A stretch of 64,000 nt of DNA from Pseudohongiella sp. (lineage in GTDB: Bacteria; Pseudomonadota; Gammaproteobacteria; Pseudomonadales; Pseudohongiellaceae), in assembly GCA_030651695.1 (NCBI GenBank), contig JAUSCD010000029.1, forward strand, positions 186,001 to 250,000, in the 5' to 3' direction. This document shows positions 1 through 64,000 of the stretch, piece by piece. Positions within the stretch are counted from its first letter, which is position 1; every line of letters begins with the position of its first letter. A program made the translations under genes and the position numbers. The notes beneath the pieces are model-generated. The model searched no databases. It saw only the letters and a list, made by a program, of their open reading frames with translations, and was not told where the DNA came from.

Positions 1-510
1 GCGGATGGACCGTAGTGGCTGATATCGTGGATGAAATCTACGAAGCACAGTAATCAAGGATGCATGCCAGTCATGAAGGTGAATAACATCGGGCTTATGC
101 AGTTCATCAGCAATCAGCCAGTCGCAAACTGCCGTGCAAAACAGCGCAAACTTGTGAGCATCTGTGGCAAACGGTGCTGATTCGTCATGGCAGTAGATTG
201 CGCCGGCGCCGCAGGCAGCAAATGCCGGGTGATCAAGTACGTAGTGGTTCACCAGCGGATTAATATCTGGTCCGGTTTCGAGCCGGTACAGATCAAGTGC
301 CTGTGGCTGACTGCAAAAAACCGTATTGATAGTGCCCAGACGTCTGCTGTTATTGACATGTGCAAGACGCTGGTACCCAGGAGTAATAACTGATACCTGA
401 TGTCCTTGCCTGGCCAAAGCAAGCGGAACGTCACGAATAACATCACCGATGCCGCCTACCTTGCCACCTTTTAACGCAGCATTTTCAGCGGCGATCATCA
501 CAATATGCAT
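1..510 (-). CDS. glgA: Glycogen synthase, N-terminal part (cut by window edge)
   Basis: Reading leftward from an ATG at 510, the frame stays open to base 1, giving 170 residues of an N-terminal Rossmann-like domain. The start shows MHIVMIAAENA followed by KGGKVGGIGDV, the ADP-glucose-binding Lys-Gly-Gly motif region of GT5 glycogen synthases, and later DVIHLHDWHA, also typical of the family. The enzyme transfers glucose from ADP-glucose to the non-reducing end of glycogen. An AAGGA ribosome site lies about 9 bases before the ATG, and the gene starts 12 bases after glgC, so it is the last visible gene of the glycogen operon. The C-terminal half is outside the window, so intactness cannot be judged. 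Confidence 0.93.
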   Translation of the reverse strand, partial: MHIVMIAAENAALKGGKVGGIGDVIRDVPLALARQGHQVSVITPGYQRLAHVNNSRRLGTINTVFCSQPQALDLYRLETGPDINPLVNHYVLDHPAFAACGAGAIYCHDESAPFATDAHKFALFCTAVCDWLIADELHKPDVIHLHDWHASLITVLRRFHPRYQPLRSIR

Positions 511-522
511 GTAGCGGGTTCC

Positions 523-1791
523 TTAGAGTCCTCCGACTGATTGTCCCAGCATTTCGCGGGTAACCAGCGTGACACCTTTTTCTGTAACGCGAAATCCGCG
601 CCGGATATCTTCTGCTTTGTCGTGACCAATAACCATGCCTTCAGGAATGGTACAGCCGCGGTCGATGATAACCTTGCGTAATTTACAATGCCGGGATATT
701 TCGACATCGGGCAACACCACTGCTTGCTCAATCTCGGAATAGGAGTGTACACGCACGTTTGAAAACAGCAGCGACTTGCGTATACATGAGCCCGATATGA
801 TACAGCCACTGGAGACCATGGAGTCAATTGCCATACCGCGTCGGTCATCGTCATCGAATACAAATTTGGCTGGCGGCAACTGTTCCTGGAAAGTCCATAT
901 AGGCCAGCGCGGATCATAAAGATTTAATGACGGAGTGGGCTCAACCAGCTCCATATTCGCCTGCCAGAAGGAATCCAGGTTTCCAACATCACGCCAGTAC
1001 GCTTTGACGTTGTCTGCCGGATCAGCAAAACGGTAGGCGAATACTTTGTGTTCGCTGATGATGGAAGGAATAATATTCTTGCCAAAGTCGTGGTCTGAAT
1101 CATCGTTTTTAGCATCTTTACGTAACTGCTCAAACAGAAACTCAGTCTTGAACACATAGTTGCCCATAGAGGCGAGACAGTTCTCCGGATTGTCCGGTAC
1201 GCATTGCGGGTGCAACGGTTTTTCGTTGAATGCAAGGATGCGATGGTCTCGATCTACACTCATGACGCCAAAATTGCCAGCGGCCTCTTCAATCGGCACT
1301 TCCATGCATGACACCGTCATATCAGCGTCCATTTCTGCATGATAGGCCAGCATGTCGCCGTAGTCTTGCCTGTACACATGATCGCCGGACAACACCATGA
1401 CATATTCCGGGATTTCGCCCCGGATAATGTCGATGTTCTGGAACACAGCATCTGCTGTACCCATATACCAGCTGTCGGAATAGCGCTGTGAGGCCGGCAG
1501 AATTTCCACGCCCTCCCCCAACTCCTTTTTAAAATGTCCCCAGCCGCGTACAAGATGTTTAATCAGTGAGTGAGCTTTATATTGTGTAACAACCCCCACA
1601 CGCCTGACGCCGGAGTTGATACAGTTTGACAGGGGGAAGTCGATGATGCGGAATTTTCCACCGAAAAACAGCGCAGGTTTTGCCCGCCAGTTAGTCAGCT
1701 CGTGCAGACGGCTGCCTTTGCCTCCCGCCAGGATGATGGCGTAGGTATTTCTCGTCAATCGACTGACATAACGCTGACCGTGCGGTTCCAT
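523..1791 (-). CDS. glgC: Glucose-1-phosphate adenylyltransferase (ADP-glucose pyrophosphorylase)
   Basis: The 422-residue protein makes ADP-glucose from glucose 1-phosphate and ATP, the committed step of bacterial glycogen synthesis. The nucleotide-binding signature LAGGKGSRL is at residues 21-29, followed by the Lys-Pro-Ala and [11 protein letters not shown] segments of the family. [10 protein letters not shown] lies in the catalytic domain. The C-terminal part has the repeated short hydrophobic pattern of a left-handed beta-helix. Length is close to the E. coli enzyme (431). A strong GAGGAGG site stands just before the ATG. The start is 11 bases after the glgP stop, which implies co-transcription. 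Allosteric control by glycolytic intermediates is known for the family and is not readable here. Confidence 0.96.
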
Positions 1792-1802
1792 TTATAACCT
1801 CC

Positions 1803-4262
1803 TCATTTGAGTTGCCAGATTTCACTGGCATAAGCACTGATGGTTCTGTCGCTGGAAAAATAAGCACTCGCGGCAGTGTTAAGGATACTCTTTTGTATCC
1901 ATCGATCAGTCTGCTGATACAAGGTTGTTACATGTTGTTGGGCATCAACAAAGGTGCTGAAATCAGCAGCAGTCATCCATTGATCGTGAGGATTGCGTAC
2001 CGATTGCATCAGGCTGTTGTAGAGCCCGGGTTCATCCGGGTTGAACAGATCCGATTCGATCAGCTGCATCACCTGCCGAAAACGCGGATCGGAGTTGATG
2101 AATGTTTCAGGGTGATAGTCTTTGCGTAGTGTTGCCACTTCCGCTGCAGTCAGTCCAAACAGGAAAAAATTGTCTGCCCCGACTGCGTCCCGGATTTCAA
2201 TATTGGCACCGTCAAGCGTGCCGATTGTCAGCGCACCGTTCATCATAAATTTCATATTGCCGGTACCTGAAGCTTCTTTCCCTGCCGTAGATATCTGTTC
2301 GGACAGGTCGGTGCCGGCGCAGATTACTTCCATCGCTGTAACATTATAGTCAGGCAAAAACGCAACTCTTAACCAGGAAGCTGCGCGTTCGTCGGAATTT
2401 ATTACGCGTGCAACATCGTTAATCAGCTTGATGATCAATTTCGCTGTGAAGTATCCGGGTGCCGCTTTGCCACCGATCAGCACACAGCGTGGCACCAGTC
2501 CATCGGTATCATTGTTCAGAATGCGGGCGTACAGGTGTACCACATGGAGAACATTCAGCAACTGGCGTTTATATTCGTGTATGCGTTTAACCTGGACATC
2601 AAACAACATGTGCGTCTCAAACTCAACGCCACACTTTTGTTTGACAAGTTTGGCCAGCCGCTGTTTGTTTTCAAGGCGAGCAGCCTGCCACTGCTTCTGG
2701 AACGCAGGGTCGTCAGCCCATTGCTGGAGCTCAGCTATGCGGGAAAACTCATGCAACCAGCTTGTGCCAATCTTGTCTGAGATAAGCGCGGCTAGACTCT
2801 TATTACAGAACCCGAGCCAGCGTCTGGGTGTGACACCATTGGTTTTATTATTGAACTTATGTGGCCAAAGTTCATAGAAGTCGCGAAATAGCCCGGAGAT
2901 CAGCAAGTCAGTGTGCAACTGCGCAACCCCGTTGACAGAAAAACTTCCGACAATTGCCAGATGGGCCATTCGGATATGAGGATCATTACCGTCCTCTATG
3001 ATTGAAAGTTCACGAATTTTTTGTGCATCGCCCGGCCACTTCACGGCGACCTCGCTCAGAAAGCGTGCGTTGATTTCGTATATTATTTCGAGGATCCTCG
3101 GCAACATATCGCGAAAAATGCGCACGGGCCAGCGTTCAAGTGCTTCGGGCAACAGCGTATGGTTAGTGTATGCCATGCTGCTGGTTGTCAGAGTCCATGC
3201 CTGGGGCCAGCTGAGTTTGTAGGTGTCCAGCAGCAGGCGCATCAGCTCTGCAACTGCTACAGCCGGATGAGTGTCGTTAAGCTGGAAACAATTCTGTTCT
3301 GAAAATATTTCGAATGCCGGACCATGACGTTTTATCCAGCGATCCATCATGTCCTGCAAGCTGGCTGATGTCAGGAAATACTGCTGTCGCAGCCTGAGTA
3401 CTTTTCCGTTCTCGCTGACATCATTAGGATAAAGTACCATGGTGATCTGTTCAGCTTCGGTTTTGGCAGCAACCGCTTCAGTGTAACCACCGGCATTAAA
3501 CTCTTGCAGACTGAACTCTTCAGTCGCCATCGCTTTCCACAGTCTTAATGTGTTGACAGTATCATTGGCATATCCGGGTATCGGCATGTCATAAGGCACC
3601 GCCAATACATCTTCAGTGTCTAACCACTCTGCCTGCAGATGCCCCTGGTCATCGTGGTAAAAATTTGTGCGCCCGAAGAACTGTACCCTGCGCGTGTCCT
3701 GCGGTGCCTCAAACTCCCAGGGATTGCCGTGTTCCAGCCAGTGGTCAGGGCTCTCCTGCTGATAACCGTCCTGAATACGTTGATGGAACATGCCATACTC
3801 GTATCGAAGTCCATAGCCAGTCACCGGCAATGACAATGTGGCACAGCTGTCCAGAAAACATGCAGCAAGGCGACCCAGCCCACCATTACCAAGGCCTGCA
3901 TCGCGCTCTTCACTGCCCAATTCCTCCAGCGTTACACCATGCTTGAAAAGCGACTTCTGCAGTGCCTCATCCATTTCAAGGTTAAGTACGGCATTACACA
4001 ATGATCGCCCTATTAAAAACTCAAGCGAAAGATACGCGACACGCTTGGTGCCTGTCTCATGATAATGCTGTCGTGTAGCACGCCAGCGTTCGACCAGTCG
4101 ATCCCGCACAGTCAACACTGCAGCGTTGTACAAATAATAGTGTGATCCCGGATCGCGATCGCGCCCAAGCGTAAGATGAAAGTGTCGAGCCAGATCTGTT
4201 TCCAGGCTGTCTGAGTCTGTTCCAAGCCACATCGCATTTTTATCAGTTACGTCAGCCTTCAT
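1803..4262 (-). CDS. glgP: Glycogen/maltodextrin phosphorylase
   Basis: This GT35 phosphorylase (819 residues from the chosen start) releases glucose 1-phosphate from glycogen ends. The pyridoxal-phosphate lysine motif EASGTGNMKF is near residue 660, and GNGGLGRLAACFLDS and KRIHEYKRQLLN are family hallmarks. The frame is open upstream to 4304. The ATG at 4262 (MKADVTDKNAMWLG) is preferred because GAGAGG lies about 8 bases before it and it overlaps the glgX end by only 11 bases. The overlap suggests translational coupling. Length agrees with E. coli GlgP (815). Together with GlgX it degrades the polymer that GlgC, GlgA and GlgB build. Confidence 0.95.
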   Translation of the reverse strand: MKADVTDKNAMWLGTDSDSLETDLARHFHLTLGRDRDPGSHYYLYNAAVLTVRDRLVERWRATRQHYHETGTKRVAYLSLEFLIGRSLCNAVLNLEMDEALQKSLFKHGVTLEELGSEERDAGLGNGGLGRLAACFLDSCATLSLPVTGYGLRYEYGMFHQRIQDGYQQESPDHWLEHGNPWEFEAPQDTRRVQFFGRTNFYHDDQGHLQAEWLDTEDVLAVPYDMPIPGYANDTVNTLRLWKAMATEEFSLQEFNAGGYTEAVAAKTEAEQITMVLYPNDVSENGKVLRLRQQYFLTSASLQDMMDRWIKRHGPAFEIFSEQNCFQLNDTHPAVAVAELMRLLLDTYKLSWPQAWTLTTSSMAYTNHTLLPEALERWPVRIFRDMLPRILEIIYEINARFLSEVAVKWPGDAQKIRELSIIEDGNDPHIRMAHLAIVGSFSVNGVAQLHTDLLISGLFRDFYELWPHKFNNKTNGVTPRRWLGFCNKSLAALISDKIGTSWLHEFSRIAELQQWADDPAFQKQWQAARLENKQRLAKLVKQKCGVEFETHMLFDVQVKRIHEYKRQLLNVLHVVHLYARILNNDTDGLVPRCVLIGGKAAPGYFTAKLIIKLINDVARVINSDERAASWLRVAFLPDYNVTAMEVICAGTDLSEQISTAGKEASGTGNMKFMMNGALTIGTLDGANIEIRDAVGADNFFLFGLTAAEVATLRKDYHPETFINSDPRFRQVMQLIESDLFNPDEPGLYNSLMQSVRNPHDQWMTAADFSTFVDAQQHVTTLYQQTDRWIQKSILNTAASAYFSSDRTISAYASEIWQLK

Positions 4263-6402
4263 AGGAAACCTCTCCGTGTACTTCAAGTTGCTCCTTTTTG
4301 CCAAGGGCCAGCAACACGACTGTAGAACAGGAAAACAGGTTAAGACGACCGTCTACCCTGCAGTTGTGGGGATCAGGTTGCCCCGTGTAACTCGCAGTAT
4401 CCAGCAAAATTTCCCAGCCACTGACACTGGATGACTGCGGTAGTTTGAAGCTGACTGCATCGCGTCCGGCATGAAAAACAATCATCAGCTTGACGCGCTT
4501 TTTTTGCGTCGGGTGTTGACCCGAAATCATGTAACCCAGAGTTCTGGCATGATGCTCTTGCCAATGTGTTGATTGCATGGCATCGCCACTGTTATTAAAC
4601 CATTCGATAGTGTGTTCCGATGAATACGTTGCATCATGAATGTAAACATCAGGAAACAGGAACTGATAACTTTTGCGCAAACTGATCAAATGACGGGTAA
4701 ATGCCTGCTGGTTAATTCCATCTTTGGAAATGCCAGCCCAGTTTATCCAGTTCAATTCATTGTCCTGACAATAGGCGTTATTGTTACCATGCAACGAGCG
4801 GCAAAATTCATCGCCCGCCTGCAACATCGGTACACCTTGAGAAAAAATCAGTGTTGCCAGAAAGTTACGCTGCTGTCTTTGTCGGATTACGTTGATCGTT
4901 GTATCTTGTGTTGGACCTTCGATTCCAAAGTTGTCGCTGAAATTTTCCCTGTGTCCGTCAAGGTTCTTTTCGCCATTGTTTTCGTTGTGGCGTTCACGGT
5001 AGCTCACAAGATCATTTAAAGTGAAACCATCATGGCTGCAGATGTAGTTGATACTCGAAGATGGCCGGCGGCCAGCATGTTCAAAAATATCGCTGGAGCC
5101 GTGTAGCCTGCGCGCGAACTCAGGCAAAATTCCGGGGTCTGCCCGCCAGAAACGACGACCCGCATCACGAAACCGGTCATTCCACTCAGACCAGCCTGGT
5201 GGAAAGTTTCCAAGCTGATATCCACCAGGACCTATATCCCATGGCTCTGCAATCAGTTTGACACCTGATAATGCAGGATCTTGTAACAAGGCATCAAAAA
5301 AGCCGCTGCCCTGATCATAACCGTGTGTCTCCCGGCCTAATACCGGAGCAAGATCAAAGCGGAAACCATCTATCTGCAACTCATCTGCCCAGTACCGCAG
5401 ACAATCCATAACCATCTGAATCACCCGCGGATGGCTCATGTTCAGGGTATTTCCACAACCTGTGTCATTAATATAGAAACTACGGTCTTCACTTTGCAGT
5501 CTGTAGTAAGACAGGTTGTCAATACCTCGCAATGATAGTGTCGGACCCAGCCTTCCCCCCTCTGCCGTGTGGTTAAATACAACATCCATAATCAGCTCAA
5601 GACCAGCTTCATGATAGAGATCTACCATTTGGCGAATTTCAAGCAGGCTGTCGCCTTGCAGATAGTCCTGATGCGGAGCAAAAAAACATAACGAGTTGTA
5701 ACCCCAGTAGTTGCTAAGGTTTTTGTTGTGAAGAAATGACTCGCTGATAAAACTCTGGATTGGCAGCAGTTCGACGCTGGTAATCCCCAAAGCCTTCAGG
5801 TAGGAAATTATATTTTTGTGCGCCATGCCGGTAAATTTTCCGCGCATGGCTTCAGGGATCGCAGGGTGGGAAATCGTGAACCCTTTCAAGTGTGACTCGT
5901 AAAGAATGGTTTCTGCCATCGCCACACGTGGTTTTTTAAATTTAGCCATGGGCAAGCGAGCTGTCACCACACATTTGGGCATGTTGTGCTGGTTGTCACG
6001 CTTGTCTGCAACTTCCTCATCACCTGTGTGTTTGACATCAAACCCATAATGCAGATCTGACCAGATAAACCGGCCCTTCAATTGTCGGCAGTATGGGTCC
6101 AGCAGCAATTTGTGAGGATTAAATCTGTGTCCAAGGTGCGGCTGATAGGGGCCATGCACGCGATAGGCGTAGACGGTACCGGGGCCAGCGCCGGGTAGAT
6201 AACCGTGCCAGACCTGATTGTTCCAGCACGGCAATGTGAAGCGCTCGATTTCACGATTGCCGTCAATATCAAATATACAAAGCTCAACACGTTCAGCATG
6301 TGCGGAATACAACGCAAAATTGATACCTTCACCGTCCCAATGAGCGCCCAGAGGTGCTGATTGTCCGTCCTGCAATATTGATTTTTTCAAACCTGGTGAC
6401 AT
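4252..6402 (-). CDS. glgX: Glycogen debranching enzyme GlgX (isoamylase type)
   Basis: The 716-residue GH13 enzyme hydrolyses alpha-1,6 branches of phosphorylase-limited glycogen. An N-terminal CBM48-like region (APLGAHWDGEGINFALYS) precedes the barrel. GH13 conserved regions are visible: MDVVFNHTAEG, GFRFDLAPVLGR with the nucleophile Asp, LIAEPWDIGPGGYQ with the acid Glu, and YICSHDGFTLNDLVSY with the transition-state Asp. Length is somewhat above E. coli GlgX (657). Its start overlaps the glgB end by 16 bases and its end overlaps glgP, so the three genes form a tightly packed unit. A GGGGA site lies about 10 bases before the ATG. Confidence 0.95.
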   Translation of the reverse strand: MSPGLKKSILQDGQSAPLGAHWDGEGINFALYSAHAERVELCIFDIDGNREIERFTLPCWNNQVWHGYLPGAGPGTVYAYRVHGPYQPHLGHRFNPHKLLLDPYCRQLKGRFIWSDLHYGFDVKHTGDEEVADKRDNQHNMPKCVVTARLPMAKFKKPRVAMAETILYESHLKGFTISHPAIPEAMRGKFTGMAHKNIISYLKALGITSVELLPIQSFISESFLHNKNLSNYWGYNSLCFFAPHQDYLQGDSLLEIRQMVDLYHEAGLELIMDVVFNHTAEGGRLGPTLSLRGIDNLSYYRLQSEDRSFYINDTGCGNTLNMSHPRVIQMVMDCLRYWADELQIDGFRFDLAPVLGRETHGYDQGSGFFDALLQDPALSGVKLIAEPWDIGPGGYQLGNFPPGWSEWNDRFRDAGRRFWRADPGILPEFARRLHGSSDIFEHAGRRPSSSINYICSHDGFTLNDLVSYRERHNENNGEKNLDGHRENFSDNFGIEGPTQDTTINVIRQRQQRNFLATLIFSQGVPMLQAGDEFCRSLHGNNNAYCQDNELNWINWAGISKDGINQQAFTRHLISLRKSYQFLFPDVYIHDATYSSEHTIEWFNNSGDAMQSTHWQEHHARTLGYMISGQHPTQKKRVKLMIVFHAGRDAVSFKLPQSSSVSGWEILLDTASYTGQPDPHNCRVDGRLNLFSCSTVVLLALGKKEQLEVHGEVSYEG

Positions 6403-8285
6403 AAAAACAAAGTCCCCAAAGGTGGTAGGTTCAAAACGATTGAATGGTCGAAACCATGGCTTGGGATAGGTTGCGCTTCGACCGCGCCCAGATTCCCTAC
6501 TCCGCTGCCGCCATAATAGCTGCTATCGGTATTCAGGATTTCGCCATATCTGCCGGCGTGCGGTATGCCAATACGCCAGTGGTAATGAACAACCGGCGTC
6601 AGATTGACCACCGCGATGACCGGTGCATGCCCCGGGGCTTTGCGCATGAAAATGTATACCGAATGATTGTCTACATCGGCATCTATCCATCTGAAGCCGT
6701 CGGCATCGCTATCCAGTTCATATAACGCTGGGCAAGACCTGACCGTATGGTTCAAATCGGCTACCAGTTTTTGTATGCCTTGATGCAGTTCACCCTGATC
6801 ACCTTGAAGCAAATGCCAATCCAGACCGCGGTCGTGATTCCATTCGCGTCGCTGAGCAAATTCCGCACCCATAAACAACAATTTTTTGCCAGGATGTGCC
6901 CACATGAATGCCAGATAGGCTCTGAGATTGGCAAATTTCTGCCAGTCATCACCCGGCATTTTTTCCAGCAAAGATCGTTTGCCGTGTACTACTTCATCGT
7001 GACTCAGGGGCAGAATAAACTGCTCGGAAAAAGCGTATACAAGACCAAAGCGCAGGTCCTGATGGTGGTGTTTTCTGTGTATGGGGTCACGTGACATATA
7101 ACGCAATGTGTCATTCATCCAGCCCATATTCCATTTGAATCCAAAACCGAGGCCGCCTTGTGATGTCATCTGTGTCACGCCTGGCCATGCCGTTGATTCT
7201 TCTGCGACCATCATAATGCCGGCTATACGTTTATAGGCGCGCTCATTAATCAGGCGCAGCAGGCTGATTGCCTCCAGGTTCTCGGTGCCACCAAAATGAT
7301 TTGGTATCCACTCACCTTCTTTTCTGCTGTAGTTCAGATAAAGCATGGACGCCACAGCATCAACACGCAGACCATCAAAGTGGAACTCCTCCAGCCAAAA
7401 AATAGCACTGCTGAGCAGATAACTGATTACTTCCGCCCGGCCATAATTAAAAATCAAGGTATTCCAGTCCGGGTGAAATCCCTTCCTCGGGTCAGCGTGT
7501 TCATAAAGATGGGTGCCATCAAATTGTTTTAGCCCATGGTCATCGGCCGGGAAATGCGCAGGGACCCAGTCAAGCAGCACCCCGATATCGTGCTGGTGCG
7601 CCAGGTCAATCAAATATCGCAGATCATCCGGACTGCCGAAGCGGCGCGTAGGACAGAATAGTCCAATCGGCTGGTATCCCCATGAGCCATCAAAAGGATG
7701 TTCGCTGACAGGCATCAACTGGATATGTGTAAACCCCATATCTCTGACATAGGGAATCAACTGATCGGCCAGTTCGCGATAGTTGTAGGGGAAATTTTCC
7801 TCAGTTCTGCGCCAGGAGCCGGCATGCAGCTCATAAATAATGACCGGGTTCTTATGTGGATGCTCCGAACTGCGTTTTTGCAACCATGCGGAATCCTGCC
7901 AATCATAATTTGATTCATGTGGCACCATCGATGCAGTATCAGGTCGTAACTGGCTTTCCTGTGCATACGGATCAGCTTTCAGAGGCAGAGCATGCCCGTT
8001 AGCATCAACAATGTAGTATTTGTAATGCATGCCGGGTGTCGCATCGCCAGTCACCCCGGCCCATATGCCGGAGTGTCCTTGTGGTGAAAGAGGATGCGAG
8101 TGTATATTCCAGCCGTTAAAATCGCCGCAAACTGACACAAAGGACGCGGACGGCGCCCAAACCGCAAAACGGGTTGTGCCCTGTTGCTGGTGCGCACCCA
8201 AAAACTTGTAGGCGCATTCATGTTCGCCGCGGGCGAACAGATATAAATCTTCTGTTGACAATAAGTTAGCAGATTCAGCAGTCAT
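6387..8285 (-). CDS. glgB: 1,4-alpha-glucan branching enzyme
   Basis: The 632-residue GH13 protein introduces alpha-1,6 branches into glycogen. A CBM48 module is near residues 20-115 (KFLGAHQ, TRFAVWAPSA), followed by the barrel with GLRVDAVASMLYLNYSR, the MVAEEST acid region and LPLSHDEVVHGKRSL, all diagnostic of branching enzymes. It is about 100 residues shorter than E. coli GlgB (728) because the extra N-terminal N1 domain is absent, a form common in other bacteria. GGAGG sits 7 bases before the ATG. The gap to malQ upstream is 90 bases, the largest in this cluster, so an internal promoter is possible, but none is obvious. Confidence 0.96.
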   Translation of the reverse strand: MTAESANLLSTEDLYLFARGEHECAYKFLGAHQQQGTTRFAVWAPSASFVSVCGDFNGWNIHSHPLSPQGHSGIWAGVTGDATPGMHYKYYIVDANGHALPLKADPYAQESQLRPDTASMVPHESNYDWQDSAWLQKRSSEHPHKNPVIIYELHAGSWRRTEENFPYNYRELADQLIPYVRDMGFTHIQLMPVSEHPFDGSWGYQPIGLFCPTRRFGSPDDLRYLIDLAHQHDIGVLLDWVPAHFPADDHGLKQFDGTHLYEHADPRKGFHPDWNTLIFNYGRAEVISYLLSSAIFWLEEFHFDGLRVDAVASMLYLNYSRKEGEWIPNHFGGTENLEAISLLRLINERAYKRIAGIMMVAEESTAWPGVTQMTSQGGLGFGFKWNMGWMNDTLRYMSRDPIHRKHHHQDLRFGLVYAFSEQFILPLSHDEVVHGKRSLLEKMPGDDWQKFANLRAYLAFMWAHPGKKLLFMGAEFAQRREWNHDRGLDWHLLQGDQGELHQGIQKLVADLNHTVRSCPALYELDSDADGFRWIDADVDNHSVYIFMRKAPGHAPVIAVVNLTPVVHYHWRIGIPHAGRYGEILNTDSSYYGGSGVGNLGAVEAQPIPSHGFDHSIVLNLPPLGTLFLCHQV

Positions 8286-8375
8286 GAGATGCCTCCCTGG
8301 CTCCAGCCTGGATTCTGGCCCTGGATGATATTATAAGCGGCTTCAACGGCTCCCGTAATGCCGGGGTTGGCTGTA

Positions 8376-10568
8376 CTACTGATGACGCTCGACACGCAGG
8401 CTCTCCAACATCGGTCTTACCGATTCTGTATCCAAAATTGTTAATAAATCACTTGGCATTTTTCGTTGCCAGTTCTTATATTCTGTTGATGTTCCGGGAA
8501 TGTTCACGGGCAGTTTGAGCAGAACCAGATCCTCTAACTGCACCGAAACCAGCATCGCGCCGGATCGCGCAATACAGCGCATCAAAGCAGAAGCCAGCGT
8601 GATGTCCATGTCTTTTTCAAGTTGATCGGGTGCAAAGCGGTCAGCGGGCAGCAGCCATTGCGATTCCAGCAGCTGCAATATCTGCTTCTTTTCAACCTGG
8701 CGGTAATTTAACTGATGTGTCAGCTCGTTGTCATTTTCGATAAGCTGCAGGGAGCGTCGAAGTTGCAGATCGTAACCATTCCACCAGGCTGCCAGCGTAG
8801 GTACATCGTGATTGGCCAGCATGGCGAGGGAGCGTGGTGCATACTGTTGAGGGCTGCGGTACATGTCGGCCGACGCCTTCTCGAAGTAAAACAACAGATT
8901 GGAGTAGATGCCGGACTCATTCAGGTGGCGTCGCACTTCTTGTGGGACGATACCAAGATCTTCTCCGATAACAAGACATTGCTGACGCTGACTTTCCAGT
9001 CTCAGTATTGCAAACAGGTCTTCTGCAGGATACATCACATAGGCGCCTTGTCCGGATGTCTCGTAGGGGCACCACCATAAACGCATCAGCGACATGACAT
9101 GGTCAATTCTCAGTGCGCCGCTGTGTTCCATGTTGCTGCGCAACAGATCAATAAAATGCGCGTAACCTTCCCCACGCAGTTTAACCGGGTTAAGAGGTGG
9201 TAATCCCCAGTTCTGACCTTGCGGTGCCAGCGGATCAGGGGGGGCCCCTATACTGGCTGCGATGCTGAAAACCCCTCGCGATAAACTCACTTCAGCGCCC
9301 TTGCGATCACTCCCCACAGCGAGATCCCTGATCAATCCTACAGACATGCCCAGATCAACAGCCCGTTGCTGGCACGCCTCCAGTTGAGTCTCAGCCAGCC
9401 ATTGCAGGTATATATAAAACTCTACCGAATCTGAATACTCTCCTGCCGTGTTACAGCCTTGTTCTGCCTGCCAGCGTGCGTATTCGTGCAGCGCGGGTCC
9501 TTTTCTGTTTTTAAATTCCTCAAAAGCGGTTTTGCGCTCTGCCTTGCCATTGTTAGTCAATTCGCTAAACATCAATGCCAACACACGAATCTTGAGTTCT
9601 GCAACGCAGGGATAGTCAATCCATTCGCTGGTCCTGACTGTTGTCAGCAGCTCTTCGGCAATCCTGCTGTTGGCAAGCCAGGTGCTGGCCTTGCCCGAAG
9701 TAAACTCTGGCTCCAGTTCCGGTGCAATGTAGAGCGGATTCAGTCTCCTGCGATCAACAGGGCTGTACGGGCTGCAGTATTCAGGTTGATTCAGCGGACC
9801 GGCATGTAAGGGGTTTAAAACCAGATAACTGGCTCCTTGTGCTGCCGATTTCTCTATCAGATTGGAAAGATCAAGAAAGTCACCCATACCCCAGCTGCGT
9901 TCTGTACAAAAACTGTAAAGTTGTACCGAAAAGCCCCATAGTTTTTTTCCGTCAGCGCTCCATGCCGGTTCGTAACAACGTGCGGGAGCCAGAATCAACG
10001 GTATAGTCTGTTCAACGGCCGGACTGCCGCACGCAGTTGCAAGGATGGAGACGGTCAGTTGGTGGTAACCTGCCGGGAGATTGGACAGTGGCAATGGAAG
10101 ACTTATTTGACAATAAACAGCGCCATCAACAAATTCACGTTTTGTTTCTGTCAAAAGTGCAAACGGCATTTTTACAGTACTGGATTGTTGCCCCTCTTCA
10201 CTGGTGGTGTGCCAGCTCAATTGTCCGGTCAACAGGTTTTCGGGGACGTTAAGGTGGATCACATATTCATCAAGATCTGATCTGCGCGTAAATACCACAA
10301 CAGGAGGGAGCAGGCTTGTCTCTCGTGTTTTGTGCAATATTCTCAGTTGCTCATGGATGGCATCTACGTCGATCTGTTGAGTCGTATTGCTGACATCACA
10401 ACCCTGCGCGCTTAGCACTGCTAAAAGGTCTTGCAGTGATATCAGCTCGGTGGCACCCGAGTAATTGGTAAACCGATCCTGTATGCCGCAGGCGGAAAGC
10501 AGCTGTGCAAACAGGCGATTTAATTCTTCTTCAGCTGGTGTCAATGAGGGGCGTCGGGTATCGGTCAT
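8376..10568 (-). CDS. malQ: 4-alpha-glucanotransferase (amylomaltase)
   Basis: This GH77 enzyme (730 residues) disproportionates malto-oligosaccharides, recycling short glucans left by debranching. Conserved segments are LRIDHVMSLMRLWWCP with the nucleophile Asp, EDLGIVPQEVRRHL with the acid Glu, and LANHDVPTLAAWW. A roughly 200-residue N-terminal extension precedes the barrel, as in E. coli MalQ. The frame is open to 10613, but the ATG at 10568 overlaps the glk stop as ATGA, which is the usual coupled start. Its position between glk and glgB links released maltodextrins to glucose phosphorylation. Confidence 0.94.
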   Translation of the reverse strand: MTDTRRPSLTPAEEELNRLFAQLLSACGIQDRFTNYSGATELISLQDLLAVLSAQGCDVSNTTQQIDVDAIHEQLRILHKTRETSLLPPVVVFTRRSDLDEYVIHLNVPENLLTGQLSWHTTSEEGQQSSTVKMPFALLTETKREFVDGAVYCQISLPLPLSNLPAGYHQLTVSILATACGSPAVEQTIPLILAPARCYEPAWSADGKKLWGFSVQLYSFCTERSWGMGDFLDLSNLIEKSAAQGASYLVLNPLHAGPLNQPEYCSPYSPVDRRRLNPLYIAPELEPEFTSGKASTWLANSRIAEELLTTVRTSEWIDYPCVAELKIRVLALMFSELTNNGKAERKTAFEEFKNRKGPALHEYARWQAEQGCNTAGEYSDSVEFYIYLQWLAETQLEACQQRAVDLGMSVGLIRDLAVGSDRKGAEVSLSRGVFSIAASIGAPPDPLAPQGQNWGLPPLNPVKLRGEGYAHFIDLLRSNMEHSGALRIDHVMSLMRLWWCPYETSGQGAYVMYPAEDLFAILRLESQRQQCLVIGEDLGIVPQEVRRHLNESGIYSNLLFYFEKASADMYRSPQQYAPRSLAMLANHDVPTLAAWWNGYDLQLRRSLQLIENDNELTHQLNYRQVEKKQILQLLESQWLLPADRFAPDQLEKDMDITLASALMRCIARSGAMLVSVQLEDLVLLKLPVNIPGTSTEYKNWQRKMPSDLLTILDTESVRPMLESLRVERHQ

Positions 10569-11569
10569 AGATTTTGCCGCTGCCCTGTCATGAAATATGT
10601 ATGGACTGCGCAACCGGCAAGGCCGGGAAATTCATCCAGCACATACGCAACCGGAATAGCTTCGCACCACTGACTAAATGCCGACTTACTGGTAAATGCG
10701 TTCATAAATGCCATTTCATCAAAATTTTTTCCCAGTTTTGCCAGTAACCCGCCGCTAAGCAGGAATCCGCCGCGGCTGCCTTTGGTCAGCGCAATATCCC
10801 CACAGATAGCGCCCATCCAGCGACTGAAAAGCTGCAGCGTCTGGTGCGCTAACCTGTTGCTGTCCGCCATTGCCACAATGTCTGCTGTTGCGGGCGCTTC
10901 AGCCGGCGATAGACGGTTACCTGCCATGCAACTCACTGCACAGAATATATTTGCAATCCCCGGGCCAGAAATCAGGTGTTCAACGGTAACTCGTGGATAC
11001 CAACGCCATAGTTGCTGTAACAACTCGAGATCAGTCTCATCCAGTGGAGAAAACGCGATATGGCCGGGCTCCGCGCTGATCACTTCTCCGCCTGCAGTCA
11101 GACTGGCAGCGCCAAAACCGGTTCCGGGACCGGCAATAGTGCGCAGGGCGTGAGGCCACGAGGAAATTCCGGGCGCTGATGATGCCAGCGTTGCGGGCTT
11201 GTTAATCCAGCGTAGTTTCAGCCTGTTGGGGTCGAGAAGACACCAGGCTTGTGCTTCAAAGTCATTTAATACCATGATGGGCATGCCCAGAGACTGACTT
11301 AATTCTGCCTGACTGAACTGCCAATCATTATTTGTGAAGCGGATTAAATCACCACGCACTGCAGCGGCCACAGCCATACAAAAAAAGCCCGGTAACGGTG
11401 CGCCGGAATTCGCAATAAAGGCCAGATATTGCCTGATTGCATCAATGGGACGCTCAAAATCCGCGCAGCGCATTGCAGTGACGCACTCTAACGGTGCGCC
11501 GTTTTCGGTGCTCAGAGCAAATCGCACATTTGTGCCGCCGATATCGGCAAGCAGTATGCTTGAAGTCAT
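10565..11569 (-). CDS. glk: Glucokinase (E. coli Glk family)
   Basis: The 334-residue protein phosphorylates free glucose with ATP. The N-terminal phosphate-binding signature LADIGGTNVRFAL is at residues 7-19. AEPGHIAF and EHLISGPGI, which carries the Glk-family Glu-His pair, follow in the middle. The C-terminal part contains KGSRGGFLLSGG. No ROK-type CXCGXXGCXE zinc motif is seen, so it belongs to the non-ROK Glk family. It is the fifth gene of the cluster, 38 bases after eda and overlapping malQ by 4 bases. It would feed glucose released by MalQ and GlgX into Zwf. Confidence 0.93.
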   Translation of the reverse strand: MTSSILLADIGGTNVRFALSTENGAPLECVTAMRCADFERPIDAIRQYLAFIANSGAPLPGFFCMAVAAAVRGDLIRFTNNDWQFSQAELSQSLGMPIMVLNDFEAQAWCLLDPNRLKLRWINKPATLASSAPGISSWPHALRTIAGPGTGFGAASLTAGGEVISAEPGHIAFSPLDETDLELLQQLWRWYPRVTVEHLISGPGIANIFCAVSCMAGNRLSPAEAPATADIVAMADSNRLAHQTLQLFSRWMGAICGDIALTKGSRGGFLLSGGLLAKLGKNFDEMAFMNAFTSKSAFSQWCEAIPVAYVLDEFPGLAGCAVHTYFMTGQRQNL

Positions 11570-11607
11570 GCTTCCCCATCCTTATTGTTCTTGTGCTGTT
11601 CTTGCAA

Positions 11608-12243
11608 TCAGCCGGTCGGTGCCAGTTCGGCAAGGCACTGACGTACGGATTGCGTCAATTCTGACCATCGGCCTTTTTTAATTTTCTCTTCCTCAATCAT
11701 CCATGAACCACCCACACAACTGACGTTTCCGAGATCAAAATAGGAGCGTGCGTTGTTGGTGTTGACGCCCCCGGTCGGGCAAAAACTGATCCCGGCAAAT
11801 GGCGACTCAAAGGCTTTCAATAATTTCACACCACCACTGGCTTCTGCCGGGAAAAACTTGAAGAGACGGTGGCCAAGCTCCATTCCCCCCATGATTTCTG
11901 ATGCGGTGCTTACGCCAGGCAGAAAATTCAGGCCCAGTTGTTGTGCACATTCAGAAAGCGACCGGGTCAATCCCGGACTGACCGCAAAGTCCACTCCGGC
12001 TTCTGCCACATTTTCCATATCCCTGGTACTGATGACTGTGCCCGCCGCCACAGTCAGGTCAGGTAAAGTCTGTTTGACTGCTTTAATTGCGGCCAATGCG
12101 GCGGGTGTTCTTAGGGTGATTTCCACCGCGCTCATACCACCGGCCTGCAATGCCCTGCACAGCGCAACGGCCTCCTCTTCCGAGTTGACGATCAGCACTG
12201 GCAGCACACGTGCCAACAATAATTGTTCTTTAAGGAACGTCAT
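11608..12243 (-). CDS. eda: KDPG/KHG aldolase
   Basis: The 211-residue class I aldolase splits 2-keto-3-deoxy-6-phosphogluconate into pyruvate and glyceraldehyde 3-phosphate. VEITLRTPAALAAI holds the catalytic Glu, and FKFFPAEASGG holds the Schiff-base Lys. CPTGGVN binds phosphate near the C-terminal end. The frame extends to a GTG at 12261, but the ATG at 12243 is preferred because GGAG lies 6 bases before it. It starts 42 bases after edd in the same direction, the usual edd-eda pairing of the Entner-Doudoroff pathway. Confidence 0.95.
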   Translation of the reverse strand: MTFLKEQLLLARVLPVLIVNSEEEAVALCRALQAGGMSAVEITLRTPAALAAIKAVKQTLPDLTVAAGTVISTRDMENVAEAGVDFAVSPGLTRSLSECAQQLGLNFLPGVSTASEIMGGMELGHRLFKFFPAEASGGVKLLKAFESPFAGISFCPTGGVNTNNARSYFDLGNVSCVGGSWMIEEEKIKKGRWSELTQSVRQCLAELAPTG

Positions 12244-12285
12244 GAATTTCTCCACCGACACTGTTTTGGCAAGTACAAGCTTGCA

Positions 12286-14103
12286 TCAAAAAACCGAAGC
12301 ACCGCGGTTAGCAGCCCCAACACTGTTACGGAACACCGCAAACAGCTCACGACCAAGACTTCCGGCAAGCAGCCGGTCTCGGTCAGATAACTGTGCGGGT
12401 GGTCGTGCAGCCAACTCTTCATCACTTAAATTTACAGAGAGCTCACCATTTACCATATCCATGGTGATCACATCACCGGAACGCAGACGTGCAATAGCGC
12501 CGTTGTCCAGTGCTTCCGGACATAAATGAATTGCCGCCGGCACTTTGCCGGAGGCGCCAGACATGCGCCCATCAGTGACTAGTGCCACGTTGTATCCCTG
12601 ATCCATCAGCGAACCAAGACAGGGTGTCAACTGATGAAGCTCTGGCATGCCATTGGCTTTGGGGCCTTGAAAACGTATGACCGCAATAAAGTCTTTTGCC
12701 AACTCACCCCGGTCAAATGCCTGCTGCAGTTGCTCCTGTGAATCAAACACCTCGCAGGCTGCAGTAATCTGCCTCAACTCCGGTTTTACCGATGATGTTT
12801 TTACGATACTTTCCCCAAGATTGCCGTGAAGTACGCGTAGTCCGCCTTCGCTGGCGAAAGCGTGTGAGACCGGTCGCAGAACATCGGGTAACAGTGAGTC
12901 TGGTTCTGTTTCATTCCATTCCAGTGTCCCATCCGATGCCAGCATCGGTTCTTTTTGATACGCCTCCATGCCCTCCCCCATTAACGTAACCACATCCTCA
13001 TTCAACAGTCCCGACAGGCGCAGTTCTTTCACCAGAAATGCCATACCGCCTGCTTGCTGAAATGCGTTCACATCGGCTTCGCCATTGGGATAAATACGAG
13101 CCAGCAAAGGCACCACGGCGGATAACTGATCAAGATCATCCCAGCGCATTTCTATGCCGGCTGATTTGGCGATTGCCAATAAATGCAGTGTATGGTTTGT
13201 AGACCCGCCCGTAGCGAGCAACGCCACGGCAGCATTGACCAGTGACGCCTCTGTGACCATGGCAGCGAGTGGACGCAGCCCTGATTTTTCGTCACAGGCC
13301 AGCAGCACACGTCGCACAGTTTCTTGTGTCAATGCCAGCCGCAACGGGTCATCGGGATTTACAAATGAAGCTCCAGGCAACTGAATTCCAAGCATCTCTA
13401 CCATGACCTGATTGCTGTTGGCTGTGCCATAGAAATTACAGGTGCCATGGCTATGATATGAAGCTGATTCAACAGCCAGCAATGCAGATCTGTCTACCAG
13501 ACCTTGTGCATATTGTTGACGTACAGTTGCCTTCTGCTTGTTAGGGATGCCTGACGCCATCGGGCCGGCAGGAATAAAGCCGGTTGGAAGGTGACCGAAT
13601 TTTAATGCGCCAATCAACATTCCGGGAACGATTTTGTCGCATACTCCGAGACACAAAACTCCGTCAAATGTGTTGTGAGAAAGGCTCACTGCAGTTGCCA
13701 TTGCTATCACATCGCGGCTGAACAAACTCAACTCCATTCCCGGCTGACCCTGTGTCACACCATCACACATGGCCGGCACACCACCAGCTACCTGAGCGCT
13801 GCAGTGATGTGACAATGCTATCTTCTTTATGATGTCGGGATACGACTGCAAAGGCTGGTGAGCAGACAGCATATCGTTGAACGAAGTGACAATTCCCAGA
13901 TTGGCTGATGCCATGCCTGCCAGCACTGATTTCTCATGTGCTGAGCAGGCAGCATAACTGTGCGCAAGATTGCCACATGAAAGTGTTTTACGTGGTGGTA
14001 TTTGCCCGCGAGTCAGAATCATCTGATCAAGATAGTCCTGACGCGACTGCATACTGCGCTGGCGAATAGCAGCGGTGACCGATTCGATCGTGCCGTTAAT
14101 CAT
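12286..14103 (-). CDS. edd: 6-phosphogluconate dehydratase
   Basis: The 605-residue IlvD/Edd-family iron-sulfur dehydratase converts 6-phosphogluconate to KDPG. Cluster and active-site segments include VPAMCDGVTQGQPGMELS, LCLGVCDKIVPGML and HGTCNFYGTANSNQ. Near the C-terminus is TDGRMSGASGKVPAAIH. Length is the same as the E. coli enzyme (603). AGGAGG is found 10 bases before the ATG. Two further codons, MI, could shift the start slightly, but the N-terminus aligns well with family members. Confidence 0.96.
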   Translation of the reverse strand: MINGTIESVTAAIRQRSMQSRQDYLDQMILTRGQIPPRKTLSCGNLAHSYAACSAHEKSVLAGMASANLGIVTSFNDMLSAHQPLQSYPDIIKKIALSHHCSAQVAGGVPAMCDGVTQGQPGMELSLFSRDVIAMATAVSLSHNTFDGVLCLGVCDKIVPGMLIGALKFGHLPTGFIPAGPMASGIPNKQKATVRQQYAQGLVDRSALLAVESASYHSHGTCNFYGTANSNQVMVEMLGIQLPGASFVNPDDPLRLALTQETVRRVLLACDEKSGLRPLAAMVTEASLVNAAVALLATGGSTNHTLHLLAIAKSAGIEMRWDDLDQLSAVVPLLARIYPNGEADVNAFQQAGGMAFLVKELRLSGLLNEDVVTLMGEGMEAYQKEPMLASDGTLEWNETEPDSLLPDVLRPVSHAFASEGGLRVLHGNLGESIVKTSSVKPELRQITAACEVFDSQEQLQQAFDRGELAKDFIAVIRFQGPKANGMPELHQLTPCLGSLMDQGYNVALVTDGRMSGASGKVPAAIHLCPEALDNGAIARLRSGDVITMDMVNGELSVNLSDEELAARPPAQLSDRDRLLAGSLGRELFAVFRNSVGAANRGASVF

Positions 14104-14148
14104 AATGCACTGCCTCCTGCAGGAAAATTTTGCACCCCAAAAATATTT

Positions 14149-14847
14149 TCAGGGTGAATAATAAATTTCGGTATCTGCCAGTGCTGACTCCAGCACGGCT
14201 TTCACCGGCATTTTTGCAATAGGTCCGGGTTCCAGTGCTTTTAATAATGTCTGTTTTTTTGACATGCCTTGTATGTGCAGAATACGACACCGGGCATTTA
14301 ATAAAGTTCTGAGCGTCAATGTCATGCGGGTATAGGGCATTCCTGTCACCCGAATGCCACAACAGATCGCGGTGTCGTCAACATCAAGTGCTTGTGCCAA
14401 TCCCTCAGCATCGGGGAAAAGCGATGCAGTATGACCATCAGTGCCCATTCCGAGTAATACAATATCCAAAGGCAGAATGCTGTTCTCCAAAAGATGATTG
14501 ACTTTTTTCTGCGCAACAAATGCATCCGCTTCATTTATTTTCATGGTCACCAGACGCGATGTTGATGCATAGTTTTTAAGCAGGTTGCGCCGCACCATTG
14601 CGGCATTTGAGTCTGGATGGTTTTCATCTACCCATCGCTCGTCGACCAGACTGATGACGACTTGCGCCCAAGGTAGATCTATCAGAGACAGCGCGTTAAA
14701 TAACGGGCCCGGGGTACTTCCACCTGAAACCGCCAGAGACGCATGCCCCTGCTGCTGAATGGCACATTCAAGTCGTGAGGCTATTGTCATGCTGAGTTCA
14801 TCAACAAGCGCCTGTGGCGTAGCAAACTCTCTGTTGATCAAAGCCAT
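14149..14847 (-). CDS. pgl: 6-phosphogluconolactonase
   Basis: The 232-residue protein hydrolyses 6-phosphogluconolactone made by Zwf. The family signatures ASLAVSGGSTPGPLF near residue 37 and GMGTDGHTASLFPD in the middle are present. The frame is open further upstream to 14886, but the ATG at 14847 starts the conserved N-terminus (MALINREF), follows the zwf stop by 7 bases and has AGGA upstream. The pgl-edd gap is 45 bases. It belongs to the short DevB-type family, not the YbhE beta-propeller type. Confidence 0.94.
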   Translation of the reverse strand: MALINREFATPQALVDELSMTIASRLECAIQQQGHASLAVSGGSTPGPLFNALSLIDLPWAQVVISLVDERWVDENHPDSNAAMVRRNLLKNYASTSRLVTMKINEADAFVAQKKVNHLLENSILPLDIVLLGMGTDGHTASLFPDAEGLAQALDVDDTAICCGIRVTGMPYTRMTLTLRTLLNARCRILHIQGMSKKQTLLKALEPGPIAKMPVKAVLESALADTEIYYSP

Positions 14848-14854
14848 GATAATG

Positions 14855-16309
14855 TTAGTCCTGCCACTGACGGCCGTCGCGAGCAACCAGCGCTACACTA
14901 TCTGCCGGCCCCATTGAACCAGCCATGTATGGATTCGCTTTCAGTTTTGTGGTGTTCCAGCCCTCGCGTATATCGTCGATCCAGATCCATGCCTCCTCTA
15001 CCAGATCCGCACGCATAAACAGTGTGGAGTTGCCACGCATGACATCAAACAACAGCCGCTCGTAGGCATCGGGAACATGCCGCTCTGTAAACGCATCTGA
15101 AAGCGACAGATCAAGTGAAACTGTTTCCAGCGGGAAGTTTTCGTCCAGCCCTGGCACTTTATTCAGCAGATGCAGACGAATGCCTTCTTCAGGCTGCAAC
15201 TGAATAACCAGCCGGTTCCCCGGGTTCTGGCCCGTCTGCTCCTGGAAAATAGCATGGGGCAATTCTTTAAACTGCACCACAATTTCGCAGTATCGTCTTT
15301 GCATGCGCTTCCCTGTGCGCAGGTAAAACGGGACACCTGCCCAGCGCCAGTTGTTTATGTGGGCTTTGATGGCAACAAAGGTTTCGGTATTCGAACGCGG
15401 GTTGGCACCCTGCTCTGCTGTATAAGCAGGGACCGACTGGCCCTCTATGGAGCCTGTATTGTATTGACCGCGCACTGTATTGTCGGCGACCGCGCGTCCC
15501 TTGATCGGTGCCAGACTGCGCAACACTTTCAGTTTCTCATCATGAACCGCTCGCGGGTCGAGTGATGCAGGAGGTTCCATAGCCAACAAACACAGCAGTT
15601 GCAGCAGATGGTTCTGCACCATGTCACGCAGCGCACCAGCTTCGTCATAAAATGACCAGCGTCCTTCTGCTCCGATAGATTCAGCCGCGGTTATCTGTAC
15701 ATGGTCTATATAGGTATTGTTCCAGAGGGGTTCGAACAAGGCGTTGGCAAAACGCAGCGTTAACAGATTCTGAACGGTTTCTTTACCCAGATAGTGGTCG
15801 ATCCGGTAAACCTGCTGCTCTTTGAAAATGGCCATCAGACTGTCATTGATCTGAAGAAAACTCTCGCGGTCGTGCCCTAACGGCTTTTCGATTACAAGTC
15901 GCATATTTTCGCGGGCCAGCCCCACTGCCCAGAGAGACTGGCACACGGTCGCAAAAATTGTCGGCGGCGTTGCCAGGTAGGTGATCAGGTCGCGGCTTTT
16001 ATCGGTGAACACTTCACGACTGAGCACACCCAGTTCAGCTTCACTGGTGGCATCAAGACTGTAGCTGTTCAGACGTGCAGAGAACCGCTGCCATGCAGCG
16101 TTGTCCAAGGCGCCGTTTTTGAGATACTTGGCCAGCATCTCACGCACCTTTGCGCGAAACTGATCTACGTTATGTTGGGATCGCGATATACAAACGATTC
16201 TCAGGCAGGAAGGCAGGCAGCCAGCCAGATCCAGATGGTACAAAGCCGGATAGAGCTTGCGGTAGGCCAGATCACCGTCTCCGCCAATAATCAACATATC
16301 ACAAATCAT
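14855..16309 (-). CDS. zwf: Glucose-6-phosphate 1-dehydrogenase
   Basis: The 484-residue enzyme oxidises glucose 6-phosphate with NAD(P). The substrate motif RIDHYLGKE lies near residue 175, and EKPLGHD and VRGQYNTG are also typical. The N-terminal dinucleotide loop reads GGDGDLAYRKLYPALY. The usual pattern is GAxGDLAxRKL, so the first loop position is divergent and a Tyr precedes Arg-Lys. GGAG is 6 bases before the ATG. It is the first gene of the 11-gene carbohydrate run. The promoter must lie between 16310 and 16416. Confidence 0.96.
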   Translation of the reverse strand: MICDMLIIGGDGDLAYRKLYPALYHLDLAGCLPSCLRIVCISRSQHNVDQFRAKVREMLAKYLKNGALDNAAWQRFSARLNSYSLDATSEAELGVLSREVFTDKSRDLITYLATPPTIFATVCQSLWAVGLARENMRLVIEKPLGHDRESFLQINDSLMAIFKEQQVYRIDHYLGKETVQNLLTLRFANALFEPLWNNTYIDHVQITAAESIGAEGRWSFYDEAGALRDMVQNHLLQLLCLLAMEPPASLDPRAVHDEKLKVLRSLAPIKGRAVADNTVRGQYNTGSIEGQSVPAYTAEQGANPRSNTETFVAIKAHINNWRWAGVPFYLRTGKRMQRRYCEIVVQFKELPHAIFQEQTGQNPGNRLVIQLQPEEGIRLHLLNKVPGLDENFPLETVSLDLSLSDAFTERHVPDAYERLLFDVMRGNSTLFMRADLVEEAWIWIDDIREGWNTTKLKANPYMAGSMGPADSVALVARDGRQWQD

Positions 16310-16416
16310 TGTTGTCTCCGGTCTTCATCTGCCAGTCGGTGTTCTCAGCCACATAAGGCCTGAGCGGTGAACTCATAGCCTCATTACCAGGGTACACAAG
16401 CAAGTCGCGGGCCAAG

Positions 16417-16962
16417 CTACCAGTCCAGATCGTCCGGAATGGGGAAATCTTTGTAAGCTTCGTCCAGTTCTGAACTGCCCTGCTTTATCAGAGCATCAAA
16501 CAAAATCACGTCGGGCAATCTCTCTTTGATCCTTTCGGCTGTCTCGCGGCTGACGAGCACAGCACGTTTTCCGTTTGCGCAAATCAGTAATTGTCCCGCC
16601 GCCAGCAGATTCTGCTGGGTTTCAGTGACAAACAGATAACGGATTTTCCCGGAGTTGGCGTCTTTAAAGTTGAAGCGTATTTCACCGGCAGCAGGCACTG
16701 TGTGCAGCTGCAGAATCTGTCGTACCTGTACCTTCATCTCTTTGAGGCGCTCGGCCTGCAGGCGTTGTTCGTTTAATAGCCTGTCCTGCTCTGTCTTCTG
16801 CGCCCGGGCCTGCTCCGCTTTCTGTTTAAGTTCGGCCTGGGCTGTCATCTGGCCTTTTGGCTGGTGTTTTTGTTCCTTACGTTTTTCCTGCTGAAGCTGT
16901 TTGACCTTTCTGGCATCAACCAGACCTGCACTCAGCAGCTGATCAGCTAATGATTTACCCAT
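16417..16962 (-). CDS. DUF2058 (YaiL-like) protein
   Basis: The 181-residue protein starts MGKSLADQLLSAGLVD, the characteristic opening of DUF2058/YaiL proteins of Gammaproteobacteria. Residues 20-75 are very rich in Lys, Gln and Glu and are predicted to form a charged helix or coiled coil. A more structured C-terminal domain ends in the acidic FPIPDDLDW. E. coli YaiL has been described as nucleoprotein-like, but its precise function is not established. AGGAA precedes the ATG. It lies downstream-to-upstream between zwf and a divergent MFS gene, with no clear functional link to either. Confidence 0.85.
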   Translation of the reverse strand: MGKSLADQLLSAGLVDARKVKQLQQEKRKEQKHQPKGQMTAQAELKQKAEQARAQKTEQDRLLNEQRLQAERLKEMKVQVRQILQLHTVPAAGEIRFNFKDANSGKIRYLFVTETQQNLLAAGQLLICANGKRAVLVSRETAERIKERLPDVILFDALIKQGSSELDEAYKDFPIPDDLDW

Positions 16963-17076
16963 AACATTTTTCCTGGAAACTGTCTTTGGTTCGGTTTTCT
17001 GGCTTCATAGACTAGCTTATAACGGGTTGCTAATCATCTGATTCACCGCCTTGCGTCAATAAAGTGCGGTGCTAGA

Positions 17077-18633
17077 ATGCCCGCAGAGTTCTCTTGTACC
17101 TTGCCACAGCCGGAGCTGTTGTCAGATATGTCCTCAGATCATCAGCCCCAGCAACCGGAACTATCTGCGGACCACGCCTCTGAGGCGTCTGAACTTTTGC
17201 CGGTAAGCCGCGCCCTGTCCCGAACAACCTGGTTACGACGCACGCTCAACCTGTCTCAAAAAGAGGCGGTCGCGTCTGCAACCATGACAGCCACAGGTGA
17301 CAATTTTTTTAACGCTTTTGCAATTTTTCTGCAGGCCAGCGCCCTGCAAATGGGCTGTCTGACAGCTATCCCGCAGCTCTTTGGTGCATTATTCCAGATT
17401 CTGTCAGCCTGGCTGGGGGACTATTTACCCCGCAAACCCATGGTTGTGGTAGCGGCTGCATTTCAGACTGCGGTGGTAGCCTGTCTGGCAGCGCTCGCCA
17501 TTATCCGCCCGGCCAATAGTGTCTGGTGGTTGATATTTCTGGCGATATTCTATTTTTCATGCATCAATTTCATACAGCCACAATGGCGAGCCTGGATGGG
17601 TAGCATTGTTCCTCAGCGTCGTCGTGGTGCTTTTTTTGCCTCACGTACACGCCTGACTATGATGGCCTCGTTGCTGATCTTCACCGGTGGCGGCGCGCTA
17701 TTAACAGCCAGTGAGCGTGCCGGTTACGTCTGGCTTGGGTTCGCCGCGCTGTTCAGTATTGCTGCTGTGGGTCGTCTGTTCTCCAGCCGCCTGATGCACC
17801 AGATGCATGATCCTGATCCTCGTCCCCACCCTGAAAGACGTCGGGGGTTTCTGCCAAGCATGCGACAATTACTGGCGTCTCTGCATGACAAAACTTTTCG
17901 CGATTACAGTTTTTTTGTGGCAGGCATGCAGGGTGTGGTTGCCATTTCCGCACCTTTTTTTGCCGTATACATGTTGCGGGATTTACAGTTCAGTTATTTT
18001 GAGTACAGTCTTAACGCCATCGCATCGATTGTGACGCAATTTCTTACTCTGAGTTTCTGGGGGCGCTTTACGGATCGTTTTGGTAACCGTATTGTAATGC
18101 AGTTCTGTTGCCTCACCATTCCTGTGATCCCGGTGTTGTGGATGATCTCGCCAGACTTCTACTACCTGCTGATGGTGCAGGTTGTCTCTGGGTTGGTCTG
18201 GAGCGGCTTCAGTCTCAGTACGGCGAACTATCTTTACGATATCCGGCCTCATCGCAGTGATTTTGCAGTTTATGCGGCGGTACAGTCATCACTTAGCGCG
18301 ATTGCGATATTTGCCGGCGCCATGCTCGGCGGATTGATTGCCGCCGGTGCCCCGCTGCTGTTCGAAGCGTTCGGGTTTCTGGACAGCTGGATGAATAGTC
18401 CGTTATTTGTCGTATTTTTTGTCACGGCTATTCTGCGTACTGTGGTGGCGTTGTGGTTTCTACCCCGGGCCAACGAACCGCTGGCCCGTCGCAGGCCGAA
18501 GGTGCTGCAGTTGATTCTGCGTGTATCAAGATTTAATGCCATCACCGGGGTGTCGCTGGATTGGTTGAGCGTGACCCGGAAATCATCACGTAAGAAAAAT
18601 AACCCTGAACAAGACCACGATCCGGAGAGTTAA
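17077..18633 (+). CDS. Major facilitator superfamily transporter
   Basis: The 518-residue polytopic protein has about 12 hydrophobic segments. A soluble N-terminal stretch of about 65 residues precedes the first. The loop after segment 2 (WLGDYLPRKPMVV) resembles the MFS motif A, and GRFTDRFGNRIVM repeats it in the second half. Substrate cannot be deduced. Start is uncertain: a TAGAAT -10-like hexamer overlaps the ATG at 17077, and another ATG at 17128 (MSSDHQPQ) has GGAG 12 bases upstream, so the shorter form is quite possible. The stop is 1 base before the M28 peptidase gene, which suggests an operon, perhaps for uptake of peptidase products. Confidence 0.85.
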   Translation: MPAEFSCTLPQPELLSDMSSDHQPQQPELSADHASEASELLPVSRALSRTTWLRRTLNLSQKEAVASATMTATGDNFFNAFAIFLQASALQMGCLTAIPQLFGALFQILSAWLGDYLPRKPMVVVAAAFQTAVVACLAALAIIRPANSVWWLIFLAIFYFSCINFIQPQWRAWMGSIVPQRRRGAFFASRTRLTMMASLLIFTGGGALLTASERAGYVWLGFAALFSIAAVGRLFSSRLMHQMHDPDPRPHPERRRGFLPSMRQLLASLHDKTFRDYSFFVAGMQGVVAISAPFFAVYMLRDLQFSYFEYSLNAIASIVTQFLTLSFWGRFTDRFGNRIVMQFCCLTIPVIPVLWMISPDFYYLLMVQVVSGLVWSGFSLSTANYLYDIRPHRSDFAVYAAVQSSLSAIAIFAGAMLGGLIAAGAPLLFEAFGFLDSWMNSPLFVVFFVTAILRTVVALWFLPRANEPLARRRPKVLQLILRVSRFNAITGVSLDWLSVTRKSSRKKNNPEQDHDPES

Positions 18634-18634
18634 C

Positions 18635-20008
18635 ATGTCAGGTATTGCCAACGTTGTACAACGAGCACATATTTCAGCAGTCCTCTTGCCCTTGATCAGT
18701 TTACCTCTGGGGCTGTTGTCAGCAGTTTCACTGGCCGATGAGATGGATCTGCACGAGATAGCGGTAGCACCTTCCGCGCAACGACTGGCGGCCGATATCA
18801 CAACGCTGGCCGGATTTGGCACACGTCACACTTTGTCGGAGACTGAATCTGATACTCGCGGTATCGGTGCGGCACGCCGCTGGATCAAAGCGGAATTCGA
18901 TCGTATTTCGGCTGATTGTGGCGGCTGCCTTGAAGTGTTTTATGTCAGCGATGTTGTGTCTGGCACTGCGAGGATTCCGGAACCGGTAGAAGTTGTAAAT
19001 GTAGTGGCTATTCAGCGCGGGACCCGGGACCGCAACAGGTTTGTGGTAATGAGCGGCGATATCGATTCGCGTATAAGCAATATCATGAACTCAACTGACG
19101 ACGCGCCCGGTGCCAACGACAACGCATCAGGTATGGCCGGTGTAATAGAAACAGCGCGCGTACTGACCCGGTACCAATTTGACGGATCAATCATTTATAC
19201 CGGTTTGTCTGGTGAAGAACAGGGTTTGAACGGTGGTGCAATTCTTGCGAAGTATGCTCATGATCAGGGCTGGCATGTTCAGCTGGTTATCAACAACGAC
19301 ATGATTGGCAATATCCGCGGCATTAATGGTGTGATAGACAACACCACTGCGCGCGTTTTCTCGGAAGGCACACGGTTTGTGGAAACGCCTGAAGAAGCTG
19401 GCCAGCGTCGTTCGCAAGGTGGCGAGATCGACTCTGCATCGCGGAACGCTGCGCGTTATATCGATCTAATGGCAGATCTGTATATTCCCAATCTTGATGT
19501 GATGATGGTCTATCGCCTGGATCGATTTGGTCGCGGCGGCCACCACCGTCCGTTTAACGAGGCTGGTTTTCCTGCTGTACGTATCATGGAAACCAACGAG
19601 AATTACAACTGGCAACATCAGGACATCCGTGTTGAAAACGGCGTTGCCTATGGTGATGTGCTGGAACACGTGGATTTTGACTATGCTGCTAAATTGACTG
19701 CGTTAAACGCTGTGACGCTGGCATCGATGGCATGGGCACCTGCCCCGCCGGAAAATGTGAGCATCAGCGGACAAGTCAGCCCCAGTACCACTCTGAAATG
19801 GGAAAAGGTGCCTGGTGCCACATCATACCGGGTGCACTGGAGACTGACCACAGATGCTCAGTGGACTCATTCAAGGCTGGTGGGTGATGTAGATGAATTC
19901 ACTTTGCAGAATGTCGTTATCGACAACTACTTTTTTGGTGTTTCCAGTGTGTCGGAACGAGGCATACAAAGCCCGGTGGTATTTCCGGGCCCTGTAGGCG
20001 CGTTCTGA
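18635..20008 (+). CDS. Exported M28-family metallopeptidase with C-terminal fibronectin-like domain
   Basis: The 457-residue protein begins with a signal-peptide-like segment (hydrophobic residues 14-34, ending near SLADEMD). The M28 core shows PGANDNASGMAG (bridging Asp), SGEEQGLNGG (catalytic and metal Glu), NNDMIGN (Asp) and NWQHQDIR (His). The first metal motif reads SGDIDSR where most M28 aminopeptidases have a His in HxDS, so this ligand is apparently replaced by Asp. A short fibronectin-III-like module follows at about residue 370 (VPGATSYRVHWR). It would act in the periplasm or outside the cell. It is immediately downstream of the MFS gene and convergent with another exported peptidase. 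Confidence 0.86.
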   Translation: MSGIANVVQRAHISAVLLPLISLPLGLLSAVSLADEMDLHEIAVAPSAQRLAADITTLAGFGTRHTLSETESDTRGIGAARRWIKAEFDRISADCGGCLEVFYVSDVVSGTARIPEPVEVVNVVAIQRGTRDRNRFVVMSGDIDSRISNIMNSTDDAPGANDNASGMAGVIETARVLTRYQFDGSIIYTGLSGEEQGLNGGAILAKYAHDQGWHVQLVINNDMIGNIRGINGVIDNTTARVFSEGTRFVETPEEAGQRRSQGGEIDSASRNAARYIDLMADLYIPNLDVMMVYRLDRFGRGGHHRPFNEAGFPAVRIMETNENYNWQHQDIRVENGVAYGDVLEHVDFDYAAKLTALNAVTLASMAWAPAPPENVSISGQVSPSTTLKWEKVPGATSYRVHWRLTTDAQWTHSRLVGDVDEFTLQNVVIDNYFFGVSSVSERGIQSPVVFPGPVGAF

Positions 20009-20019
20009 GATGCTTGTTA

Positions 20020-21414
20020 TCAGTCAAACACCACGTTGCGAATGACTGAATAGTAGTCGCTGACGCCGCGTCTGAATGCGGCTTCAGGAACGCGCTCATC
20101 GTTGCCGTGTACGCCGGTGTGCTCACCATCATCAGTGATCAGCGGATTAAATCCGTAACTGATAATGCCAAGGTCTCGCGTAAAATGGCTATCGGTAAAT
20201 CCTGTACTGACAGACGGTATTACGCGTGAGCCAGGATGTAATTCTCCGGTTACATTCATGATGGCCTGAAACAGTCGCGAGTTGGTCGTGGATATTGCTG
20301 GTGTGAATGCCATGATCACTTCAACGGTCACACCGCTGCCTGCAATCAACGCTTCCAGCTCGGCTACAAACTGTTCTGATGGTTTATCCGGCAGAATCCG
20401 GCAATCCAGCTCCGCCCAGGCCTCTGGCGGAATCACATTTATTTTATTGGAGCCCTCAAAACGGGTCATGGAACACGTGTCTCGCGTCAGAGCGTGATGA
20501 CCTGCACGTTGCTCATGCAGGCGTTGCATAAACGCCGGATCCTGTATGGCGCGACCCATGTTTGCATAAGAAGCAGCCCATTCATCATTCATGGTCTCGG
20601 CCATGTTGGCAAAGTACTCATCGACCGGCGGGATGATGCGCGGGGGAAAAGGATTCTCGAGCAATGTGTTGAGGGCTGACACTATACGGGTAACAGAGCT
20701 GGTGGTGCGTGGTGATGAACCATGGCCGGGCACATCAACAGCTTCAAGGCGCAACCAGACCGGCACTTTCTGTGTGACTTCTACACCAAAAGTGACGTCG
20801 CCGGCACTACTGCGGCTGCCGCCACCGCCTTCATTAAGCAGGATGCCAGCACCTTCAAAAATCGCCGGGCGATTATCTATCAGCCAGCCAACACCGAACT
20901 CACCACCAGCTTCTTCGTCTGCAGTTGCCAGAAAAACCACGTCGCGGTTCAAGGCCTGACCGGACTGATGCAGCTGAAGGAACGCAACCAGTTGCGCGAT
21001 GCCCAGGCCTTTCATGTCGCGGGTGCCACGTCCGTAGATATAGCCGTCTTTGAGTTCGCCGGACAGTGGATCGAAAGTCCAGTATTGCCGATCAGCAGGA
21101 ACTACATCGGTATGTTGCAAAAGAATGAGGCCAGGCTCATCTCCGCCCTGAAGACGAGCCCAGATATTGCCACGGCCCGGGGCACTTTCAGCTGTTTCAT
21201 AAGAAATGCCGAATTGCTCGAAAATACGGGCATAAAACTCGACGGCACGGTATTCATTGCCAGGCGGATTAATTGTATCCACCTGCACAAATTGCTGTAA
21301 CCAGGTAATTGCCTGATCGTCCAGTGAGGCCGGTTGTGCCAAGCTGTCAGTGCTAACCGCCAGAGCACCAGAGAATGCCAGAACGGCGGGCAGCATCAGT
21401 TTTCTTATTTTCAC
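20020..21414 (-). CDS. Exported M20-family zinc peptidase/carboxypeptidase
   Basis: The 464-residue protein has a clear Sec signal peptide (hydrophobic stretch, then SLAQPAS cleavage region near residue 26). M20 features are LLQHTDVVPADRQ with the first metal His and the Asp, GRGTRDMKG with the bridging Asp, and LATADEEAGGEFG with the catalytic and metal Glu. A later TGFTDSHF and the C-terminal GVHGNDERV supply the remaining ligands. A dimerisation domain lies between. Substrate is unknown. Gly-X carboxypeptidase-like and acetylornithine deacetylase-like members share these motifs. It is convergent with the M28 gene, with only 11 bases between stops. Confidence 0.87.
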   Translation of the reverse strand: MKIRKLMLPAVLAFSGALAVSTDSLAQPASLDDQAITWLQQFVQVDTINPPGNEYRAVEFYARIFEQFGISYETAESAPGRGNIWARLQGGDEPGLILLQHTDVVPADRQYWTFDPLSGELKDGYIYGRGTRDMKGLGIAQLVAFLQLHQSGQALNRDVVFLATADEEAGGEFGVGWLIDNRPAIFEGAGILLNEGGGGSRSSAGDVTFGVEVTQKVPVWLRLEAVDVPGHGSSPRTTSSVTRIVSALNTLLENPFPPRIIPPVDEYFANMAETMNDEWAASYANMGRAIQDPAFMQRLHEQRAGHHALTRDTCSMTRFEGSNKINVIPPEAWAELDCRILPDKPSEQFVAELEALIAGSGVTVEVIMAFTPAISTTNSRLFQAIMNVTGELHPGSRVIPSVSTGFTDSHFTRDLGIISYGFNPLITDDGEHTGVHGNDERVPEAAFRRGVSDYYSVIRNVVFD

Positions 21415-21575
21415 CTTGTTCTCCGGAAAGAGTTGTTTGCCCTATGTTGCACGTAAACCACAACCCAGACAATACGTGTTTTAGGCGCTGAATGATGCAG
21501 TCAGCCACCTTTGCTGTTTTGCTCCCGACCAGATTTTCAGCTAGCATCTGCTCATGCAGGAGCAAATAGTACAGG

Positions 21576-22181
21576 ATGTCATTCGCTATGCAGAGCATTT
21601 TGGAGAACCTGCACCCTGTCGTGGGTGCGTTGTCTGCTTATCCCTATATCGCGCTTTTTATGGGGATGCTGGTGGCTGGCGAAGTGGTTTTACTACCCGC
21701 CATATTTCTTGCCACTGCAGGTCGTCTTGACCTCCCGTTTGTTATCTGTGTATCGGTGATCGCAACATTGATCTCCGATCTTCTATGGTATTGCCTGGGG
21801 CGTCTTTTCCCTGCCGCTACCGTAAGCCGTCTGTCCGGGCGTATAGGTGAAAACTATCTCGATGGCGTTCAACAGGCCTTCAGCCGTGGCGGAAAACGCA
21901 TTCTGTTCATGTCCAAGTTCGTTTATGGCACACGGACAATTGTGCAAGTACTGGCGGGCGTGCATGGAATGGTGTGGACAAGTTACATTCTCGTCAATAC
22001 GGCAGGAGTACTTGCGGTAACAGCTGTGCTCACCGCGCTCTCCTATCTGGTAATGAGTACTGCATATCGTCTCGACGACGTTGTTCAGAACATGGAGATG
22101 GCATTTCTGATGTTTGCCGTCATCACGGTCGCCGGATTCTTCCTGTTTAGCAGGAAGATGAAACAACGGTGGACGCAATGA
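21576..22181 (+). CDS. DedA/VTT-family integral membrane protein
   Basis: The 201-residue protein has four to five hydrophobic segments and the DedA core GRLFPAATVSRLSGRIG followed by FMSKFVYGTRTIVQVLAG, which corresponds to the conserved F/GR.xPxxR region of DedA proteins. DedA members act in undecaprenyl-phosphate or phospholipid flipping and membrane homeostasis. The reading frame ends overlapping the downstream glycosyltransferase as ATGA, so the two are probably co-translated and may act together on a lipid-linked sugar. ATG codons at 21576 and 21588 are both possible starts, and neither has an ideally placed ribosome site. Confidence 0.83.
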   Translation: MSFAMQSILENLHPVVGALSAYPYIALFMGMLVAGEVVLLPAIFLATAGRLDLPFVICVSVIATLISDLLWYCLGRLFPAATVSRLSGRIGENYLDGVQQAFSRGGKRILFMSKFVYGTRTIVQVLAGVHGMVWTSYILVNTAGVLAVTAVLTALSYLVMSTAYRLDDVVQNMEMAFLMFAVITVAGFFLFSRKMKQRWTQ

Positions 22182-22879
22182 TGGTGTCAATCGTAATTCC
22201 TGCATTTGACGAAGCAACAACGATTGGTCGCTGCGTAAAGGAAGCTTTGGGTTGCCCGGAAGCATGCGAAGTTATTGTCGTGGATGACGGTTCCTCGGAC
22301 GGCACAGCGGCCGTTGCTGAAGCTGCCGGCGCCAAAGTCATCAGGCATACGCGCAACGCCGGTAAAGCCGCCGCCATGAATACCGGCGTGTGCACAGCCA
22401 GTCATGACGTAATCCTTTTTATGGATGCTGATGTAACTGGCTTCACGCCTCAACAATTATCCTGCATCGTGCAGCCTGTCATTACAGGAAAGTATGAAAT
22501 GTATGTTGGCATTCGGGCCAGAAAAACCCTATGGCTCAACCGGCTGTTGCATTTTTTCCCCATCATCGGAGGTGAGCGTGCGGTGACGCGTCGTTTGTGG
22601 GAGGCAGTTCCAAAGTGTTATCAGGAGGGTTTCAAGATAGAAATCGCGTTGAATCACAGCTCAAAAAAATTTGAACATGGTATGGGTTTTCAGCTGATTC
22701 CCGGTACCAGACACCATATCAAGGAGAAGAAGTATGGAATTGTGCTGGGATTTGTCCGGCGCCTGATTATGATTGCAGAGGTTCTGATGATTTCTGTACA
22801 GATCTACATCAGGGACCCGGCAGTGAGCTGGTTGAGGCGTGGTGTAATGACTGTGCGGCAGTGGTTGGCTTCTGACTGA
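22178..22879 (+). CDS. Family 2 glycosyltransferase
   Basis: The protein of about 233 residues has a GT2 GT-A fold: VSIVIPAFDEATTIGRCV at the N-terminus, VIVVDDGSSDGT with the UDP-sugar Asp, and FMDADVT as the DXD metal motif. C-terminal hydrophobic and basic segments suggest membrane association. The donor and acceptor are unknown. Dolichol-phosphate-mannose-synthase-like proteins look similar. A GTG at 22169 is also in frame, but the ATG at 22178 overlaps the DedA stop as ATGA and has GGTGG 5 bases upstream, so it is preferred. Confidence 0.86.
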   Translation: MMVSIVIPAFDEATTIGRCVKEALGCPEACEVIVVDDGSSDGTAAVAEAAGAKVIRHTRNAGKAAAMNTGVCTASHDVILFMDADVTGFTPQQLSCIVQPVITGKYEMYVGIRARKTLWLNRLLHFFPIIGGERAVTRRLWEAVPKCYQEGFKIEIALNHSSKKFEHGMGFQLIPGTRHHIKEKKYGIVLGFVRRLIMIAEVLMISVQIYIRDPAVSWLRRGVMTVRQWLASD

Positions 22880-22905
22880 AGCGACTCACATAGACTACAC
22901 ACTCA

Positions 22906-23310
22906 TTACTCAAATGTTCTGTACACGCAGGTGTTGCCTATGCCATGGCGCGAAAATCCCGGCAGGCTGCCGAACGCATCGCCACTGGAGTCAGTTTCAA
23001 ACACTGCGCACAGACTGTAAATGGCAGTATTGATCAGTGTGTAATCATAAGGCCTTTGGTGCACAGGGTCTTGCCATTTTAATCGCGGCCGTGACTCTGC
23101 GAGTTCCTGCAGACTATACGGTAAGCGCTCGTTCGAATTTCTGAAATCATGGATAGCTTCAATAATCAAACCAAGGTCTTCTACACGTTGCTCATCGTTG
23201 CGTTTAAGAAGCGTTGCCTCTGATGGCTCTGGCCACACTGATATCACTATCAACAGCAGAACGCCGGCCAGCAGAACCGAGATAAGCCTGATAAGAATTG
23301 TGTAGACCAA
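22906..23310 (-). CDS. Small pseudopilin-like membrane protein, function unknown
   Basis: The 134-residue frame starts at a TTG codon with AGGT about 9 bases upstream. Residues 3-27 form one strongly hydrophobic segment, followed by a charged helix (LLKRNDEQRVEDLGLIIEAI) and a small globular part with YTLINTAIYSLCAVFET and two Cys near the end. This layout (N-terminal membrane helix continuing into an amphipathic helix, then a beta region) resembles type II secretion pseudopilins, but no prepilin peptidase site is seen and no secretion genes are nearby. I do not recognise a family. It lies alone between convergent glycosyltransferase and divergent TonB receptor genes. Confidence 0.65.
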   Translation of the reverse strand: MVYTILIRLISVLLAGVLLLIVISVWPEPSEATLLKRNDEQRVEDLGLIIEAIHDFRNSNERLPYSLQELAESRPRLKWQDPVHQRPYDYTLINTAIYSLCAVFETDSSGDAFGSLPGFSRHGIGNTCVYRTFE

Positions 23311-23561
23311 AATGTAACTACCTGTGAATATTTCTCGCGACTATATCACAGAATTTTGATTCCCAAAGTTGTAGATTGGACATTCCATTTTTTACTGGAT
23401 ATTGAGCTTGGCAAATGAACATCGACAGCTCGATAACGTTGTGCTAGCGTAATCCGCGATACTCTGTTGTGAGGAAGTAGAGTAGAAGCTGGATCAGATT
23501 TCAGGATAATCCTGCAACTGGCCTTAGTAGTAGCTTAACAATAAAAAATATGGAGCAAACT

Positions 23562-26531
23562 ATGATCGCTTATACACCTTACAAACGCAGGCTGTTGTGC
23601 ACCTCTGTCTGCCTTGCCCTTCTACCTATCACCCACACCGGATTCGCCCAACAGAATCAGGAAACGATGGAGGAGATTATTGTCACAGGTTCTTTTATCA
23701 GGCGCAGTGAGGGTTTTACACAAGCCTCTGCCGTGACGCAGTTGAATGCTGCTGATCTTGCTGATGAAGGCACAATGAATCTTGGCGAAGTGATACAGAA
23801 TCTGTCTTTTGTAGGTGGCCCGGCCTCCTCCATCACCAATACTATTCAGGGCACCTCCTCCCGCAGCACCAATATCGATCTGCGTGGTCTGGGTGCTCGT
23901 TCTACACTGGTTCTGGTCGATGGCAAACGTATTGCGGACGCAAACGTCAACCTGCTGATTCCCACCATAGCAATCTCGCGTATTGATATCGTGGCTGATG
24001 GTGCTGCCGCCCTTTATGGGAGTGAAGCGGTAGCCGGCGTAGTGAACTTTGTGCCGTATAATTCGTACGACGGCATGAAGCTTGAGGTCTATTCTGAGCA
24101 GGATTCCCGCAGAACCTACGAAGACCACTCCCTGCAAGGCTTATGGGGCGGGTCGATTGGTGATCTGGATGTTGTGCTGGCAGGTCAGTTCAAGTCCAAC
24201 ACCCGGCTGGGCTGGGATGAGCGACCTGAGCTGGCTCAGGCAGGCATGAACTACTCCTCCAACGCACCGGGCAACTGGGTGGTTCCAAACCGTAACGCTG
24301 CCGGCCAGTACACCGGCACCACCACAAACAGGCCGGATCCGAATTGTGCGCCTGCATCCCAGCGCCAATCTTATATCAAGGGCGAAAATAACAACCCTTT
24401 TGGCATGCTGGTCGGTAATAATCAGACCGGCACTTGCTATTTTGACTATGGCGACACACGAGACTATCGCAGCCCGATGGATAACAACTCCCTGTTCGCC
24501 AATGCGACCTGGGATGTCAGCGATGATCTGACGCTCTCTCTTCAGGGTTTCACTTCCCGCTTGTATCAGACTTCCTATACATCCACTTCCAACCCGGGCA
24601 ACTCCCGTATTGGTGAGCTCCCGGCAGTCCGCGGTGAAATCCCGGGCAACCCTTTCCGGGCGGTAAATTCCGCCGGACAGCCACTTTACGGCATTGACTC
24701 CAATGGTGATGGTATACCCGACCGCGGCAGTGTTGATCTCAACGGTGACGGCACGCCTGACTACATTGTCACAGGGGTTACTCCCAACGGGGTGCCGCTG
24801 TACGAGGATGTCCGCCCGCGTACGTTGAGACCAATCAACAAAACCCATCTTATGCCGAATGGCTTTACACCCGACGGCGACAATATTTCAGGCAGTGTTG
24901 ATCGCAACAGCCGCTACAGTCTGCAGGCGGATTTCAAGGTGCCTGTGCTCGAAGGCTGGGAAGGTTTTGCGTCCTACAGTCACAGCACCAGACGTTTTGG
25001 TTTCATGGCTACTCAGGAATATGATATTGAAGCCATGAAACAGGGGCTGCGCTGTGACCCTGTCAGAGATCGGGACGCGTGTTATAACCCCTTCTTTGTA
25101 ACAGATCAGGCAAACCAGAATACCGCTGAAGTCATCGAAGCGATTGCTGCCCGCCGGCGGGCATTTCAGGAAAATGAGCTGTCAGTTATCGATATCGTGA
25201 TAAACGGATCACTGGGATTTGAGTTGCCGGGTGGCACCGTCGGCGCAGCCGTAGGTTACCAACGACGTGACGACAGCTACAACAACACACCCTCGGAAAC
25301 AGCGATTCGTGGCGCTACCTGGATTGGCAGTCCAATCCGTGAAAGTGTGACTAGCGGTAGCCGGGTTGTGGATTCTTTCTTTGCCGAATTTGCCTTGCCT
25401 GTACTGGACAATCTGGAGATTGAGGCAGCGGTACGGATGGAGGACTTCAGTACAGGCCAGCGCTCCACAGATCCGAAATTTGGTTTCACTTATGCACCGA
25501 CAGACTGGATGAGCATACGTGGTACCACTGGCGATGCATTTATTGCACCGAGCCTGACGCAGCTGCTGAACCCGGTCAGTTGTGCCCTGTCCACAGTAAG
25601 TGATCGTTTCTCCGCGTTCTCTGCGTTCACCACCTTCTGTGCTGGCGGCAACCCGGCGCTGCAAAACGAAACTGCGACCTCCAATCAATTGGGTTTAGAC
25701 CTGGCATTCGGAGATTTCAGCATATCGTTAACCTGGAATGAAACCGACTTCACCAACAGAATTGTCGGTATCAATGGCCAACAGATCATGAATGCTGAAT
25801 TTGCAGCTTTCCAGGCCTGGTCTGGTTTCACCGGCAGTGGTGTAGGAGCTGCCAACCGGCCCAGCATGGATCAACTTCGTGCGTGGCTGGCCAGCGGACT
25901 ATCAAATCCGGACATCATCCGTGACAGAAACGATCTTGGTACTATACTGCAGGTGAATTCGCCGGGTAGCGTTAACGCGCAGTCCATCAAGGTCACGGCT
26001 TATGATGTTCAGGCCGATTACAGGTACAGTCTCGGCAATCGCGGAGACCTGCGCTTTAACCTGCAAGCAACCAATATGAGAGAGTTCCTGTATGCGGACA
26101 GCACAACTGCTGTCCCCAGAGATGCAGTTGGCAGTACAGCCTTGCAGACTGCCACCGCGCCTGCTGTACCTGAGTGGAAAGCCAATCTGCGAATGGGCTG
26201 GGTCTTGGGTAGCCACGCTGTTACCGGCACTGTGCGTTATGTCAGCGCTGTGGATTATGACGGTACCCGTTACCCCATCATAGATTCATTCGCCAACACA
26301 AACCGCGTGCCGACTGCCGAGCTGACTGAAATCAGGGCGTGGACAGACTTTGATCTGGCCTACACCTATCGCGGACTGCAATTGTTTGACGGAGAAATGG
26401 CCTTCACATTTGGTGCGCGTAACCTGTTTGATCGTCAAGCTCAGCATACCGATGACTTTGCCGGCGTAATGGGTGAAATGCAGGACCCGATGGGTCGCTC
26501 TCTGTACGCACGTCTGGCTTACGATTTCTAG
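23562..26531 (+). CDS. TonB-dependent outer membrane receptor
   Basis: The protein of about 989 residues has a signal peptide (LLCTSVCLALLPITHTGFAQ) followed by a TonB box and plug start (EEIIVTGSFIRRSEG), the plug segment LGARSTLVLVDGKRI, and a large barrel ending in LYARLAYDF with the terminal Phe needed for outer-membrane assembly. It resembles the large receptors of carbohydrate- or peptide-using marine bacteria. The ligand is unknown. Two loops of the form DxNGDGxPD at residues 379-387 and 392-400 look like calcium sites in an extracellular loop. An upstream in-frame ATG at 23550 exists, but GGAG sits 6 bases before the ATG at 23562. A strong terminator follows the gene. Confidence 0.93.
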   Translation: MIAYTPYKRRLLCTSVCLALLPITHTGFAQQNQETMEEIIVTGSFIRRSEGFTQASAVTQLNAADLADEGTMNLGEVIQNLSFVGGPASSITNTIQGTSSRSTNIDLRGLGARSTLVLVDGKRIADANVNLLIPTIAISRIDIVADGAAALYGSEAVAGVVNFVPYNSYDGMKLEVYSEQDSRRTYEDHSLQGLWGGSIGDLDVVLAGQFKSNTRLGWDERPELAQAGMNYSSNAPGNWVVPNRNAAGQYTGTTTNRPDPNCAPASQRQSYIKGENNNPFGMLVGNNQTGTCYFDYGDTRDYRSPMDNNSLFANATWDVSDDLTLSLQGFTSRLYQTSYTSTSNPGNSRIGELPAVRGEIPGNPFRAVNSAGQPLYGIDSNGDGIPDRGSVDLNGDGTPDYIVTGVTPNGVPLYEDVRPRTLRPINKTHLMPNGFTPDGDNISGSVDRNSRYSLQADFKVPVLEGWEGFASYSHSTRRFGFMATQEYDIEAMKQGLRCDPVRDRDACYNPFFVTDQANQNTAEVIEAIAARRRAFQENELSVIDIVINGSLGFELPGGTVGAAVGYQRRDDSYNNTPSETAIRGATWIGSPIRESVTSGSRVVDSFFAEFALPVLDNLEIEAAVRMEDFSTGQRSTDPKFGFTYAPTDWMSIRGTTGDAFIAPSLTQLLNPVSCALSTVSDRFSAFSAFTTFCAGGNPALQNETATSNQLGLDLAFGDFSISLTWNETDFTNRIVGINGQQIMNAEFAAFQAWSGFTGSGVGAANRPSMDQLRAWLASGLSNPDIIRDRNDLGTILQVNSPGSVNAQSIKVTAYDVQADYRYSLGNRGDLRFNLQATNMREFLYADSTTAVPRDAVGSTALQTATAPAVPEWKANLRMGWVLGSHAVTGTVRYVSAVDYDGTRYPIIDSFANTNRVPTAELTEIRAWTDFDLAYTYRGLQLFDGEMAFTFGARNLFDRQAQHTDDFAGVMGEMQDPMGRSLYARLAYDF

Positions 26532-26571
26532 ACTGCGTTTATCGGATAACCGCAGTGCCAATGGCTGCGGT

Positions 26572-26606
26572 GCATAAAAAGGGCTCCTCAGGGGCCCTTT
26601 TTATGC
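26572..26606. terminator. Bidirectional rho-independent terminator
   Basis: A 13-bp perfect stem (gcataaaaagggc with its complement gccctttttatgc) encloses a 9-base loop, so each strand ends in a run of T. It separates the convergent TonB receptor and 2OG-oxygenase genes and can stop both transcripts. Confidence 0.92.
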
Positions 26607-26623
26607 GATTTTGTCGGGTAGCG

Positions 26624-27235
26624 TCACTTTGACGATGAGACCTGCGGTATGGCCAGCACATTAAAACTGATACTGACCCTGTCCCTGCTGCTCAGGTTTT
26701 CTTCAACACCATGTTCCAGCCATCCCGGAAACACATACATACGACCTTCTTCGGGTCGCATACGCAACTCGCTCGCCGTAAATTCAGTGGCTTTGTCCAC
26801 AGGGTAAGTCATCATTCTGGATGCCACCCGGGGATCACGGAAAAAAATGCTGCCGCACTCGGGGGCATCGAGACTAACGTAATAAACACCACTGAAATGA
26901 CAGTTTGGATGGAAGTGCACCTGGTTGGAGGCGCCTGGCGGACTGATATTTACCCAAGCCTGGCTCTGGAGAGTGAGGTTGGGTTTAAAATTCTGCGATT
27001 CCGCTATTCTTTGACACACCTGCAGGATCCGCAGGTTTATTTCGCTGAACTCAGCCATGTCCTGCAAATTGTTGGGACTTTGCCAGCCCTTGATGTTGGT
27101 GTTTGCAACGCCAGTCGGGTTGCGGATTCGCAGTGCCCTGGCCTGCTCAAGCAGTCGGGCGTTGAATGCTTCACGGTCGTCAAACAGTGTTGTCCATACG
27201 AGTGTGGGAAATAGCAGATTGGGGATGATTTCCAA
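26624..27235 (-). CDS. Putative 2OG-Fe(II) oxygenase (TIGR02466-like)
   Basis: The 203-residue protein matches the small family of putative 2-oxoglutarate-dependent oxygenases found in marine bacteria and phages: N-terminal LFPTLVWTT, then NQVHFHPNCHFSGVYYV with candidate iron ligands, and FPGWLEHGVEENLSSRDRVSISFNV carrying the distal His and the Arg that would bind 2-oxoglutarate. The substrate is unknown and could be a protein residue or a small molecule. It is convergent with the TonB receptor gene, and the region upstream of its start is repeat rich. Confidence 0.8.
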   Translation of the reverse strand: MEIIPNLLFPTLVWTTLFDDREAFNARLLEQARALRIRNPTGVANTNIKGWQSPNNLQDMAEFSEINLRILQVCQRIAESQNFKPNLTLQSQAWVNISPPGASNQVHFHPNCHFSGVYYVSLDAPECGSIFFRDPRVASRMMTYPVDKATEFTASELRMRPEEGRMYVFPGWLEHGVEENLSSRDRVSISFNVLAIPQVSSSK

Positions 27236-27315
27236 GTGTTAGTCCTTTGTCCGTTTTAAATAGCAAATTTATTGTTGGACTGGATTCTACTCCAAAATTG
27301 GGGAAGCAGATAAAC

Positions 27316-27355
27316 GGTGAGAGATGGGCATCGCGGGTAGTAGATTCTTAAAATG
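27316..27355 (+). repeat. 40-bp direct repeat, copy 1
   Basis: This 40-base stretch (begins ggtgagagatgggcat and ends ttcttaaaatg) recurs at 27520-27559 with three mismatches, 204 bases apart. Copy 2 ends inside the att core of the integrated element, so the repeat is the sequence that normally follows the tRNA-Ser 3' end. Copy 1 suggests an older duplication of that flank. Confidence 0.9.
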
Positions 27356-27369
27356 CTGCGTTGAGTTGA

Positions 27370-27495
27370 GGGGGGAGAGAGATTAATCGCAAAAGCCCTG
27401 GTGGCTTTTGCGCCCCTTCGGGCTTCGCGCTGACGCGCTCGTTTTAACTTGCTGCGCAAGTTATCGAACTCTGACGTTCAAATCTCTCTCCCGCC
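27370..27495. repeat. 126-bp hairpin-rich element with tRNA-Ser-3'-like terminal inverted repeats
   Basis: The ends form a 15-bp inverted repeat with one mismatch (ggggggagagagatt and, on the other strand, ggcgggagagagatt). Each end matches 14 of 15 bases of the 3' part of the tRNA-Ser gene at 35117-35131. Inside are a 10-bp stem (cgcaaaagcc at 27388-27397 with ggcttttgcg at 27403-27412), a gcgc stem near 27430, and a 7-bp stem (aacttgc/gcaagtt at 27446-27462). It has no believable gene. It could be a miniature mobile repeat or a relic of repeated integration at this tRNA. The rest of 27236-27557 shows no gene. Confidence 0.75.
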
Positions 27496-27519
27496 GCTGG
27501 GCTGCGGTGGTTATTTACA

Positions 27520-27559
27520 GGTGAGAGATGGGCATTGCAGGTGGTAGATTCTTAAAATG
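27520..27559 (+). repeat. 40-bp direct repeat, copy 2
   Basis: This is the partner of the copy at 27316-27355 (37 of 40 identical). Its last bases are the first bases of the left attachment core, which makes it the original chromosomal sequence immediately downstream of the tRNA-Ser gene before integration. Confidence 0.9.
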
Positions 27560-27571
27560 GCGGAGGGAGAG
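27558..27571 (+). other. attL: left attachment core
   Basis: The 14-base sequence tggcggagggagag is identical to 35113-35126, the 3' end of the tRNA-Ser gene including the encoded CCA. Beyond these 14 bases the two copies diverge. It marks the left boundary of the integrated element. Confidence 0.88.
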
Positions 27572-27694
27572 GCCGCCAAATACCTCTGTAACATATTGAA
27601 TAGAAACATGTTTATTTAAAAAAGCCGCGTCATTGCTGGCCCCTGCCCCGTACACTTGTATCATCTTGCATCATGCTGTATCGTCCAATAATAT

Positions 27695-27708
27695 ATTTTA
27701 TGTTGGGC
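27695..27708 (+). promoter_or_regulatory. 14-bp motif shared by int and terS upstream regions
   Basis: The sequence attttatgttgggc lies 20 bases before the integrase start. Its exact reverse complement is at 32189-32202 before the small terminase gene. The identical match in two upstream regions of the same element suggests an operator or other protein-binding site. Confidence 0.55.
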
Positions 27709-27728
27709 GGGATGATGGAGCGAGAACG

Positions 27729-28994
27729 ATGCCAAAGAAAGCAAGAGAGCTAACAGCGACCGAATTGCGCAGGATCACTAAGCCCGGACTATTTGCAGTT
27801 GGTGGCGTCGCTGGGCTGCTATTCAGGGTAACAGACACCGGGTCACAATCGTGGATTTTGCGCACGATGGTCGGCACAAAACGGCGCGATATAGGTTTAG
27901 GCGGGTTCCCTGATGTAACACTGGCACAAGCCCGCGACAAAGCCCGTGAACTGAAAGAAAAGATCACGCAGGGCATTGATCCGGTGGAGGAACGCAAAGC
28001 CGCCAGACGATCCTTAATAGCCTCGCAACTATCTTCAATCACGTTTGAACAGGCCGCTGCCGAATTTATCCGCATGAAGGAGCGGGAATTCCGCAACCCG
28101 CGAAACTCAGAGCAATGGACAAGCACTCTACTGGCTTATGCTATGCCGCATATCGGCAAGGTGCCAGTGCATGAGCTTCAGTTGTCCCATATTAAATCTG
28201 TACTTGATCCAATCTGGGAGACAAAGACAGAAACGGCCAAGCGAATACAGGGCAGATTAGAAAATATTCTGGGCTGGTGTGCTATCCACGGATACCGGAG
28301 CGAAGAAAACCCTGCACGATGGAAAGGCTATCTCGATAAGGTCTACCCTGCCCCCAGCAAAACCCGCAAACGTAACCACCATGCAGCGCTAGAGTTAAAC
28401 GCCATGCCTGAATTTATGGGCAAGCTGAGAACACGCGCCGGAGCAGCGGCTAGAGCGCTGGAGTTCCTAATTCTGACCGCCAGCCGCACCAATGAGGTAA
28501 TTGGCGATAAGCGTATAGGCAAGGCAGGTATTACATGGCCGGAAATCGACTTTGAGAAAAGAATCTGGAGCGTACCAGCCGAGCGCATGAAATCCGGCAA
28601 GGATCATAAAGTCCCGTTGACGGAACGCGCTATTGAACTGCTGAAAGCCCAGAAAGAGAGCAGCAAAGGGAGCCTTGTTTTCGCTAACCCCGATGGTGGA
28701 ATCCCGTCCAATAATTTTCTGACGTCTGTTCTAAAGCGCATGGATATTGATGTTACCGCGCATGGATTCAGATCCACTTTCAAGGATTGGGCCAGAGAAT
28801 GCACCGCCTATGCTGATGAAGTTTCAGAGCTTGCCCTTGCGCACGTAAACAGTGACGAAACCAGAGCCGCCTACGCCAGATCCGAGCTAATGGATAAACG
28901 CCGCCTGATGATGGCCGATTGGGAGCATTACTGTTACCACGGACGCCCAGAGAAGGCCAGTAACGTGGTATCTATCGGGGGTGCTAAATCGTGA
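27729..28994 (+). CDS. int: Tyrosine recombinase/integrase, P4 type
   Basis: The 421-residue integrase has an N-terminal DUF4102 arm-binding domain (ELTATELRRITKPG, GLLFRVTDTGS, IGLGGFPDVTLAQAR), a SAM-like core and a catalytic domain. The catalytic residues Arg253 (TASRTNEV), His345 and Arg348 (HGFRSTFKDWA) and Tyr382 (AAYARSEL) are all present, so it should be active. The frame is open to 27633, but ATG at 27729 has GGAG 8 bases upstream and starts the family N-terminus. It lies 157 bases inside attL, pointing into the element, at the end distal to the intact tRNA. The downstream gene starts in its stop codon. Confidence 0.95.
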   Translation: MPKKARELTATELRRITKPGLFAVGGVAGLLFRVTDTGSQSWILRTMVGTKRRDIGLGGFPDVTLAQARDKARELKEKITQGIDPVEERKAARRSLIASQLSSITFEQAAAEFIRMKEREFRNPRNSEQWTSTLLAYAMPHIGKVPVHELQLSHIKSVLDPIWETKTETAKRIQGRLENILGWCAIHGYRSEENPARWKGYLDKVYPAPSKTRKRNHHAALELNAMPEFMGKLRTRAGAAARALEFLILTASRTNEVIGDKRIGKAGITWPEIDFEKRIWSVPAERMKSGKDHKVPLTERAIELLKAQKESSKGSLVFANPDGGIPSNNFLTSVLKRMDIDVTAHGFRSTFKDWARECTAYADEVSELALAHVNSDETRAAYARSELMDKRRLMMADWEHYCYHGRPEKASNVVSIGGAKS

Positions 28995-29578
28995 ACAGAA
29001 TCGAAGAAATAGATCACCTCCGAATGCTTTTTCGACAGTCAAACGCTGAAGAAACTATGGTGATTGTGAAAACGATCCGAGACAAGGCAATAAGCTACCT
29101 TGATCCAATTAAAGCGAAGGTGCCGCGAGCTATATCAGAACGCGCCGTGAAGAAGTATCAAGATATGGGAGTCAGTCTTGAATGGGATTTAACTGACTGC
29201 GAATCTGTCTTTGAGTTTGCGGTACAGTCACGATCAGTTGAGATTTCACCGCTGGAACGTAAAGCTGTCGAATTACTGCGCGCTAGCTCTGATGTGATAC
29301 GACTCGGAATCCTCACTGAACGCGGATGCGACTGGCTACTCAGTACATACGCACAGCTTGATACTCCTGCAATCCAGAAAGCTGAAAAATTCGCGCCGGG
29401 CAGACCGAAGGGTTCAAAGTCTGAAATCACAAAGTACATTTGCGAACTGAAAAGGCAGTATCCCGATGTTCAAGCTAAGGTTCTTTTTGCTAAAGCAGAC
29501 AAAGAAAAGCTAGCTGGCATGCCACTTAAAAGGTTTCAGAATCGGCTAAGTGAATGCAAAAAAGGACGGCATGAATAA
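28991..29578 (+). CDS. Hypothetical protein coupled to the integrase
   Basis: The 195-residue frame starts with GTG overlapping the integrase stop (GTGA), so it is translationally coupled to int. It is charged and mostly helical, with no membrane segment or signal peptide. A Gly-Arg-Pro-Lys-Gly-Ser run (APGRPKGSKSEITKYI) near residue 137 resembles an AT-hook-like or basic DNA-contacting stretch followed by a helical C-terminal region (KRFQNRLSECKKG). I do not recognise a family. Its coupling to int suggests a role in recombination or its control, which is inference. Confidence 0.72.
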   Translation: MNRIEEIDHLRMLFRQSNAEETMVIVKTIRDKAISYLDPIKAKVPRAISERAVKKYQDMGVSLEWDLTDCESVFEFAVQSRSVEISPLERKAVELLRASSDVIRLGILTERGCDWLLSTYAQLDTPAIQKAEKFAPGRPKGSKSEITKYICELKRQYPDVQAKVLFAKADKEKLAGMPLKRFQNRLSECKKGRHE

Positions 29579-29668
29579 AGGCAAAGCACCTTTGAAAAGT
29601 TACTTTCCCGGTTTAGCGTTAACGGGATTTTTATTAGTTAGCACTGGCCTAGATATGTGAAGAAATAG

Positions 29669-29698
29669 GTGTCGTATCAACTCATATACGGACGACAC
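29669..29698. promoter_or_regulatory. Operator-like inverted repeat upstream of alpA-like gene
   Basis: The 7-bp perfect inverted repeat gtgtcgt...acgacac, with an inner cgtat...atacg pair, ends 5 bases before the start codon of the AlpA-like gene. Its position suits autoregulation by that protein or by a helper-phage activator. Confidence 0.55.
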
Positions 29699-29703
29699 TA
29701 ACT

Positions 29704-29907
29704 ATGATTATCGATAACGTTCCTCAAAAACCCCTGCCCCGTGTCTGGGCTTCAGACTCCCAACTAGCTGAAATATTTTCTGTCACTCGTGCGACTATCT
29801 GGAGGTGGTCGGCTTCTGGGCGATTGCCAAAGCCAGTCAGACTTTCACCGGGCTGCACACGTTGGAAGATTGCAGATATTGCGCAGCTACAGGAGGGAGT
29901 AGCATGA
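29704..29907 (+). CDS. AlpA-like helix-turn-helix regulator
   Basis: The 67-residue protein has the AlpA/excisionase winged-helix layout: ASDSQLAEIFSVTRATIWRW as the helix-turn-helix, then SGRLPKPVRLSPGCTRWK as the wing, ending in ADIAQLQ. In P4-like and other satellites, AlpA proteins activate the integrase or excision and act as the switch. It follows an inverted repeat and precedes a run of overlapping replication genes, so it probably is the first gene of the regulated operon. The next gene starts in its stop codon (ATGA). Confidence 0.85.
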   Translation: MIIDNVPQKPLPRVWASDSQLAEIFSVTRATIWRWSASGRLPKPVRLSPGCTRWKIADIAQLQEGVA

Positions 29908-30215
29908 CTCAAGCCCCGACCACCGGCGAAGTGGATCGGAGCGCAGAGCTTAAAACCTTTCAGCGGCCCGATTATACCAACATCGCAGATGTGCTACGCC
30001 ACGCGATACAAATCACCATTGCCCACAACGGCAACCGTCTACCGCTGATGACTGTTCAGCGTTTGATGGATGCACAAGGGTTTGATCGTGAGTCAGTAAT
30101 TGATGCTCTGAATTATCTGACCCGCCGGAATGACATTAAATTGGTCATTGAACTGGACGCAAGCAAAAAACCATTCAAGACGACTCAAATAATTGTTTGC
30201 GGGGGTGCCGTATGA
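29904..30215 (+). CDS. Small hypothetical protein, possible winged helix
   Basis: The 103-residue protein starts at an ATG overlapping the alpA-like stop, with AGGAGGG upstream (29891-29897). Residues 25-80 (ADVLRHAIQITIAHNGNRLPLMT and following) read as three helices and a short beta pair, a winged-helix-like pattern. The upstream open frame to 29805 is a shadow of alpA. No known family is recognised. Being the second gene of the replication cassette, it may help load or control replication, which is inference. Confidence 0.72.
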   Translation: MTQAPTTGEVDRSAELKTFQRPDYTNIADVLRHAIQITIAHNGNRLPLMTVQRLMDAQGFDRESVIDALNYLTRRNDIKLVIELDASKKPFKTTQIIVCGGAV

Positions 30216-30442
30216 GCCTACGCCGAGCAATTAACGACAAGTGCAAAACCTGCATTTATGACCCCTATTCCGGCACCGGAACATGGCGACAGCAAACAGC
30301 CGCTTGCACCTCGTTTAAGTGTCCTCTTTACCCTGTCCGGCCAATGCCGACCGATAACACTACCGGCGAGCTAATCGCGCTTACAGAGTCAGAAAACGGC
30401 CAATTTGATGCCACTGCTAACAGTTGCGAGGTGCAACCATGA
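30212..30442 (+). CDS. Small Cys4 zinc-binding-like phage protein
   Basis: The 76-residue protein carries Cys11, Cys14, Cys32 and Cys37 (CKTCIYDP, GTWRQQTAACTSFKCPLYP), a likely zinc ribbon. Similar short proteins with the CxxCIYDP...GTWRQQ...CPLYPVRP pattern occur in tailed phages and prophages near replication or recombination genes. Their role is not established. It starts with ATG overlapping the previous stop and ends overlapping the next start, so it is part of the coupled cassette. Confidence 0.78.
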   Translation: MSLRRAINDKCKTCIYDPYSGTGTWRQQTAACTSFKCPLYPVRPMPTDNTTGELIALTESENGQFDATANSCEVQP

Positions 30443-30858
30443 GCGCTGACAAATTATTAGCACGATTGGACAAGGTAAAGCAGAACGGCACAGACCGCTG
30501 GCTTGCATGTTGCCCCGCACACGTTGACAGAAGCCCGTCACTGACAATCAAGCAAACGGATGACGGCACAGTGCTGGTGAAGTGCTGGAGCGGGTGCGGA
30601 GCTGCTGACATTGTTCAGGCCGTTGGTTTGTCACTCAAAGATTTATTTCCAGACAGGCCGCACTTCCGCACACCTATGCGCCCCGGCGAACGATGGGTGC
30701 CACGTGATGTTATTGCAGCGCTGGCGCATGAGTTGCTCACCAGCGTGATGTATTGCTCTGCAATGGCTGCTGGCAAACAGTTGACCCAGGACGACTCTGA
30801 GCGCCTCACGCTGGCCGCAAGCCGCTTGTATGCCGCATGGCTGGAGGTATCAAAGTGA
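30439..30858 (+). CDS. Primase-type zinc-binding (CHC2-like) protein
   Basis: The 139-residue protein shows the N-terminal zinc domain of phage primases: Cys24-Cys25-Pro-Ala-His28, then SPSLTIKQTDDGTVLVKCWSGCGA with Cys49 and Cys53, then IVQAVGLSLKDLFP. In P4/T7-type primase-helicases this domain recognises the primer start site. Here it is encoded separately from the ATPase that follows, and no TOPRIM catalytic domain is visible, so primer synthesis may depend on the host or helper. ATG overlaps the upstream stop. The remaining C-terminal half is helical. Confidence 0.82.
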   Translation: MSADKLLARLDKVKQNGTDRWLACCPAHVDRSPSLTIKQTDDGTVLVKCWSGCGAADIVQAVGLSLKDLFPDRPHFRTPMRPGERWVPRDVIAALAHELLTSVMYCSAMAAGKQLTQDDSERLTLAASRLYAAWLEVSK

Positions 30859-31862
30859 CCGGCGCTGACTTTCTCGATGATCTTTATAGAACTGGCGCAC
30901 CTCAACCGCCGCCAGATCCTTTCAACTGGTTAGAGGATTTTACCGTGACAACAGCCGAGGCCGAACGATTTGCAGATCCTGACTGGATTGTGCCGGGTTT
31001 GATAGTACAAGGACACCTTCACATCATTGCAGCAGAACCAAACGGAGGGAAAACGACTGTGTTTTTCTATCTTGCTGGGTGCATGGTGCAAGCTGGTTTT
31101 AATGTGATTTACGTCAATGCTGATATTTCAGCCGGTGACGCAAAGTCGATGGTACAGCAGGCAAATCAGACGGGTGTAAAACTGCTATTGCCTGAGATGA
31201 AAGCTGGTAAATCAATGGATGACATTGTGAGGAACTTGGTAACGCTGAATGACAGTGGTGCAGATCTGGGCCGTTACATTTTCATTTTCGATACCTTAAA
31301 GAAAATGACAGACGTGATTAACAAGAGCGCATCCAAGCGACTGCTAAAGCTGTTACGCAGCATGACCGCAAAGGGCGCGACAGTTATCTGTCTGGCACAC
31401 ACCAACAAGTACAACGGGCAGGACGGCAAACCGATCTATGAGGGCACTGGCGACATAAAGTCAGACGTCGATAACCTGATCTATTTGATTCCCGACAAGC
31501 GCCCAGACGGATCTATGCTCGTTTCAGCAGAGCCAGACAAGCAACGCGCAGCACTGGAAAAAGTCACCTTTGAAATTAGCCCGCAACGCAAAGTAAAACG
31601 GCTTGATGAGTACCACGACATAGCCGCTGAGAAGCAACGCATGACCCAGCGTGAGCGCGATCAGGACATTATCGAGCGCATTACCGAAGCGATACAGGCC
31701 AAGCACATCAAACAGTCTGACATCGTTTCCTACTGCAAAGAGGCCGACATTTCCAGACGCCAGACGTTGAATTGCTTGAAGCGTTATGAAAATGGATCAG
31801 GCCGTTTATGGAAAGCAACGCCGGGTTTTGAAAAGAATGCGAGGTTCTATGAATTGGCATAA
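30855..31862 (+). CDS. RecA-like AAA ATPase, probable replicative helicase (RepA-type)
   Basis: The 335-residue protein has a RecA-fold ATPase core: Walker A AEPNGGKTT at residues 60-68 with Lys66, Walker B IFIFDT with Asp146, and CLAHTNKY as the sensor-like segment. It resembles the hexameric RepA-like helicases of plasmids and phages. The C-terminal region (KHIKQSDIVSYCKEADI) looks like a helix-turn-helix. The GTG start overlaps the previous stop (GTGA) and has GGAGG 7 bases upstream. An ATG at 30837 is in frame but less likely. Together with the zinc protein it forms a minimal replication module. Confidence 0.85.
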   Translation: MTGADFLDDLYRTGAPQPPPDPFNWLEDFTVTTAEAERFADPDWIVPGLIVQGHLHIIAAEPNGGKTTVFFYLAGCMVQAGFNVIYVNADISAGDAKSMVQQANQTGVKLLLPEMKAGKSMDDIVRNLVTLNDSGADLGRYIFIFDTLKKMTDVINKSASKRLLKLLRSMTAKGATVICLAHTNKYNGQDGKPIYEGTGDIKSDVDNLIYLIPDKRPDGSMLVSAEPDKQRAALEKVTFEISPQRKVKRLDEYHDIAAEKQRMTQRERDQDIIERITEAIQAKHIKQSDIVSYCKEADISRRQTLNCLKRYENGSGRLWKATPGFEKNARFYELA

Positions 31863-31876
31863 AAAGCACTCCCCCC

Positions 31877-32005
31877 GGATAACTGGGATTTTTGGGACAA
31901 CTGAAACAGAAAAGAGCGATTTTGATGTATCTGGAATGGCTGAAACCCGCGTCACTGTTGAGTTGTACCAGTTATTCCACTTATCCCACTTATCCCAGTT
32001 GTCTC
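31877..32005. repeat. Iteron-like repeat region, candidate replication origin
   Basis: The gap of 374 bases (31863-32236) behind the helicase holds repeats of ggataa/gggaca-type units. On the plus strand ggataactggga and gggacaactg lie at 31877-31903, and the opposite orientation ttattccacttatcccactt and tatcccagttgtc lie at 31970-32003. Inverted clusters of a repeated 8-10-base unit beside a replication helicase are typical of origins. The remaining sequence to 32236 is AT rich and holds the shared 14-bp motif at 32189-32202. It carries no convincing gene. Confidence 0.55.
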
Positions 32006-32188
32006 GTTTTACCGGGGAGTACCAGTATTGATAGTTCTGGAACTTCCAACTAACTAACCGGCTGCAAATCTGCCCGCGAAGATCAACCATAAAGCCAGTT
32101 AGTATTTCACTATAACCGCCATAAAATAGAATAAACCTTTTATAAATTAAGGCTTATAGATACAATTAGACCTGTAAACCATCAATAT

Positions 32189-32202
32189 GCCCAACATAAA
32201 AT
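32189..32202 (-). promoter_or_regulatory. Inverted copy of the int-upstream 14-bp motif before terS
   Basis: gcccaacataaaat is the exact reverse complement of 27695-27708. It lies about 35 bases before the small-terminase start in an AT-rich stretch, so it probably belongs to a second promoter region controlling the packaging genes. Confidence 0.55.
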
Positions 32203-32236
32203 CAGGTTTACGGCACAGAATTCAGATATTCAGGTA

Positions 32237-32773
32237 ATGGAACGCTCTTTTTTAATGCCAGAGAAAGCCACCAAACACTATCAACAGCGAGTCAGAAAAG
32301 TGTCCCGACAAGGTTATAAAGGTTTTACCCCAGCAGGTAAAAAGATCGGCAGACCAATTAAGCGCCCCCCTGCCAATGCCGTGGATGTTGTCCGCGATCT
32401 GGCCGGTGAAGGTCATGCACTGATTGGAATCGCTCGCGTATTGGGCACCAGTGCGGACACCTTGCGCCGATGGTTTGATGAGGATGAAGAACTCAAAGCC
32501 GCACTTGATGAAGGCCGGGAGAAAGAGCGCTATTCCCTGCACAATGTTCTATATAAGGCCGCTACCGAACAATCGAACACAACCGCTGCCATGTTCCTGC
32601 TGAAGTCCCGCCACGGCTATAGAGAAGGCGATTCGAGCGAAACGGCCAACCGCGTATCAATCAATTTTACCCTTCCCGGCGCTATGCCTCTGAATGACTT
32701 TGTTCAAGCTGAGTCAGTCCGGGATCTATCCATCCAGACAATACCCACAACCAGAGGTAACAACCATGAGTAA
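32237..32773 (+). CDS. terS: Small terminase subunit-like DNA-binding protein
   Basis: The 178-residue protein has a basic N-terminus with GRPIKRPPANAV, then a helix-turn-helix (GHALIGIARVLGTSADTLRRWFDEDEELKAAL in two pieces) and helices KERYSLHNVLYKAA, TTAAMFLLKSRHGYREG. This arrangement is typical of small terminase subunits, which recognise the packaging site and present DNA to the large subunit. ATG at 32237 and 32255 are both possible. It is the first gene of the packaging block and ends overlapping the next gene. Confidence 0.78.
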   Translation: MERSFLMPEKATKHYQQRVRKVSRQGYKGFTPAGKKIGRPIKRPPANAVDVVRDLAGEGHALIGIARVLGTSADTLRRWFDEDEELKAALDEGREKERYSLHNVLYKAATEQSNTTAAMFLLKSRHGYREGDSSETANRVSINFTLPGAMPLNDFVQAESVRDLSIQTIPTTRGNNHE

Positions 32774-33488
32774 TGCGGCCCTACTTTTAAACGGCAGTAA
32801 TCCACTTCGCAAAGCAAAAGATGACTTTGAACTGAGTATCACGCCGACCAAGCTGGAAGCAAAAGCCGGATTCCCTTCCATGATCGAAGGTCTGACCACT
32901 GAGGCGCAGTCCCTGAAGCGTTTTGCAGAAAGCACCAAAGACCTGATGAAAACCATCGGTGACACGCACTTCAGAGTCCATGCGGATCTAACCCTTACGG
33001 ACGGTGCCAAGCTGGTGCGAAGCGCTAACCATGCAGAGGGCAAGATTAAAGCCGCCCGTGATGAATTCATGCGCATGGCTGACCAAACCGGCGAAACGCT
33101 GACCCGGCTATCTGCTGAGATGAAAACGGCAATCAATCCGCCCACATCTATGGGTGAAGCGCTCGTTGAACAAGAGTTGAGAGCATGGGCGAAGCAGCAG
33201 GAAGTGGGAACACTGGCCCTAAGAGCGCGTGAAGATCCGGCACTTCTGGCAGCGATTGCCCGCGCCCCTGCTGTACTGTCTGGCATTGACCCGCAGACAC
33301 ACGCCACATTGCAGGCCGAGCAGATGAAAGCGCTATTCCCTGACGTCTACGCCAGAGCGCAAGATCTTAAACAGGCGTTTGATACTGCCAATCAAGCATT
33401 GGGTTCGGTCGAAAGCGTGGCAAAAGGTCTGATCGACTTTGATACAGCGAGAGAGTTGGACAGTCGAAAAGTGTCCGCCGTTCTCTAA
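32766..33488 (+). CDS. Hypothetical helical protein between terminase genes
   Basis: The 240-residue protein is almost entirely helical and charged, with coiled-coil-like stretches (EAQSLKRFAESTKDLMKTI, GKIKAARDEFMRMADQTGE, RAQDLKQAFDTANQAL). No signal or membrane segment is seen. ATG at 32766 overlaps the terS end by 8 bases and has AGAGGT 8 bases upstream. Its place between the terminase genes, where phages often keep scaffold or portal-associated genes, suggests a packaging or capsid-interaction role, for example a remodeller of helper capsids. No family is recognised, so this is inference. Confidence 0.72.
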   Translation: MSNAALLLNGSNPLRKAKDDFELSITPTKLEAKAGFPSMIEGLTTEAQSLKRFAESTKDLMKTIGDTHFRVHADLTLTDGAKLVRSANHAEGKIKAARDEFMRMADQTGETLTRLSAEMKTAINPPTSMGEALVEQELRAWAKQQEVGTLALRAREDPALLAAIARAPAVLSGIDPQTHATLQAEQMKALFPDVYARAQDLKQAFDTANQALGSVESVAKGLIDFDTARELDSRKVSAVL

Positions 33489-33501
33489 AGAAGGGCCTTT
33501 T

Positions 33502-33528
33502 AGGGTCACTACGGTGGCCCTCTTTTTT
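33502..33528 (+). terminator. Rho-independent terminator before terL
   Basis: The 8-bp stem agggtcac/gtggccct (one G-T pair) with a tacg loop is followed by cttttttg. It lies between the helical protein gene and terL and may give partial termination, since terL has no clear promoter of its own in the 8 bases that remain. Confidence 0.8.
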
Positions 33529-33536
33529 GAGGTTTT

Positions 33537-34907
33537 ATGAATATCGAGCTTTCAGACTTCCAGCAAAACGCCATGATGGTGCCAGAGGAAATTGATTTAT
33601 TCCTGGGGGGTGGCCGTGGAGGTGGCAAGTCGTGGGCACTGGCATTGCTGGCGCTAAGGCATGTTGAACAGTATGGCGCAAAGGCGCGTATTTTGTACGT
33701 TCGCAAAACATACAAAGGGCTGGCAGATTTTGAGCTGGTCACGCGTGATCTATTCGCCAAAGTCTACGGAACGGCTGCACGATATAACGCTTCTGAGCAT
33801 TGCTGGAGGTTCCCGAATGGAGCCTATCTGGAGCTTGGACAGCTAGAGAGCCATGCCGACTATGCCAAATATCAAGGCAGATCCTTCACGCTGCAAATGG
33901 CTGATGAGGTCGGACAATATGCCTCCCCTGATCTGCTGGACGTTCTACGGTCAAACCTACGCGCCCCAGAGGGTATTCCCGTTCGCGTGGTGCTGGCTGC
34001 AAACCCCGGTGGGCCGGGACACCACTGGATTGCAAAGCGTTATGTTTTTCAGTCTGGGCCGTGGAAACCGTTTTTTGAGTCCAAGTCTAAACGCCAGTGG
34101 ATCTATGCCCCGTCAACGTATACCGGCAACCGATTTATTGACCGTGAAGGCTATCGGGATCAACTGGAATCGTCTTGCCCTAATGACCCCGAATTGCTCA
34201 GAGCGTGGATTGAAGGCGATTGGGCTGTAAACCGTGGCGCGTACTTTGCCAGTGTGCTGGAAGAAAGCCGCAACGCCGTGGAGCCGTGGCAGCAGATCCC
34301 GCAGTGTTATGGCCGCAAGTGGGACACCTATCTAGCGCATGATTTTGGATCAAGCGCCCCTTCTGTCACTTATGTTGTCGCTGTAAGTCCCGGTGATACC
34401 ATCGAGGGCCGCTACTTTGCGCGGGACAGTCTAATCCTGCTGGACGAACTAGCAACTGCCAAGCGAGACAGGCCAAACGAGGGTTTAGGCTGGACAGTGC
34501 CCATACTCAGCGAAGAAATAATATCAATGTGCCAGCGCTGGGGAATCAGACCTGATGGTGTGGCCGATGACGCCATATTCAGCAGGACAGGAAGCGGAGC
34601 CGGATCTATTGCTGATGAATTCAACCGGGCTGGCGTCTACTTTCAACCTGCCCGCAAAGCCGACCGGATCGGTGGCTGGAATGTCATGCGCCGACTACTG
34701 GCTGATGCTGGCAACCCTGATGTGCCGGGTATGTATATTGCCCGCACCTGCAATTACTTCTGGGAAACAGTGCCCTACTTAGGCCGCGACGAAAAACGTG
34801 TTGAAGATGTTGATACTCACGGGCCAGACCATGCCGCTGATGCTGCACGATATGCCTGCCAGCGTGTGAGACACACGGCTACTCAGATAAAACTGGGCGG
34901 GTTCTGA
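33537..34907 (+). CDS. terL: Phage terminase large subunit
   Basis: The 456-residue protein has a full ATPase and nuclease layout. Walker A GGGRGGGKS is at residues 24-32, and Walker B MADE at 121-124 has Glu124 as the catalytic base. The RNase H-like nuclease shows Asp269 (AHDFGSSAPS), an acidic VADDAIF segment near 341 and Asp431 (GPDHAADAARY). Length is normal for terminase_6-type large subunits and no truncation is visible. It would package DNA into preformed heads, and yet no head gene exists in the element. GAGG lies just before the ATG. Confidence 0.93.
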   Translation: MNIELSDFQQNAMMVPEEIDLFLGGGRGGGKSWALALLALRHVEQYGAKARILYVRKTYKGLADFELVTRDLFAKVYGTAARYNASEHCWRFPNGAYLELGQLESHADYAKYQGRSFTLQMADEVGQYASPDLLDVLRSNLRAPEGIPVRVVLAANPGGPGHHWIAKRYVFQSGPWKPFFESKSKRQWIYAPSTYTGNRFIDREGYRDQLESSCPNDPELLRAWIEGDWAVNRGAYFASVLEESRNAVEPWQQIPQCYGRKWDTYLAHDFGSSAPSVTYVVAVSPGDTIEGRYFARDSLILLDELATAKRDRPNEGLGWTVPILSEEIISMCQRWGIRPDGVADDAIFSRTGSGAGSIADEFNRAGVYFQPARKADRIGGWNVMRRLLADAGNPDVPGMYIARTCNYFWETVPYLGRDEKRVEDVDTHGPDHAADAARYACQRVRHTATQIKLGGF

Positions 34908-34981
34908 TAAACAAAAGTGGGCGCAAGCTGGTGGCATGGTCTATAACAAGGGCATGAGCCAGCAGGAAGCAACCGCCGGTC

Positions 34982-35011
34982 AACCCGTCTGAAGTCTAGG
35001 CGGGTTTTTTT
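34982..35011 (+). terminator. Rho-independent terminator after terL
   Basis: The stem aacccgtct/aggcgggtt (one G-T pair) is followed by ttttttt. It ends the packaging transcript. Confidence 0.85.
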
Positions 35012-35030
35012 GCAGACCCCAGAAACACGA

Positions 35031-35062
35031 AAACCCAGCATTTTATCTATGTTGGGTTTTTT
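35031..35062. terminator. Second terminator near the right end of the element
   Basis: The 11-bp stem aaacccagcat/atgttgggttt (one G-T pair) with runs of A before and T after can work on both strands. It would insulate the element from tRNA-Ser readthrough. Its right arm resembles the 14-bp motif seen before int and terS. Confidence 0.8.
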
Positions 35063-35112
35063 GTTGGTCAAATTATTTTTTATTCGCTAAGTTGTTGATT
35101 TATAACGGATAG

Positions 35113-35126
35113 TGGCGGAGGGAGAG
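35113..35126 (+). other. attR: right attachment core inside tRNA-Ser
   Basis: tggcggagggagag is identical to 27558-27571 and lies within the acceptor stem, discriminator and CCA of the tRNA. The body of the tRNA is to the right, so this copy keeps the gene functional after integration. Confidence 0.88.
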
Positions 35127-35202
35127 AGATTCGAACTCTCGGAGGGCTTTCACCCTCGCCGGTTTTCAAGACCGGTGCATTCAACCGCTCTGCCATCCCT
35201 CC
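35113..35202 (-). tRNA. serT: tRNA-Ser (anticodon UGA)
   Basis: The 90-base gene on the minus strand has a GGAGGGA/TCCCTCC acceptor stem, discriminator G and encoded CCA. The anticodon loop CTTGAAA gives UGA and reads UCA/UCG-type codons. A long variable arm (GAGGGTGAAAGCCCTC) proves the Ser class, and the T-arm is GAGAGTTCGAATCTCTC. It stands beside yccA as in E. coli and Pseudomonas. It is the integration target of the satellite. Confidence 0.97.
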
Positions 35203-35220
35203 GCAGCGCGCGAAGCCGGC

Positions 35221-35248
35221 ATGTTACTACAATTTATTATTCAGTCAA
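35221..35248 (-). promoter_or_regulatory. Promoter of tRNA-Ser
   Basis: On the minus strand, TTGACT and TAACAT are separated by 16 bases and lie about 20 bases before the tRNA 5' end. A GC-rich discriminator follows (gccggcttcgcgcgc), typical of stringently controlled stable-RNA promoters. Confidence 0.75.
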
Positions 35249-35478
35249 CTGACTTTTTCGCTGATACACAAGGATATTGTCTGTGGGTATATATAAGCAG
35301 CAGCCTTGGCGCGGGGCACAGGGCGGTCCGAAATTCATTGATTTTGCCGGTTTCATCCGTATGATTGGGCCGTGAAAGAGAAAAGCCCGAAAATCGATCT
35401 TTTACAGGGCTAGTCGAACACCATGTACTTTTTATGTACTACAGGAAGTCATCAGTTGTTTAACCGGAGGTTTACCAT

Positions 35479-36150
35479 ATGAGTCAGTACCAGATTGAGT
35501 CCACCAGTCATCGCCATGAGTCGGCGCTGGCCGTTAACAAGGTTCTCAAAAACACTTATTTGCTGCTGGGTCTTACTCTGGCATTCAGCGCGCTAACCGC
35601 TGCTTTTGCCATGGCATCCAATGCTGCACCCGTAAATATCTGGGTCATGCTGATCGGTTTTTATGGTCTGTTGTTTCTGACGCATAAAATGGCCAATAGC
35701 GCCTGGGGACTTCTGGGTGTATTCGCCCTGACCGGTTTTATGGGTTATACACTGGGCCCGATCCTCAGCATGTATATGGCAACCGCTAATGGTTCCCAGC
35801 TTGTGATGACCGCTCTGGGTGGCACGGCCTTTATTTTCTTTGGCCTGTCGGGTTATGCGCTGGTATCACGTAAGGACTTCTCTTTCCTGAGCGGTTTTAT
35901 GATGGCGGGTTTTCTGGTCATCGTTGCGGCATTTGTGGCAAATATCTTCCTGCAGATCCCTGCCTTGCAACTGGCACTTTCAGCAGCCTTTATGCTGTTC
36001 TCCAGTGCCGCCATCCTGATGCAGACAGGCGCTATCGTGAACGGCGGAGAGCGTAACTACATCCTGGCCACAGTGACCTTGTATGTTTCGCTGTACAACA
36101 TCTTCATCAGTTTGCTGAATCTTCTTACTGCCTTTGGTGGTGACGACTGA
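35479..36150 (+). CDS. yccA: Bax inhibitor-1 family membrane protein YccA
   Basis: The 223-residue protein has seven hydrophobic segments and a soluble N-terminal 30 residues. It resembles YccA, a substrate and modulator of the FtsH protease that protects SecY under stress. The C-terminal segment (INLLTAFGGDD-like end) is typical. GGAGG precedes the ATG at the right distance. It has the same tRNA-Ser/tus neighbourhood as in Pseudomonas. A strong terminator ends it. Confidence 0.92.
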   Translation: MSQYQIESTSHRHESALAVNKVLKNTYLLLGLTLAFSALTAAFAMASNAAPVNIWVMLIGFYGLLFLTHKMANSAWGLLGVFALTGFMGYTLGPILSMYMATANGSQLVMTALGGTAFIFFGLSGYALVSRKDFSFLSGFMMAGFLVIVAAFVANIFLQIPALQLALSAAFMLFSSAAILMQTGAIVNGGERNYILATVTLYVSLYNIFISLLNLLTAFGGDD

Positions 36151-36182
36151 AGTTCCCGGTACTGATTACCGCGAACTCAAGA

Positions 36183-36215
36183 AGCCCCGGCACAGTCCGG
36201 GGCTTTTTTGTTTTT
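36183..36215 (+). terminator. Rho-independent terminator after yccA
   Basis: The perfect stem agccccgg/ccggggct with a cacagt loop is followed by ttttttgttttt. Confidence 0.95.
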
Positions 36216-36281
36216 ACCCGGGACGATGCGGCATAATGCCGGCATAATTCAAACCACTTTCAAAGGCACAGGAATACCCAG

Positions 36282-36674
36282 ATGATCATCAGTGTGATGG
36301 TAACCGGGTCACCGGTATCACAACAGTCTGCCCGTACTGCCTTGTCTTTCTGCGAGGCCGCGCTAGCTGCAGGGCACCAGCTGTACCGGGTTTTCTTCTA
36401 CGAAGACGGTGTGTACATAGGCAGTAGTCTCACTGTCAGTCCGCAGGATGAACGCAACATCAATGCAGACTGGTCGGCATTTGTGCAGAAACATCAGCTT
36501 GATGCCGTGATCTGTGTGGCTTCAGCGCTCAAGCGCGGAGTCCTCAATGAAAACGAAGCAACGCGTTATGAAAAAAGCGCATCGAATCTTGCCGCTGGCT
36601 TTGACATATCAGGGCTCGGACAGTGGGTGGACGCTTGTCTGAATTCAGACCGTGTTGTGAATTTCGGAGCGTGA
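36282..36674 (+). CDS. tusD: Sulfurtransferase TusD
   Basis: The 130-residue DsrE-fold subunit of TusBCD receives persulfide sulfur from TusA and passes it to TusE for 2-thiolation of tRNA wobble uridine. FCEAALAAGHQLYRVFFYEDGV is the DsrE-type start (split around residue 30), and the reactive Cys sits in DAVICVASALKRGV. tusC starts 4 bases downstream, then tusB and tusE, the usual order. MnmA, which uses the sulfur, is encoded at 57757. Confidence 0.92.
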   Translation: MIISVMVTGSPVSQQSARTALSFCEAALAAGHQLYRVFFYEDGVYIGSSLTVSPQDERNINADWSAFVQKHQLDAVICVASALKRGVLNENEATRYEKSASNLAAGFDISGLGQWVDACLNSDRVVNFGA

Positions 36675-36678
36675 CATC

Positions 36679-37035
36679 ATGAAAACCCTGACTTTTCTCA
36701 GCCGGCAGGCTCCGTTTGGCAGCAGCAAAGCCAAAGCCTGTCTGGATATGGTGCTGGCGTCAGCTGTGTTTGAGCAGCAGATCAATTACGTGTTCATGGA
36801 CGATGGTGTCTGGCAGTTGGTACGAGGCCATGCGCCTGAAGCTATTGGTGCCAAAAACACGATGGCGGCATTGCCCGCACTGGAGCTGTATGGCGTGGAT
36901 AAAGTCTATGCACTGGAAGAGTCTTTGACCGGGCGCGGCCTGACGCCGGAACACCTGCAGATACCGGTTATCGTCTGCACGAAAACTCAGCTGCAGGCCA
37001 TTATCAAGGCATCCGATGTGGTGACGGCCTTATGA
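36679..37035 (+). CDS. tusC: Sulfurtransferase complex subunit TusC
   Basis: The 118-residue DsrF-like subunit starts with FLSRQAPFGSSKAKACLDM, and its VFMDDGVWQLVRG segment is typical of TusC. It forms the TusBCD heterohexamer. The downstream tusB start overlaps its stop (ATGA), showing translational coupling and 1:1 expression. Confidence 0.9.
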   Translation: MKTLTFLSRQAPFGSSKAKACLDMVLASAVFEQQINYVFMDDGVWQLVRGHAPEAIGAKNTMAALPALELYGVDKVYALEESLTGRGLTPEHLQIPVIVCTKTQLQAIIKASDVVTAL

Positions 37036-37322
37036 GTACGCTGCATATTGTGAACGCGCCTGACGTACTTGATCAAGTGTCAGGTATTGCATCAGCAGGC
37101 GACGCTATCCTTTTGATTGAAAACGGGGTTTATGCGGCTTCGGTTAGCAATGGGAATTCACATGCATTGGCGTCCGCGCCCCCGGATCTGAGTTACTTTG
37201 TACTTAAGGAAGATCTGGCAGCACGTGCTTTGTTTGCACCCTTGCAGGAATTTACACCGGTGTCTTACGCAGACTTTGTTGAGCTGGTGTGCCTGCACAA
37301 CAACAGTATCAATTGGAGCTGA
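37032..37322 (+). CDS. tusB: Sulfurtransferase complex subunit TusB
   Basis: The 96-residue protein has the TusB/DsrH pattern LHIVNAPDVLDQV...GDAILLIENGVYAA, and ends in SYADFVELVCLHNNSINWS. ATG overlaps the tusC stop. The next gene, tusE, begins 3 bases after its stop. Confidence 0.9.
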   Translation: MSTLHIVNAPDVLDQVSGIASAGDAILLIENGVYAASVSNGNSHALASAPPDLSYFVLKEDLAARALFAPLQEFTPVSYADFVELVCLHNNSINWS

Positions 37323-37324
37323 CA

Positions 37325-37678
37325 GTGACTTCAGTCAGCGGATGTCATTTGGTAATGCCGGACAAGCGCTGCATTGCCGTCGACAAAGACGGGTATCTGA
37401 AGGATTTGCAGGATTGGGATCAAAGCGTAGCCCATGAATTGGCGCGTGCTGACCATATTGAGCTTACAGATAAGCATTGGGAAATCATCACACTGGTGCA
37501 GGCGTTTTATCAGCAGACAGGGTTGTCACCGGCTACCCGTGCTCTGGTTAAACTGGTCTCTCAACAGGCTGGTGCCGACAAAGGCAAAAGTATTTATCTG
37601 ATGAAACTGTTTGGTGGCAAACCGGCGCTTAGTATCAGTCGCATTGCTGGGCTTCCCCGCCCTGCCAATTGCTTCTGA
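37325..37678 (+). CDS. tusE: Sulfur relay protein TusE (DsrC family)
   Basis: The 117-residue protein accepts sulfur from TusD and interacts with MnmA. The DsrC core (DKDGYLKDLQDWDQSVA, LTDKHWEIITLVQAFY, SPATRALVK) and the C-terminal reactive Cys in PRPANCF are visible. A GTG start at 37325 with GGAG 6 bases upstream is chosen over an ATG at 37289 lying inside tusB. The stop codon lies in the first unit of a 14-bp tandem repeat. Confidence 0.92.
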   Translation: MTSVSGCHLVMPDKRCIAVDKDGYLKDLQDWDQSVAHELARADHIELTDKHWEIITLVQAFYQQTGLSPATRALVKLVSQQAGADKGKSIYLMKLFGGKPALSISRIAGLPRPANCF

Positions 37679-37720
37679 ACCATTGTTTCTGAACCATTAC
37701 TTCTGAACCTTTGCTTCTGC
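37673..37720 (+). repeat. 14-bp tandem repeat across the tusE stop
   Basis: Units begin at 37673, 37687 and 37701 (ttctgaaccattgt, ttctgaaccattac, ttctgaacctttgc), and a partial fourth begins at 37715. The first contains the tusE stop codon. This looks like local slippage duplication of the gene end. Confidence 0.85.
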
Positions 37721-37795
37721 AGCGGGGCTTTCTGCTATGATGCCGGGCTTGTGGTAACTAACACATAATCTTTCAAGACAGGGCTATTTCAGGCA

Positions 37796-38902
37796 ATGAA
37801 TCCAGCAGACAGCGTACTGGCGGTTAATAACGATCTTCCCATCCGCACGGATAAACCCATTCATAGCGGCAAAGTCCGTTCTGTGTACTGGTTAACTGCG
37901 GCTGACAGCGCACGGCTGATCAAGGAACATAACTATACTGTTATGTCCGATGCCCCGCTGGCTATCATGGTGATCAGTGACCGGCTCTCCGCGTTTGACT
38001 GTGTCTGGCATGCTGAAGGCGGCATGGCAGGCGTTCCCGGTAAAGGCGCTGCGTTGAACGCAATTGCCAGCCACTGGTTTGGTTTGTTTAAACAACAAGG
38101 GCTTGCAGACAGCCATATTCTGGATATCCCCCACCCTTTTATGTGGATTGTGCAAAAAGCGCGCCCCGTGATGATTGAAGCGATTTGCCGTCAGTACATT
38201 ACAGGTTCCATGTGGCGCTCTTATAGCAAGGGTGAGCGCAATTTCTGTGGCATTGAGCTGGCTGACGGTTTGCAAAAAGATCAGCGTCTGCCTGAGTTGC
38301 TGATGACACCTTCAACCAAAGGCATCCTGAAAGGTATTCCGGGTGTGCCAGAGGCTGATGACGTCAACATCACGCGCAAGGATATCCTTGCCAACTACGC
38401 TGCGTTTAATTTCAGTTCTGCTGCTGATGTTGACCAGTACGAAAAACTGCTGAGTGAAGGGTTTGCCGTGATCAGCAAGGCTTTGTCAGCGATAGACCAG
38501 GTGTTTGTTGATACCAAGTTTGAGTTTGGTTATGTACGTGACCAGCAGGGTATGGAAAAACTGATTTATATGGATGAAGTGGGTACACCTGATTCTTCCC
38601 GAATATGGGATGGCGCGGCGTATCGTGAAGGAAGAATTGTTGAACAGTCCAAAGAAGCGTTCAGACAGTTCCTGCTCAATTATTTTCCTGATCCGGATAT
38701 ACTGCTCAACAAAGACAGGATGCCCGAGCGAGTGGCATTGGCGCGTGACAATGCCTTGCCGCTGGAGGCCATGATGCAGGTGTCGGAAACTTATCTGGGA
38801 ATGGCAGAAAAAATTACCGGGCAAGGCATTCGCTTGCCGCAGAACCCAAAAGCAGAGATCGTGGAGATTCTGCGAACGCGTTATGGTCTCATCGTCGACT
38901 GA
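37796..38902 (+). CDS. purC: SAICAR synthase (phosphoribosylaminoimidazole-succinocarboxamide synthase)
   Basis: The 368-residue enzyme joins aspartate to CAIR with ATP in purine synthesis. Motifs include [10 protein letters not shown] (nucleotide loop), [23 protein letters not shown] and the metal-binding [12 protein letters not shown]. It is the long form known from several gammaproteobacterial groups and other phyla, about 130 residues longer than E. coli PurC (237). A TATGAT -10-like hexamer at 37736-37741 lies upstream. The next gene's possible start overlaps its end. Confidence 0.95.
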
Positions 38903-39536
38903 TAACACCAATAATGACAAGACTGACGGAGCAATTTTGAGCAAGCGGGCAACAGAGATTGCGAATGAAATACGGCGTCTTGAGCGTGAACTACGTCAGG
39001 AAATTCAACACATCCGCATCAACAGCTTCGAAATCCGGGAAAATACGATTCGGTTCAAAGATGATGTGCTGGCCAGGCATCGCCAACAGATGCTGAGCGT
39101 GTTCAACTATCTTCGCCAGGCAAAGCTGAAACATGTGATCAGTCTGCCATTTATCTGGTTGTGTCTGTTGCCCGCAATTTTTATGGATCTGGTTGTCAGT
39201 TTGTACCAGGCCATTTGTTTCCCGTTGTATGGCATTCCTAAAGTCAGACGCCGCGACCATGTGATTTTTGATCGACACCATTTGCGTTATCTGAATATCA
39301 TCGAAAAACTAAATTGTCTGTTTTGCAGCTATTTTAATGGTGTTATTTCATTTGTGAGAGAAGTCGCCGCACGAACAGAACAATATTGGTGTCCAATCAA
39401 ACATGCCGCACAGTTAAAAAATATTCATAGCCGTTATCATACCTTTGCTGAGTACGGTGACAGCGATCAATATCGCGAACGATTGCCGGAGATTCGCCGG
39501 GATTTTAGTGATATCAATGACCAAACCCCACGCTGA
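38883..39536 (+). CDS. Conserved-looking hypothetical membrane-associated protein
   Basis: The frame of 217 residues begins inside purC. A TTG at 38937 (199 residues) has GGAG 5 bases upstream and may be the real start. The N-terminal part is a charged coiled coil ([18 protein letters not shown]). A hydrophobic hairpin near residues 95-125 ([20 protein letters not shown]) follows, then a Cys-containing region ([17 protein letters not shown]) and an acidic-basic C-terminus with [11 protein letters not shown] have seen the CPIKHA and YGD pattern in unannotated proteobacterial proteins, but no function is known. It is co-directional with purC and the RIO kinase. Confidence 0.75.
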
Positions 39537-39557
39537 CAGGAGTCCGGTTACAGCAAT

Positions 39558-40418
39558 ATGAAAACACCATCCCGATTACAGCCGCTGGAAGACGATGGCC
39601 TGATTGACGAAGTCATCAGCCAGTTAATGAGTGGAAAAGAAGCACAAGTCTATATCGTTCGTTGTGGCGACAAACTTCGTTGCGCAAAAATTTACAAAGA
39701 AGCCAATAAACGCAGTTTCAAACAGGCAGCAACCTATCAGGAAGGCCGGCAGGTGCGGAACAGCCGTGATGCACGCGCAATGGGCAAAAAAAGTCGTTAC
39801 GGCCAGCGTGGCCACGAGGAAGCCTGGCTGAATGCAGAAGTGGACGCACTGCGACGTCTGCACATTGCCGGTGTGCGTGTTCCGCAAACTCACGGATTTG
39901 TCGATGGCGTCCTTTTAATGGACATGATTACAGATGCTGAGGGCGATGTGGCCCCGCGCCTTAATGATGTCGAAATGTCGGCTGAAGATGCCGTGCGTTT
40001 TCACGCCAGTGTAATGCAGGATGTTGTGAAAATGCTGTGCGCCGGTTTGATTCACGGTGACCTGTCGGAATTTAACGTATTAATGGCAGCAGACGGTCCT
40101 GTTATTATCGACTTGCCGCAGGCGGTGAATGCCGCTGGCAACAACAGCGCTGCCGCGATGCTGATACGCGATGTCGAAAACATGACACGTTACTTCGGCC
40201 GGTTTGCGCCCGAGTTACGTGGCACGCATTACGGTGCCGAAATATGGGATCTGTTTCAACGTGGCGCCTTGCGTCCGGGCACAGCACTGACCGGCAAATT
40301 TGAACGTCGCGCAGAAAATGCCAATATTGATGAAATTATGGCGGTCATCGAAGATGCGCGCGCGGAGGCAGAAGAAGCTGAACAGCGCCGCATTGCTGCT
40401 GAAAATCCGGAAGACTAG
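39558..40418 (+). CDS. RIO1-family atypical serine kinase
   Basis: The 286-residue protein has a RIO domain: MSGKEAQVYIVRCGDKLRCA as the ATP loop and Lys, LIHGDLSEFNVL as the catalytic loop and VIIDLPQAV as the metal-binding segment. The C-terminal 40 residues are an acidic helix (EDARAEAEEAEQRR). Bacterial RIO proteins occur widely in Gammaproteobacteria. Archaeal and eukaryotic RIO1 act in ribosome maturation, but the bacterial role is not established. It is 21 bases after the unknown membrane gene and 23 before the MATE gene. Confidence 0.9.
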   Translation: MKTPSRLQPLEDDGLIDEVISQLMSGKEAQVYIVRCGDKLRCAKIYKEANKRSFKQAATYQEGRQVRNSRDARAMGKKSRYGQRGHEEAWLNAEVDALRRLHIAGVRVPQTHGFVDGVLLMDMITDAEGDVAPRLNDVEMSAEDAVRFHASVMQDVVKMLCAGLIHGDLSEFNVLMAADGPVIIDLPQAVNAAGNNSAAAMLIRDVENMTRYFGRFAPELRGTHYGAEIWDLFQRGALRPGTALTGKFERRAENANIDEIMAVIEDARAEAEEAEQRRIAAENPED

Positions 40419-40441
40419 AATCCGCCAAGGATCTGAACCTG

Positions 40442-41788
40442 GTGACCCTTCGTTATCGCGATATTCTGCAAAAAGCCTGGCCAGTTGTACTGGCCAACGC
40501 TTCTATACCCCTGCTTGGACTTTCTGATACGGCCGTGATTGGCAATCTGGGAACGCTCAGCGATCTCGGTGCGATCGCCTTTGGCGCCGTTATTTTCAGT
40601 TTCGTGTATTGGGGCTTCGGTTTTTTGCGTATGGGCACCACAGGTTTTGTGGCGCAGGCAGTTGGCGCGAGAGATGAGATCGAAGTGCGGGCGGCGTTTA
40701 TGCGCGCGCTGATCATGGCGGTATTAATCGGAGTGCTGCTGATTTTGATTCAGTCCGCCATTTCCACTGTGTCACTGGGTTTGCTGCAAGGTAGTGATGC
40801 TGTTGAAACCATCACTCGTGATTACATAGCCACACGTATCTGGGGTGCCCCGGCGGCATTGGTGCTGTTTGCCATCAGTGGTTGCCTGATCGGTTTGGGC
40901 ATGAACAAAACCCTGTTGATGGTGCAACTGGTGCTGAATGGGTTGAACATCGTGCTCGACATCCTGTTCGCAGGTGTCTGGGGTATGGGCGCACAAGGTA
41001 TTGCCTTAGGTACTGCGATAGCAGAGTGGACAACTGTGATTCTGGGTCTGTGGTTGTTATACCGCGCGCTCAGACAGCGCCTGAGAGGCTCTGCTTTGGC
41101 GACCGACGTGTTGTTTGTGCCGATGGATCGACTGCGTGATAAAACACGCTGGCGGCAGACGCTAGCGGCGAATGGCGACATCATGATCCGCACCTTGTTG
41201 CTGGTGGCAAGTTTCGCCTGGTTTGTGCGGCAGAGTGCGCAGTTTGGTGATGATGTGCTGGCAGCCAACCATATCCTGCTGCAGCTCATTTCTTTTTCCG
41301 CGTTCTTTCTGGATGCTTTTGCTTATGTTGCAGAAGCGCTCGCAGGTGAGGCGGCTGGCGCAAAAGATATCTCAGCATTTGACGTGGCTGTACGTAAGAC
41401 CACTGAACTTTCCGGAATGTGTGCACTTGGACTTGCAGCTGTGATTCTTTTTGCAGGCAACAGCATAGTGCCGCTGATCAGTCAGCACGAGTCGGTCATT
41501 GTGGCTGCAACTACTTCTTTACCCTATGCTGCGCTGTACGTGGCGCTTGCGTTTGCGGCATTTCAGCTCGACGGGATTTTTATTGGCACCACCCGCACCC
41601 GTGAAATGCGTAATGCCTCAGTGGCGTCAGCGTTGGTATTTGTAGCGTTGAGTCTGGTGCTGATTCAGCAATGGCAGCTGACCGGTTTATGGATGGCATT
41701 TATTGTGTTTGTGGGACTGCGGGCGCTCTGTCTGGGTTGGTATCTGCCTGCGCTGCGGCGCAGCATTTTGCCATGCCGGGAAACATGA
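40442..41788 (+). CDS. MATE-family efflux transporter (DinF-like)
   Basis: The 448-residue protein has about twelve transmembrane segments and MATE core features (ASIPLLGLSDTAVIGNLG in segment 1, GFLRMGTTGFVAQAVGA in the following loop). It most resembles DinF-type Na+/H+ drug antiporters. The GTG start has AAGGAT 9 bases upstream. The substrate is unknown. It is convergent with cysG, 11 bases between stops. Confidence 0.9.
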   Translation: MTLRYRDILQKAWPVVLANASIPLLGLSDTAVIGNLGTLSDLGAIAFGAVIFSFVYWGFGFLRMGTTGFVAQAVGARDEIEVRAAFMRALIMAVLIGVLLILIQSAISTVSLGLLQGSDAVETITRDYIATRIWGAPAALVLFAISGCLIGLGMNKTLLMVQLVLNGLNIVLDILFAGVWGMGAQGIALGTAIAEWTTVILGLWLLYRALRQRLRGSALATDVLFVPMDRLRDKTRWRQTLAANGDIMIRTLLLVASFAWFVRQSAQFGDDVLAANHILLQLISFSAFFLDAFAYVAEALAGEAAGAKDISAFDVAVRKTTELSGMCALGLAAVILFAGNSIVPLISQHESVIVAATTSLPYAALYVALAFAAFQLDGIFIGTTRTREMRNASVASALVFVALSLVLIQQWQLTGLWMAFIVFVGLRALCLGWYLPALRRSILPCRET

Positions 41789-41799
41789 ATCCGGGACAC

Positions 41800-43188
41800 T
41801 CACTGCCCTGGATTAAACCACGCCAATTCCTTCTGCAGTTGGACCACTTTGCCAACAATAATAATTGCAGGTGCTTTGATGCTGGCTTGTTGGACGATGC
41901 CAGCAATTGATGCCAGTGTGCCAGTGACCACTCTTTGTCTGGGTGTGGTGCCCTGCTCTACTACTGCTACGGGCATCTGCGAACTCATGCCATGTTTTTC
42001 CAGTTGCTCGCAGATCACCGGCAATGTGATCAGGCCCATATAGATCACCAGTGTCTGCTCTTCTTTAACCAGCATTGGCCAATCCAGATCGGGCAAATCG
42101 TTTTTCATATGACCGGTGACAAAACGCACGGACTGCGAATAATCGCGGTGTGTCAGTGGGATGCCGGCATAACAAGCACATCCTGACGCAGCGGTAATAC
42201 CAGGCACCACCTGAAACGGAATACCTGCTGCTGCCAGTCTGTCAATCTCTTCACCGCCACGACCAAAAATGAACGGGTCGCCGCCTTTAAGCCGCAACAC
42301 TTTTCGGCCCTCCTGCGCCAGACGCACCAGCATGTCGTTGATTTCTTCCTGCGGCACCGGATGGTGTTTGGCTTCCTTGCCAACAAAAATGCGCTCGGCA
42401 TCCGGGCGTACTTTGCGCATGATTTCATCGGAAACCAGACGATCAAACAGCACCACATCAGCTGCATACATGAGCCGCAATGCTTTGAGTGTAAGTAAGT
42501 CCGGATCGCCGGGCCCGGCGCCAACCAGATACACTTCGCCCTGAACTGGCGCGTGCTCTGATTCAGTCAGCGCCTTCTCAAACAGAGCCATGGCATCCTG
42601 TTCGCGGCCGTTGAGTACCATTTCAGGCATGGGGCCGGACAACAGTTTTTCCCAGAAGCGTGTGCGATGGCTGAAATTTTTGACACTGGTTTTAACACGA
42701 TCACGCAAGCTGCCCAATAAACTGGCAAGACGGCCGTAAGCCGCCGGCAGCAGGATTTCGATTTTTTCTTTGAGTTGTCGCGTCAGTACCGGTGAGCTGC
42801 CACCGGTTGAAATGGCAATGACTACCGGCGAGCGGTCAACAATCGCGGGCACAATAAAACTGCACAATTCAGTTTGATCCACCACATTGACCGGGATTTG
42901 TCTGGCTTTGGCGAGCGCCGATACATGGCGGTTGACCGTATCGTTGTCGGTGGCGGCAATCACCAGCACGGCGCTATTGATGTCTGCATCTTCAAACGCG
43001 CGTTGGTGAATTTCACCGCCGTGTTCATTGATGATGGCCTGCACTTCGCCCCTGATCAGTGGCGCGACCACCACAATGTACGCACCGGTACGGGCCAGCA
43101 GCGCAGCTTTGCGGCTGGCTACTTCACCCGCACCCACCAGCACACAGCGCTGACCGCGAACATTCATAAATACGGGCAAATAATCCAT
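41800..43188 (-). CDS. cysG: Siroheme synthase (CysG, trifunctional)
   Basis: The 462-residue protein converts uroporphyrinogen III to siroheme, the cofactor of sulfite and nitrite reductases. Residues 1-210 are the dehydrogenase/ferrochelatase part (MDYLPVFMNVRGQRCVLVGA with the NAD loop, and SRKAALL). The C-terminal SUMT methyltransferase has VYLVGAGPGDPDLLTLKA and RLKGGDPFIFGRGGEE. A TTG nine bases further upstream is in frame, but the ATG at 43188 matches E. coli MDHLPIF. It is downstream of serS with an AT-rich hairpin between them. Confidence 0.95.
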   Translation of the reverse strand: MDYLPVFMNVRGQRCVLVGAGEVASRKAALLARTGAYIVVVAPLIRGEVQAIINEHGGEIHQRAFEDADINSAVLVIAATDNDTVNRHVSALAKARQIPVNVVDQTELCSFIVPAIVDRSPVVIAISTGGSSPVLTRQLKEKIEILLPAAYGRLASLLGSLRDRVKTSVKNFSHRTRFWEKLLSGPMPEMVLNGREQDAMALFEKALTESEHAPVQGEVYLVGAGPGDPDLLTLKALRLMYAADVVLFDRLVSDEIMRKVRPDAERIFVGKEAKHHPVPQEEINDMLVRLAQEGRKVLRLKGGDPFIFGRGGEEIDRLAAAGIPFQVVPGITAASGCACYAGIPLTHRDYSQSVRFVTGHMKNDLPDLDWPMLVKEEQTLVIYMGLITLPVICEQLEKHGMSSQMPVAVVEQGTTPRQRVVTGTLASIAGIVQQASIKAPAIIIVGKVVQLQKELAWFNPGQ

Positions 43189-43201
43189 TTTATTCAATCT
43201 C

Positions 43202-44580
<1,379 letters not shown>

Positions 44581-44982
44581 TTACGCCAGAGCGCGCGTCA
44601 GTGCCATGCCAAGCCATGTTGCAAGCAGACAAAACACCACACTGCTCAGCGTATAAATCACAGCTTGTATCACTAATCCGCGCTCGATCAGCAGCAATGT
44701 ATCCAGTGAATAGGTCGAGAAGGTGGTAAACGCACCCAAAAAACCCACCATCAGAAGTGTCCTGAGCTCGGTGTGAAGAGGAAATCTTTCCACCAGTAAC
44801 ACGTACAGGATTCCAATCAGCAGTGATCCACTGACGTTGACTATCCAGGTACCCAGAGGCAATCCATTAAACATTCCACTGGCGTTATTATTCCAGTTTT
44901 GTACTAAAGTGATCGTGGTATTACGCGCCAGCGCACCCGCTGCGCCGCCGATAGCCATGGCTATAAAACTCATTGTCGGCAT
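44581..44982 (-). CDS. crcB: Fluoride channel CrcB/Fluc
   Basis: The 133-residue protein has four transmembrane segments and the Fluc signatures GGAAGALAR, GTWIVNVSGSLLIG and GFLGAFTTFSTYS, the latter with the fluoride-track Phe and Thr residues. It exports fluoride as a dual-topology dimer. It starts 1 base after the rarA stop, so it belongs to the lolA-rarA-crcB-serS transcript. No fluoride riboswitch can fit in the gap. Confidence 0.95.
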   Translation of the reverse strand: MPTMSFIAMAIGGAAGALARNTTITLVQNWNNNASGMFNGLPLGTWIVNVSGSLLIGILYVLLVERFPLHTELRTLLMVGFLGAFTTFSTYSLDTLLLIERGLVIQAVIYTLSSVVFCLLATWLGMALTRALA

Positions 44983-44983
44983 A

Positions 44984-46411
44984 TTACTGGTCCTTTTTTC
45001 CGGCTACCGAATTGTCTGAAATTCGGGTTTTGCGACTATCGTCCGGATAACGCTTTAGCGTGCTGAGGCTATCCTGCTCGCGCAACCACCGCAGTTTTTC
45101 GCCAATTTTGATTTCAAGTCCGTGATCGCCCGGAAAATAATACTGGGTGTCTTTAAGCTCTGGCGGGAAATAATTTTCCCCTGCTGCGTAAGCTCCCGGC
45201 TCATCATGCGCATAACGATACTCTGCGCCGTGTCCGAGTTCCTTGTTCAGACGTGTGGGTGCGTTTCGCAGATGCACAGGAACATCGTAGCCGGGTTGTT
45301 TGCTTATATCGTTTCTGACCTGATTGTACGCCATGTATACGGCATTACTTTTTGGGGCGCAGGCCAGATACAAAACTGCTTGTGCCAGAGTCAGCTCGCC
45401 CTCTGGTTTGCCAAGTCTTGTCAGGGCATCCCAGGCAGACATACTGATTTGCAGCGCGCGCGGATCAGCGTTGCCAATATCCTCACTGGCCATACGTACC
45501 AACCGGCGAGCCACATACAGCGGATCACATCCGCCATCCAGCATACGCATCATCCAATACAGCGCAGCATCCGGTGACGAACCTCGCACTGCTTTGTGTA
45601 GTGCAGAAATCTGTTCGTAGAATAAATCACCGCCCTTGTCGAAACGACGCACGCTGCCTTGCAAAGTCTGATCGAGAATGTCGGAATCTATCTCGTCTCC
45701 GTCATTAACCAGATCGCCGGCAATTTCCAGCAGGTTGAGCGCTTTGCGTGCATCGCCATCAGCAGCAGCTGCCAGCCGGTGAAGACCGCTGTGGTCTATC
45801 TGAAGTTTGCGTTGGCCAAGACCCCGTTGACTATCCTGCAGTGCTTGCTGCATCAAGCGCACGATTTCTTCGTCGCTCAAGCTTTGTAATACATAAACGC
45901 GAGCGCGCGACAACAATGCGTTATTGAGTTCAAAAGACGGATTTTCAGTGGTGGCTCCAATAAAGACTATTGTGCCCTCTTCAATATGAGGCAGAAATGC
46001 ATCCTGCTGGCTTTTGTTAAAACGATGTACTTCATCCACAAACAACAGGCTGGCCTGCCCTGTCAAATGTTGATGTTCACGGGCAAGATCGATAGCGCCG
46101 CGGATTTCTTTGACGCCGGACAATACCGCAGACAGGCTGTCGTAGCGTGCATCACAAAGACGTGCTACCAAACGTGCCAGACTGGTCTTGCCGGTGCCGG
46201 GCGGCCCCCACAAGATCATGGAGTGAAGCTGACCCCTGCGAAGTGCCTCACCCAGAGGTTTGCCTTTTGCCAACAGATGAGTTTGCCCGATGTACTCTTC
46301 CAGACTCCGGGGGCGCATACGTGAAGCAAGTGGTTGTGCTCTGTTATCCAGTGCCCCGGCATCGGTTTCTGCAGGGCTTGCACTTAAAATGTCAAAGCCC
46401 GACTGTTTCAC
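44984..46411 (-). CDS. rarA: Replication-associated recombination protein A
   Basis: The 475-residue AAA+ clamp-loader-like ATPase works at stalled forks. [11 protein letters not shown] leads to Walker [16 protein letters not shown], the Walker [18 protein letters not shown] and the sensor [22 protein letters not shown]-terminal tetramerisation domain follows ([23 protein letters not shown]). Length matches E. coli RarA (447), with a slightly longer C-terminus. The start overlaps the lolA end by 20 bases and gives an N-terminus comparable to E. coli. Confidence 0.94.
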
Positions 46412-47150
46412 GTTTATCTACGATATCGAGAAATTCGTCGTCAGGCGTTTCGAAGACAAAAAGCGAGGCATCAAGTTCGATATTAATTTCCCGATTATTG
46501 AATTCCCAGAACGTGCGCTGACCATTGGTGTTAATCAGCAGGATAGACACCAATTCGCCCTGCTCAAAATAGAGAGAGACTTGCTCATAAAGGCTGGCAG
46601 GGTCATTGGGGTACAACAGAAACTCCCAATCAGTGCCGTTTACCGGTATAGCACTGACAGTGTACTCATCGGCGATGGCTTCAGTGTTGCCGCTAAGCAA
46701 TTGGGCTGCCAGTTCGGAACGGCTGGCATCCCAGTTTTCTATACTCAGTTGCAACAGATCAGGCTGATAGTTCCACAAGGTTTCCCCGTCGGTAACAATC
46801 AATTCGGGGAATGGCTGCAGAGTTTCCCAATAAAAACCGTGTGGTCGCTTGAGCATGAAAAGGATTTCACTTTCTTCCAGCACACCACCTGTATTTTCAA
46901 CAATCAGCTGACGCACGTCGGCCCGGAATGTCTGCAGGTTGTCGAGTTGCTGGTTAAGCGTTTCAAGATCTGTACTAATGCCCGCTGCCGGCACATCGGA
47001 CTCTACGGCTGTGGTATGCCCGTGTCCGTGTTGTGCCTGCAAACCGGAAGGCAGAAACCAACTGGAAAACCCCAATGCCAAAGCTGTCACTGAAAACAGT
47101 GCGAACTGACGCGATAACTGCAATGCATTAACACGTTTCGACACAGACAA
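46392..47150 (-). CDS. lolA: Outer-membrane lipoprotein carrier protein LolA
   Basis: The 252-residue periplasmic chaperone moves lipoproteins from LolCDE to LolB. Its signal peptide is long (hydrophobic [19 protein letters not shown], cleavage near LQAQ). A short His-rich run, HGHGHTT, and an acidic linker follow before the LolA fold ([49 protein letters not shown]). The His-rich insert is unusual and may bind metal. It lies between ftsK and rarA as in E. coli. Confidence 0.93.
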
Positions 47151-47201
47151 CTCCTGAGCTTCGGATACATCTAATTGCCAACAAACCTGGTAATCAGGTT
47201 A

Positions 47202-49532
47202 TCAGCGCGGTGGTGGCGGTGCCAGAACTTCACGACTGCCATTAGTGCCCATTTCCGAGACCACACCTGCTGCCTCCATGGACTCGATCATTCGTGCGGC
47301 GCGGTTATAGCCAATACGCAGCTTGCGTTGTACGGAGGAAATAGAGGCTTTCCGCGTTTCAGTGACAAACGCCACAGCTTCGTCATATAACGCGTCGTCT
47401 TCCTCTCCTTCGCCGTCTCCGCCACCCATGCCACCCATGTTCATTTCGCGTTCTTCGACACCTTGAGTGATCTCGTCTATATAAACCGGTGCACCACGTG
47501 ATTTCCAGTCAGCCACCACCCTGTGCACTTCCTCGTCGCTGACATAAGCCCCGTGCACACGCTTGGCAAGACCGCCGCCGGGCGGAAGGAACAGCATATC
47601 ACCGTGGCCCAGCAGCTGCTCCGCCCCGCCTTCACCGAGAATGGTGCGTGAGTCGACTTTGGACTGAACCATAAAGGACAGCCTTGTAGGTATATTGGCT
47701 TTAATCAGACCAGTAAGTACATCAACTGAAGGCCGTTGTGTTGCCAGAATCAGGTGTATACCTGCCGCCCGTGCTTTTTGTGCAATACGGGCAATCAACT
47801 CTTCCACTTTTTTGCCGACCACCATCATCATGTCAGCAAGTTCGTCCACGATTACCACAATAGTTGGCAGCGGTTCTAATGCTGGCGCAGTCTGATCATC
47901 CTGCAAAATCATCGGGTCCGGACGCCATATCGGGTCCATGATGGGGTTGCCTTCCTTCGCAGCATCTTCGACTTTTTTGTTATAACCAGCCAGATTGCGG
48001 ACGCCTAGTGCTGACATCAGTTTGTAACGGCGCTCCATCTCAGCCACAGACCAGCGCAGCGCGTTGGCTGCGTCTTTCATGTCTGTGACAACCGGTGTCA
48101 GCAAGTGCGGAATGCCGTCATAAACCGACAACTCGAGCATTTTGGGGTCAATCATGATCATGCGCACATCTTGCGGCGATGACTTGTACAGCAGACTCAG
48201 AATCATGGCGTTAATGCCAACTGATTTGCCTGATCCGGTTGTCCCCGCTACCAGCAGATGCGGCATTTTTGCCAGATCCACCACCACGGGTTTGCCAACA
48301 ATGTCGTGACCTAACGCCATGCTCACGGGGGATACCGCCTTGTCGAATTCCTGTGACGCCAGCACCTGACTGAACAGAATTATTTCTCTGTGCTCATTGG
48401 GGATTTCGATACCTATGACGGTTTTGCCGGGGATGACTTCCACTACCCGCACGCTGATCACCGCCAGTGATCGCGCCAGATCTTTAGCCAGTCCGGTAAT
48501 CCGGCTGGCTTTGATACCAGGCGCCGGTTGAACTTCAAAACGCGTAATTACCGGGCCGGGGTGAACAGCGGTTACTTCAATATCAATGCCGAAGTCTTGC
48601 AGTTTCAGCTCAAGTAATCTGGACATGGCTTCCAGCGATTCCGTGGAATAGCCTTTGTTCGAGGCCGCTTTTTTCTCGTCCAGCAGGCTGATAGCAGGCA
48701 GTTCGCCGGTAGCTTCGGCTTTGAACAGTTTGCCCTGGCGTTCTTTTTCAACGCGCTGACTGCGTTCGACAGGGGGTGTAAATACAGGCTCAATGCGTGG
48801 TGGAGCGCGTTTTTTATCTTTTTCAATGCGCACGTCCATAGCGCGCTTGCGTTTTTCAAGGCCTTCTCTGACCTTTAGATTTTCTTCACGTTTTTCCTGC
48901 CAGGCGCGGAATGCTTCCATCGCCAGGGTGTAGCCGTTAAGTGTCCAGTAACCCACACGGTCAACAACGCTAAGCCAGGAAATTTCAAAACTGACAGTCA
49001 GTCCGAATAAAAACAGCGCAAGGAACACCAGCGTGCTGCCAAGCACAGCGAGTACCGGGACGCTGGCATCCGCCATGGCGGCCCCGATTACGCCACCTGC
49101 CGGCCAGGTAAACTCTGCAGGCATGCTGAAATGCAGGGTGGCCAGTGTGCAGGCGCCAATTGCCAATAAGGCCAGTCCGCCGGCACGAATGGCCAACATA
49201 CCCCATGAAAAATCCCTGTCAGCGTCATTCTGGCGGAACAATGAAAAGATGCGTACGCCCAGGGCGAGCGGGAAGATATAGGCGAAATAGCCGAACATGT
49301 GCAGGAGCACGTCGGATGTCCAGGCACCCATCTGACCAACCGCGTTGACCACAGGACCTCCGTTGCCGGTTGTGGTAAAGCCGGGGTCAAGTGGCGAGTA
49401 GGTCAGCAGGGAGATCAGCAACACGATGCCAACCAGAAAGGACACGATCAGAGAGCCTTCGCGCGCGATGCGCTGAGACAGACTGCTTATGCGATCGTCC
49501 TGCGATGCTTTTTGTTTAGAGGCATTTTTCAA
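47202..49532 (-). CDS. ftsK: DNA translocase FtsK
   Basis: The 776-residue protein has four N-terminal membrane segments (residues about 25-190), a short linker of about 110 charged residues and the motor domain. The Walker A segment [16 protein letters not shown], the [19 protein letters not shown] region and the C-terminal gamma winged helix ([33 protein letters not shown]) that recognises KOPS are present. The linker is much shorter than in E. coli FtsK (1329 total) and similar to Pseudomonas. It clears dimer chromosomes at the septum. It is divergent from trxB. Confidence 0.95.
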
Positions 49533-49750
49533 AATTAATCAGTCGCCTGCGTAGTTAAGTTAATTCAATTTCGCGTGTCAGTGGCGCCATCATAATCAAT
49601 TTTTGATGACAGTGAAACCTGCCTCTGCGGCTGGTGTTGAGCATAGCACAGTCCCGCCGCAATCAGGATCCGCTCATAAGTTATCAATGTGATCGAAACA
49701 ACCAATAGAATCTGATGCTTGATATACACAATGACAGCCTCCAATGAGGC

Positions 49751-50742
<992 letters not shown>

Positions 50743-50748
50743 CGCACT

Positions 50749-51489
50749 ATGACAGCGCCATATTGGCTGCGATCCGATTCGATCGAATTCCCGCCAGCGA
50801 ACATGGCGGCTGAAGATCCACCCGGACTGCTGGCGGTTGGTGGTGACCTTAGTTGCGAGCGTCTGCTGGCTGCTTACTCAAGTGGCATTTTTCCATGGTT
50901 TGGTGAAGACTCCCCTATTCTTTGGTGGAGCCCTGATCCACGTATGGTACTGAGGCCCGGCGAAGTGCATGTTTCCCAGAGCATGCGCAAACTGATCCGG
51001 CAGCAGCGTTTCAGCAATACACCGTTAAAAGTCACCATGGACGATGATTTTACAAAGGTAATGCAGCAGTGCGGGGCTGTTCGCGAACGCAACGAAGGCA
51101 CTTGGATTACCGCTTCCATGCAGGCTGCGTATCTTCGGTTACATGCGCTTGGGCATGCACATTCACTGGAAGTTACTCAGAACGGAAAATTGCTCGGCGG
51201 GCTTTACGGGGTCAGTCTGGGGCGGATGTTTTTTGGTGAATCGATGTTCAGCCTTGCGCCGAATGCTTCAAAACTGGCTTTTATAGCACTATGTCATCAG
51301 CTTCATTCGTGGAATTATCGTCTTGTAGATTGCCAGTTGCCGACAGAGCATCTGACCAGTCTGGGCGCCCGGACAATGTCGCGGGAAGATTTTATGGTGG
51401 AACTTGCATCAGGTCGCAGTGAAGTACCCGATTCGGCTGCATTAGCGGGGAAGTGGACATTTGACGAGGCGGTACTGGCAGAAATTTGA
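50749..51489 (+). CDS. aat: Leucyl/phenylalanyl-tRNA-protein transferase
   Basis: The 246-residue enzyme adds Leu or Phe to N-terminal Lys/Arg of proteins, marking them for ClpS-ClpAP, whose genes follow at 51855-54593. FPPANMAAEDPPGLLAVGGDLS, GIFPWF, WWSPDPRMVL and GGLYGVSLGRMFFGESMFS are diagnostic. It directly follows trxB. In Pseudomonas an arginyl-transferase gene (bpt) lies between aat and infA. Here that gene is absent. Confidence 0.96.
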   Translation: MTAPYWLRSDSIEFPPANMAAEDPPGLLAVGGDLSCERLLAAYSSGIFPWFGEDSPILWWSPDPRMVLRPGEVHVSQSMRKLIRQQRFSNTPLKVTMDDDFTKVMQQCGAVRERNEGTWITASMQAAYLRLHALGHAHSLEVTQNGKLLGGLYGVSLGRMFFGESMFSLAPNASKLAFIALCHQLHSWNYRLVDCQLPTEHLTSLGARTMSREDFMVELASGRSEVPDSAALAGKWTFDEAVLAEI

Positions 51490-51594
51490 TGGTATTGGTG
51501 CTGATTTCGCCCCAAACACCTGTGCCCTTTGCCAATCCTGCTTAAATCAGGCAAAATGCGCGCACTTATTTTCCGTAGTGGGATACTCTGTTTA

Positions 51595-51813
51595 ATGTCT
51601 AAAGAAGACCAGATTGAAATGGAAGGCGAAGTGGTTGATACCCTTCCCAACACCATGTTCCGGGTAAAACTGGAAAACGGCCACATCGTGACCGCACATA
51701 TTTCAGGCAAAATGCGTAAGAATTACATTCGTATTCTGACTGGTGACATGGTGAAGGTTGAGCTTACGCCTTACGACCTGACTAAAGGCCGCATCACTTA
51801 CCGCGCTCGTTAA
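51595..51813 (+). CDS. infA: Translation initiation factor IF-1
   Basis: The 72-residue S1/OB-fold protein ([39 protein letters not shown]) is almost the canonical sequence. The frame is open further upstream, but the ATG at 51595 gives the family length. It stands alone between aat and the convergent clpA. Confidence 0.97.
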
Positions 51814-51848
51814 TGCGCGGTAGTTGTGATTACACCCCGCATAAATCT

Positions 51849-51875
51849 CTGAGCTCAGCTGTCTGCTGAGCTCAG
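51849..51875. terminator. Perfect hairpin overlapping the clpA stop
   Basis: ctgagctcagc and gctgagctcag form an 11-bp perfect stem with a 5-base loop at the junction of convergent infA and clpA. The clpA stop codon lies in the left arm. No long T run follows on either strand, so it may be a weak or factor-assisted terminator. Confidence 0.6.
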
Positions 51876-54161
51876 TTGCTTGCCCTCTTGCTTGCCACCA
51901 TCTGATTTTTTGCTCCGGCTTTTGATGTCGAGTTTGACTTCATTGTTCACAATGGACACCACAACTTCGCCACCATCGCTGAGACTGCCAAACAGAATTT
52001 CTTCTGCCAGCGCTTTTTTCAGTTTGTCCTGGATCAGTCGGCCCATTGGGCGTGCACCCATGGACGGGCTGTAGCCGTGTTCGGCAAACCAGTCACGGGC
52101 AGAGTCATCAACCAGCAATGTGACTTTTTTACCGTCCAACTGAACCTGCAGTTCCACCAGGAACTTGTCTACCACGGTACGAATGGTGACCGGACTCAGC
52201 GGGCCAAACTGGACAATAGAATCCAACCTGTTACGGAATTCGGGACTGAAGCTGCGTTTGATCACTTCCATTCCATCCGTGCTGTGATCCTGCGTTGCAA
52301 AACCAATCGAAGCGCGTGACATCTCTTGTGCACCAGCATTGGTAGTCATGATCAGAATGACGTTGCGGAAGTCTGCCTTGCGACCGTTGTTGTCGGTCAG
52401 CGTGCCATGGTCCATCACTTGCAGTAGCAGATTAAAGACATCCGGATGCGCTTTTTCAATTTCATCAAGCAGCAGGACGCAGTGTGGATGTTTGTTCACC
52501 GCTTCTGTCAGTAGACCGCCCTGATCAAAACCTACATATCCCGGCGGTGCACCAATCAGACGTGAGACTGTATGACGCTCCATGTACTCGGACATGTCAA
52601 AGCGTAGTAATTCGATACCGAGAATTCGTGCAAGCTGGCGACTGACTTCAGTTTTACCAACCCCGGTCGGGCCGGAGAACAGATACGAACCAATCGGTTT
52701 GTCCGGATTGCCGAGACCTGCGCGCGACAACTTGATGGCGGTAGCCAGCGACGAAATAGCCTCATCCTGACCAAACACCACCATCTTGAGATTGCCTTCA
52801 AGCGAGCGCAGAGACTGCACATCGGAAGTGGTCACGTGCTGTGGCGGGATACGTGCAATGGCTGCAACCACTTTCTCCATATCGGAGGCCTGAATCAGTT
52901 TTTTCCGTTTGCTCTCCGGTTGCAGACGTTGCCATGCGCCGGCCTCATCGATCACGTCAATGGCTTTGTCCGGCATAAATCTGTCATTGATATATTTGCC
53001 GGCCAGTTCGGAGGCGGCACGCAGTGCATTGTCGCTGTAACGCAACTCATGATGCTCTTCAAATCTGGATTTCAGGCCCTTAAGAATTTTATATGTAGTT
53101 TCAACATCGGGCTCTTCCACATCGATCTTCTGGAAGCGCCGTGACAGCGCGCGGTCTTTTTCGAATATGCCACGGTATTCCTGATAGGTTGTTGACCCTA
53201 CGCAGCGGAGATCTCCGGTCGTCAGAATTGGTTTCAGCAGATTGGACGCATCCATGACACCGCCTGAAGCGGCGCCGGCACCAATGATGGTGTGAATTTC
53301 GTCAATAAATAAAATCGACTGAGGACGTTTTTTCAATTCGGCCAACAGGTTTTTGAAGCGTTTTTCGAAATCGCCGCGGTATTTTGTACCCGCCAGCAAT
53401 GCGCCGAGATCCAGTGAGTAAATGACATTATCTTTTAACACGTCGGGCACCTGATCTTCCTCGATCATACGCGCCAGGCCTTCAATCACGGCGGTTTTAC
53501 CAACACCGGATTCTCCTACCAGCAATGGATTGTTTTTGCGGCGGCGACACAAAACCTGAATGACCCGTAATACTTCTTTGTCGCGACCGATCAGGGGATC
53601 TATCTTCCCTTGTCGTGCCAGTTCGTTCAGATTGGTTGCATACGCTTCGAGTGCATTGGCAGAATTTCCGCCCTCCTCTTCGCGATTTTCCTGCTGAGCG
53701 GGATCGGGTCGCTGCTCTTGATTGTGCTCGCGGCTGATGCCGTGGCTGATGTAATTCACAATATCCAGGCGCGCGATGTCCTGTTGACTCAGCAGGTAAA
53801 CCGACTGGCTCTCTTGTTCACTGAATATGGCAACAAGTACGTTTGCACCAGTCACTTCCTGTCGGCCGGATGACTGTACATGGAATACAGCGCGTTGTAA
53901 TACCCTTTGGAAACCCAGTGTCGGTTGAGTCTCCCGGTCTGTTTCCAGTTCGGGAACAACCGGTGTCGTGGCTTCGATATAGTCGATGAGACCGGCGCGA
54001 AGACGGCTGAGATCAGCTCCGCAATTTATCAGCACATCAACTGCGATATCGTTTTCCAGCAGAGCCAGCAACAGGTGTTCAACCGTCATGTACTCGTGAC
54101 GTTTGTCCCTGGCATTATTAAACGCTGCACTCAGCGTTAGTTCCAGATCCCGGCTCAACAT
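51855..54161 (-). CDS. clpA: ATP-dependent Clp protease ATPase subunit ClpA
   Basis: The 768-residue AAA+ unfoldase feeds ClpP. An N-domain (two repeats) comes first, then AAA-1 with GESGVGKTAVIEGLA and SILFIDEIHTIIGAGAA, then AAA-2 with FSGPTGVGKTEVSRQLA and VLLLDEIEKAHPDVFN. The ClpP-docking loop reads ASIGFATQD where E. coli has IGL. The ATG at 54161 has AGGAG 9 bases upstream. A TTG two codons earlier is less likely. clpS lies just upstream in the same direction, and infA is convergent. Confidence 0.96.
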   Translation of the reverse strand: MLSRDLELTLSAAFNNARDKRHEYMTVEHLLLALLENDIAVDVLINCGADLSRLRAGLIDYIEATTPVVPELETDRETQPTLGFQRVLQRAVFHVQSSGRQEVTGANVLVAIFSEQESQSVYLLSQQDIARLDIVNYISHGISREHNQEQRPDPAQQENREEEGGNSANALEAYATNLNELARQGKIDPLIGRDKEVLRVIQVLCRRRKNNPLLVGESGVGKTAVIEGLARMIEEDQVPDVLKDNVIYSLDLGALLAGTKYRGDFEKRFKNLLAELKKRPQSILFIDEIHTIIGAGAASGGVMDASNLLKPILTTGDLRCVGSTTYQEYRGIFEKDRALSRRFQKIDVEEPDVETTYKILKGLKSRFEEHHELRYSDNALRAASELAGKYINDRFMPDKAIDVIDEAGAWQRLQPESKRKKLIQASDMEKVVAAIARIPPQHVTTSDVQSLRSLEGNLKMVVFGQDEAISSLATAIKLSRAGLGNPDKPIGSYLFSGPTGVGKTEVSRQLARILGIELLRFDMSEYMERHTVSRLIGAPPGYVGFDQGGLLTEAVNKHPHCVLLLDEIEKAHPDVFNLLLQVMDHGTLTDNNGRKADFRNVILIMTTNAGAQEMSRASIGFATQDHSTDGMEVIKRSFSPEFRNRLDSIVQFGPLSPVTIRTVVDKFLVELQVQLDGKKVTLLVDDSARDWFAEHGYSPSMGARPMGRLIQDKLKKALAEEILFGSLSDGGEVVVSIVNNEVKLDIKSRSKKSDGGKQEGKQLSSADS

Positions 54162-54242
54162 GGTCAAGTTCTCCTCAAGAGTTAATTACTGCAAACTACC
54201 CGATACTGCGCTTTGTGCTTCACTCTTGTTGTCACTATACCC

Positions 54243-54593
54243 TTACTGATCAATTTCCACATCACAAAGCAATGGTTGTTGATTCTCGCGCGAGAACTCG
54301 TTGACCTGCTGTGCTTTTGTTTCAGCGATGTCGCGACTATATACGCCACAGACGGCTTTTCCTTCAGTATGAACTTTGAGCATGATCTGTGTAGCTTTCT
54401 CTACGGGCATATGAAAAAAGCGCAGCAATACACCCACCACAAACTCCATGGGGGTGTAGTCATCGTTTAATAAAAGCACTTTATACAAAGGCGGTTTTGC
54501 CAGCTGCGGGCGCGCTTCCTCGGTGATAAGGCCCTGGTTATTATCCGGGTGTTGGCCAGGTGCTCCCGGTGTATGTAAATGGATGTCTTGCAT
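54243..54593 (-). CDS. clpS: ClpS adaptor protein
   Basis: The 116-residue adaptor brings N-end-rule substrates to Clp[41 protein letters not shown] and [15 protein letters not shown] are diagnostic. The frame is open to 54668 (141 residues), but family members begin close to [10 protein letters not shown], so the ATG at 54593 is chosen. Neither start has a strong ribosome site. It is upstream of clpA and divergent from cspD, as in E. coli. Confidence 0.93.
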
Positions 54594-54770
54594 GCTGTTA
54601 AGTACCGATAAATGCTTCGTGTCTGGATAAAGAAGATCGGGCAAGCGATCCGTTTCTTTCAGTAACATATTGGTGCGAATGCTTTTTATTCAAGTATAAA
54701 TATTCAGCGATTTAGTCTAATGCCTTATTACAGACTGTTGCAAACTGACAAAAATGATGAATAATACGGT

Positions 54771-54799
54771 TTGACAGGGACAGCAGTTCAAGTTATGGA
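54771..54799 (+). promoter_or_regulatory. cspD: cspD promoter
   Basis: TTGACA and TATGGA are separated by 17 bases and lie about 75 bases before the cspD ATG, giving a transcript with a leader of about 65 bases, as usual for cold-shock family genes. Confidence 0.6.
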
Positions 54800-54873
54800 T
54801 TAACACTCAGGCCTGCTACGCCTGGCGTGTAGACAATTAAAATAAAACTATATACGTGCAATGGAGTAATACG

Positions 54874-55101
54874 ATGGCTTCGGGACAAGTGAAATGGTTC
54901 AACAACGCCAAGGGTTTTGGATTTATTCTTCCTGATGATGGTGGTGGTGACTTGTTTGCTCACTATTCTGCAATCGGTATGGACGGATATAAAACTCTGA
55001 AAGCCGGACAGACGGTCACTTTCGAAACAATTGAAGGCCCAAAAGGCCTGCATGCAACCAACATCAGGGCAGAAGTGCAATCTCAATCGCAGCAAGCCTG
55101 A
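54874..55101 (+). CDS. cspD: Cold-shock domain protein (CspD-like)
   Basis: The 75-residue OB-fold protein has the RNP1 motif KGFGFI and the RNP2-like DLFAHYSAIG, and starts MASGQVKWFNNA. In E. coli CspD inhibits replication in stationary phase. Its position divergent from clpS-clpA is the conserved context. GGAG lies 8 bases before the ATG. A UUCG hairpin follows. Confidence 0.93.
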   Translation: MASGQVKWFNNAKGFGFILPDDGGGDLFAHYSAIGMDGYKTLKAGQTVTFETIEGPKGLHATNIRAEVQSQSQQA

Positions 55102-55125
55102 TATAGCGGCAGGAATGTCTTACAG

Positions 55126-55145
55126 AGCACCCTTCGGGGTGCTTT
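55126..55145 (+). terminator. Terminator-like hairpin after cspD
   Basis: agcaccc-ttcg-gggtgct is a 7-bp stem with a stable TTCG tetraloop followed by a short ttt only, so termination strength is uncertain. Confidence 0.65.
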
Positions 55146-55237
55146 GAAACAGGCTCCTGTTGCTTTGCCTGAAACCCAATCATACCGTAATCAGTGCGGT
55201 GGTGATATTGTCTGCTGCTTGCTAGCATTGGGATATA

Positions 55238-55807
55238 ATGCCGCACATGCCTCAGATAATCCTCTTTAATAAACCTTTTAATGTTCTTTCCCAGTTTACA
55301 GGCGACAATCCTGAGCAGACCCTTGCGCGTTACATCAATGCTCCCGGGTTTTATCCGGCTGGCCGTCTTGATAAAGATTCTGAAGGGCTGATGTTATTAA
55401 CGGACTGCGGAGAAACCCAGCAACGAATAAGCAATCCCCGATTTAAATTACCCAAAACCTACTGGGCTCAGGTCGAAGGCGTCATCACGCAGGACGCTAT
55501 CACAAGCCTTACACGCGGAGTGGTATTGAATGATGGACTCACCCGCCCCGCTATTGCAGTTCCCATGCAGGCACCTGATTTGTGGCAGAGACATCCTCCG
55601 ATACGGGTACGCAAAGAGATTCCTGATAGCTGGCTGTCCCTGACGATTACTGAGGGACGTAACCGGCAGGTGCGACGTATGACGGCAGCTGTGGGATTTC
55701 CTACCTTGCGACTGGTACGCTATCAGATTGGTAACTGGACATTACAAGGTTTGCTGCCCGGCCAATATCGCATGATACCGATCCCGCCGGATTGGTGGCG
55801 GACCTGA
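55238..55807 (+). CDS. rluE: 23S rRNA pseudouridine synthase RluE-like
   Basis: The 189-residue RsuA-family synthase lacks the N-terminal S4 domain, as RluE does. FNKPFNVLSQFT, the catalytic Asp in GRLDKDSEGLMLLT, KTYWAQVEG and EGRNRQVRRMTAAVGFPTLRL are present. E. coli RluE modifies U2457 of 23S rRNA. It is convergent with moaE, 22 bases between stops. Confidence 0.92.
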   Translation: MPHMPQIILFNKPFNVLSQFTGDNPEQTLARYINAPGFYPAGRLDKDSEGLMLLTDCGETQQRISNPRFKLPKTYWAQVEGVITQDAITSLTRGVVLNDGLTRPAIAVPMQAPDLWQRHPPIRVRKEIPDSWLSLTITEGRNRQVRRMTAAVGFPTLRLVRYQIGNWTLQGLLPGQYRMIPIPPDWWRT

Positions 55808-55829
55808 ATCTACAGCTGTAGGAATTGAA

Positions 55830-56360
55830 TCAATCTTTCACAGTTGGTGGTATTTCCGCGGCTTGCCAGCGTGCGACAGCCTGATAGTCGGATTCCCTGC
55901 TCTGAACCCAATGGCTGTTTTCGCGTGTAAGCTGCTTCTTCCAGAATGGTGCCGATGTTTTCAGATAATCCATCATAAAATCTGCTGACTCAAACGCAGC
56001 GCTCCGGTGCGCACTGCTCGCTGCCACCAGAACTATCTGATCCCCCGGCTTCAAAGTCCCGACACGGTGAATAATACTGATTGCCTGCAGTGGCCAACGG
56101 GCCACAGCCTGCTGTGCAATCTTTTGCAGCGCACTTTCGGTCATCCCCGGATAATGCTCAAGCGTCAGCGATTGTTCTTTGCCGGTTCCTGTTGAAACGC
56201 CTGCGGTATCCAGGATTTCTCTCACCAGCCCAGTAAAGACCACGATGGCCCCCGGGTTGCCCGATGCTGTTCGCAGCGCGGCATATTCAGCCGCCATATC
56301 GAAATCCTGCTGTTGTACCCGGATATGGATGGGAACTGGTGAAATGGTATTTGCAGTCAT
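55830..56360 (-). CDS. moaE: Molybdopterin synthase catalytic subunit MoaE
   Basis: The 176-residue subunit inserts sulfur from thiocarboxylated MoaD into precursor Z. GAIVVFTGLVREI, LEHYPGMTESALQKIA, HRVGTLKPGDQIV and the APFWKKQLT lysine segment are conserved. It follows moaD by 23 bases in a moaC-moaD-moaE operon. It is somewhat longer than E. coli MoaE (150) at both ends. Confidence 0.94.
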   Translation of the reverse strand: MTANTISPVPIHIRVQQQDFDMAAEYAALRTASGNPGAIVVFTGLVREILDTAGVSTGTGKEQSLTLEHYPGMTESALQKIAQQAVARWPLQAISIIHRVGTLKPGDQIVLVAASSAHRSAAFESADFMMDYLKTSAPFWKKQLTRENSHWVQSRESDYQAVARWQAAEIPPTVKD

Positions 56361-56383
56361 GGTTTGTAAAAGACTTTTCAGTC

Positions 56384-56635
56384 CTAACCTCCTGTCATTG
56401 GAGGGAAAAAAGCGATTTCTTCCGAGCCGTGCAAGCGCTGGTCACGGGAACTGACTTGTTGATTTACGGCAATCAGCACAGATTTTTCATCATTCAGCAT
56501 TTGCCATGCCTCACCGCGCTCGGCCAGAAGTTTGCTGAGCTCGCCGACGGTTGTAATCCCGGCGGGCAGCATGAGTGTTTCGTCAGTTTTCCCTAACTGC
56601 TCGCGTACACTCGCAAAATAGCAAAGTTTTAACAT
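56384..56635 (-). CDS. moaD: Molybdopterin synthase sulfur carrier MoaD
   Basis: The 83-residue ubiquitin-like protein ends in PPMTGG, the di-Gly that is thiocarboxylated. The frame is open through moaC to 56749, but the ATG at 56635 gives the family start MLKLCYFASVREQLG. It starts 2 bases after the moaC stop. Confidence 0.94.
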   Translation of the reverse strand: MLKLCYFASVREQLGKTDETLMLPAGITTVGELSKLLAERGEAWQMLNDEKSVLIAVNQQVSSRDQRLHGSEEIAFFPPMTGG

Positions 56636-56637
56636 GA

Positions 56638-57135
56638 TCAGTAATCGCCTTCTGTATGTTCGGGTCTGATGTATTCTCCGGACTTTCCGCCCTTTTTCTG
56701 CATCACACGTATATTGCTGACTACCATGCCACGGTCGACTGCTTTGCACATGTCGTATATGGTCAGCGCGGCTACCGAAGCTGCTGTCAGAGCTTCCATT
56801 TCAACACCGGTTTTACCATCTACTGCGCACGTTGCACTGATCAGGACGCGGTTGGTAGTGGCGTCCATTTCGAAGTCGACCGTAACTTTCGTCAACATCA
56901 ACGGATGACACAGCGGTATAAGGTCTGAACATTTTTTTGCAGCCTGAATACCAGCCACCCGGGCGACTGCGAGTACATCGCCTTTTTTGTGCGAGCCGTC
57001 CGCAATCAGCCTGAAGGTTTCAGGCAACATCTGAACTTCGGCAGCCGCTGTTGCCACGCGCGAAGTTACGGCTTTTTCCCCGATATCAACCATGCGGGCA
57101 TTTCCGCGTTCATCCAGATGCGTGAGTTGTGACAT
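56638..57135 (-). CDS. moaC: Cyclic pyranopterin monophosphate synthase MoaC
   Basis: The 165-residue enzyme forms cPMP, the first stable molybdopterin intermediate, with MoaA (not in this window). The motifs [50 protein letters not shown] (split) and [10 protein letters not shown] match. It is the first gene of moaC-D-E and is divergent from nudJ. Confidence 0.95.
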
Positions 57136-57289
57136 GAATACTCCTTTAATGTTGCCTTTAGGTATTACGGGCGCTGCATTATGACCGCAATTGTCGATGA
57201 AGTGGAGGCGCTGAAGGTCGTTTTCCGTTAAACTTGCGCCCCGTTAATAACGGATCAAACTCTTCATCTGCCGTTAGCAGTCTGGAATC

Positions 57290-57760
57290 ATGAGCTGGTA
57301 CCCCCACAAAACTGTTGCCGTCATTGTCGAGCAGCCCTGTTCGGACGTCTCTGAGGCACACGAGCGTCGTTTTCTCATGGTTGAGGAGCTGATCAATGGT
57401 CAGCACGTCTTTAACCAGCCTGCGGGTCATCTGGACCCGGGCGAAACATTGTTCGAAGCGGCGGTGAGAGAAGCACTGGAAGAGACTGCGTGGCAGGTTG
57501 AGTTGACTGGTTTTCTTGGCCTCTATCAGTACATATCGCCTGAAAACAATGAGTGTTATATACGTAGCTGTTATACCGCCAAAGCACTTAAGCATCATCC
57601 TGAGCGTGCACTGGACAAGGATATCACCGCGGCGCACTGGATGACGCTGGATGAGATCCGGGCTAAATCGTCACAATTGCGGAGTCCGGTTGTGCTAAGG
57701 GTACTTGAAGATTATTGCTCGGGTGAGGCGTATCCCCTGTCCGTGATCAAGGTGCTGTGA
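57290..57760 (+). CDS. nudJ: Nudix hydrolase NudJ-like
   Basis: The 156-residue protein has a Nudix box, [20 protein letters not shown] followed by TAW, in which the final Gly is Ala. E. coli NudJ removes phosphate from thiamine and nucleotide pyrophosphates. It directly precedes mnmA with a GTGA overlap, the conserved order in E. coli and Pseudomonas. Confidence 0.91.
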
Positions 57761-58878
57761 ATCGTAAAATGAACAAATCTCCTGAACAAACCCGCGTTAT
57801 CGTCGGCATGTCCGGCGGCGTTGATTCCTCAGTCGCAGCACTCTTGCTGCTGCGTCAGGGTTATCAGGTAGAAGGTCTGTTCATGAAAAACTGGGAAGAA
57901 GACGACGACACCGAGTATTGCACGGCCAAAGCTGATCTGGCAGATGCGCAGGCCGTCTGCGACAAACTGGGTATCAAATTACACACCGCCAATTTTGCCG
58001 CCGAATACTGGGACGGCGTGTTTGAGCATTTTCTGAGTGAGTATAAAGCCGGGCGCACACCCAATCCGGATATCCTTTGTAACCGGGAAATAAAATTCAA
58101 AGCCTTTCTGGAGTATGCATTGGAGTTGGGGGCAGACTTCATAGCCACCGGGCATTATGTCAGACGTGAACAACGCAACGGTGAGACACTGCTTCTGAAG
58201 GGGCTCGATCCCAACAAGGACCAAAGTTATTTCCTGTGTGCGGTGAATGAACGCTGCCTTGAGCGTAGTCTCTTTCCTGTGGGGCATCTTGAAAAACCAG
58301 AAGTCCGTGCACTGGCTGCAGAAGCAGGTTTTGTCACATCAGCCAAAAAAGACAGCACCGGCATCTGCTTTATCGGTGAGCGAAAGTTCAAAGATTTTCT
58401 ACAGCAGTATCTGCCCGCACAGCCAGGCGATATCGAGTCGGTTGATGGAGAGGTGATTGGCCGACACATGGGGTTGATGTATCACACCTATGGTCAGCGT
58501 CAGGGCCTTGGAATTGGTGGCCTGAAAGATTACAACGAAAGCCCTTGGTATGTGGTAGGGAAAGATCTGGACAGGAATGTACTGTTGGTCGCCCAAGGCA
58601 ATCAGCATCCGGCGCTGTTTTCATCGGCTTTGATTGCCAGCCAGATTGCCTGGATCAATCGACAGCCGCCGGACTTGCCCCTGTCCTGCACAGCCAAAAT
58701 ACGCTACCGTCAACAGGACCAGGTTTGTCGGGTTTCAGCGGCGTCAGATGGCAGCCCGGACCAGGTAAAGGTGTCGTTTGACAGCCCTCAGCGGGCGGTC
58801 ACGCCCGGACAGGTTATTGTGTTTTATCGGGACGAAGTCTGTCTTGGAGGAGGCGTTATTGAACACTACATCCGTTGA
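57757..58878 (+). CDS. mnmA: tRNA-specific 2-thiouridylase MnmA
   Basis: The 373-residue enzyme thiolates U34 of tRNA-Lys, Glu and Gln with sulfur delivered through TusA-BCD-E. The PP-loop [15 protein letters not shown] is near residue 18. Catalytic Cys residues stand in [12 protein letters not shown] and [16 protein letters not shown] at 57757 overlaps the nudJ stop. An ATG at 57769 is the alternative. hflD overlaps its end by 20 bases. Confidence 0.96.
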
Positions 58879-59536
58879 GTTTACTGATTGGGAATACCGC
58901 AATATTGCGCTTGCCGTGGTAACGCAATGCGCTGTGCTGGTACATCAGCTGGCGAAGGACGGCAGTGCTCCTTCAGCAAAAATGCGGGCCTGTCTGAGTC
59001 CGGTTTATCAGTTGGACGTAGACTCGATTGCTACGCTTTATCCGCGCCCCGGCGATTTCAGCGAAGGCATGCAAGTGCTTCAGAACAGCTTTGATAGCAA
59101 AGGTTTGCGTGAGCATGCTGATGTGGTTCGGTACTTGCTGGGTGTGCTGGTATTGCAGCAACACCTGAGTCGGGCACCAACAATGCTGGCCGAGATTGCG
59201 CAGCGCATCAAAGGTTTCGGGCAGCAATCCCTGCATGATCAGACTGACTCTGATGCGCTGGTGCAATCTGACTGCGGTCAGCTCGCACGACTGTATCAGG
59301 ATACCATCAGCAAACTCAGCTATCGCATTCATGTGGCCGGTAATCCTGAGCACTTGCGTAACCAGCAAGTCGCAGACCAGATTCGCGCTTTGCTATTGGC
59401 GGGTATCCGATCGGCAGTACTCTGGCATCAATTGGGTGGAAGGCGCTGGCACCTGTTCTTTTACAAGAAACGCATCCGCGATACCCTCAGCAATATTCGC
59501 CGCAAGTTAATCAGCAGCAATCCCTATCAGCACTGA
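58859..59536 (+). CDS. hflD: High-frequency lysogenization protein HflD homolog
   Basis: The 225-residue helical protein is peripheral to the membrane. HflD in E. coli binds lambda CII and lowers lysogeny. The [18 protein letters not shown] start and [21 protein letters not shown] end are family hallmarks. The start is the TTG at 58859 inside mnmA with GGAGG just upstream. The open frame to 58778 is a shadow of mnmA. It lies between mnmA and purB, the conserved order. Confidence 0.93.
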
Positions 59537-59574
59537 TCCGGTGTCAATACGGGTCACTTATCTCACAGGAATAG

Positions 59575-60951
<1,377 letters not shown>

Positions 60952-60969
60952 ACTCTTACAAGCGAGGCT

Positions 60970-62181
60970 GTGTCAGTGCTGGATTCCGTATTACCCGAAA
61001 ATTTTGATGCGCAGGTTTTCCTGCGTGATTACTGGCAAAAAAAACCACTGCTGATACGAGCGGGCGGTGCATCTTTTGTTGACCTGATAGAACCGGAAGA
61101 ACTTGCGGGCCTGGCCTGTGAGGAAGGCGTCGAGTCGCGTATCGTTCAGGTCAATCCTGAACAGGACAAGTGGACTTTGCGGCAGGGGCCGTTTAAAGAG
61201 CAGGACTTCCTGGATTTGCCTGAGACTCACTACAGCCTGTTGGTGCAGGCCGTTGATCAGTGGGTTGACGATGTCGCAGCCCTGCTGGCTGATTTTGATT
61301 TCATACCAGGCTGGCGCATCGACGACGTGATGATCAGCTATGCTACTGACCAGGGTAATGTCGGGCCGCATTTCGACTACTACGATGTTTTCCTGATTCA
61401 GGGTATGGGCCAAAAGCGCTGGCAGACAGGTGCCGTGTGTAACAGTCTTACGCCGCGTCGCGACGATAGCGGTCTCAAGCTGTTGAGGGATTTCAATGCT
61501 GAGCAGGAGTGGATAGTTAACCCGGGAGATATTCTTTATCTGCCTCCCGGTGTCTCGCATTACGGTCTTGCAATTGGTAACAGTATGACCTACTCCGTTG
61601 GTTTCCGTGCGCCATCGTACGCGGATATTCTGAGTGGTGTGCTGGACTCTGCACTGGATAGTTTGTCGGAAGATCAGCGCTACACTGATTCTAATCCGCG
61701 ATTGCCAATTCATCCCGGCGAAATCACACCGGATGTCATTGAAAATCTGCAGCAACTGATCCAATCTTTAATGCAGGATCCGGTGCGTATCCGGCAGTGG
61801 TTTGGTCGCACCATGACAACACCCAAATATCCCGTTCAGGATGATGAGCCCTGTTGCGGTGACGATCACGAACATGACCATGATCCGATCGGGATTGACA
61901 CCGTTACCGGGTTGCGTGATGCCTATGACAAGGGCGTTGGAATCTATAAGGTACCAGGTGCACGATTTGCTTATGCAGTGACTGCCAACAAAGCTGAGTT
62001 GTATGCAGATGGTGAAATCCATTTATGTGACCTGCGACTGTTGACATTGTTTCAGGCGCTGAGTACACCCGGCCATGTGGACGAAATAGATGCGGAAGTT
62101 GTCAAGGCAAGTCTGTTGGATGATGAGGCTGCGGGTTTACTGCTGACTCTGTATCAGGCAGGTAGCCTTGTTATAGGTTAA
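60970..62181 (+). CDS. roxA: Ribosomal protein L16 arginine hydroxylase (RoxA/YcfD)
   Basis: The 403-residue JmjC 2OG oxygenase hydroxylates Arg81 of L16 in E. coli. Iron ligands His and Asp are in GPHFDYYDVFLIQG and the distal His in PPGVSHYG. DYWQKKPLLIRA near the start is typical. A winged-helix C-terminal region follows, including an acidic His-rich insert (CCGDDHEHDHDPIG) that is unusual. It starts at GTG 18 bases after purB, as in conserved purB-ycfD context. Confidence 0.94.
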   Translation: MSVLDSVLPENFDAQVFLRDYWQKKPLLIRAGGASFVDLIEPEELAGLACEEGVESRIVQVNPEQDKWTLRQGPFKEQDFLDLPETHYSLLVQAVDQWVDDVAALLADFDFIPGWRIDDVMISYATDQGNVGPHFDYYDVFLIQGMGQKRWQTGAVCNSLTPRRDDSGLKLLRDFNAEQEWIVNPGDILYLPPGVSHYGLAIGNSMTYSVGFRAPSYADILSGVLDSALDSLSEDQRYTDSNPRLPIHPGEITPDVIENLQQLIQSLMQDPVRIRQWFGRTMTTPKYPVQDDEPCCGDDHEHDHDPIGIDTVTGLRDAYDKGVGIYKVPGARFAYAVTANKAELYADGEIHLCDLRLLTLFQALSTPGHVDEIDAEVVKASLLDDEAAGLLLTLYQAGSLVIG

Positions 62182-62220
62182 AAAACTGTTCTCAAGATAT
62201 CGCTTAGCCGTGGTCTATAG

Positions 62221-62961
62221 GTGGATTTGATGCTGATGCAACTTTCAAATGTCTGTGATCTCAAGAGCCTGAAATCGCTTTTTCTGATGCTGGTTTGTTA
62301 TCTGCCGGCTGGTTTGTCATTTGCACAGGGGGCAACCAGCAGCGAACGGGCAGCCATAGAGATCATCAGTATTGAACATCGTGATCCTATGTTTATCCGG
62401 GCTTTGCTCACATCGTCGCTTGATCCGCGTGGCAACATCGGGCTGGTAGATAACAAATTGATTATCGCCAGCACCGCTGGAAACCTGCAGCAACTCAAGG
62501 CGCTGATCGCCGATGCCGATATCCCCGCACGAAGACTTGTGGTCAGCGTCGATTTTGACTGGGGCTCGATCCGTTCCGGCAACAACAGTCAACAAAGCAG
62601 TCAGGCACTGGAAGGGGATGCGATAAGTTTCTCAGATTCGGCTGCGGGAGTTTCTGCAGACGCTGAGTTACGGCAACCCAGCGTGGTAATTAACAGCACT
62701 ATCCGTGGTGAAGTAGTCGAGGCCGATGTCGAAGTATTGAACGTGCCCGGTTTCAGCGGCCGGCATCCGCTGAGTTTGATGCTCGGTGAGTGGTATGTAA
62801 TCAATCCAGACGCTGAGCCAGAGACGGCTGTCGGGCTTCAGTCCGGGATTGAGATCTTTGAGGAGTTTCCGATGCCCGACACAGAGCCCTTGTCACAAGC
62901 TCCCATGCAGGCGGGTTCTTCGGTGGCGCCTATTGCCATCAGGGTGGACGTCCTGCCCTGA
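62221..62961 (+). CDS. Exported protein with secretin N-domain-like repeat
   Basis: The 246-residue protein has a hydrophobic N-terminal segment (LKSLFLMLVCYLPAGLSFAQ), probably a signal peptide. Residues 45-110 (ALLTSSLDPRGNIGLVDNKL and the following segment with LQQLKALIADADIPARRLVVSV) closely follow the NolW/secretin N-domain pattern in which a short beta-alpha-beta ends in a beta strand. No secretin C-domain is present. The C-terminal half is acidic and Ser/Gln rich. Starts at GTG 62221, ATG 62230 or ATG 62236 are possible. It overlaps pabB by one base. It may assist an outer-membrane assembly, but this is inference. Confidence 0.7.
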   Translation: MDLMLMQLSNVCDLKSLKSLFLMLVCYLPAGLSFAQGATSSERAAIEIISIEHRDPMFIRALLTSSLDPRGNIGLVDNKLIIASTAGNLQQLKALIADADIPARRLVVSVDFDWGSIRSGNNSQQSSQALEGDAISFSDSAAGVSADAELRQPSVVINSTIRGEVVEADVEVLNVPGFSGRHPLSLMLGEWYVINPDAEPETAVGLQSGIEIFEEFPMPDTEPLSQAPMQAGSSVAPIAIRVDVLP

Positions 62962-64000
62962 TGCCTGATCTTATTCTGCAGTCACTGCCCTATGCGCGCG
63001 ACAGCCGTCATTTTCTGCAAGCGTTGGCGGGACAGCCGTTTACTGTTTTTCTCGACAGTGGACTGGCAACACAGGCAGAGGCTCGATATGACATCATCTC
63101 TGCCCTGCCCTCCGTACATACTATGGTGCCACCTGCAGACCTGGCGACCGGAAGTTTTGCGCAGGCCCGGAAAATGCTGGATGAGCATAAACAGTCGGGC
63201 TTCAGTTATGAGGCTTTGTCGCATCTGCCTTTTTGTGGCGGACTGATAGGATGTTTCTCCTATGGCGCTGCCACTAACAACAGAGCGTCTGTTTCGAGTG
63301 AATCAACACCCGATGCACACCATTTATCGGAACTGCCGGTGGCGGTGTTGGGAATGTATGAGTGGGCGGTTGTTGTTGACCATCATCGTGCGGAAACGAT
63401 GCTGTTTATTTTGCCGCAGTGCCCGGAAAGTATCAGAGCAGCAGTGATCGATCTGATTGGCAACATTGAGATGCTTTCCGATACTTTCTTGCATGACTCA
63501 GAGACATTTGTCCTGAACAAACCGTTCCGTCCATTGATGAGCAAGTCTGAGTATTCAACTGCGTTTAATAAGCTGCAGCAATACATTCTTGATGGCGATT
63601 GTTATCAGAGTAACCTTGCAATGCCGTTTGCGGCGCCCTATCAAGGCGCAACAGAGCAAGCATATTTGTTGCTGCGTGAGCGCAGTCGCAGTCCGTTCTC
63701 TGCCTATATCAATGCCGGAGAATTTTCCGTACTCAGCTTGTCGCCTGAGCGGTTTATCTCGGTAAACAATGGTCGGGTGTACACCCAGCCTATTAAAGGC
63801 ACACGTAAACGCGTTGACGACGCAGAACAGGATGCGGTCAATATCAGCGATCTGCTTGGCAGTGAGAAAGACCGGGCAGAAAATCTGATGATTGTGGATC
63901 TGCTGAGAAATGACCTGGGGCGTGTATGTATCACCGGCTCGGTAAAAACGGAGTCACTTTTTCAGCTGCACAGTTTCAGCCATGTGCACCATCTGATCAG
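62961..64000 (+). CDS. pabB: Aminodeoxychorismate synthase component I (cut by window edge)
   Basis: The frame is open from ATG 62961 to the window end, about 346 residues of a chorismate-binding enzyme. PIKGTRKR is the PabB-type motif (TrpE has Ala instead of Lys), with ENLMIVDLLRNDLGRV and HSFSHVHHLI as the glutamate and metal-binding segments. PabB makes 4-amino-4-deoxychorismate for folate. The usual QVNLxQRF segment reads QSNLAMPF. The end is outside the window. Confidence 0.9.
   Translation, partial: MPDLILQSLPYARDSRHFLQALAGQPFTVFLDSGLATQAEARYDIISALPSVHTMVPPADLATGSFAQARKMLDEHKQSGFSYEALSHLPFCGGLIGCFSYGAATNNRASVSSESTPDAHHLSELPVAVLGMYEWAVVVDHHRAETMLFILPQCPESIRAAVIDLIGNIEMLSDTFLHDSETFVLNKPFRPLMSKSEYSTAFNKLQQYILDGDCYQSNLAMPFAAPYQGATEQAYLLLRERSRSPFSAYINAGEFSVLSLSPERFISVNNGRVYTQPIKGTRKRVDDAEQDAVNISDLLGSEKDRAENLMIVDLLRNDLGRVCITGSVKTESLFQLHSFSHVHHLI

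Follow-up and report, generated by a model that had tools for sequence, protein, structure and literature searches.

A tRNA-Ser-integrated element with a small and large terminase subunit and no recognised capsid gene, and recurrence of its architecture in other bacteria

P4-like satellites carry a P4-type integrase, an alpA-type gene and their own replication, and their defining genes are those of the Sid/Psu/Delta type together with an alpha primase-helicase. P4 itself encodes Sid and is packaged by the terminase of P2 (as cited in PMC10690885). In broader terms, a phage satellite is a mobile element, not itself a phage, that encodes functions or signals favouring its packaging in phage particles (PMC11389934). 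The PICMIs of Vibrionaceae are defined by a position next to fis and by a DUF3987/DUF5906 primase; in them int overlaps iolg, which excision requires, and the type element is reported to have no terS, sid or ppi homologue (PMC10803314). The cf-PICIs package with their own proteins, including a terminase, and encode a major capsid protein, a protease and a portal (PMC10690885, PMC12409344). The Streptomyces satellites Mulch and Flayer possess both terminase subunits, a portal and a major capsid protein, and are reported to have no known primase homologues (PMC10690885). VEIMEs and tycheposons are integrative elements of marine origin that are associated with virus particles (as cited in PMC10803314). 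A capsid-less satellite with both TerS and TerL was not described in the literature searched, the primary VEIME and tycheposon papers and most subscription papers lying outside that search.

The window, by which we mean the whole 64-kb stretch of DNA that was analysed, at 186001-250000 of contig C21, contains an insert of 7,555 bp (27558-35112) plus one 14-bp repeat at the 3' end of a tRNA-Ser(TGA) gene. The gene order is int, orf195, AlpA-like gene, orf103, orf76, CHC2-like zinc protein, RecA-like ATPase, a non-coding gap, TerS, orf240 and TerL, and all ten ORFs are open. The features of the element are as follows.

27558..27571, + strand: left att core, 14 bp, the tRNA-Ser 3'-end copy; identical to 35113-35126 and present once in each of five empty congener sites
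27729..28994, + strand: P4-type tyrosine integrase, 421 aa (PF22022, PF13356, PF00589; phrog_1, E 1e-40)
28991..29578, + strand: orf195, 4-nt overlap with int (GTGA); iolg-like by position only, with no family match in Pfam or PHROGs
29704..29907, + strand: AlpA-like excisionase or regulator, 67 aa (phrog_66, E 6e-8; PF05930, E 5e-4, just under the cut-off)
29904..30215, + strand: orf103; weak winged-helix match (PF00392, E 0.004, under the cut-off)
30212..30442, + strand: orf76, small, contains cysteines (from its sequence; no family above the cut-off in Pfam or PHROGs)
30439..30858, + strand: CHC2-type zinc protein, primase N-terminal part (phrog_6088, E 3e-16; PF01807, E 9e-5, under the cut-off)
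30837..31862, + strand: RecA-like ATPase (AAA_25; PF13481, E 4e-12)
31878..32003, no strand: two 9-bp iteron arrays in inverted orientation, a candidate replication origin (lag-9 repeat, p 0.005)
32237..32773, + strand: small terminase subunit (TerS), 178 aa (phrog_309, E 8e-15; GP3_package, E 8e-4, under the cut-off)
32766..33488, + strand: orf240, an orphan of 240 aa flanked by terS and terL (without a significant match in Pfam, PHROGs, phages or plasmids)
33502..33521, + strand: terminator-like hairpin 5' of terL (hairpin scan)
33537..34907, + strand: large terminase subunit (TerL), 456 aa (PF03237, PF04466 above the cut-off; phrog_2, E 1.5e-24)
34982..35006, + strand: terminator-like hairpin 3' of terL (hairpin scan)
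35113..35126, + strand: right att core, within the tRNA-Ser 3' end (14-mer search)
35113..35202, - strand: tRNA-Ser (TGA), integration target (tRNA call)

The 14-mer TGGCGGAGGGAGAG has exactly two copies in the window, at 27558 and 35113 on the same strand, and the ends of the element are exact because five congeners show the empty site. Among the 14 congener loci fetched, in these five (L042, L043, L044, L045 and L047) the left flank of the window passes directly into the tRNA-Ser 3' end, and the 14-mer is present once; L046 reaches a contig edge, and in the other eight the tRNA end and flank have diverged and the 14-mer is absent. The 7.5-kb element with a 14-bp att duplication in tRNA-Ser, as proposed in an earlier sequence-only reading of the window, is thereby confirmed. 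The stretch formed by tRNA-Ser and the adjacent gene, which we take to be BAX-inhibitor-like, was matched in all 15 genomes of the genus, the element's own included. The GC content is 50.5% in the element compared to 51.2% in the window. Thirteen-nucleotide segments of the tRNA 3' end also recur some 190-390 bp to the left in L047, L048, L049, L050 and L052.

The gene set of that reading is likewise borne out by the family matches given above: an intact P4-type integrase, in which we take R, H..R, H and Y, read by eye from motif rules, to be the catalytic residues; an AlpA-like gene; a cassette of zinc protein and RecA-like ATPase, the latter likely a replicative helicase; and a TerS-like gene with a full-length TerL. 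The Walker A motif of TerL (GGRGGGKS) was found by pattern, and by eye, again from motif rules, we presume a Walker B acidic pair and the nuclease aspartates. Relatives of the zinc protein adjoin the ATPase in L087 and L094. Capsid, portal, protease, tail and lysis families, whose absence had been noted, and head families were not matched in any of the ten ORFs by Pfam or PHROGs. Two items are added to the earlier gene list, orf240 between terS and terL and the 4-nt overlap of orf195 with int. The two terminators are well placed, but they prove nothing since the number of terminator-like sites found by the scan (8) does not exceed the mean of 8.9 in shuffled sequences.

Relatives of the ATPase provide a broader context for the element. 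The ATPase occurs in 11 of 293 genomes of the order, and its profile matched 3 of 369 genomes at E 1e-15 in a class sample and 12 of 390 at E 1e-10 in an order sample, the element's own genome being counted in each case. Related ATPases were found at 62 loci in genome contigs and in 11 viral contigs; a single-protein scan with the window ATPase found no relative in viral contigs. Integrases and AlpA-like genes were labelled in 74 loci by iterative profiles, and 43 of the 74 have a same-strand integrase upstream of the ATPase. The 43 loci were reduced to 32 by excluding eight with less than 3 kb of downstream sequence and, by hand, L077, L078 and L153. In these 32 loci the 700 bp preceding int were compared with the 9 kb following the ATPase gene for the longest exact repeat of at least 14 bp, a search with a reach of about 15 kb in which longer elements could not appear. 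In 18 of the 32 loci one copy of the repeat falls at a predicted tRNA or tmRNA gene, delimiting candidate elements of 5,968-14,145 bp (median 8,678 bp); five of the 18 (L085, L093, L095, L099 and L107) rest on repeats of 14-16 bp. Nine loci have no repeat within the search reach, and five (L086, L094, L114, L117 and L130) have repeats without an accepted tRNA. The 45-bp repeat of L086 looks tRNA-like, and that of L117 is A-rich and was set aside. The ORF following the integrase overlaps it by 1-14 bases in 11 of the 32 loci. Because 18 of the 32 loci are bounded by tRNA or tmRNA repeats, a common home of this set of genes, which we call the chassis, is a small att-bounded element.

The ORFs of the related loci were scanned in two pools, the first with 181 ORFs listed, of which 86 + 34 were scanned and 61, mostly judged host genes from position or sequence, were left out, and the second with 127 listed, 115 scanned and 12 excluded as presumed host genes. 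The pooled scan gives the 25 most frequent families without naming their members, and absence from it is weak evidence. The ATPase is not specific to satellites, as the 34 pooled ORFs from viral contigs include three members of TerL families and two of a portal family among the matches listed, and one phage-like contig (L106) holds a TerL. We found no close relative of the window's element as a whole. The proposal that it represents an undescribed family is to be recast, with the chassis being a broad set of small elements onto which TerL looks to have been captured repeatedly from different phages.

Inverted 9-bp iterons directly 3' of the ATPase gene are a new feature that many of the relatives share; the arms in the window are at 31878-31906 and 31975-32003. 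In the 260 bp 3' of the ATPase stop codon, compared with dinucleotide shuffles in 70 stretches (69 loci, which are not independent and include some near-copies, plus the window), repeats spaced by 9 bp reached p ≤ 0.01 in 38 of 70, compared with 12 at lag 8 and 0-3 at lags 6, 7 and 10-13. A second run gave 37 of 70, compared with 2/55, 1/50, 1/48 and 1/60 in controls. Inverted arms with p ≤ 0.025 were present in 43 of 70 stretches and in 0 of 50 in the single control set tested. The iterons lie beside the replication gene across elements with differing packaging genes, and in viral contigs as well, and hence a candidate replication origin would fit them better than a packaging site.

TerL is also present on the chassis in two further att-bounded elements. 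L111, from Aliidiomarina indica SW123, is 9.0 kb in length with a 46-bp exact att repeat and has the order int, orf178, AlpA-like gene, primase-ATPase (744 aa), orf118, TerL (466 aa), orf261 and orf99. L088, from Polynucleobacter sp. UK-Gri1-W3, is 11.1 kb in length with a 51-bp exact att repeat and has the order int, ATPase (749 aa), orf209, TerL (430 aa) and then cargo-like genes, which match phrog_8741 (a family that presumably contains Sel1), exonuclease and homing-endonuclease families. No head, portal or tail family was matched in the scanned ORFs of either element, some short ORFs lying outside the scan. In all three elements a small ORF at the TerS position precedes terL, as in phages; the family match is confined to the window, and the assignment of TerS in L111 and L088 follows from its position. 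A pattern search recovered Walker A in the TerLs of the window and L111 but missed it in that of L088, where GRRAGKS was read by eye. In ten phage records the gene after TerL is annotated as portal in five, hypothetical in four and not shown in one, and no portal was recognised in the window, L111 or L088 elements.

Other relatives carry other packaging pieces. TerS without TerL was seen in the contig of L078 (read as L056), and in L153 and L143 (PF03592); the pooled scan also gave small-terminase families with two members each among the matches listed, which mutual similarity would place in L113 and L115. A major head protein with protease (phrog_617) is present in L096, and of two further members among the matches listed in the second pool, assigned by similarity to L099 and L129, both are inside repeats (8.5 kb with a 14-bp repeat and 8.8 kb with a 51-bp repeat, respectively). 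No TerL was seen among the scanned ORFs of the relatives with major-head or TerS genes. L143, an IMG/VR contig of 7,436 bp, has a terminal repeat of 103 bp and is thus circular or concatemeric.

The orphan orf240 may be a packaging or capsid accessory. Its one relative (48% over 133 aa) lies at a contig end in L061, and none was found in viral contigs (by alignment search), plasmids or phages. Matches in L020 and L021, where the ORFs look sensor-kinase-like, were dropped as chance. We do not claim kinship with orf261 of L111: the hhalign probability is 0.9% (E 0.064), and a local alignment that beats 299 of 300 shuffles pairs regions other than those paired by hhalign. For orf261 no relative was found in plasmids or, by single-protein scan, in viral contigs.

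The three TerL proteins are not close to one another. The window TerL has about 33% identity to the nearest phage TerLs, is found in 3 of 194 genomes, its own included, at no more than 33% identity with none close, and has one relative in viral contigs by single-protein scan (L005, 31%); the same scan found none for the TerLs of L088 and L111. By blastp, the window TerL shows no mutual match at E 1 with that of L111 or L088, whereas each of the three matches phages at E 1e-32 or better. In a tree of 17 TerLs the three fall in different phage clades: the window TerL groups with HTVC103P, Pam5, ctLpZ231 and PAKlein3 among others, that of L111 with Synechococcus phage S-CBS4, and that of L088 with phages of Klebsiella, Pantoea and Yersinia. 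The starred branches of the tree force three changes, and the three TerLs form one group in 0% of 200 bootstrap trees, with the proviso that the phages in the tree were picked for being closest to one or other TerL, a choice that favours scatter; the tree carries a long-branch warning for L106 and L138. The positions in three phage clades make it likely that the TerLs of the three elements were captured independently. One deletion in a common ancestor is difficult to reconcile with different clades and the lack of mutual blastp matches, and three separate losses, each sparing an open terL and exact att ends, appear less likely than gains or replacements.

These results lead us to favour, with fair though not strong confidence, the interpretation of the element as an integrative phage satellite that carries out its own replication and uses a motor of its own to fill the shells of a helper. 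Two unrelated bacteria hold similarly built elements, and on that ground the element probably depends on packing itself into shells made by other viruses. Upon infection by a helper or its induction, AlpA would turn on integrase-driven excision, and the zinc protein and ATPase would replicate the excised circle, with the inverted iterons possibly used as origin. TerS would recognise a site on the element, and TerL with TerS would dock on the portal of the helper procapsid and pump in the satellite DNA. Head, portal, tail and lysis would come from a putative helper, the packaging of which the element may redirect in this way. As a possible helper, the host genome contains a P2-like prophage region (contig C21, about 121-131 kb, delimited without its left end) some 82 kb from the element, with portal (phrog_68), TerL (phrog_5751), TerS (phrog_74) and head (phrog_70) genes. 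The terminase of this resident prophage differs from that of the element, and the element TerL matched only itself in a sequence search of the host genome. Both TerLs match the broad family phrog_2. A second integrase-bearing region, at ssrA on contig C7, has major-head and tape-measure genes; its four other ORFs scanned gave no match.

The order of integrase, regulators, replication genes, terS and terL is also what a phage truncated after terL would leave, and the related ATPases in phage-like contigs and the phage proteins nearest to TerL would suit a relic prophage from which the structural genes between terL and attR have disappeared. We consider this unlikely, and a lone deleted prophage in particular, as the ten ORFs are open, the att ends are exact, the same layout occurs twice more with TerLs from other clades, and at 18 of 32 related loci the repeats enclose no more than 14.1 kb (with a search reach of about 15 kb, the other 14 may be larger). 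The genome that would speak for a deletion, with the same att ends and capsid genes between them, was not encountered: five of the 14 congener sites are empty, no close relative combining these att ends with structural genes was found, and two further elements that occupy this tRNA-Ser/BAX site, L085 and L107, show no capsid family in the ORFs scanned, among the matches listed. Alternatively, a satellite might be packaged by the motor of its helper, with TerS-TerL blocking or cutting helper DNA or being passenger cargo. Described satellites other than the capsid-forming ones use helper packaging proteins (PMC12409344) and the L088 TerL adjoins cargo-like genes; the phage-like placement of an ORF at the TerS position before terL in all three elements and the Walker A motifs of their TerLs nevertheless render this scenario improbable. 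That the element moves by generalised transduction or conjugation with a terminase of no present role, as the many related loci without an assigned packaging gene among the matches listed might suggest, is very doubtful given the recurrence of TerS, TerL or major-head genes on the chassis and its circular or concatemeric relative in a viral collection.

A complete terminase without a recognised capsid gene is well supported, and satellite status is probable; the original observation is borne out, and the recurrence of the architecture makes it stronger than it was at first. It is further conceivable, and we advance this tentatively, that one self-replicating chassis, composed of integrase, AlpA and primase/ATPase and marked by the inverted 9-bp iterons, repeatedly takes up individual parts of the machinery for phage assembly (TerS, the whole TerS-TerL motor or a major-head gene), and that the motor-bearing form swaps the motor on the helper procapsid, the takeover occurring at the motor and not at DNA choice or capsid size. 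A whole motor without a head would, if true, make it testable whether a TerL drives a foreign portal, and would point to satellites being put together from parts taken over from phages. Such elements would escape genome surveys in which a TerL lacking capsid genes is scored as a broken prophage.

Set against the definition of a phage satellite, the element, known here from its genes, is att-bounded, has empty sites in congeners and encodes TerS and TerL. As judged from its genes, it appears to lack the defining features of a PICMI or a cf-PICI. It resembles the PICMIs in being small, in having an integrase, alpA, its own replication gene and a gene that shares a few nucleotides with int, and in the lack of capsid genes, and differs from them in its place in tRNA-Ser, its CHC2-like protein, its AAA_25 ATPase and its TerS and TerL (PMC10803314). 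Of the PICMI features, integrase and AlpA are present (AlpA by PHROG, with Pfam AlpA and HTH_17 under the cut-off), the insertion target is tRNA-Ser instead of the vicinity of fis, and a DUF3987/DUF5906 primase had no match in the element at E 0.1 in Pfam, where AAA_25 was above and CHC2 under the cut-off. With P4-like satellites it shares the P4-type integrase, the alpA-type gene and its own replication, while Sid/Psu/Delta-type genes and an alpha primase-helicase had no match in general Pfam and PHROGs. Unlike the cf-PICIs, it has no major capsid protein, protease or portal recognised in its ten ORFs, and like them it has its own TerS and TerL (PMC10690885, PMC12409344). Both terminase subunits are likewise shared with Mulch and Flayer, which in addition possess a portal and a capsid protein (PMC10690885).

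Three chassis loci, that is, fetched loci with an integrase and an ATPase related to that of the element, carry one major-head/protease gene each:

L096 11348-13189, major-head/protease gene
L099 8435-10075, major-head/protease gene
L129 5886-7613, major-head/protease gene

No terminase is among the matches listed for these three loci in the family scans, and they are the converse of the TerL-bearing chassis loci.

The region 3' of the ATPase gene holds a further feature:

window 31878-32003, inverted 9-bp iteron arrays

Such 9-bp arrays occur in 37-38 of the 70 stretches of 260 bp that follow the ATPase gene, and the inverted iterons are a candidate origin common to satellites and viral contigs. 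Tail-chaperone-like (phrog_25000) and tail-lysin-like genes share a contig with the ATPase in another locus (L077 6456-8875).

The host flank of the element contains a duplication:

window 27316-27355 and 27520-27559, 40-nt repeat, two copies

Related repeats are found elsewhere in the host genome. Sequences similar to the tRNA-Ser 3' end also lie in this flank, and five congeners have 13-mers of the tRNA end 190-390 bp left of the tRNA.

The same host harbors two other regions of interest:

L179 (host contig C21:121001-141000), positions ca. 81-10335, prophage region resembling P2 by family matches
L180 (host contig C7:18001-38000), positions ca. 5434-14700, another integrase-bearing element, close to ssrA

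The prophage region encodes its own small and large terminase, a portal and a major head protein, and is possibly a resident helper for the element. The element near ssrA has a P4-type integrase, a major-head protein (phrog_10, E 7e-44) and a tape-measure protein (phrog_2854, E 1e-41); four further ORFs had no match in the family scan; the tmRNA end is repeated, weakly, as 12 bp at 14543.

One relative, L143 (IMG/VR 3300007276_008771), is a 7,436-bp contig with TerS, integrase and AlpA-like genes, and the 103-bp terminal repeat of the whole contig shows it to be circular or concatemeric. Together with two other loci it carries an ORF with weak C-terminal similarity to phrog_458:

L143 4753-5352, phrog_458-like ORF (E 0.02)
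L153 10729-11340, minus strand, phrog_458-like ORF (E 0.004)
L107 5879-6514, phrog_458-like ORF (E 0.005)

The phrog_458 family is labeled "protease" and occurs in epsilon15-like phages; these ORFs could encode a capsid-assembly mimic.
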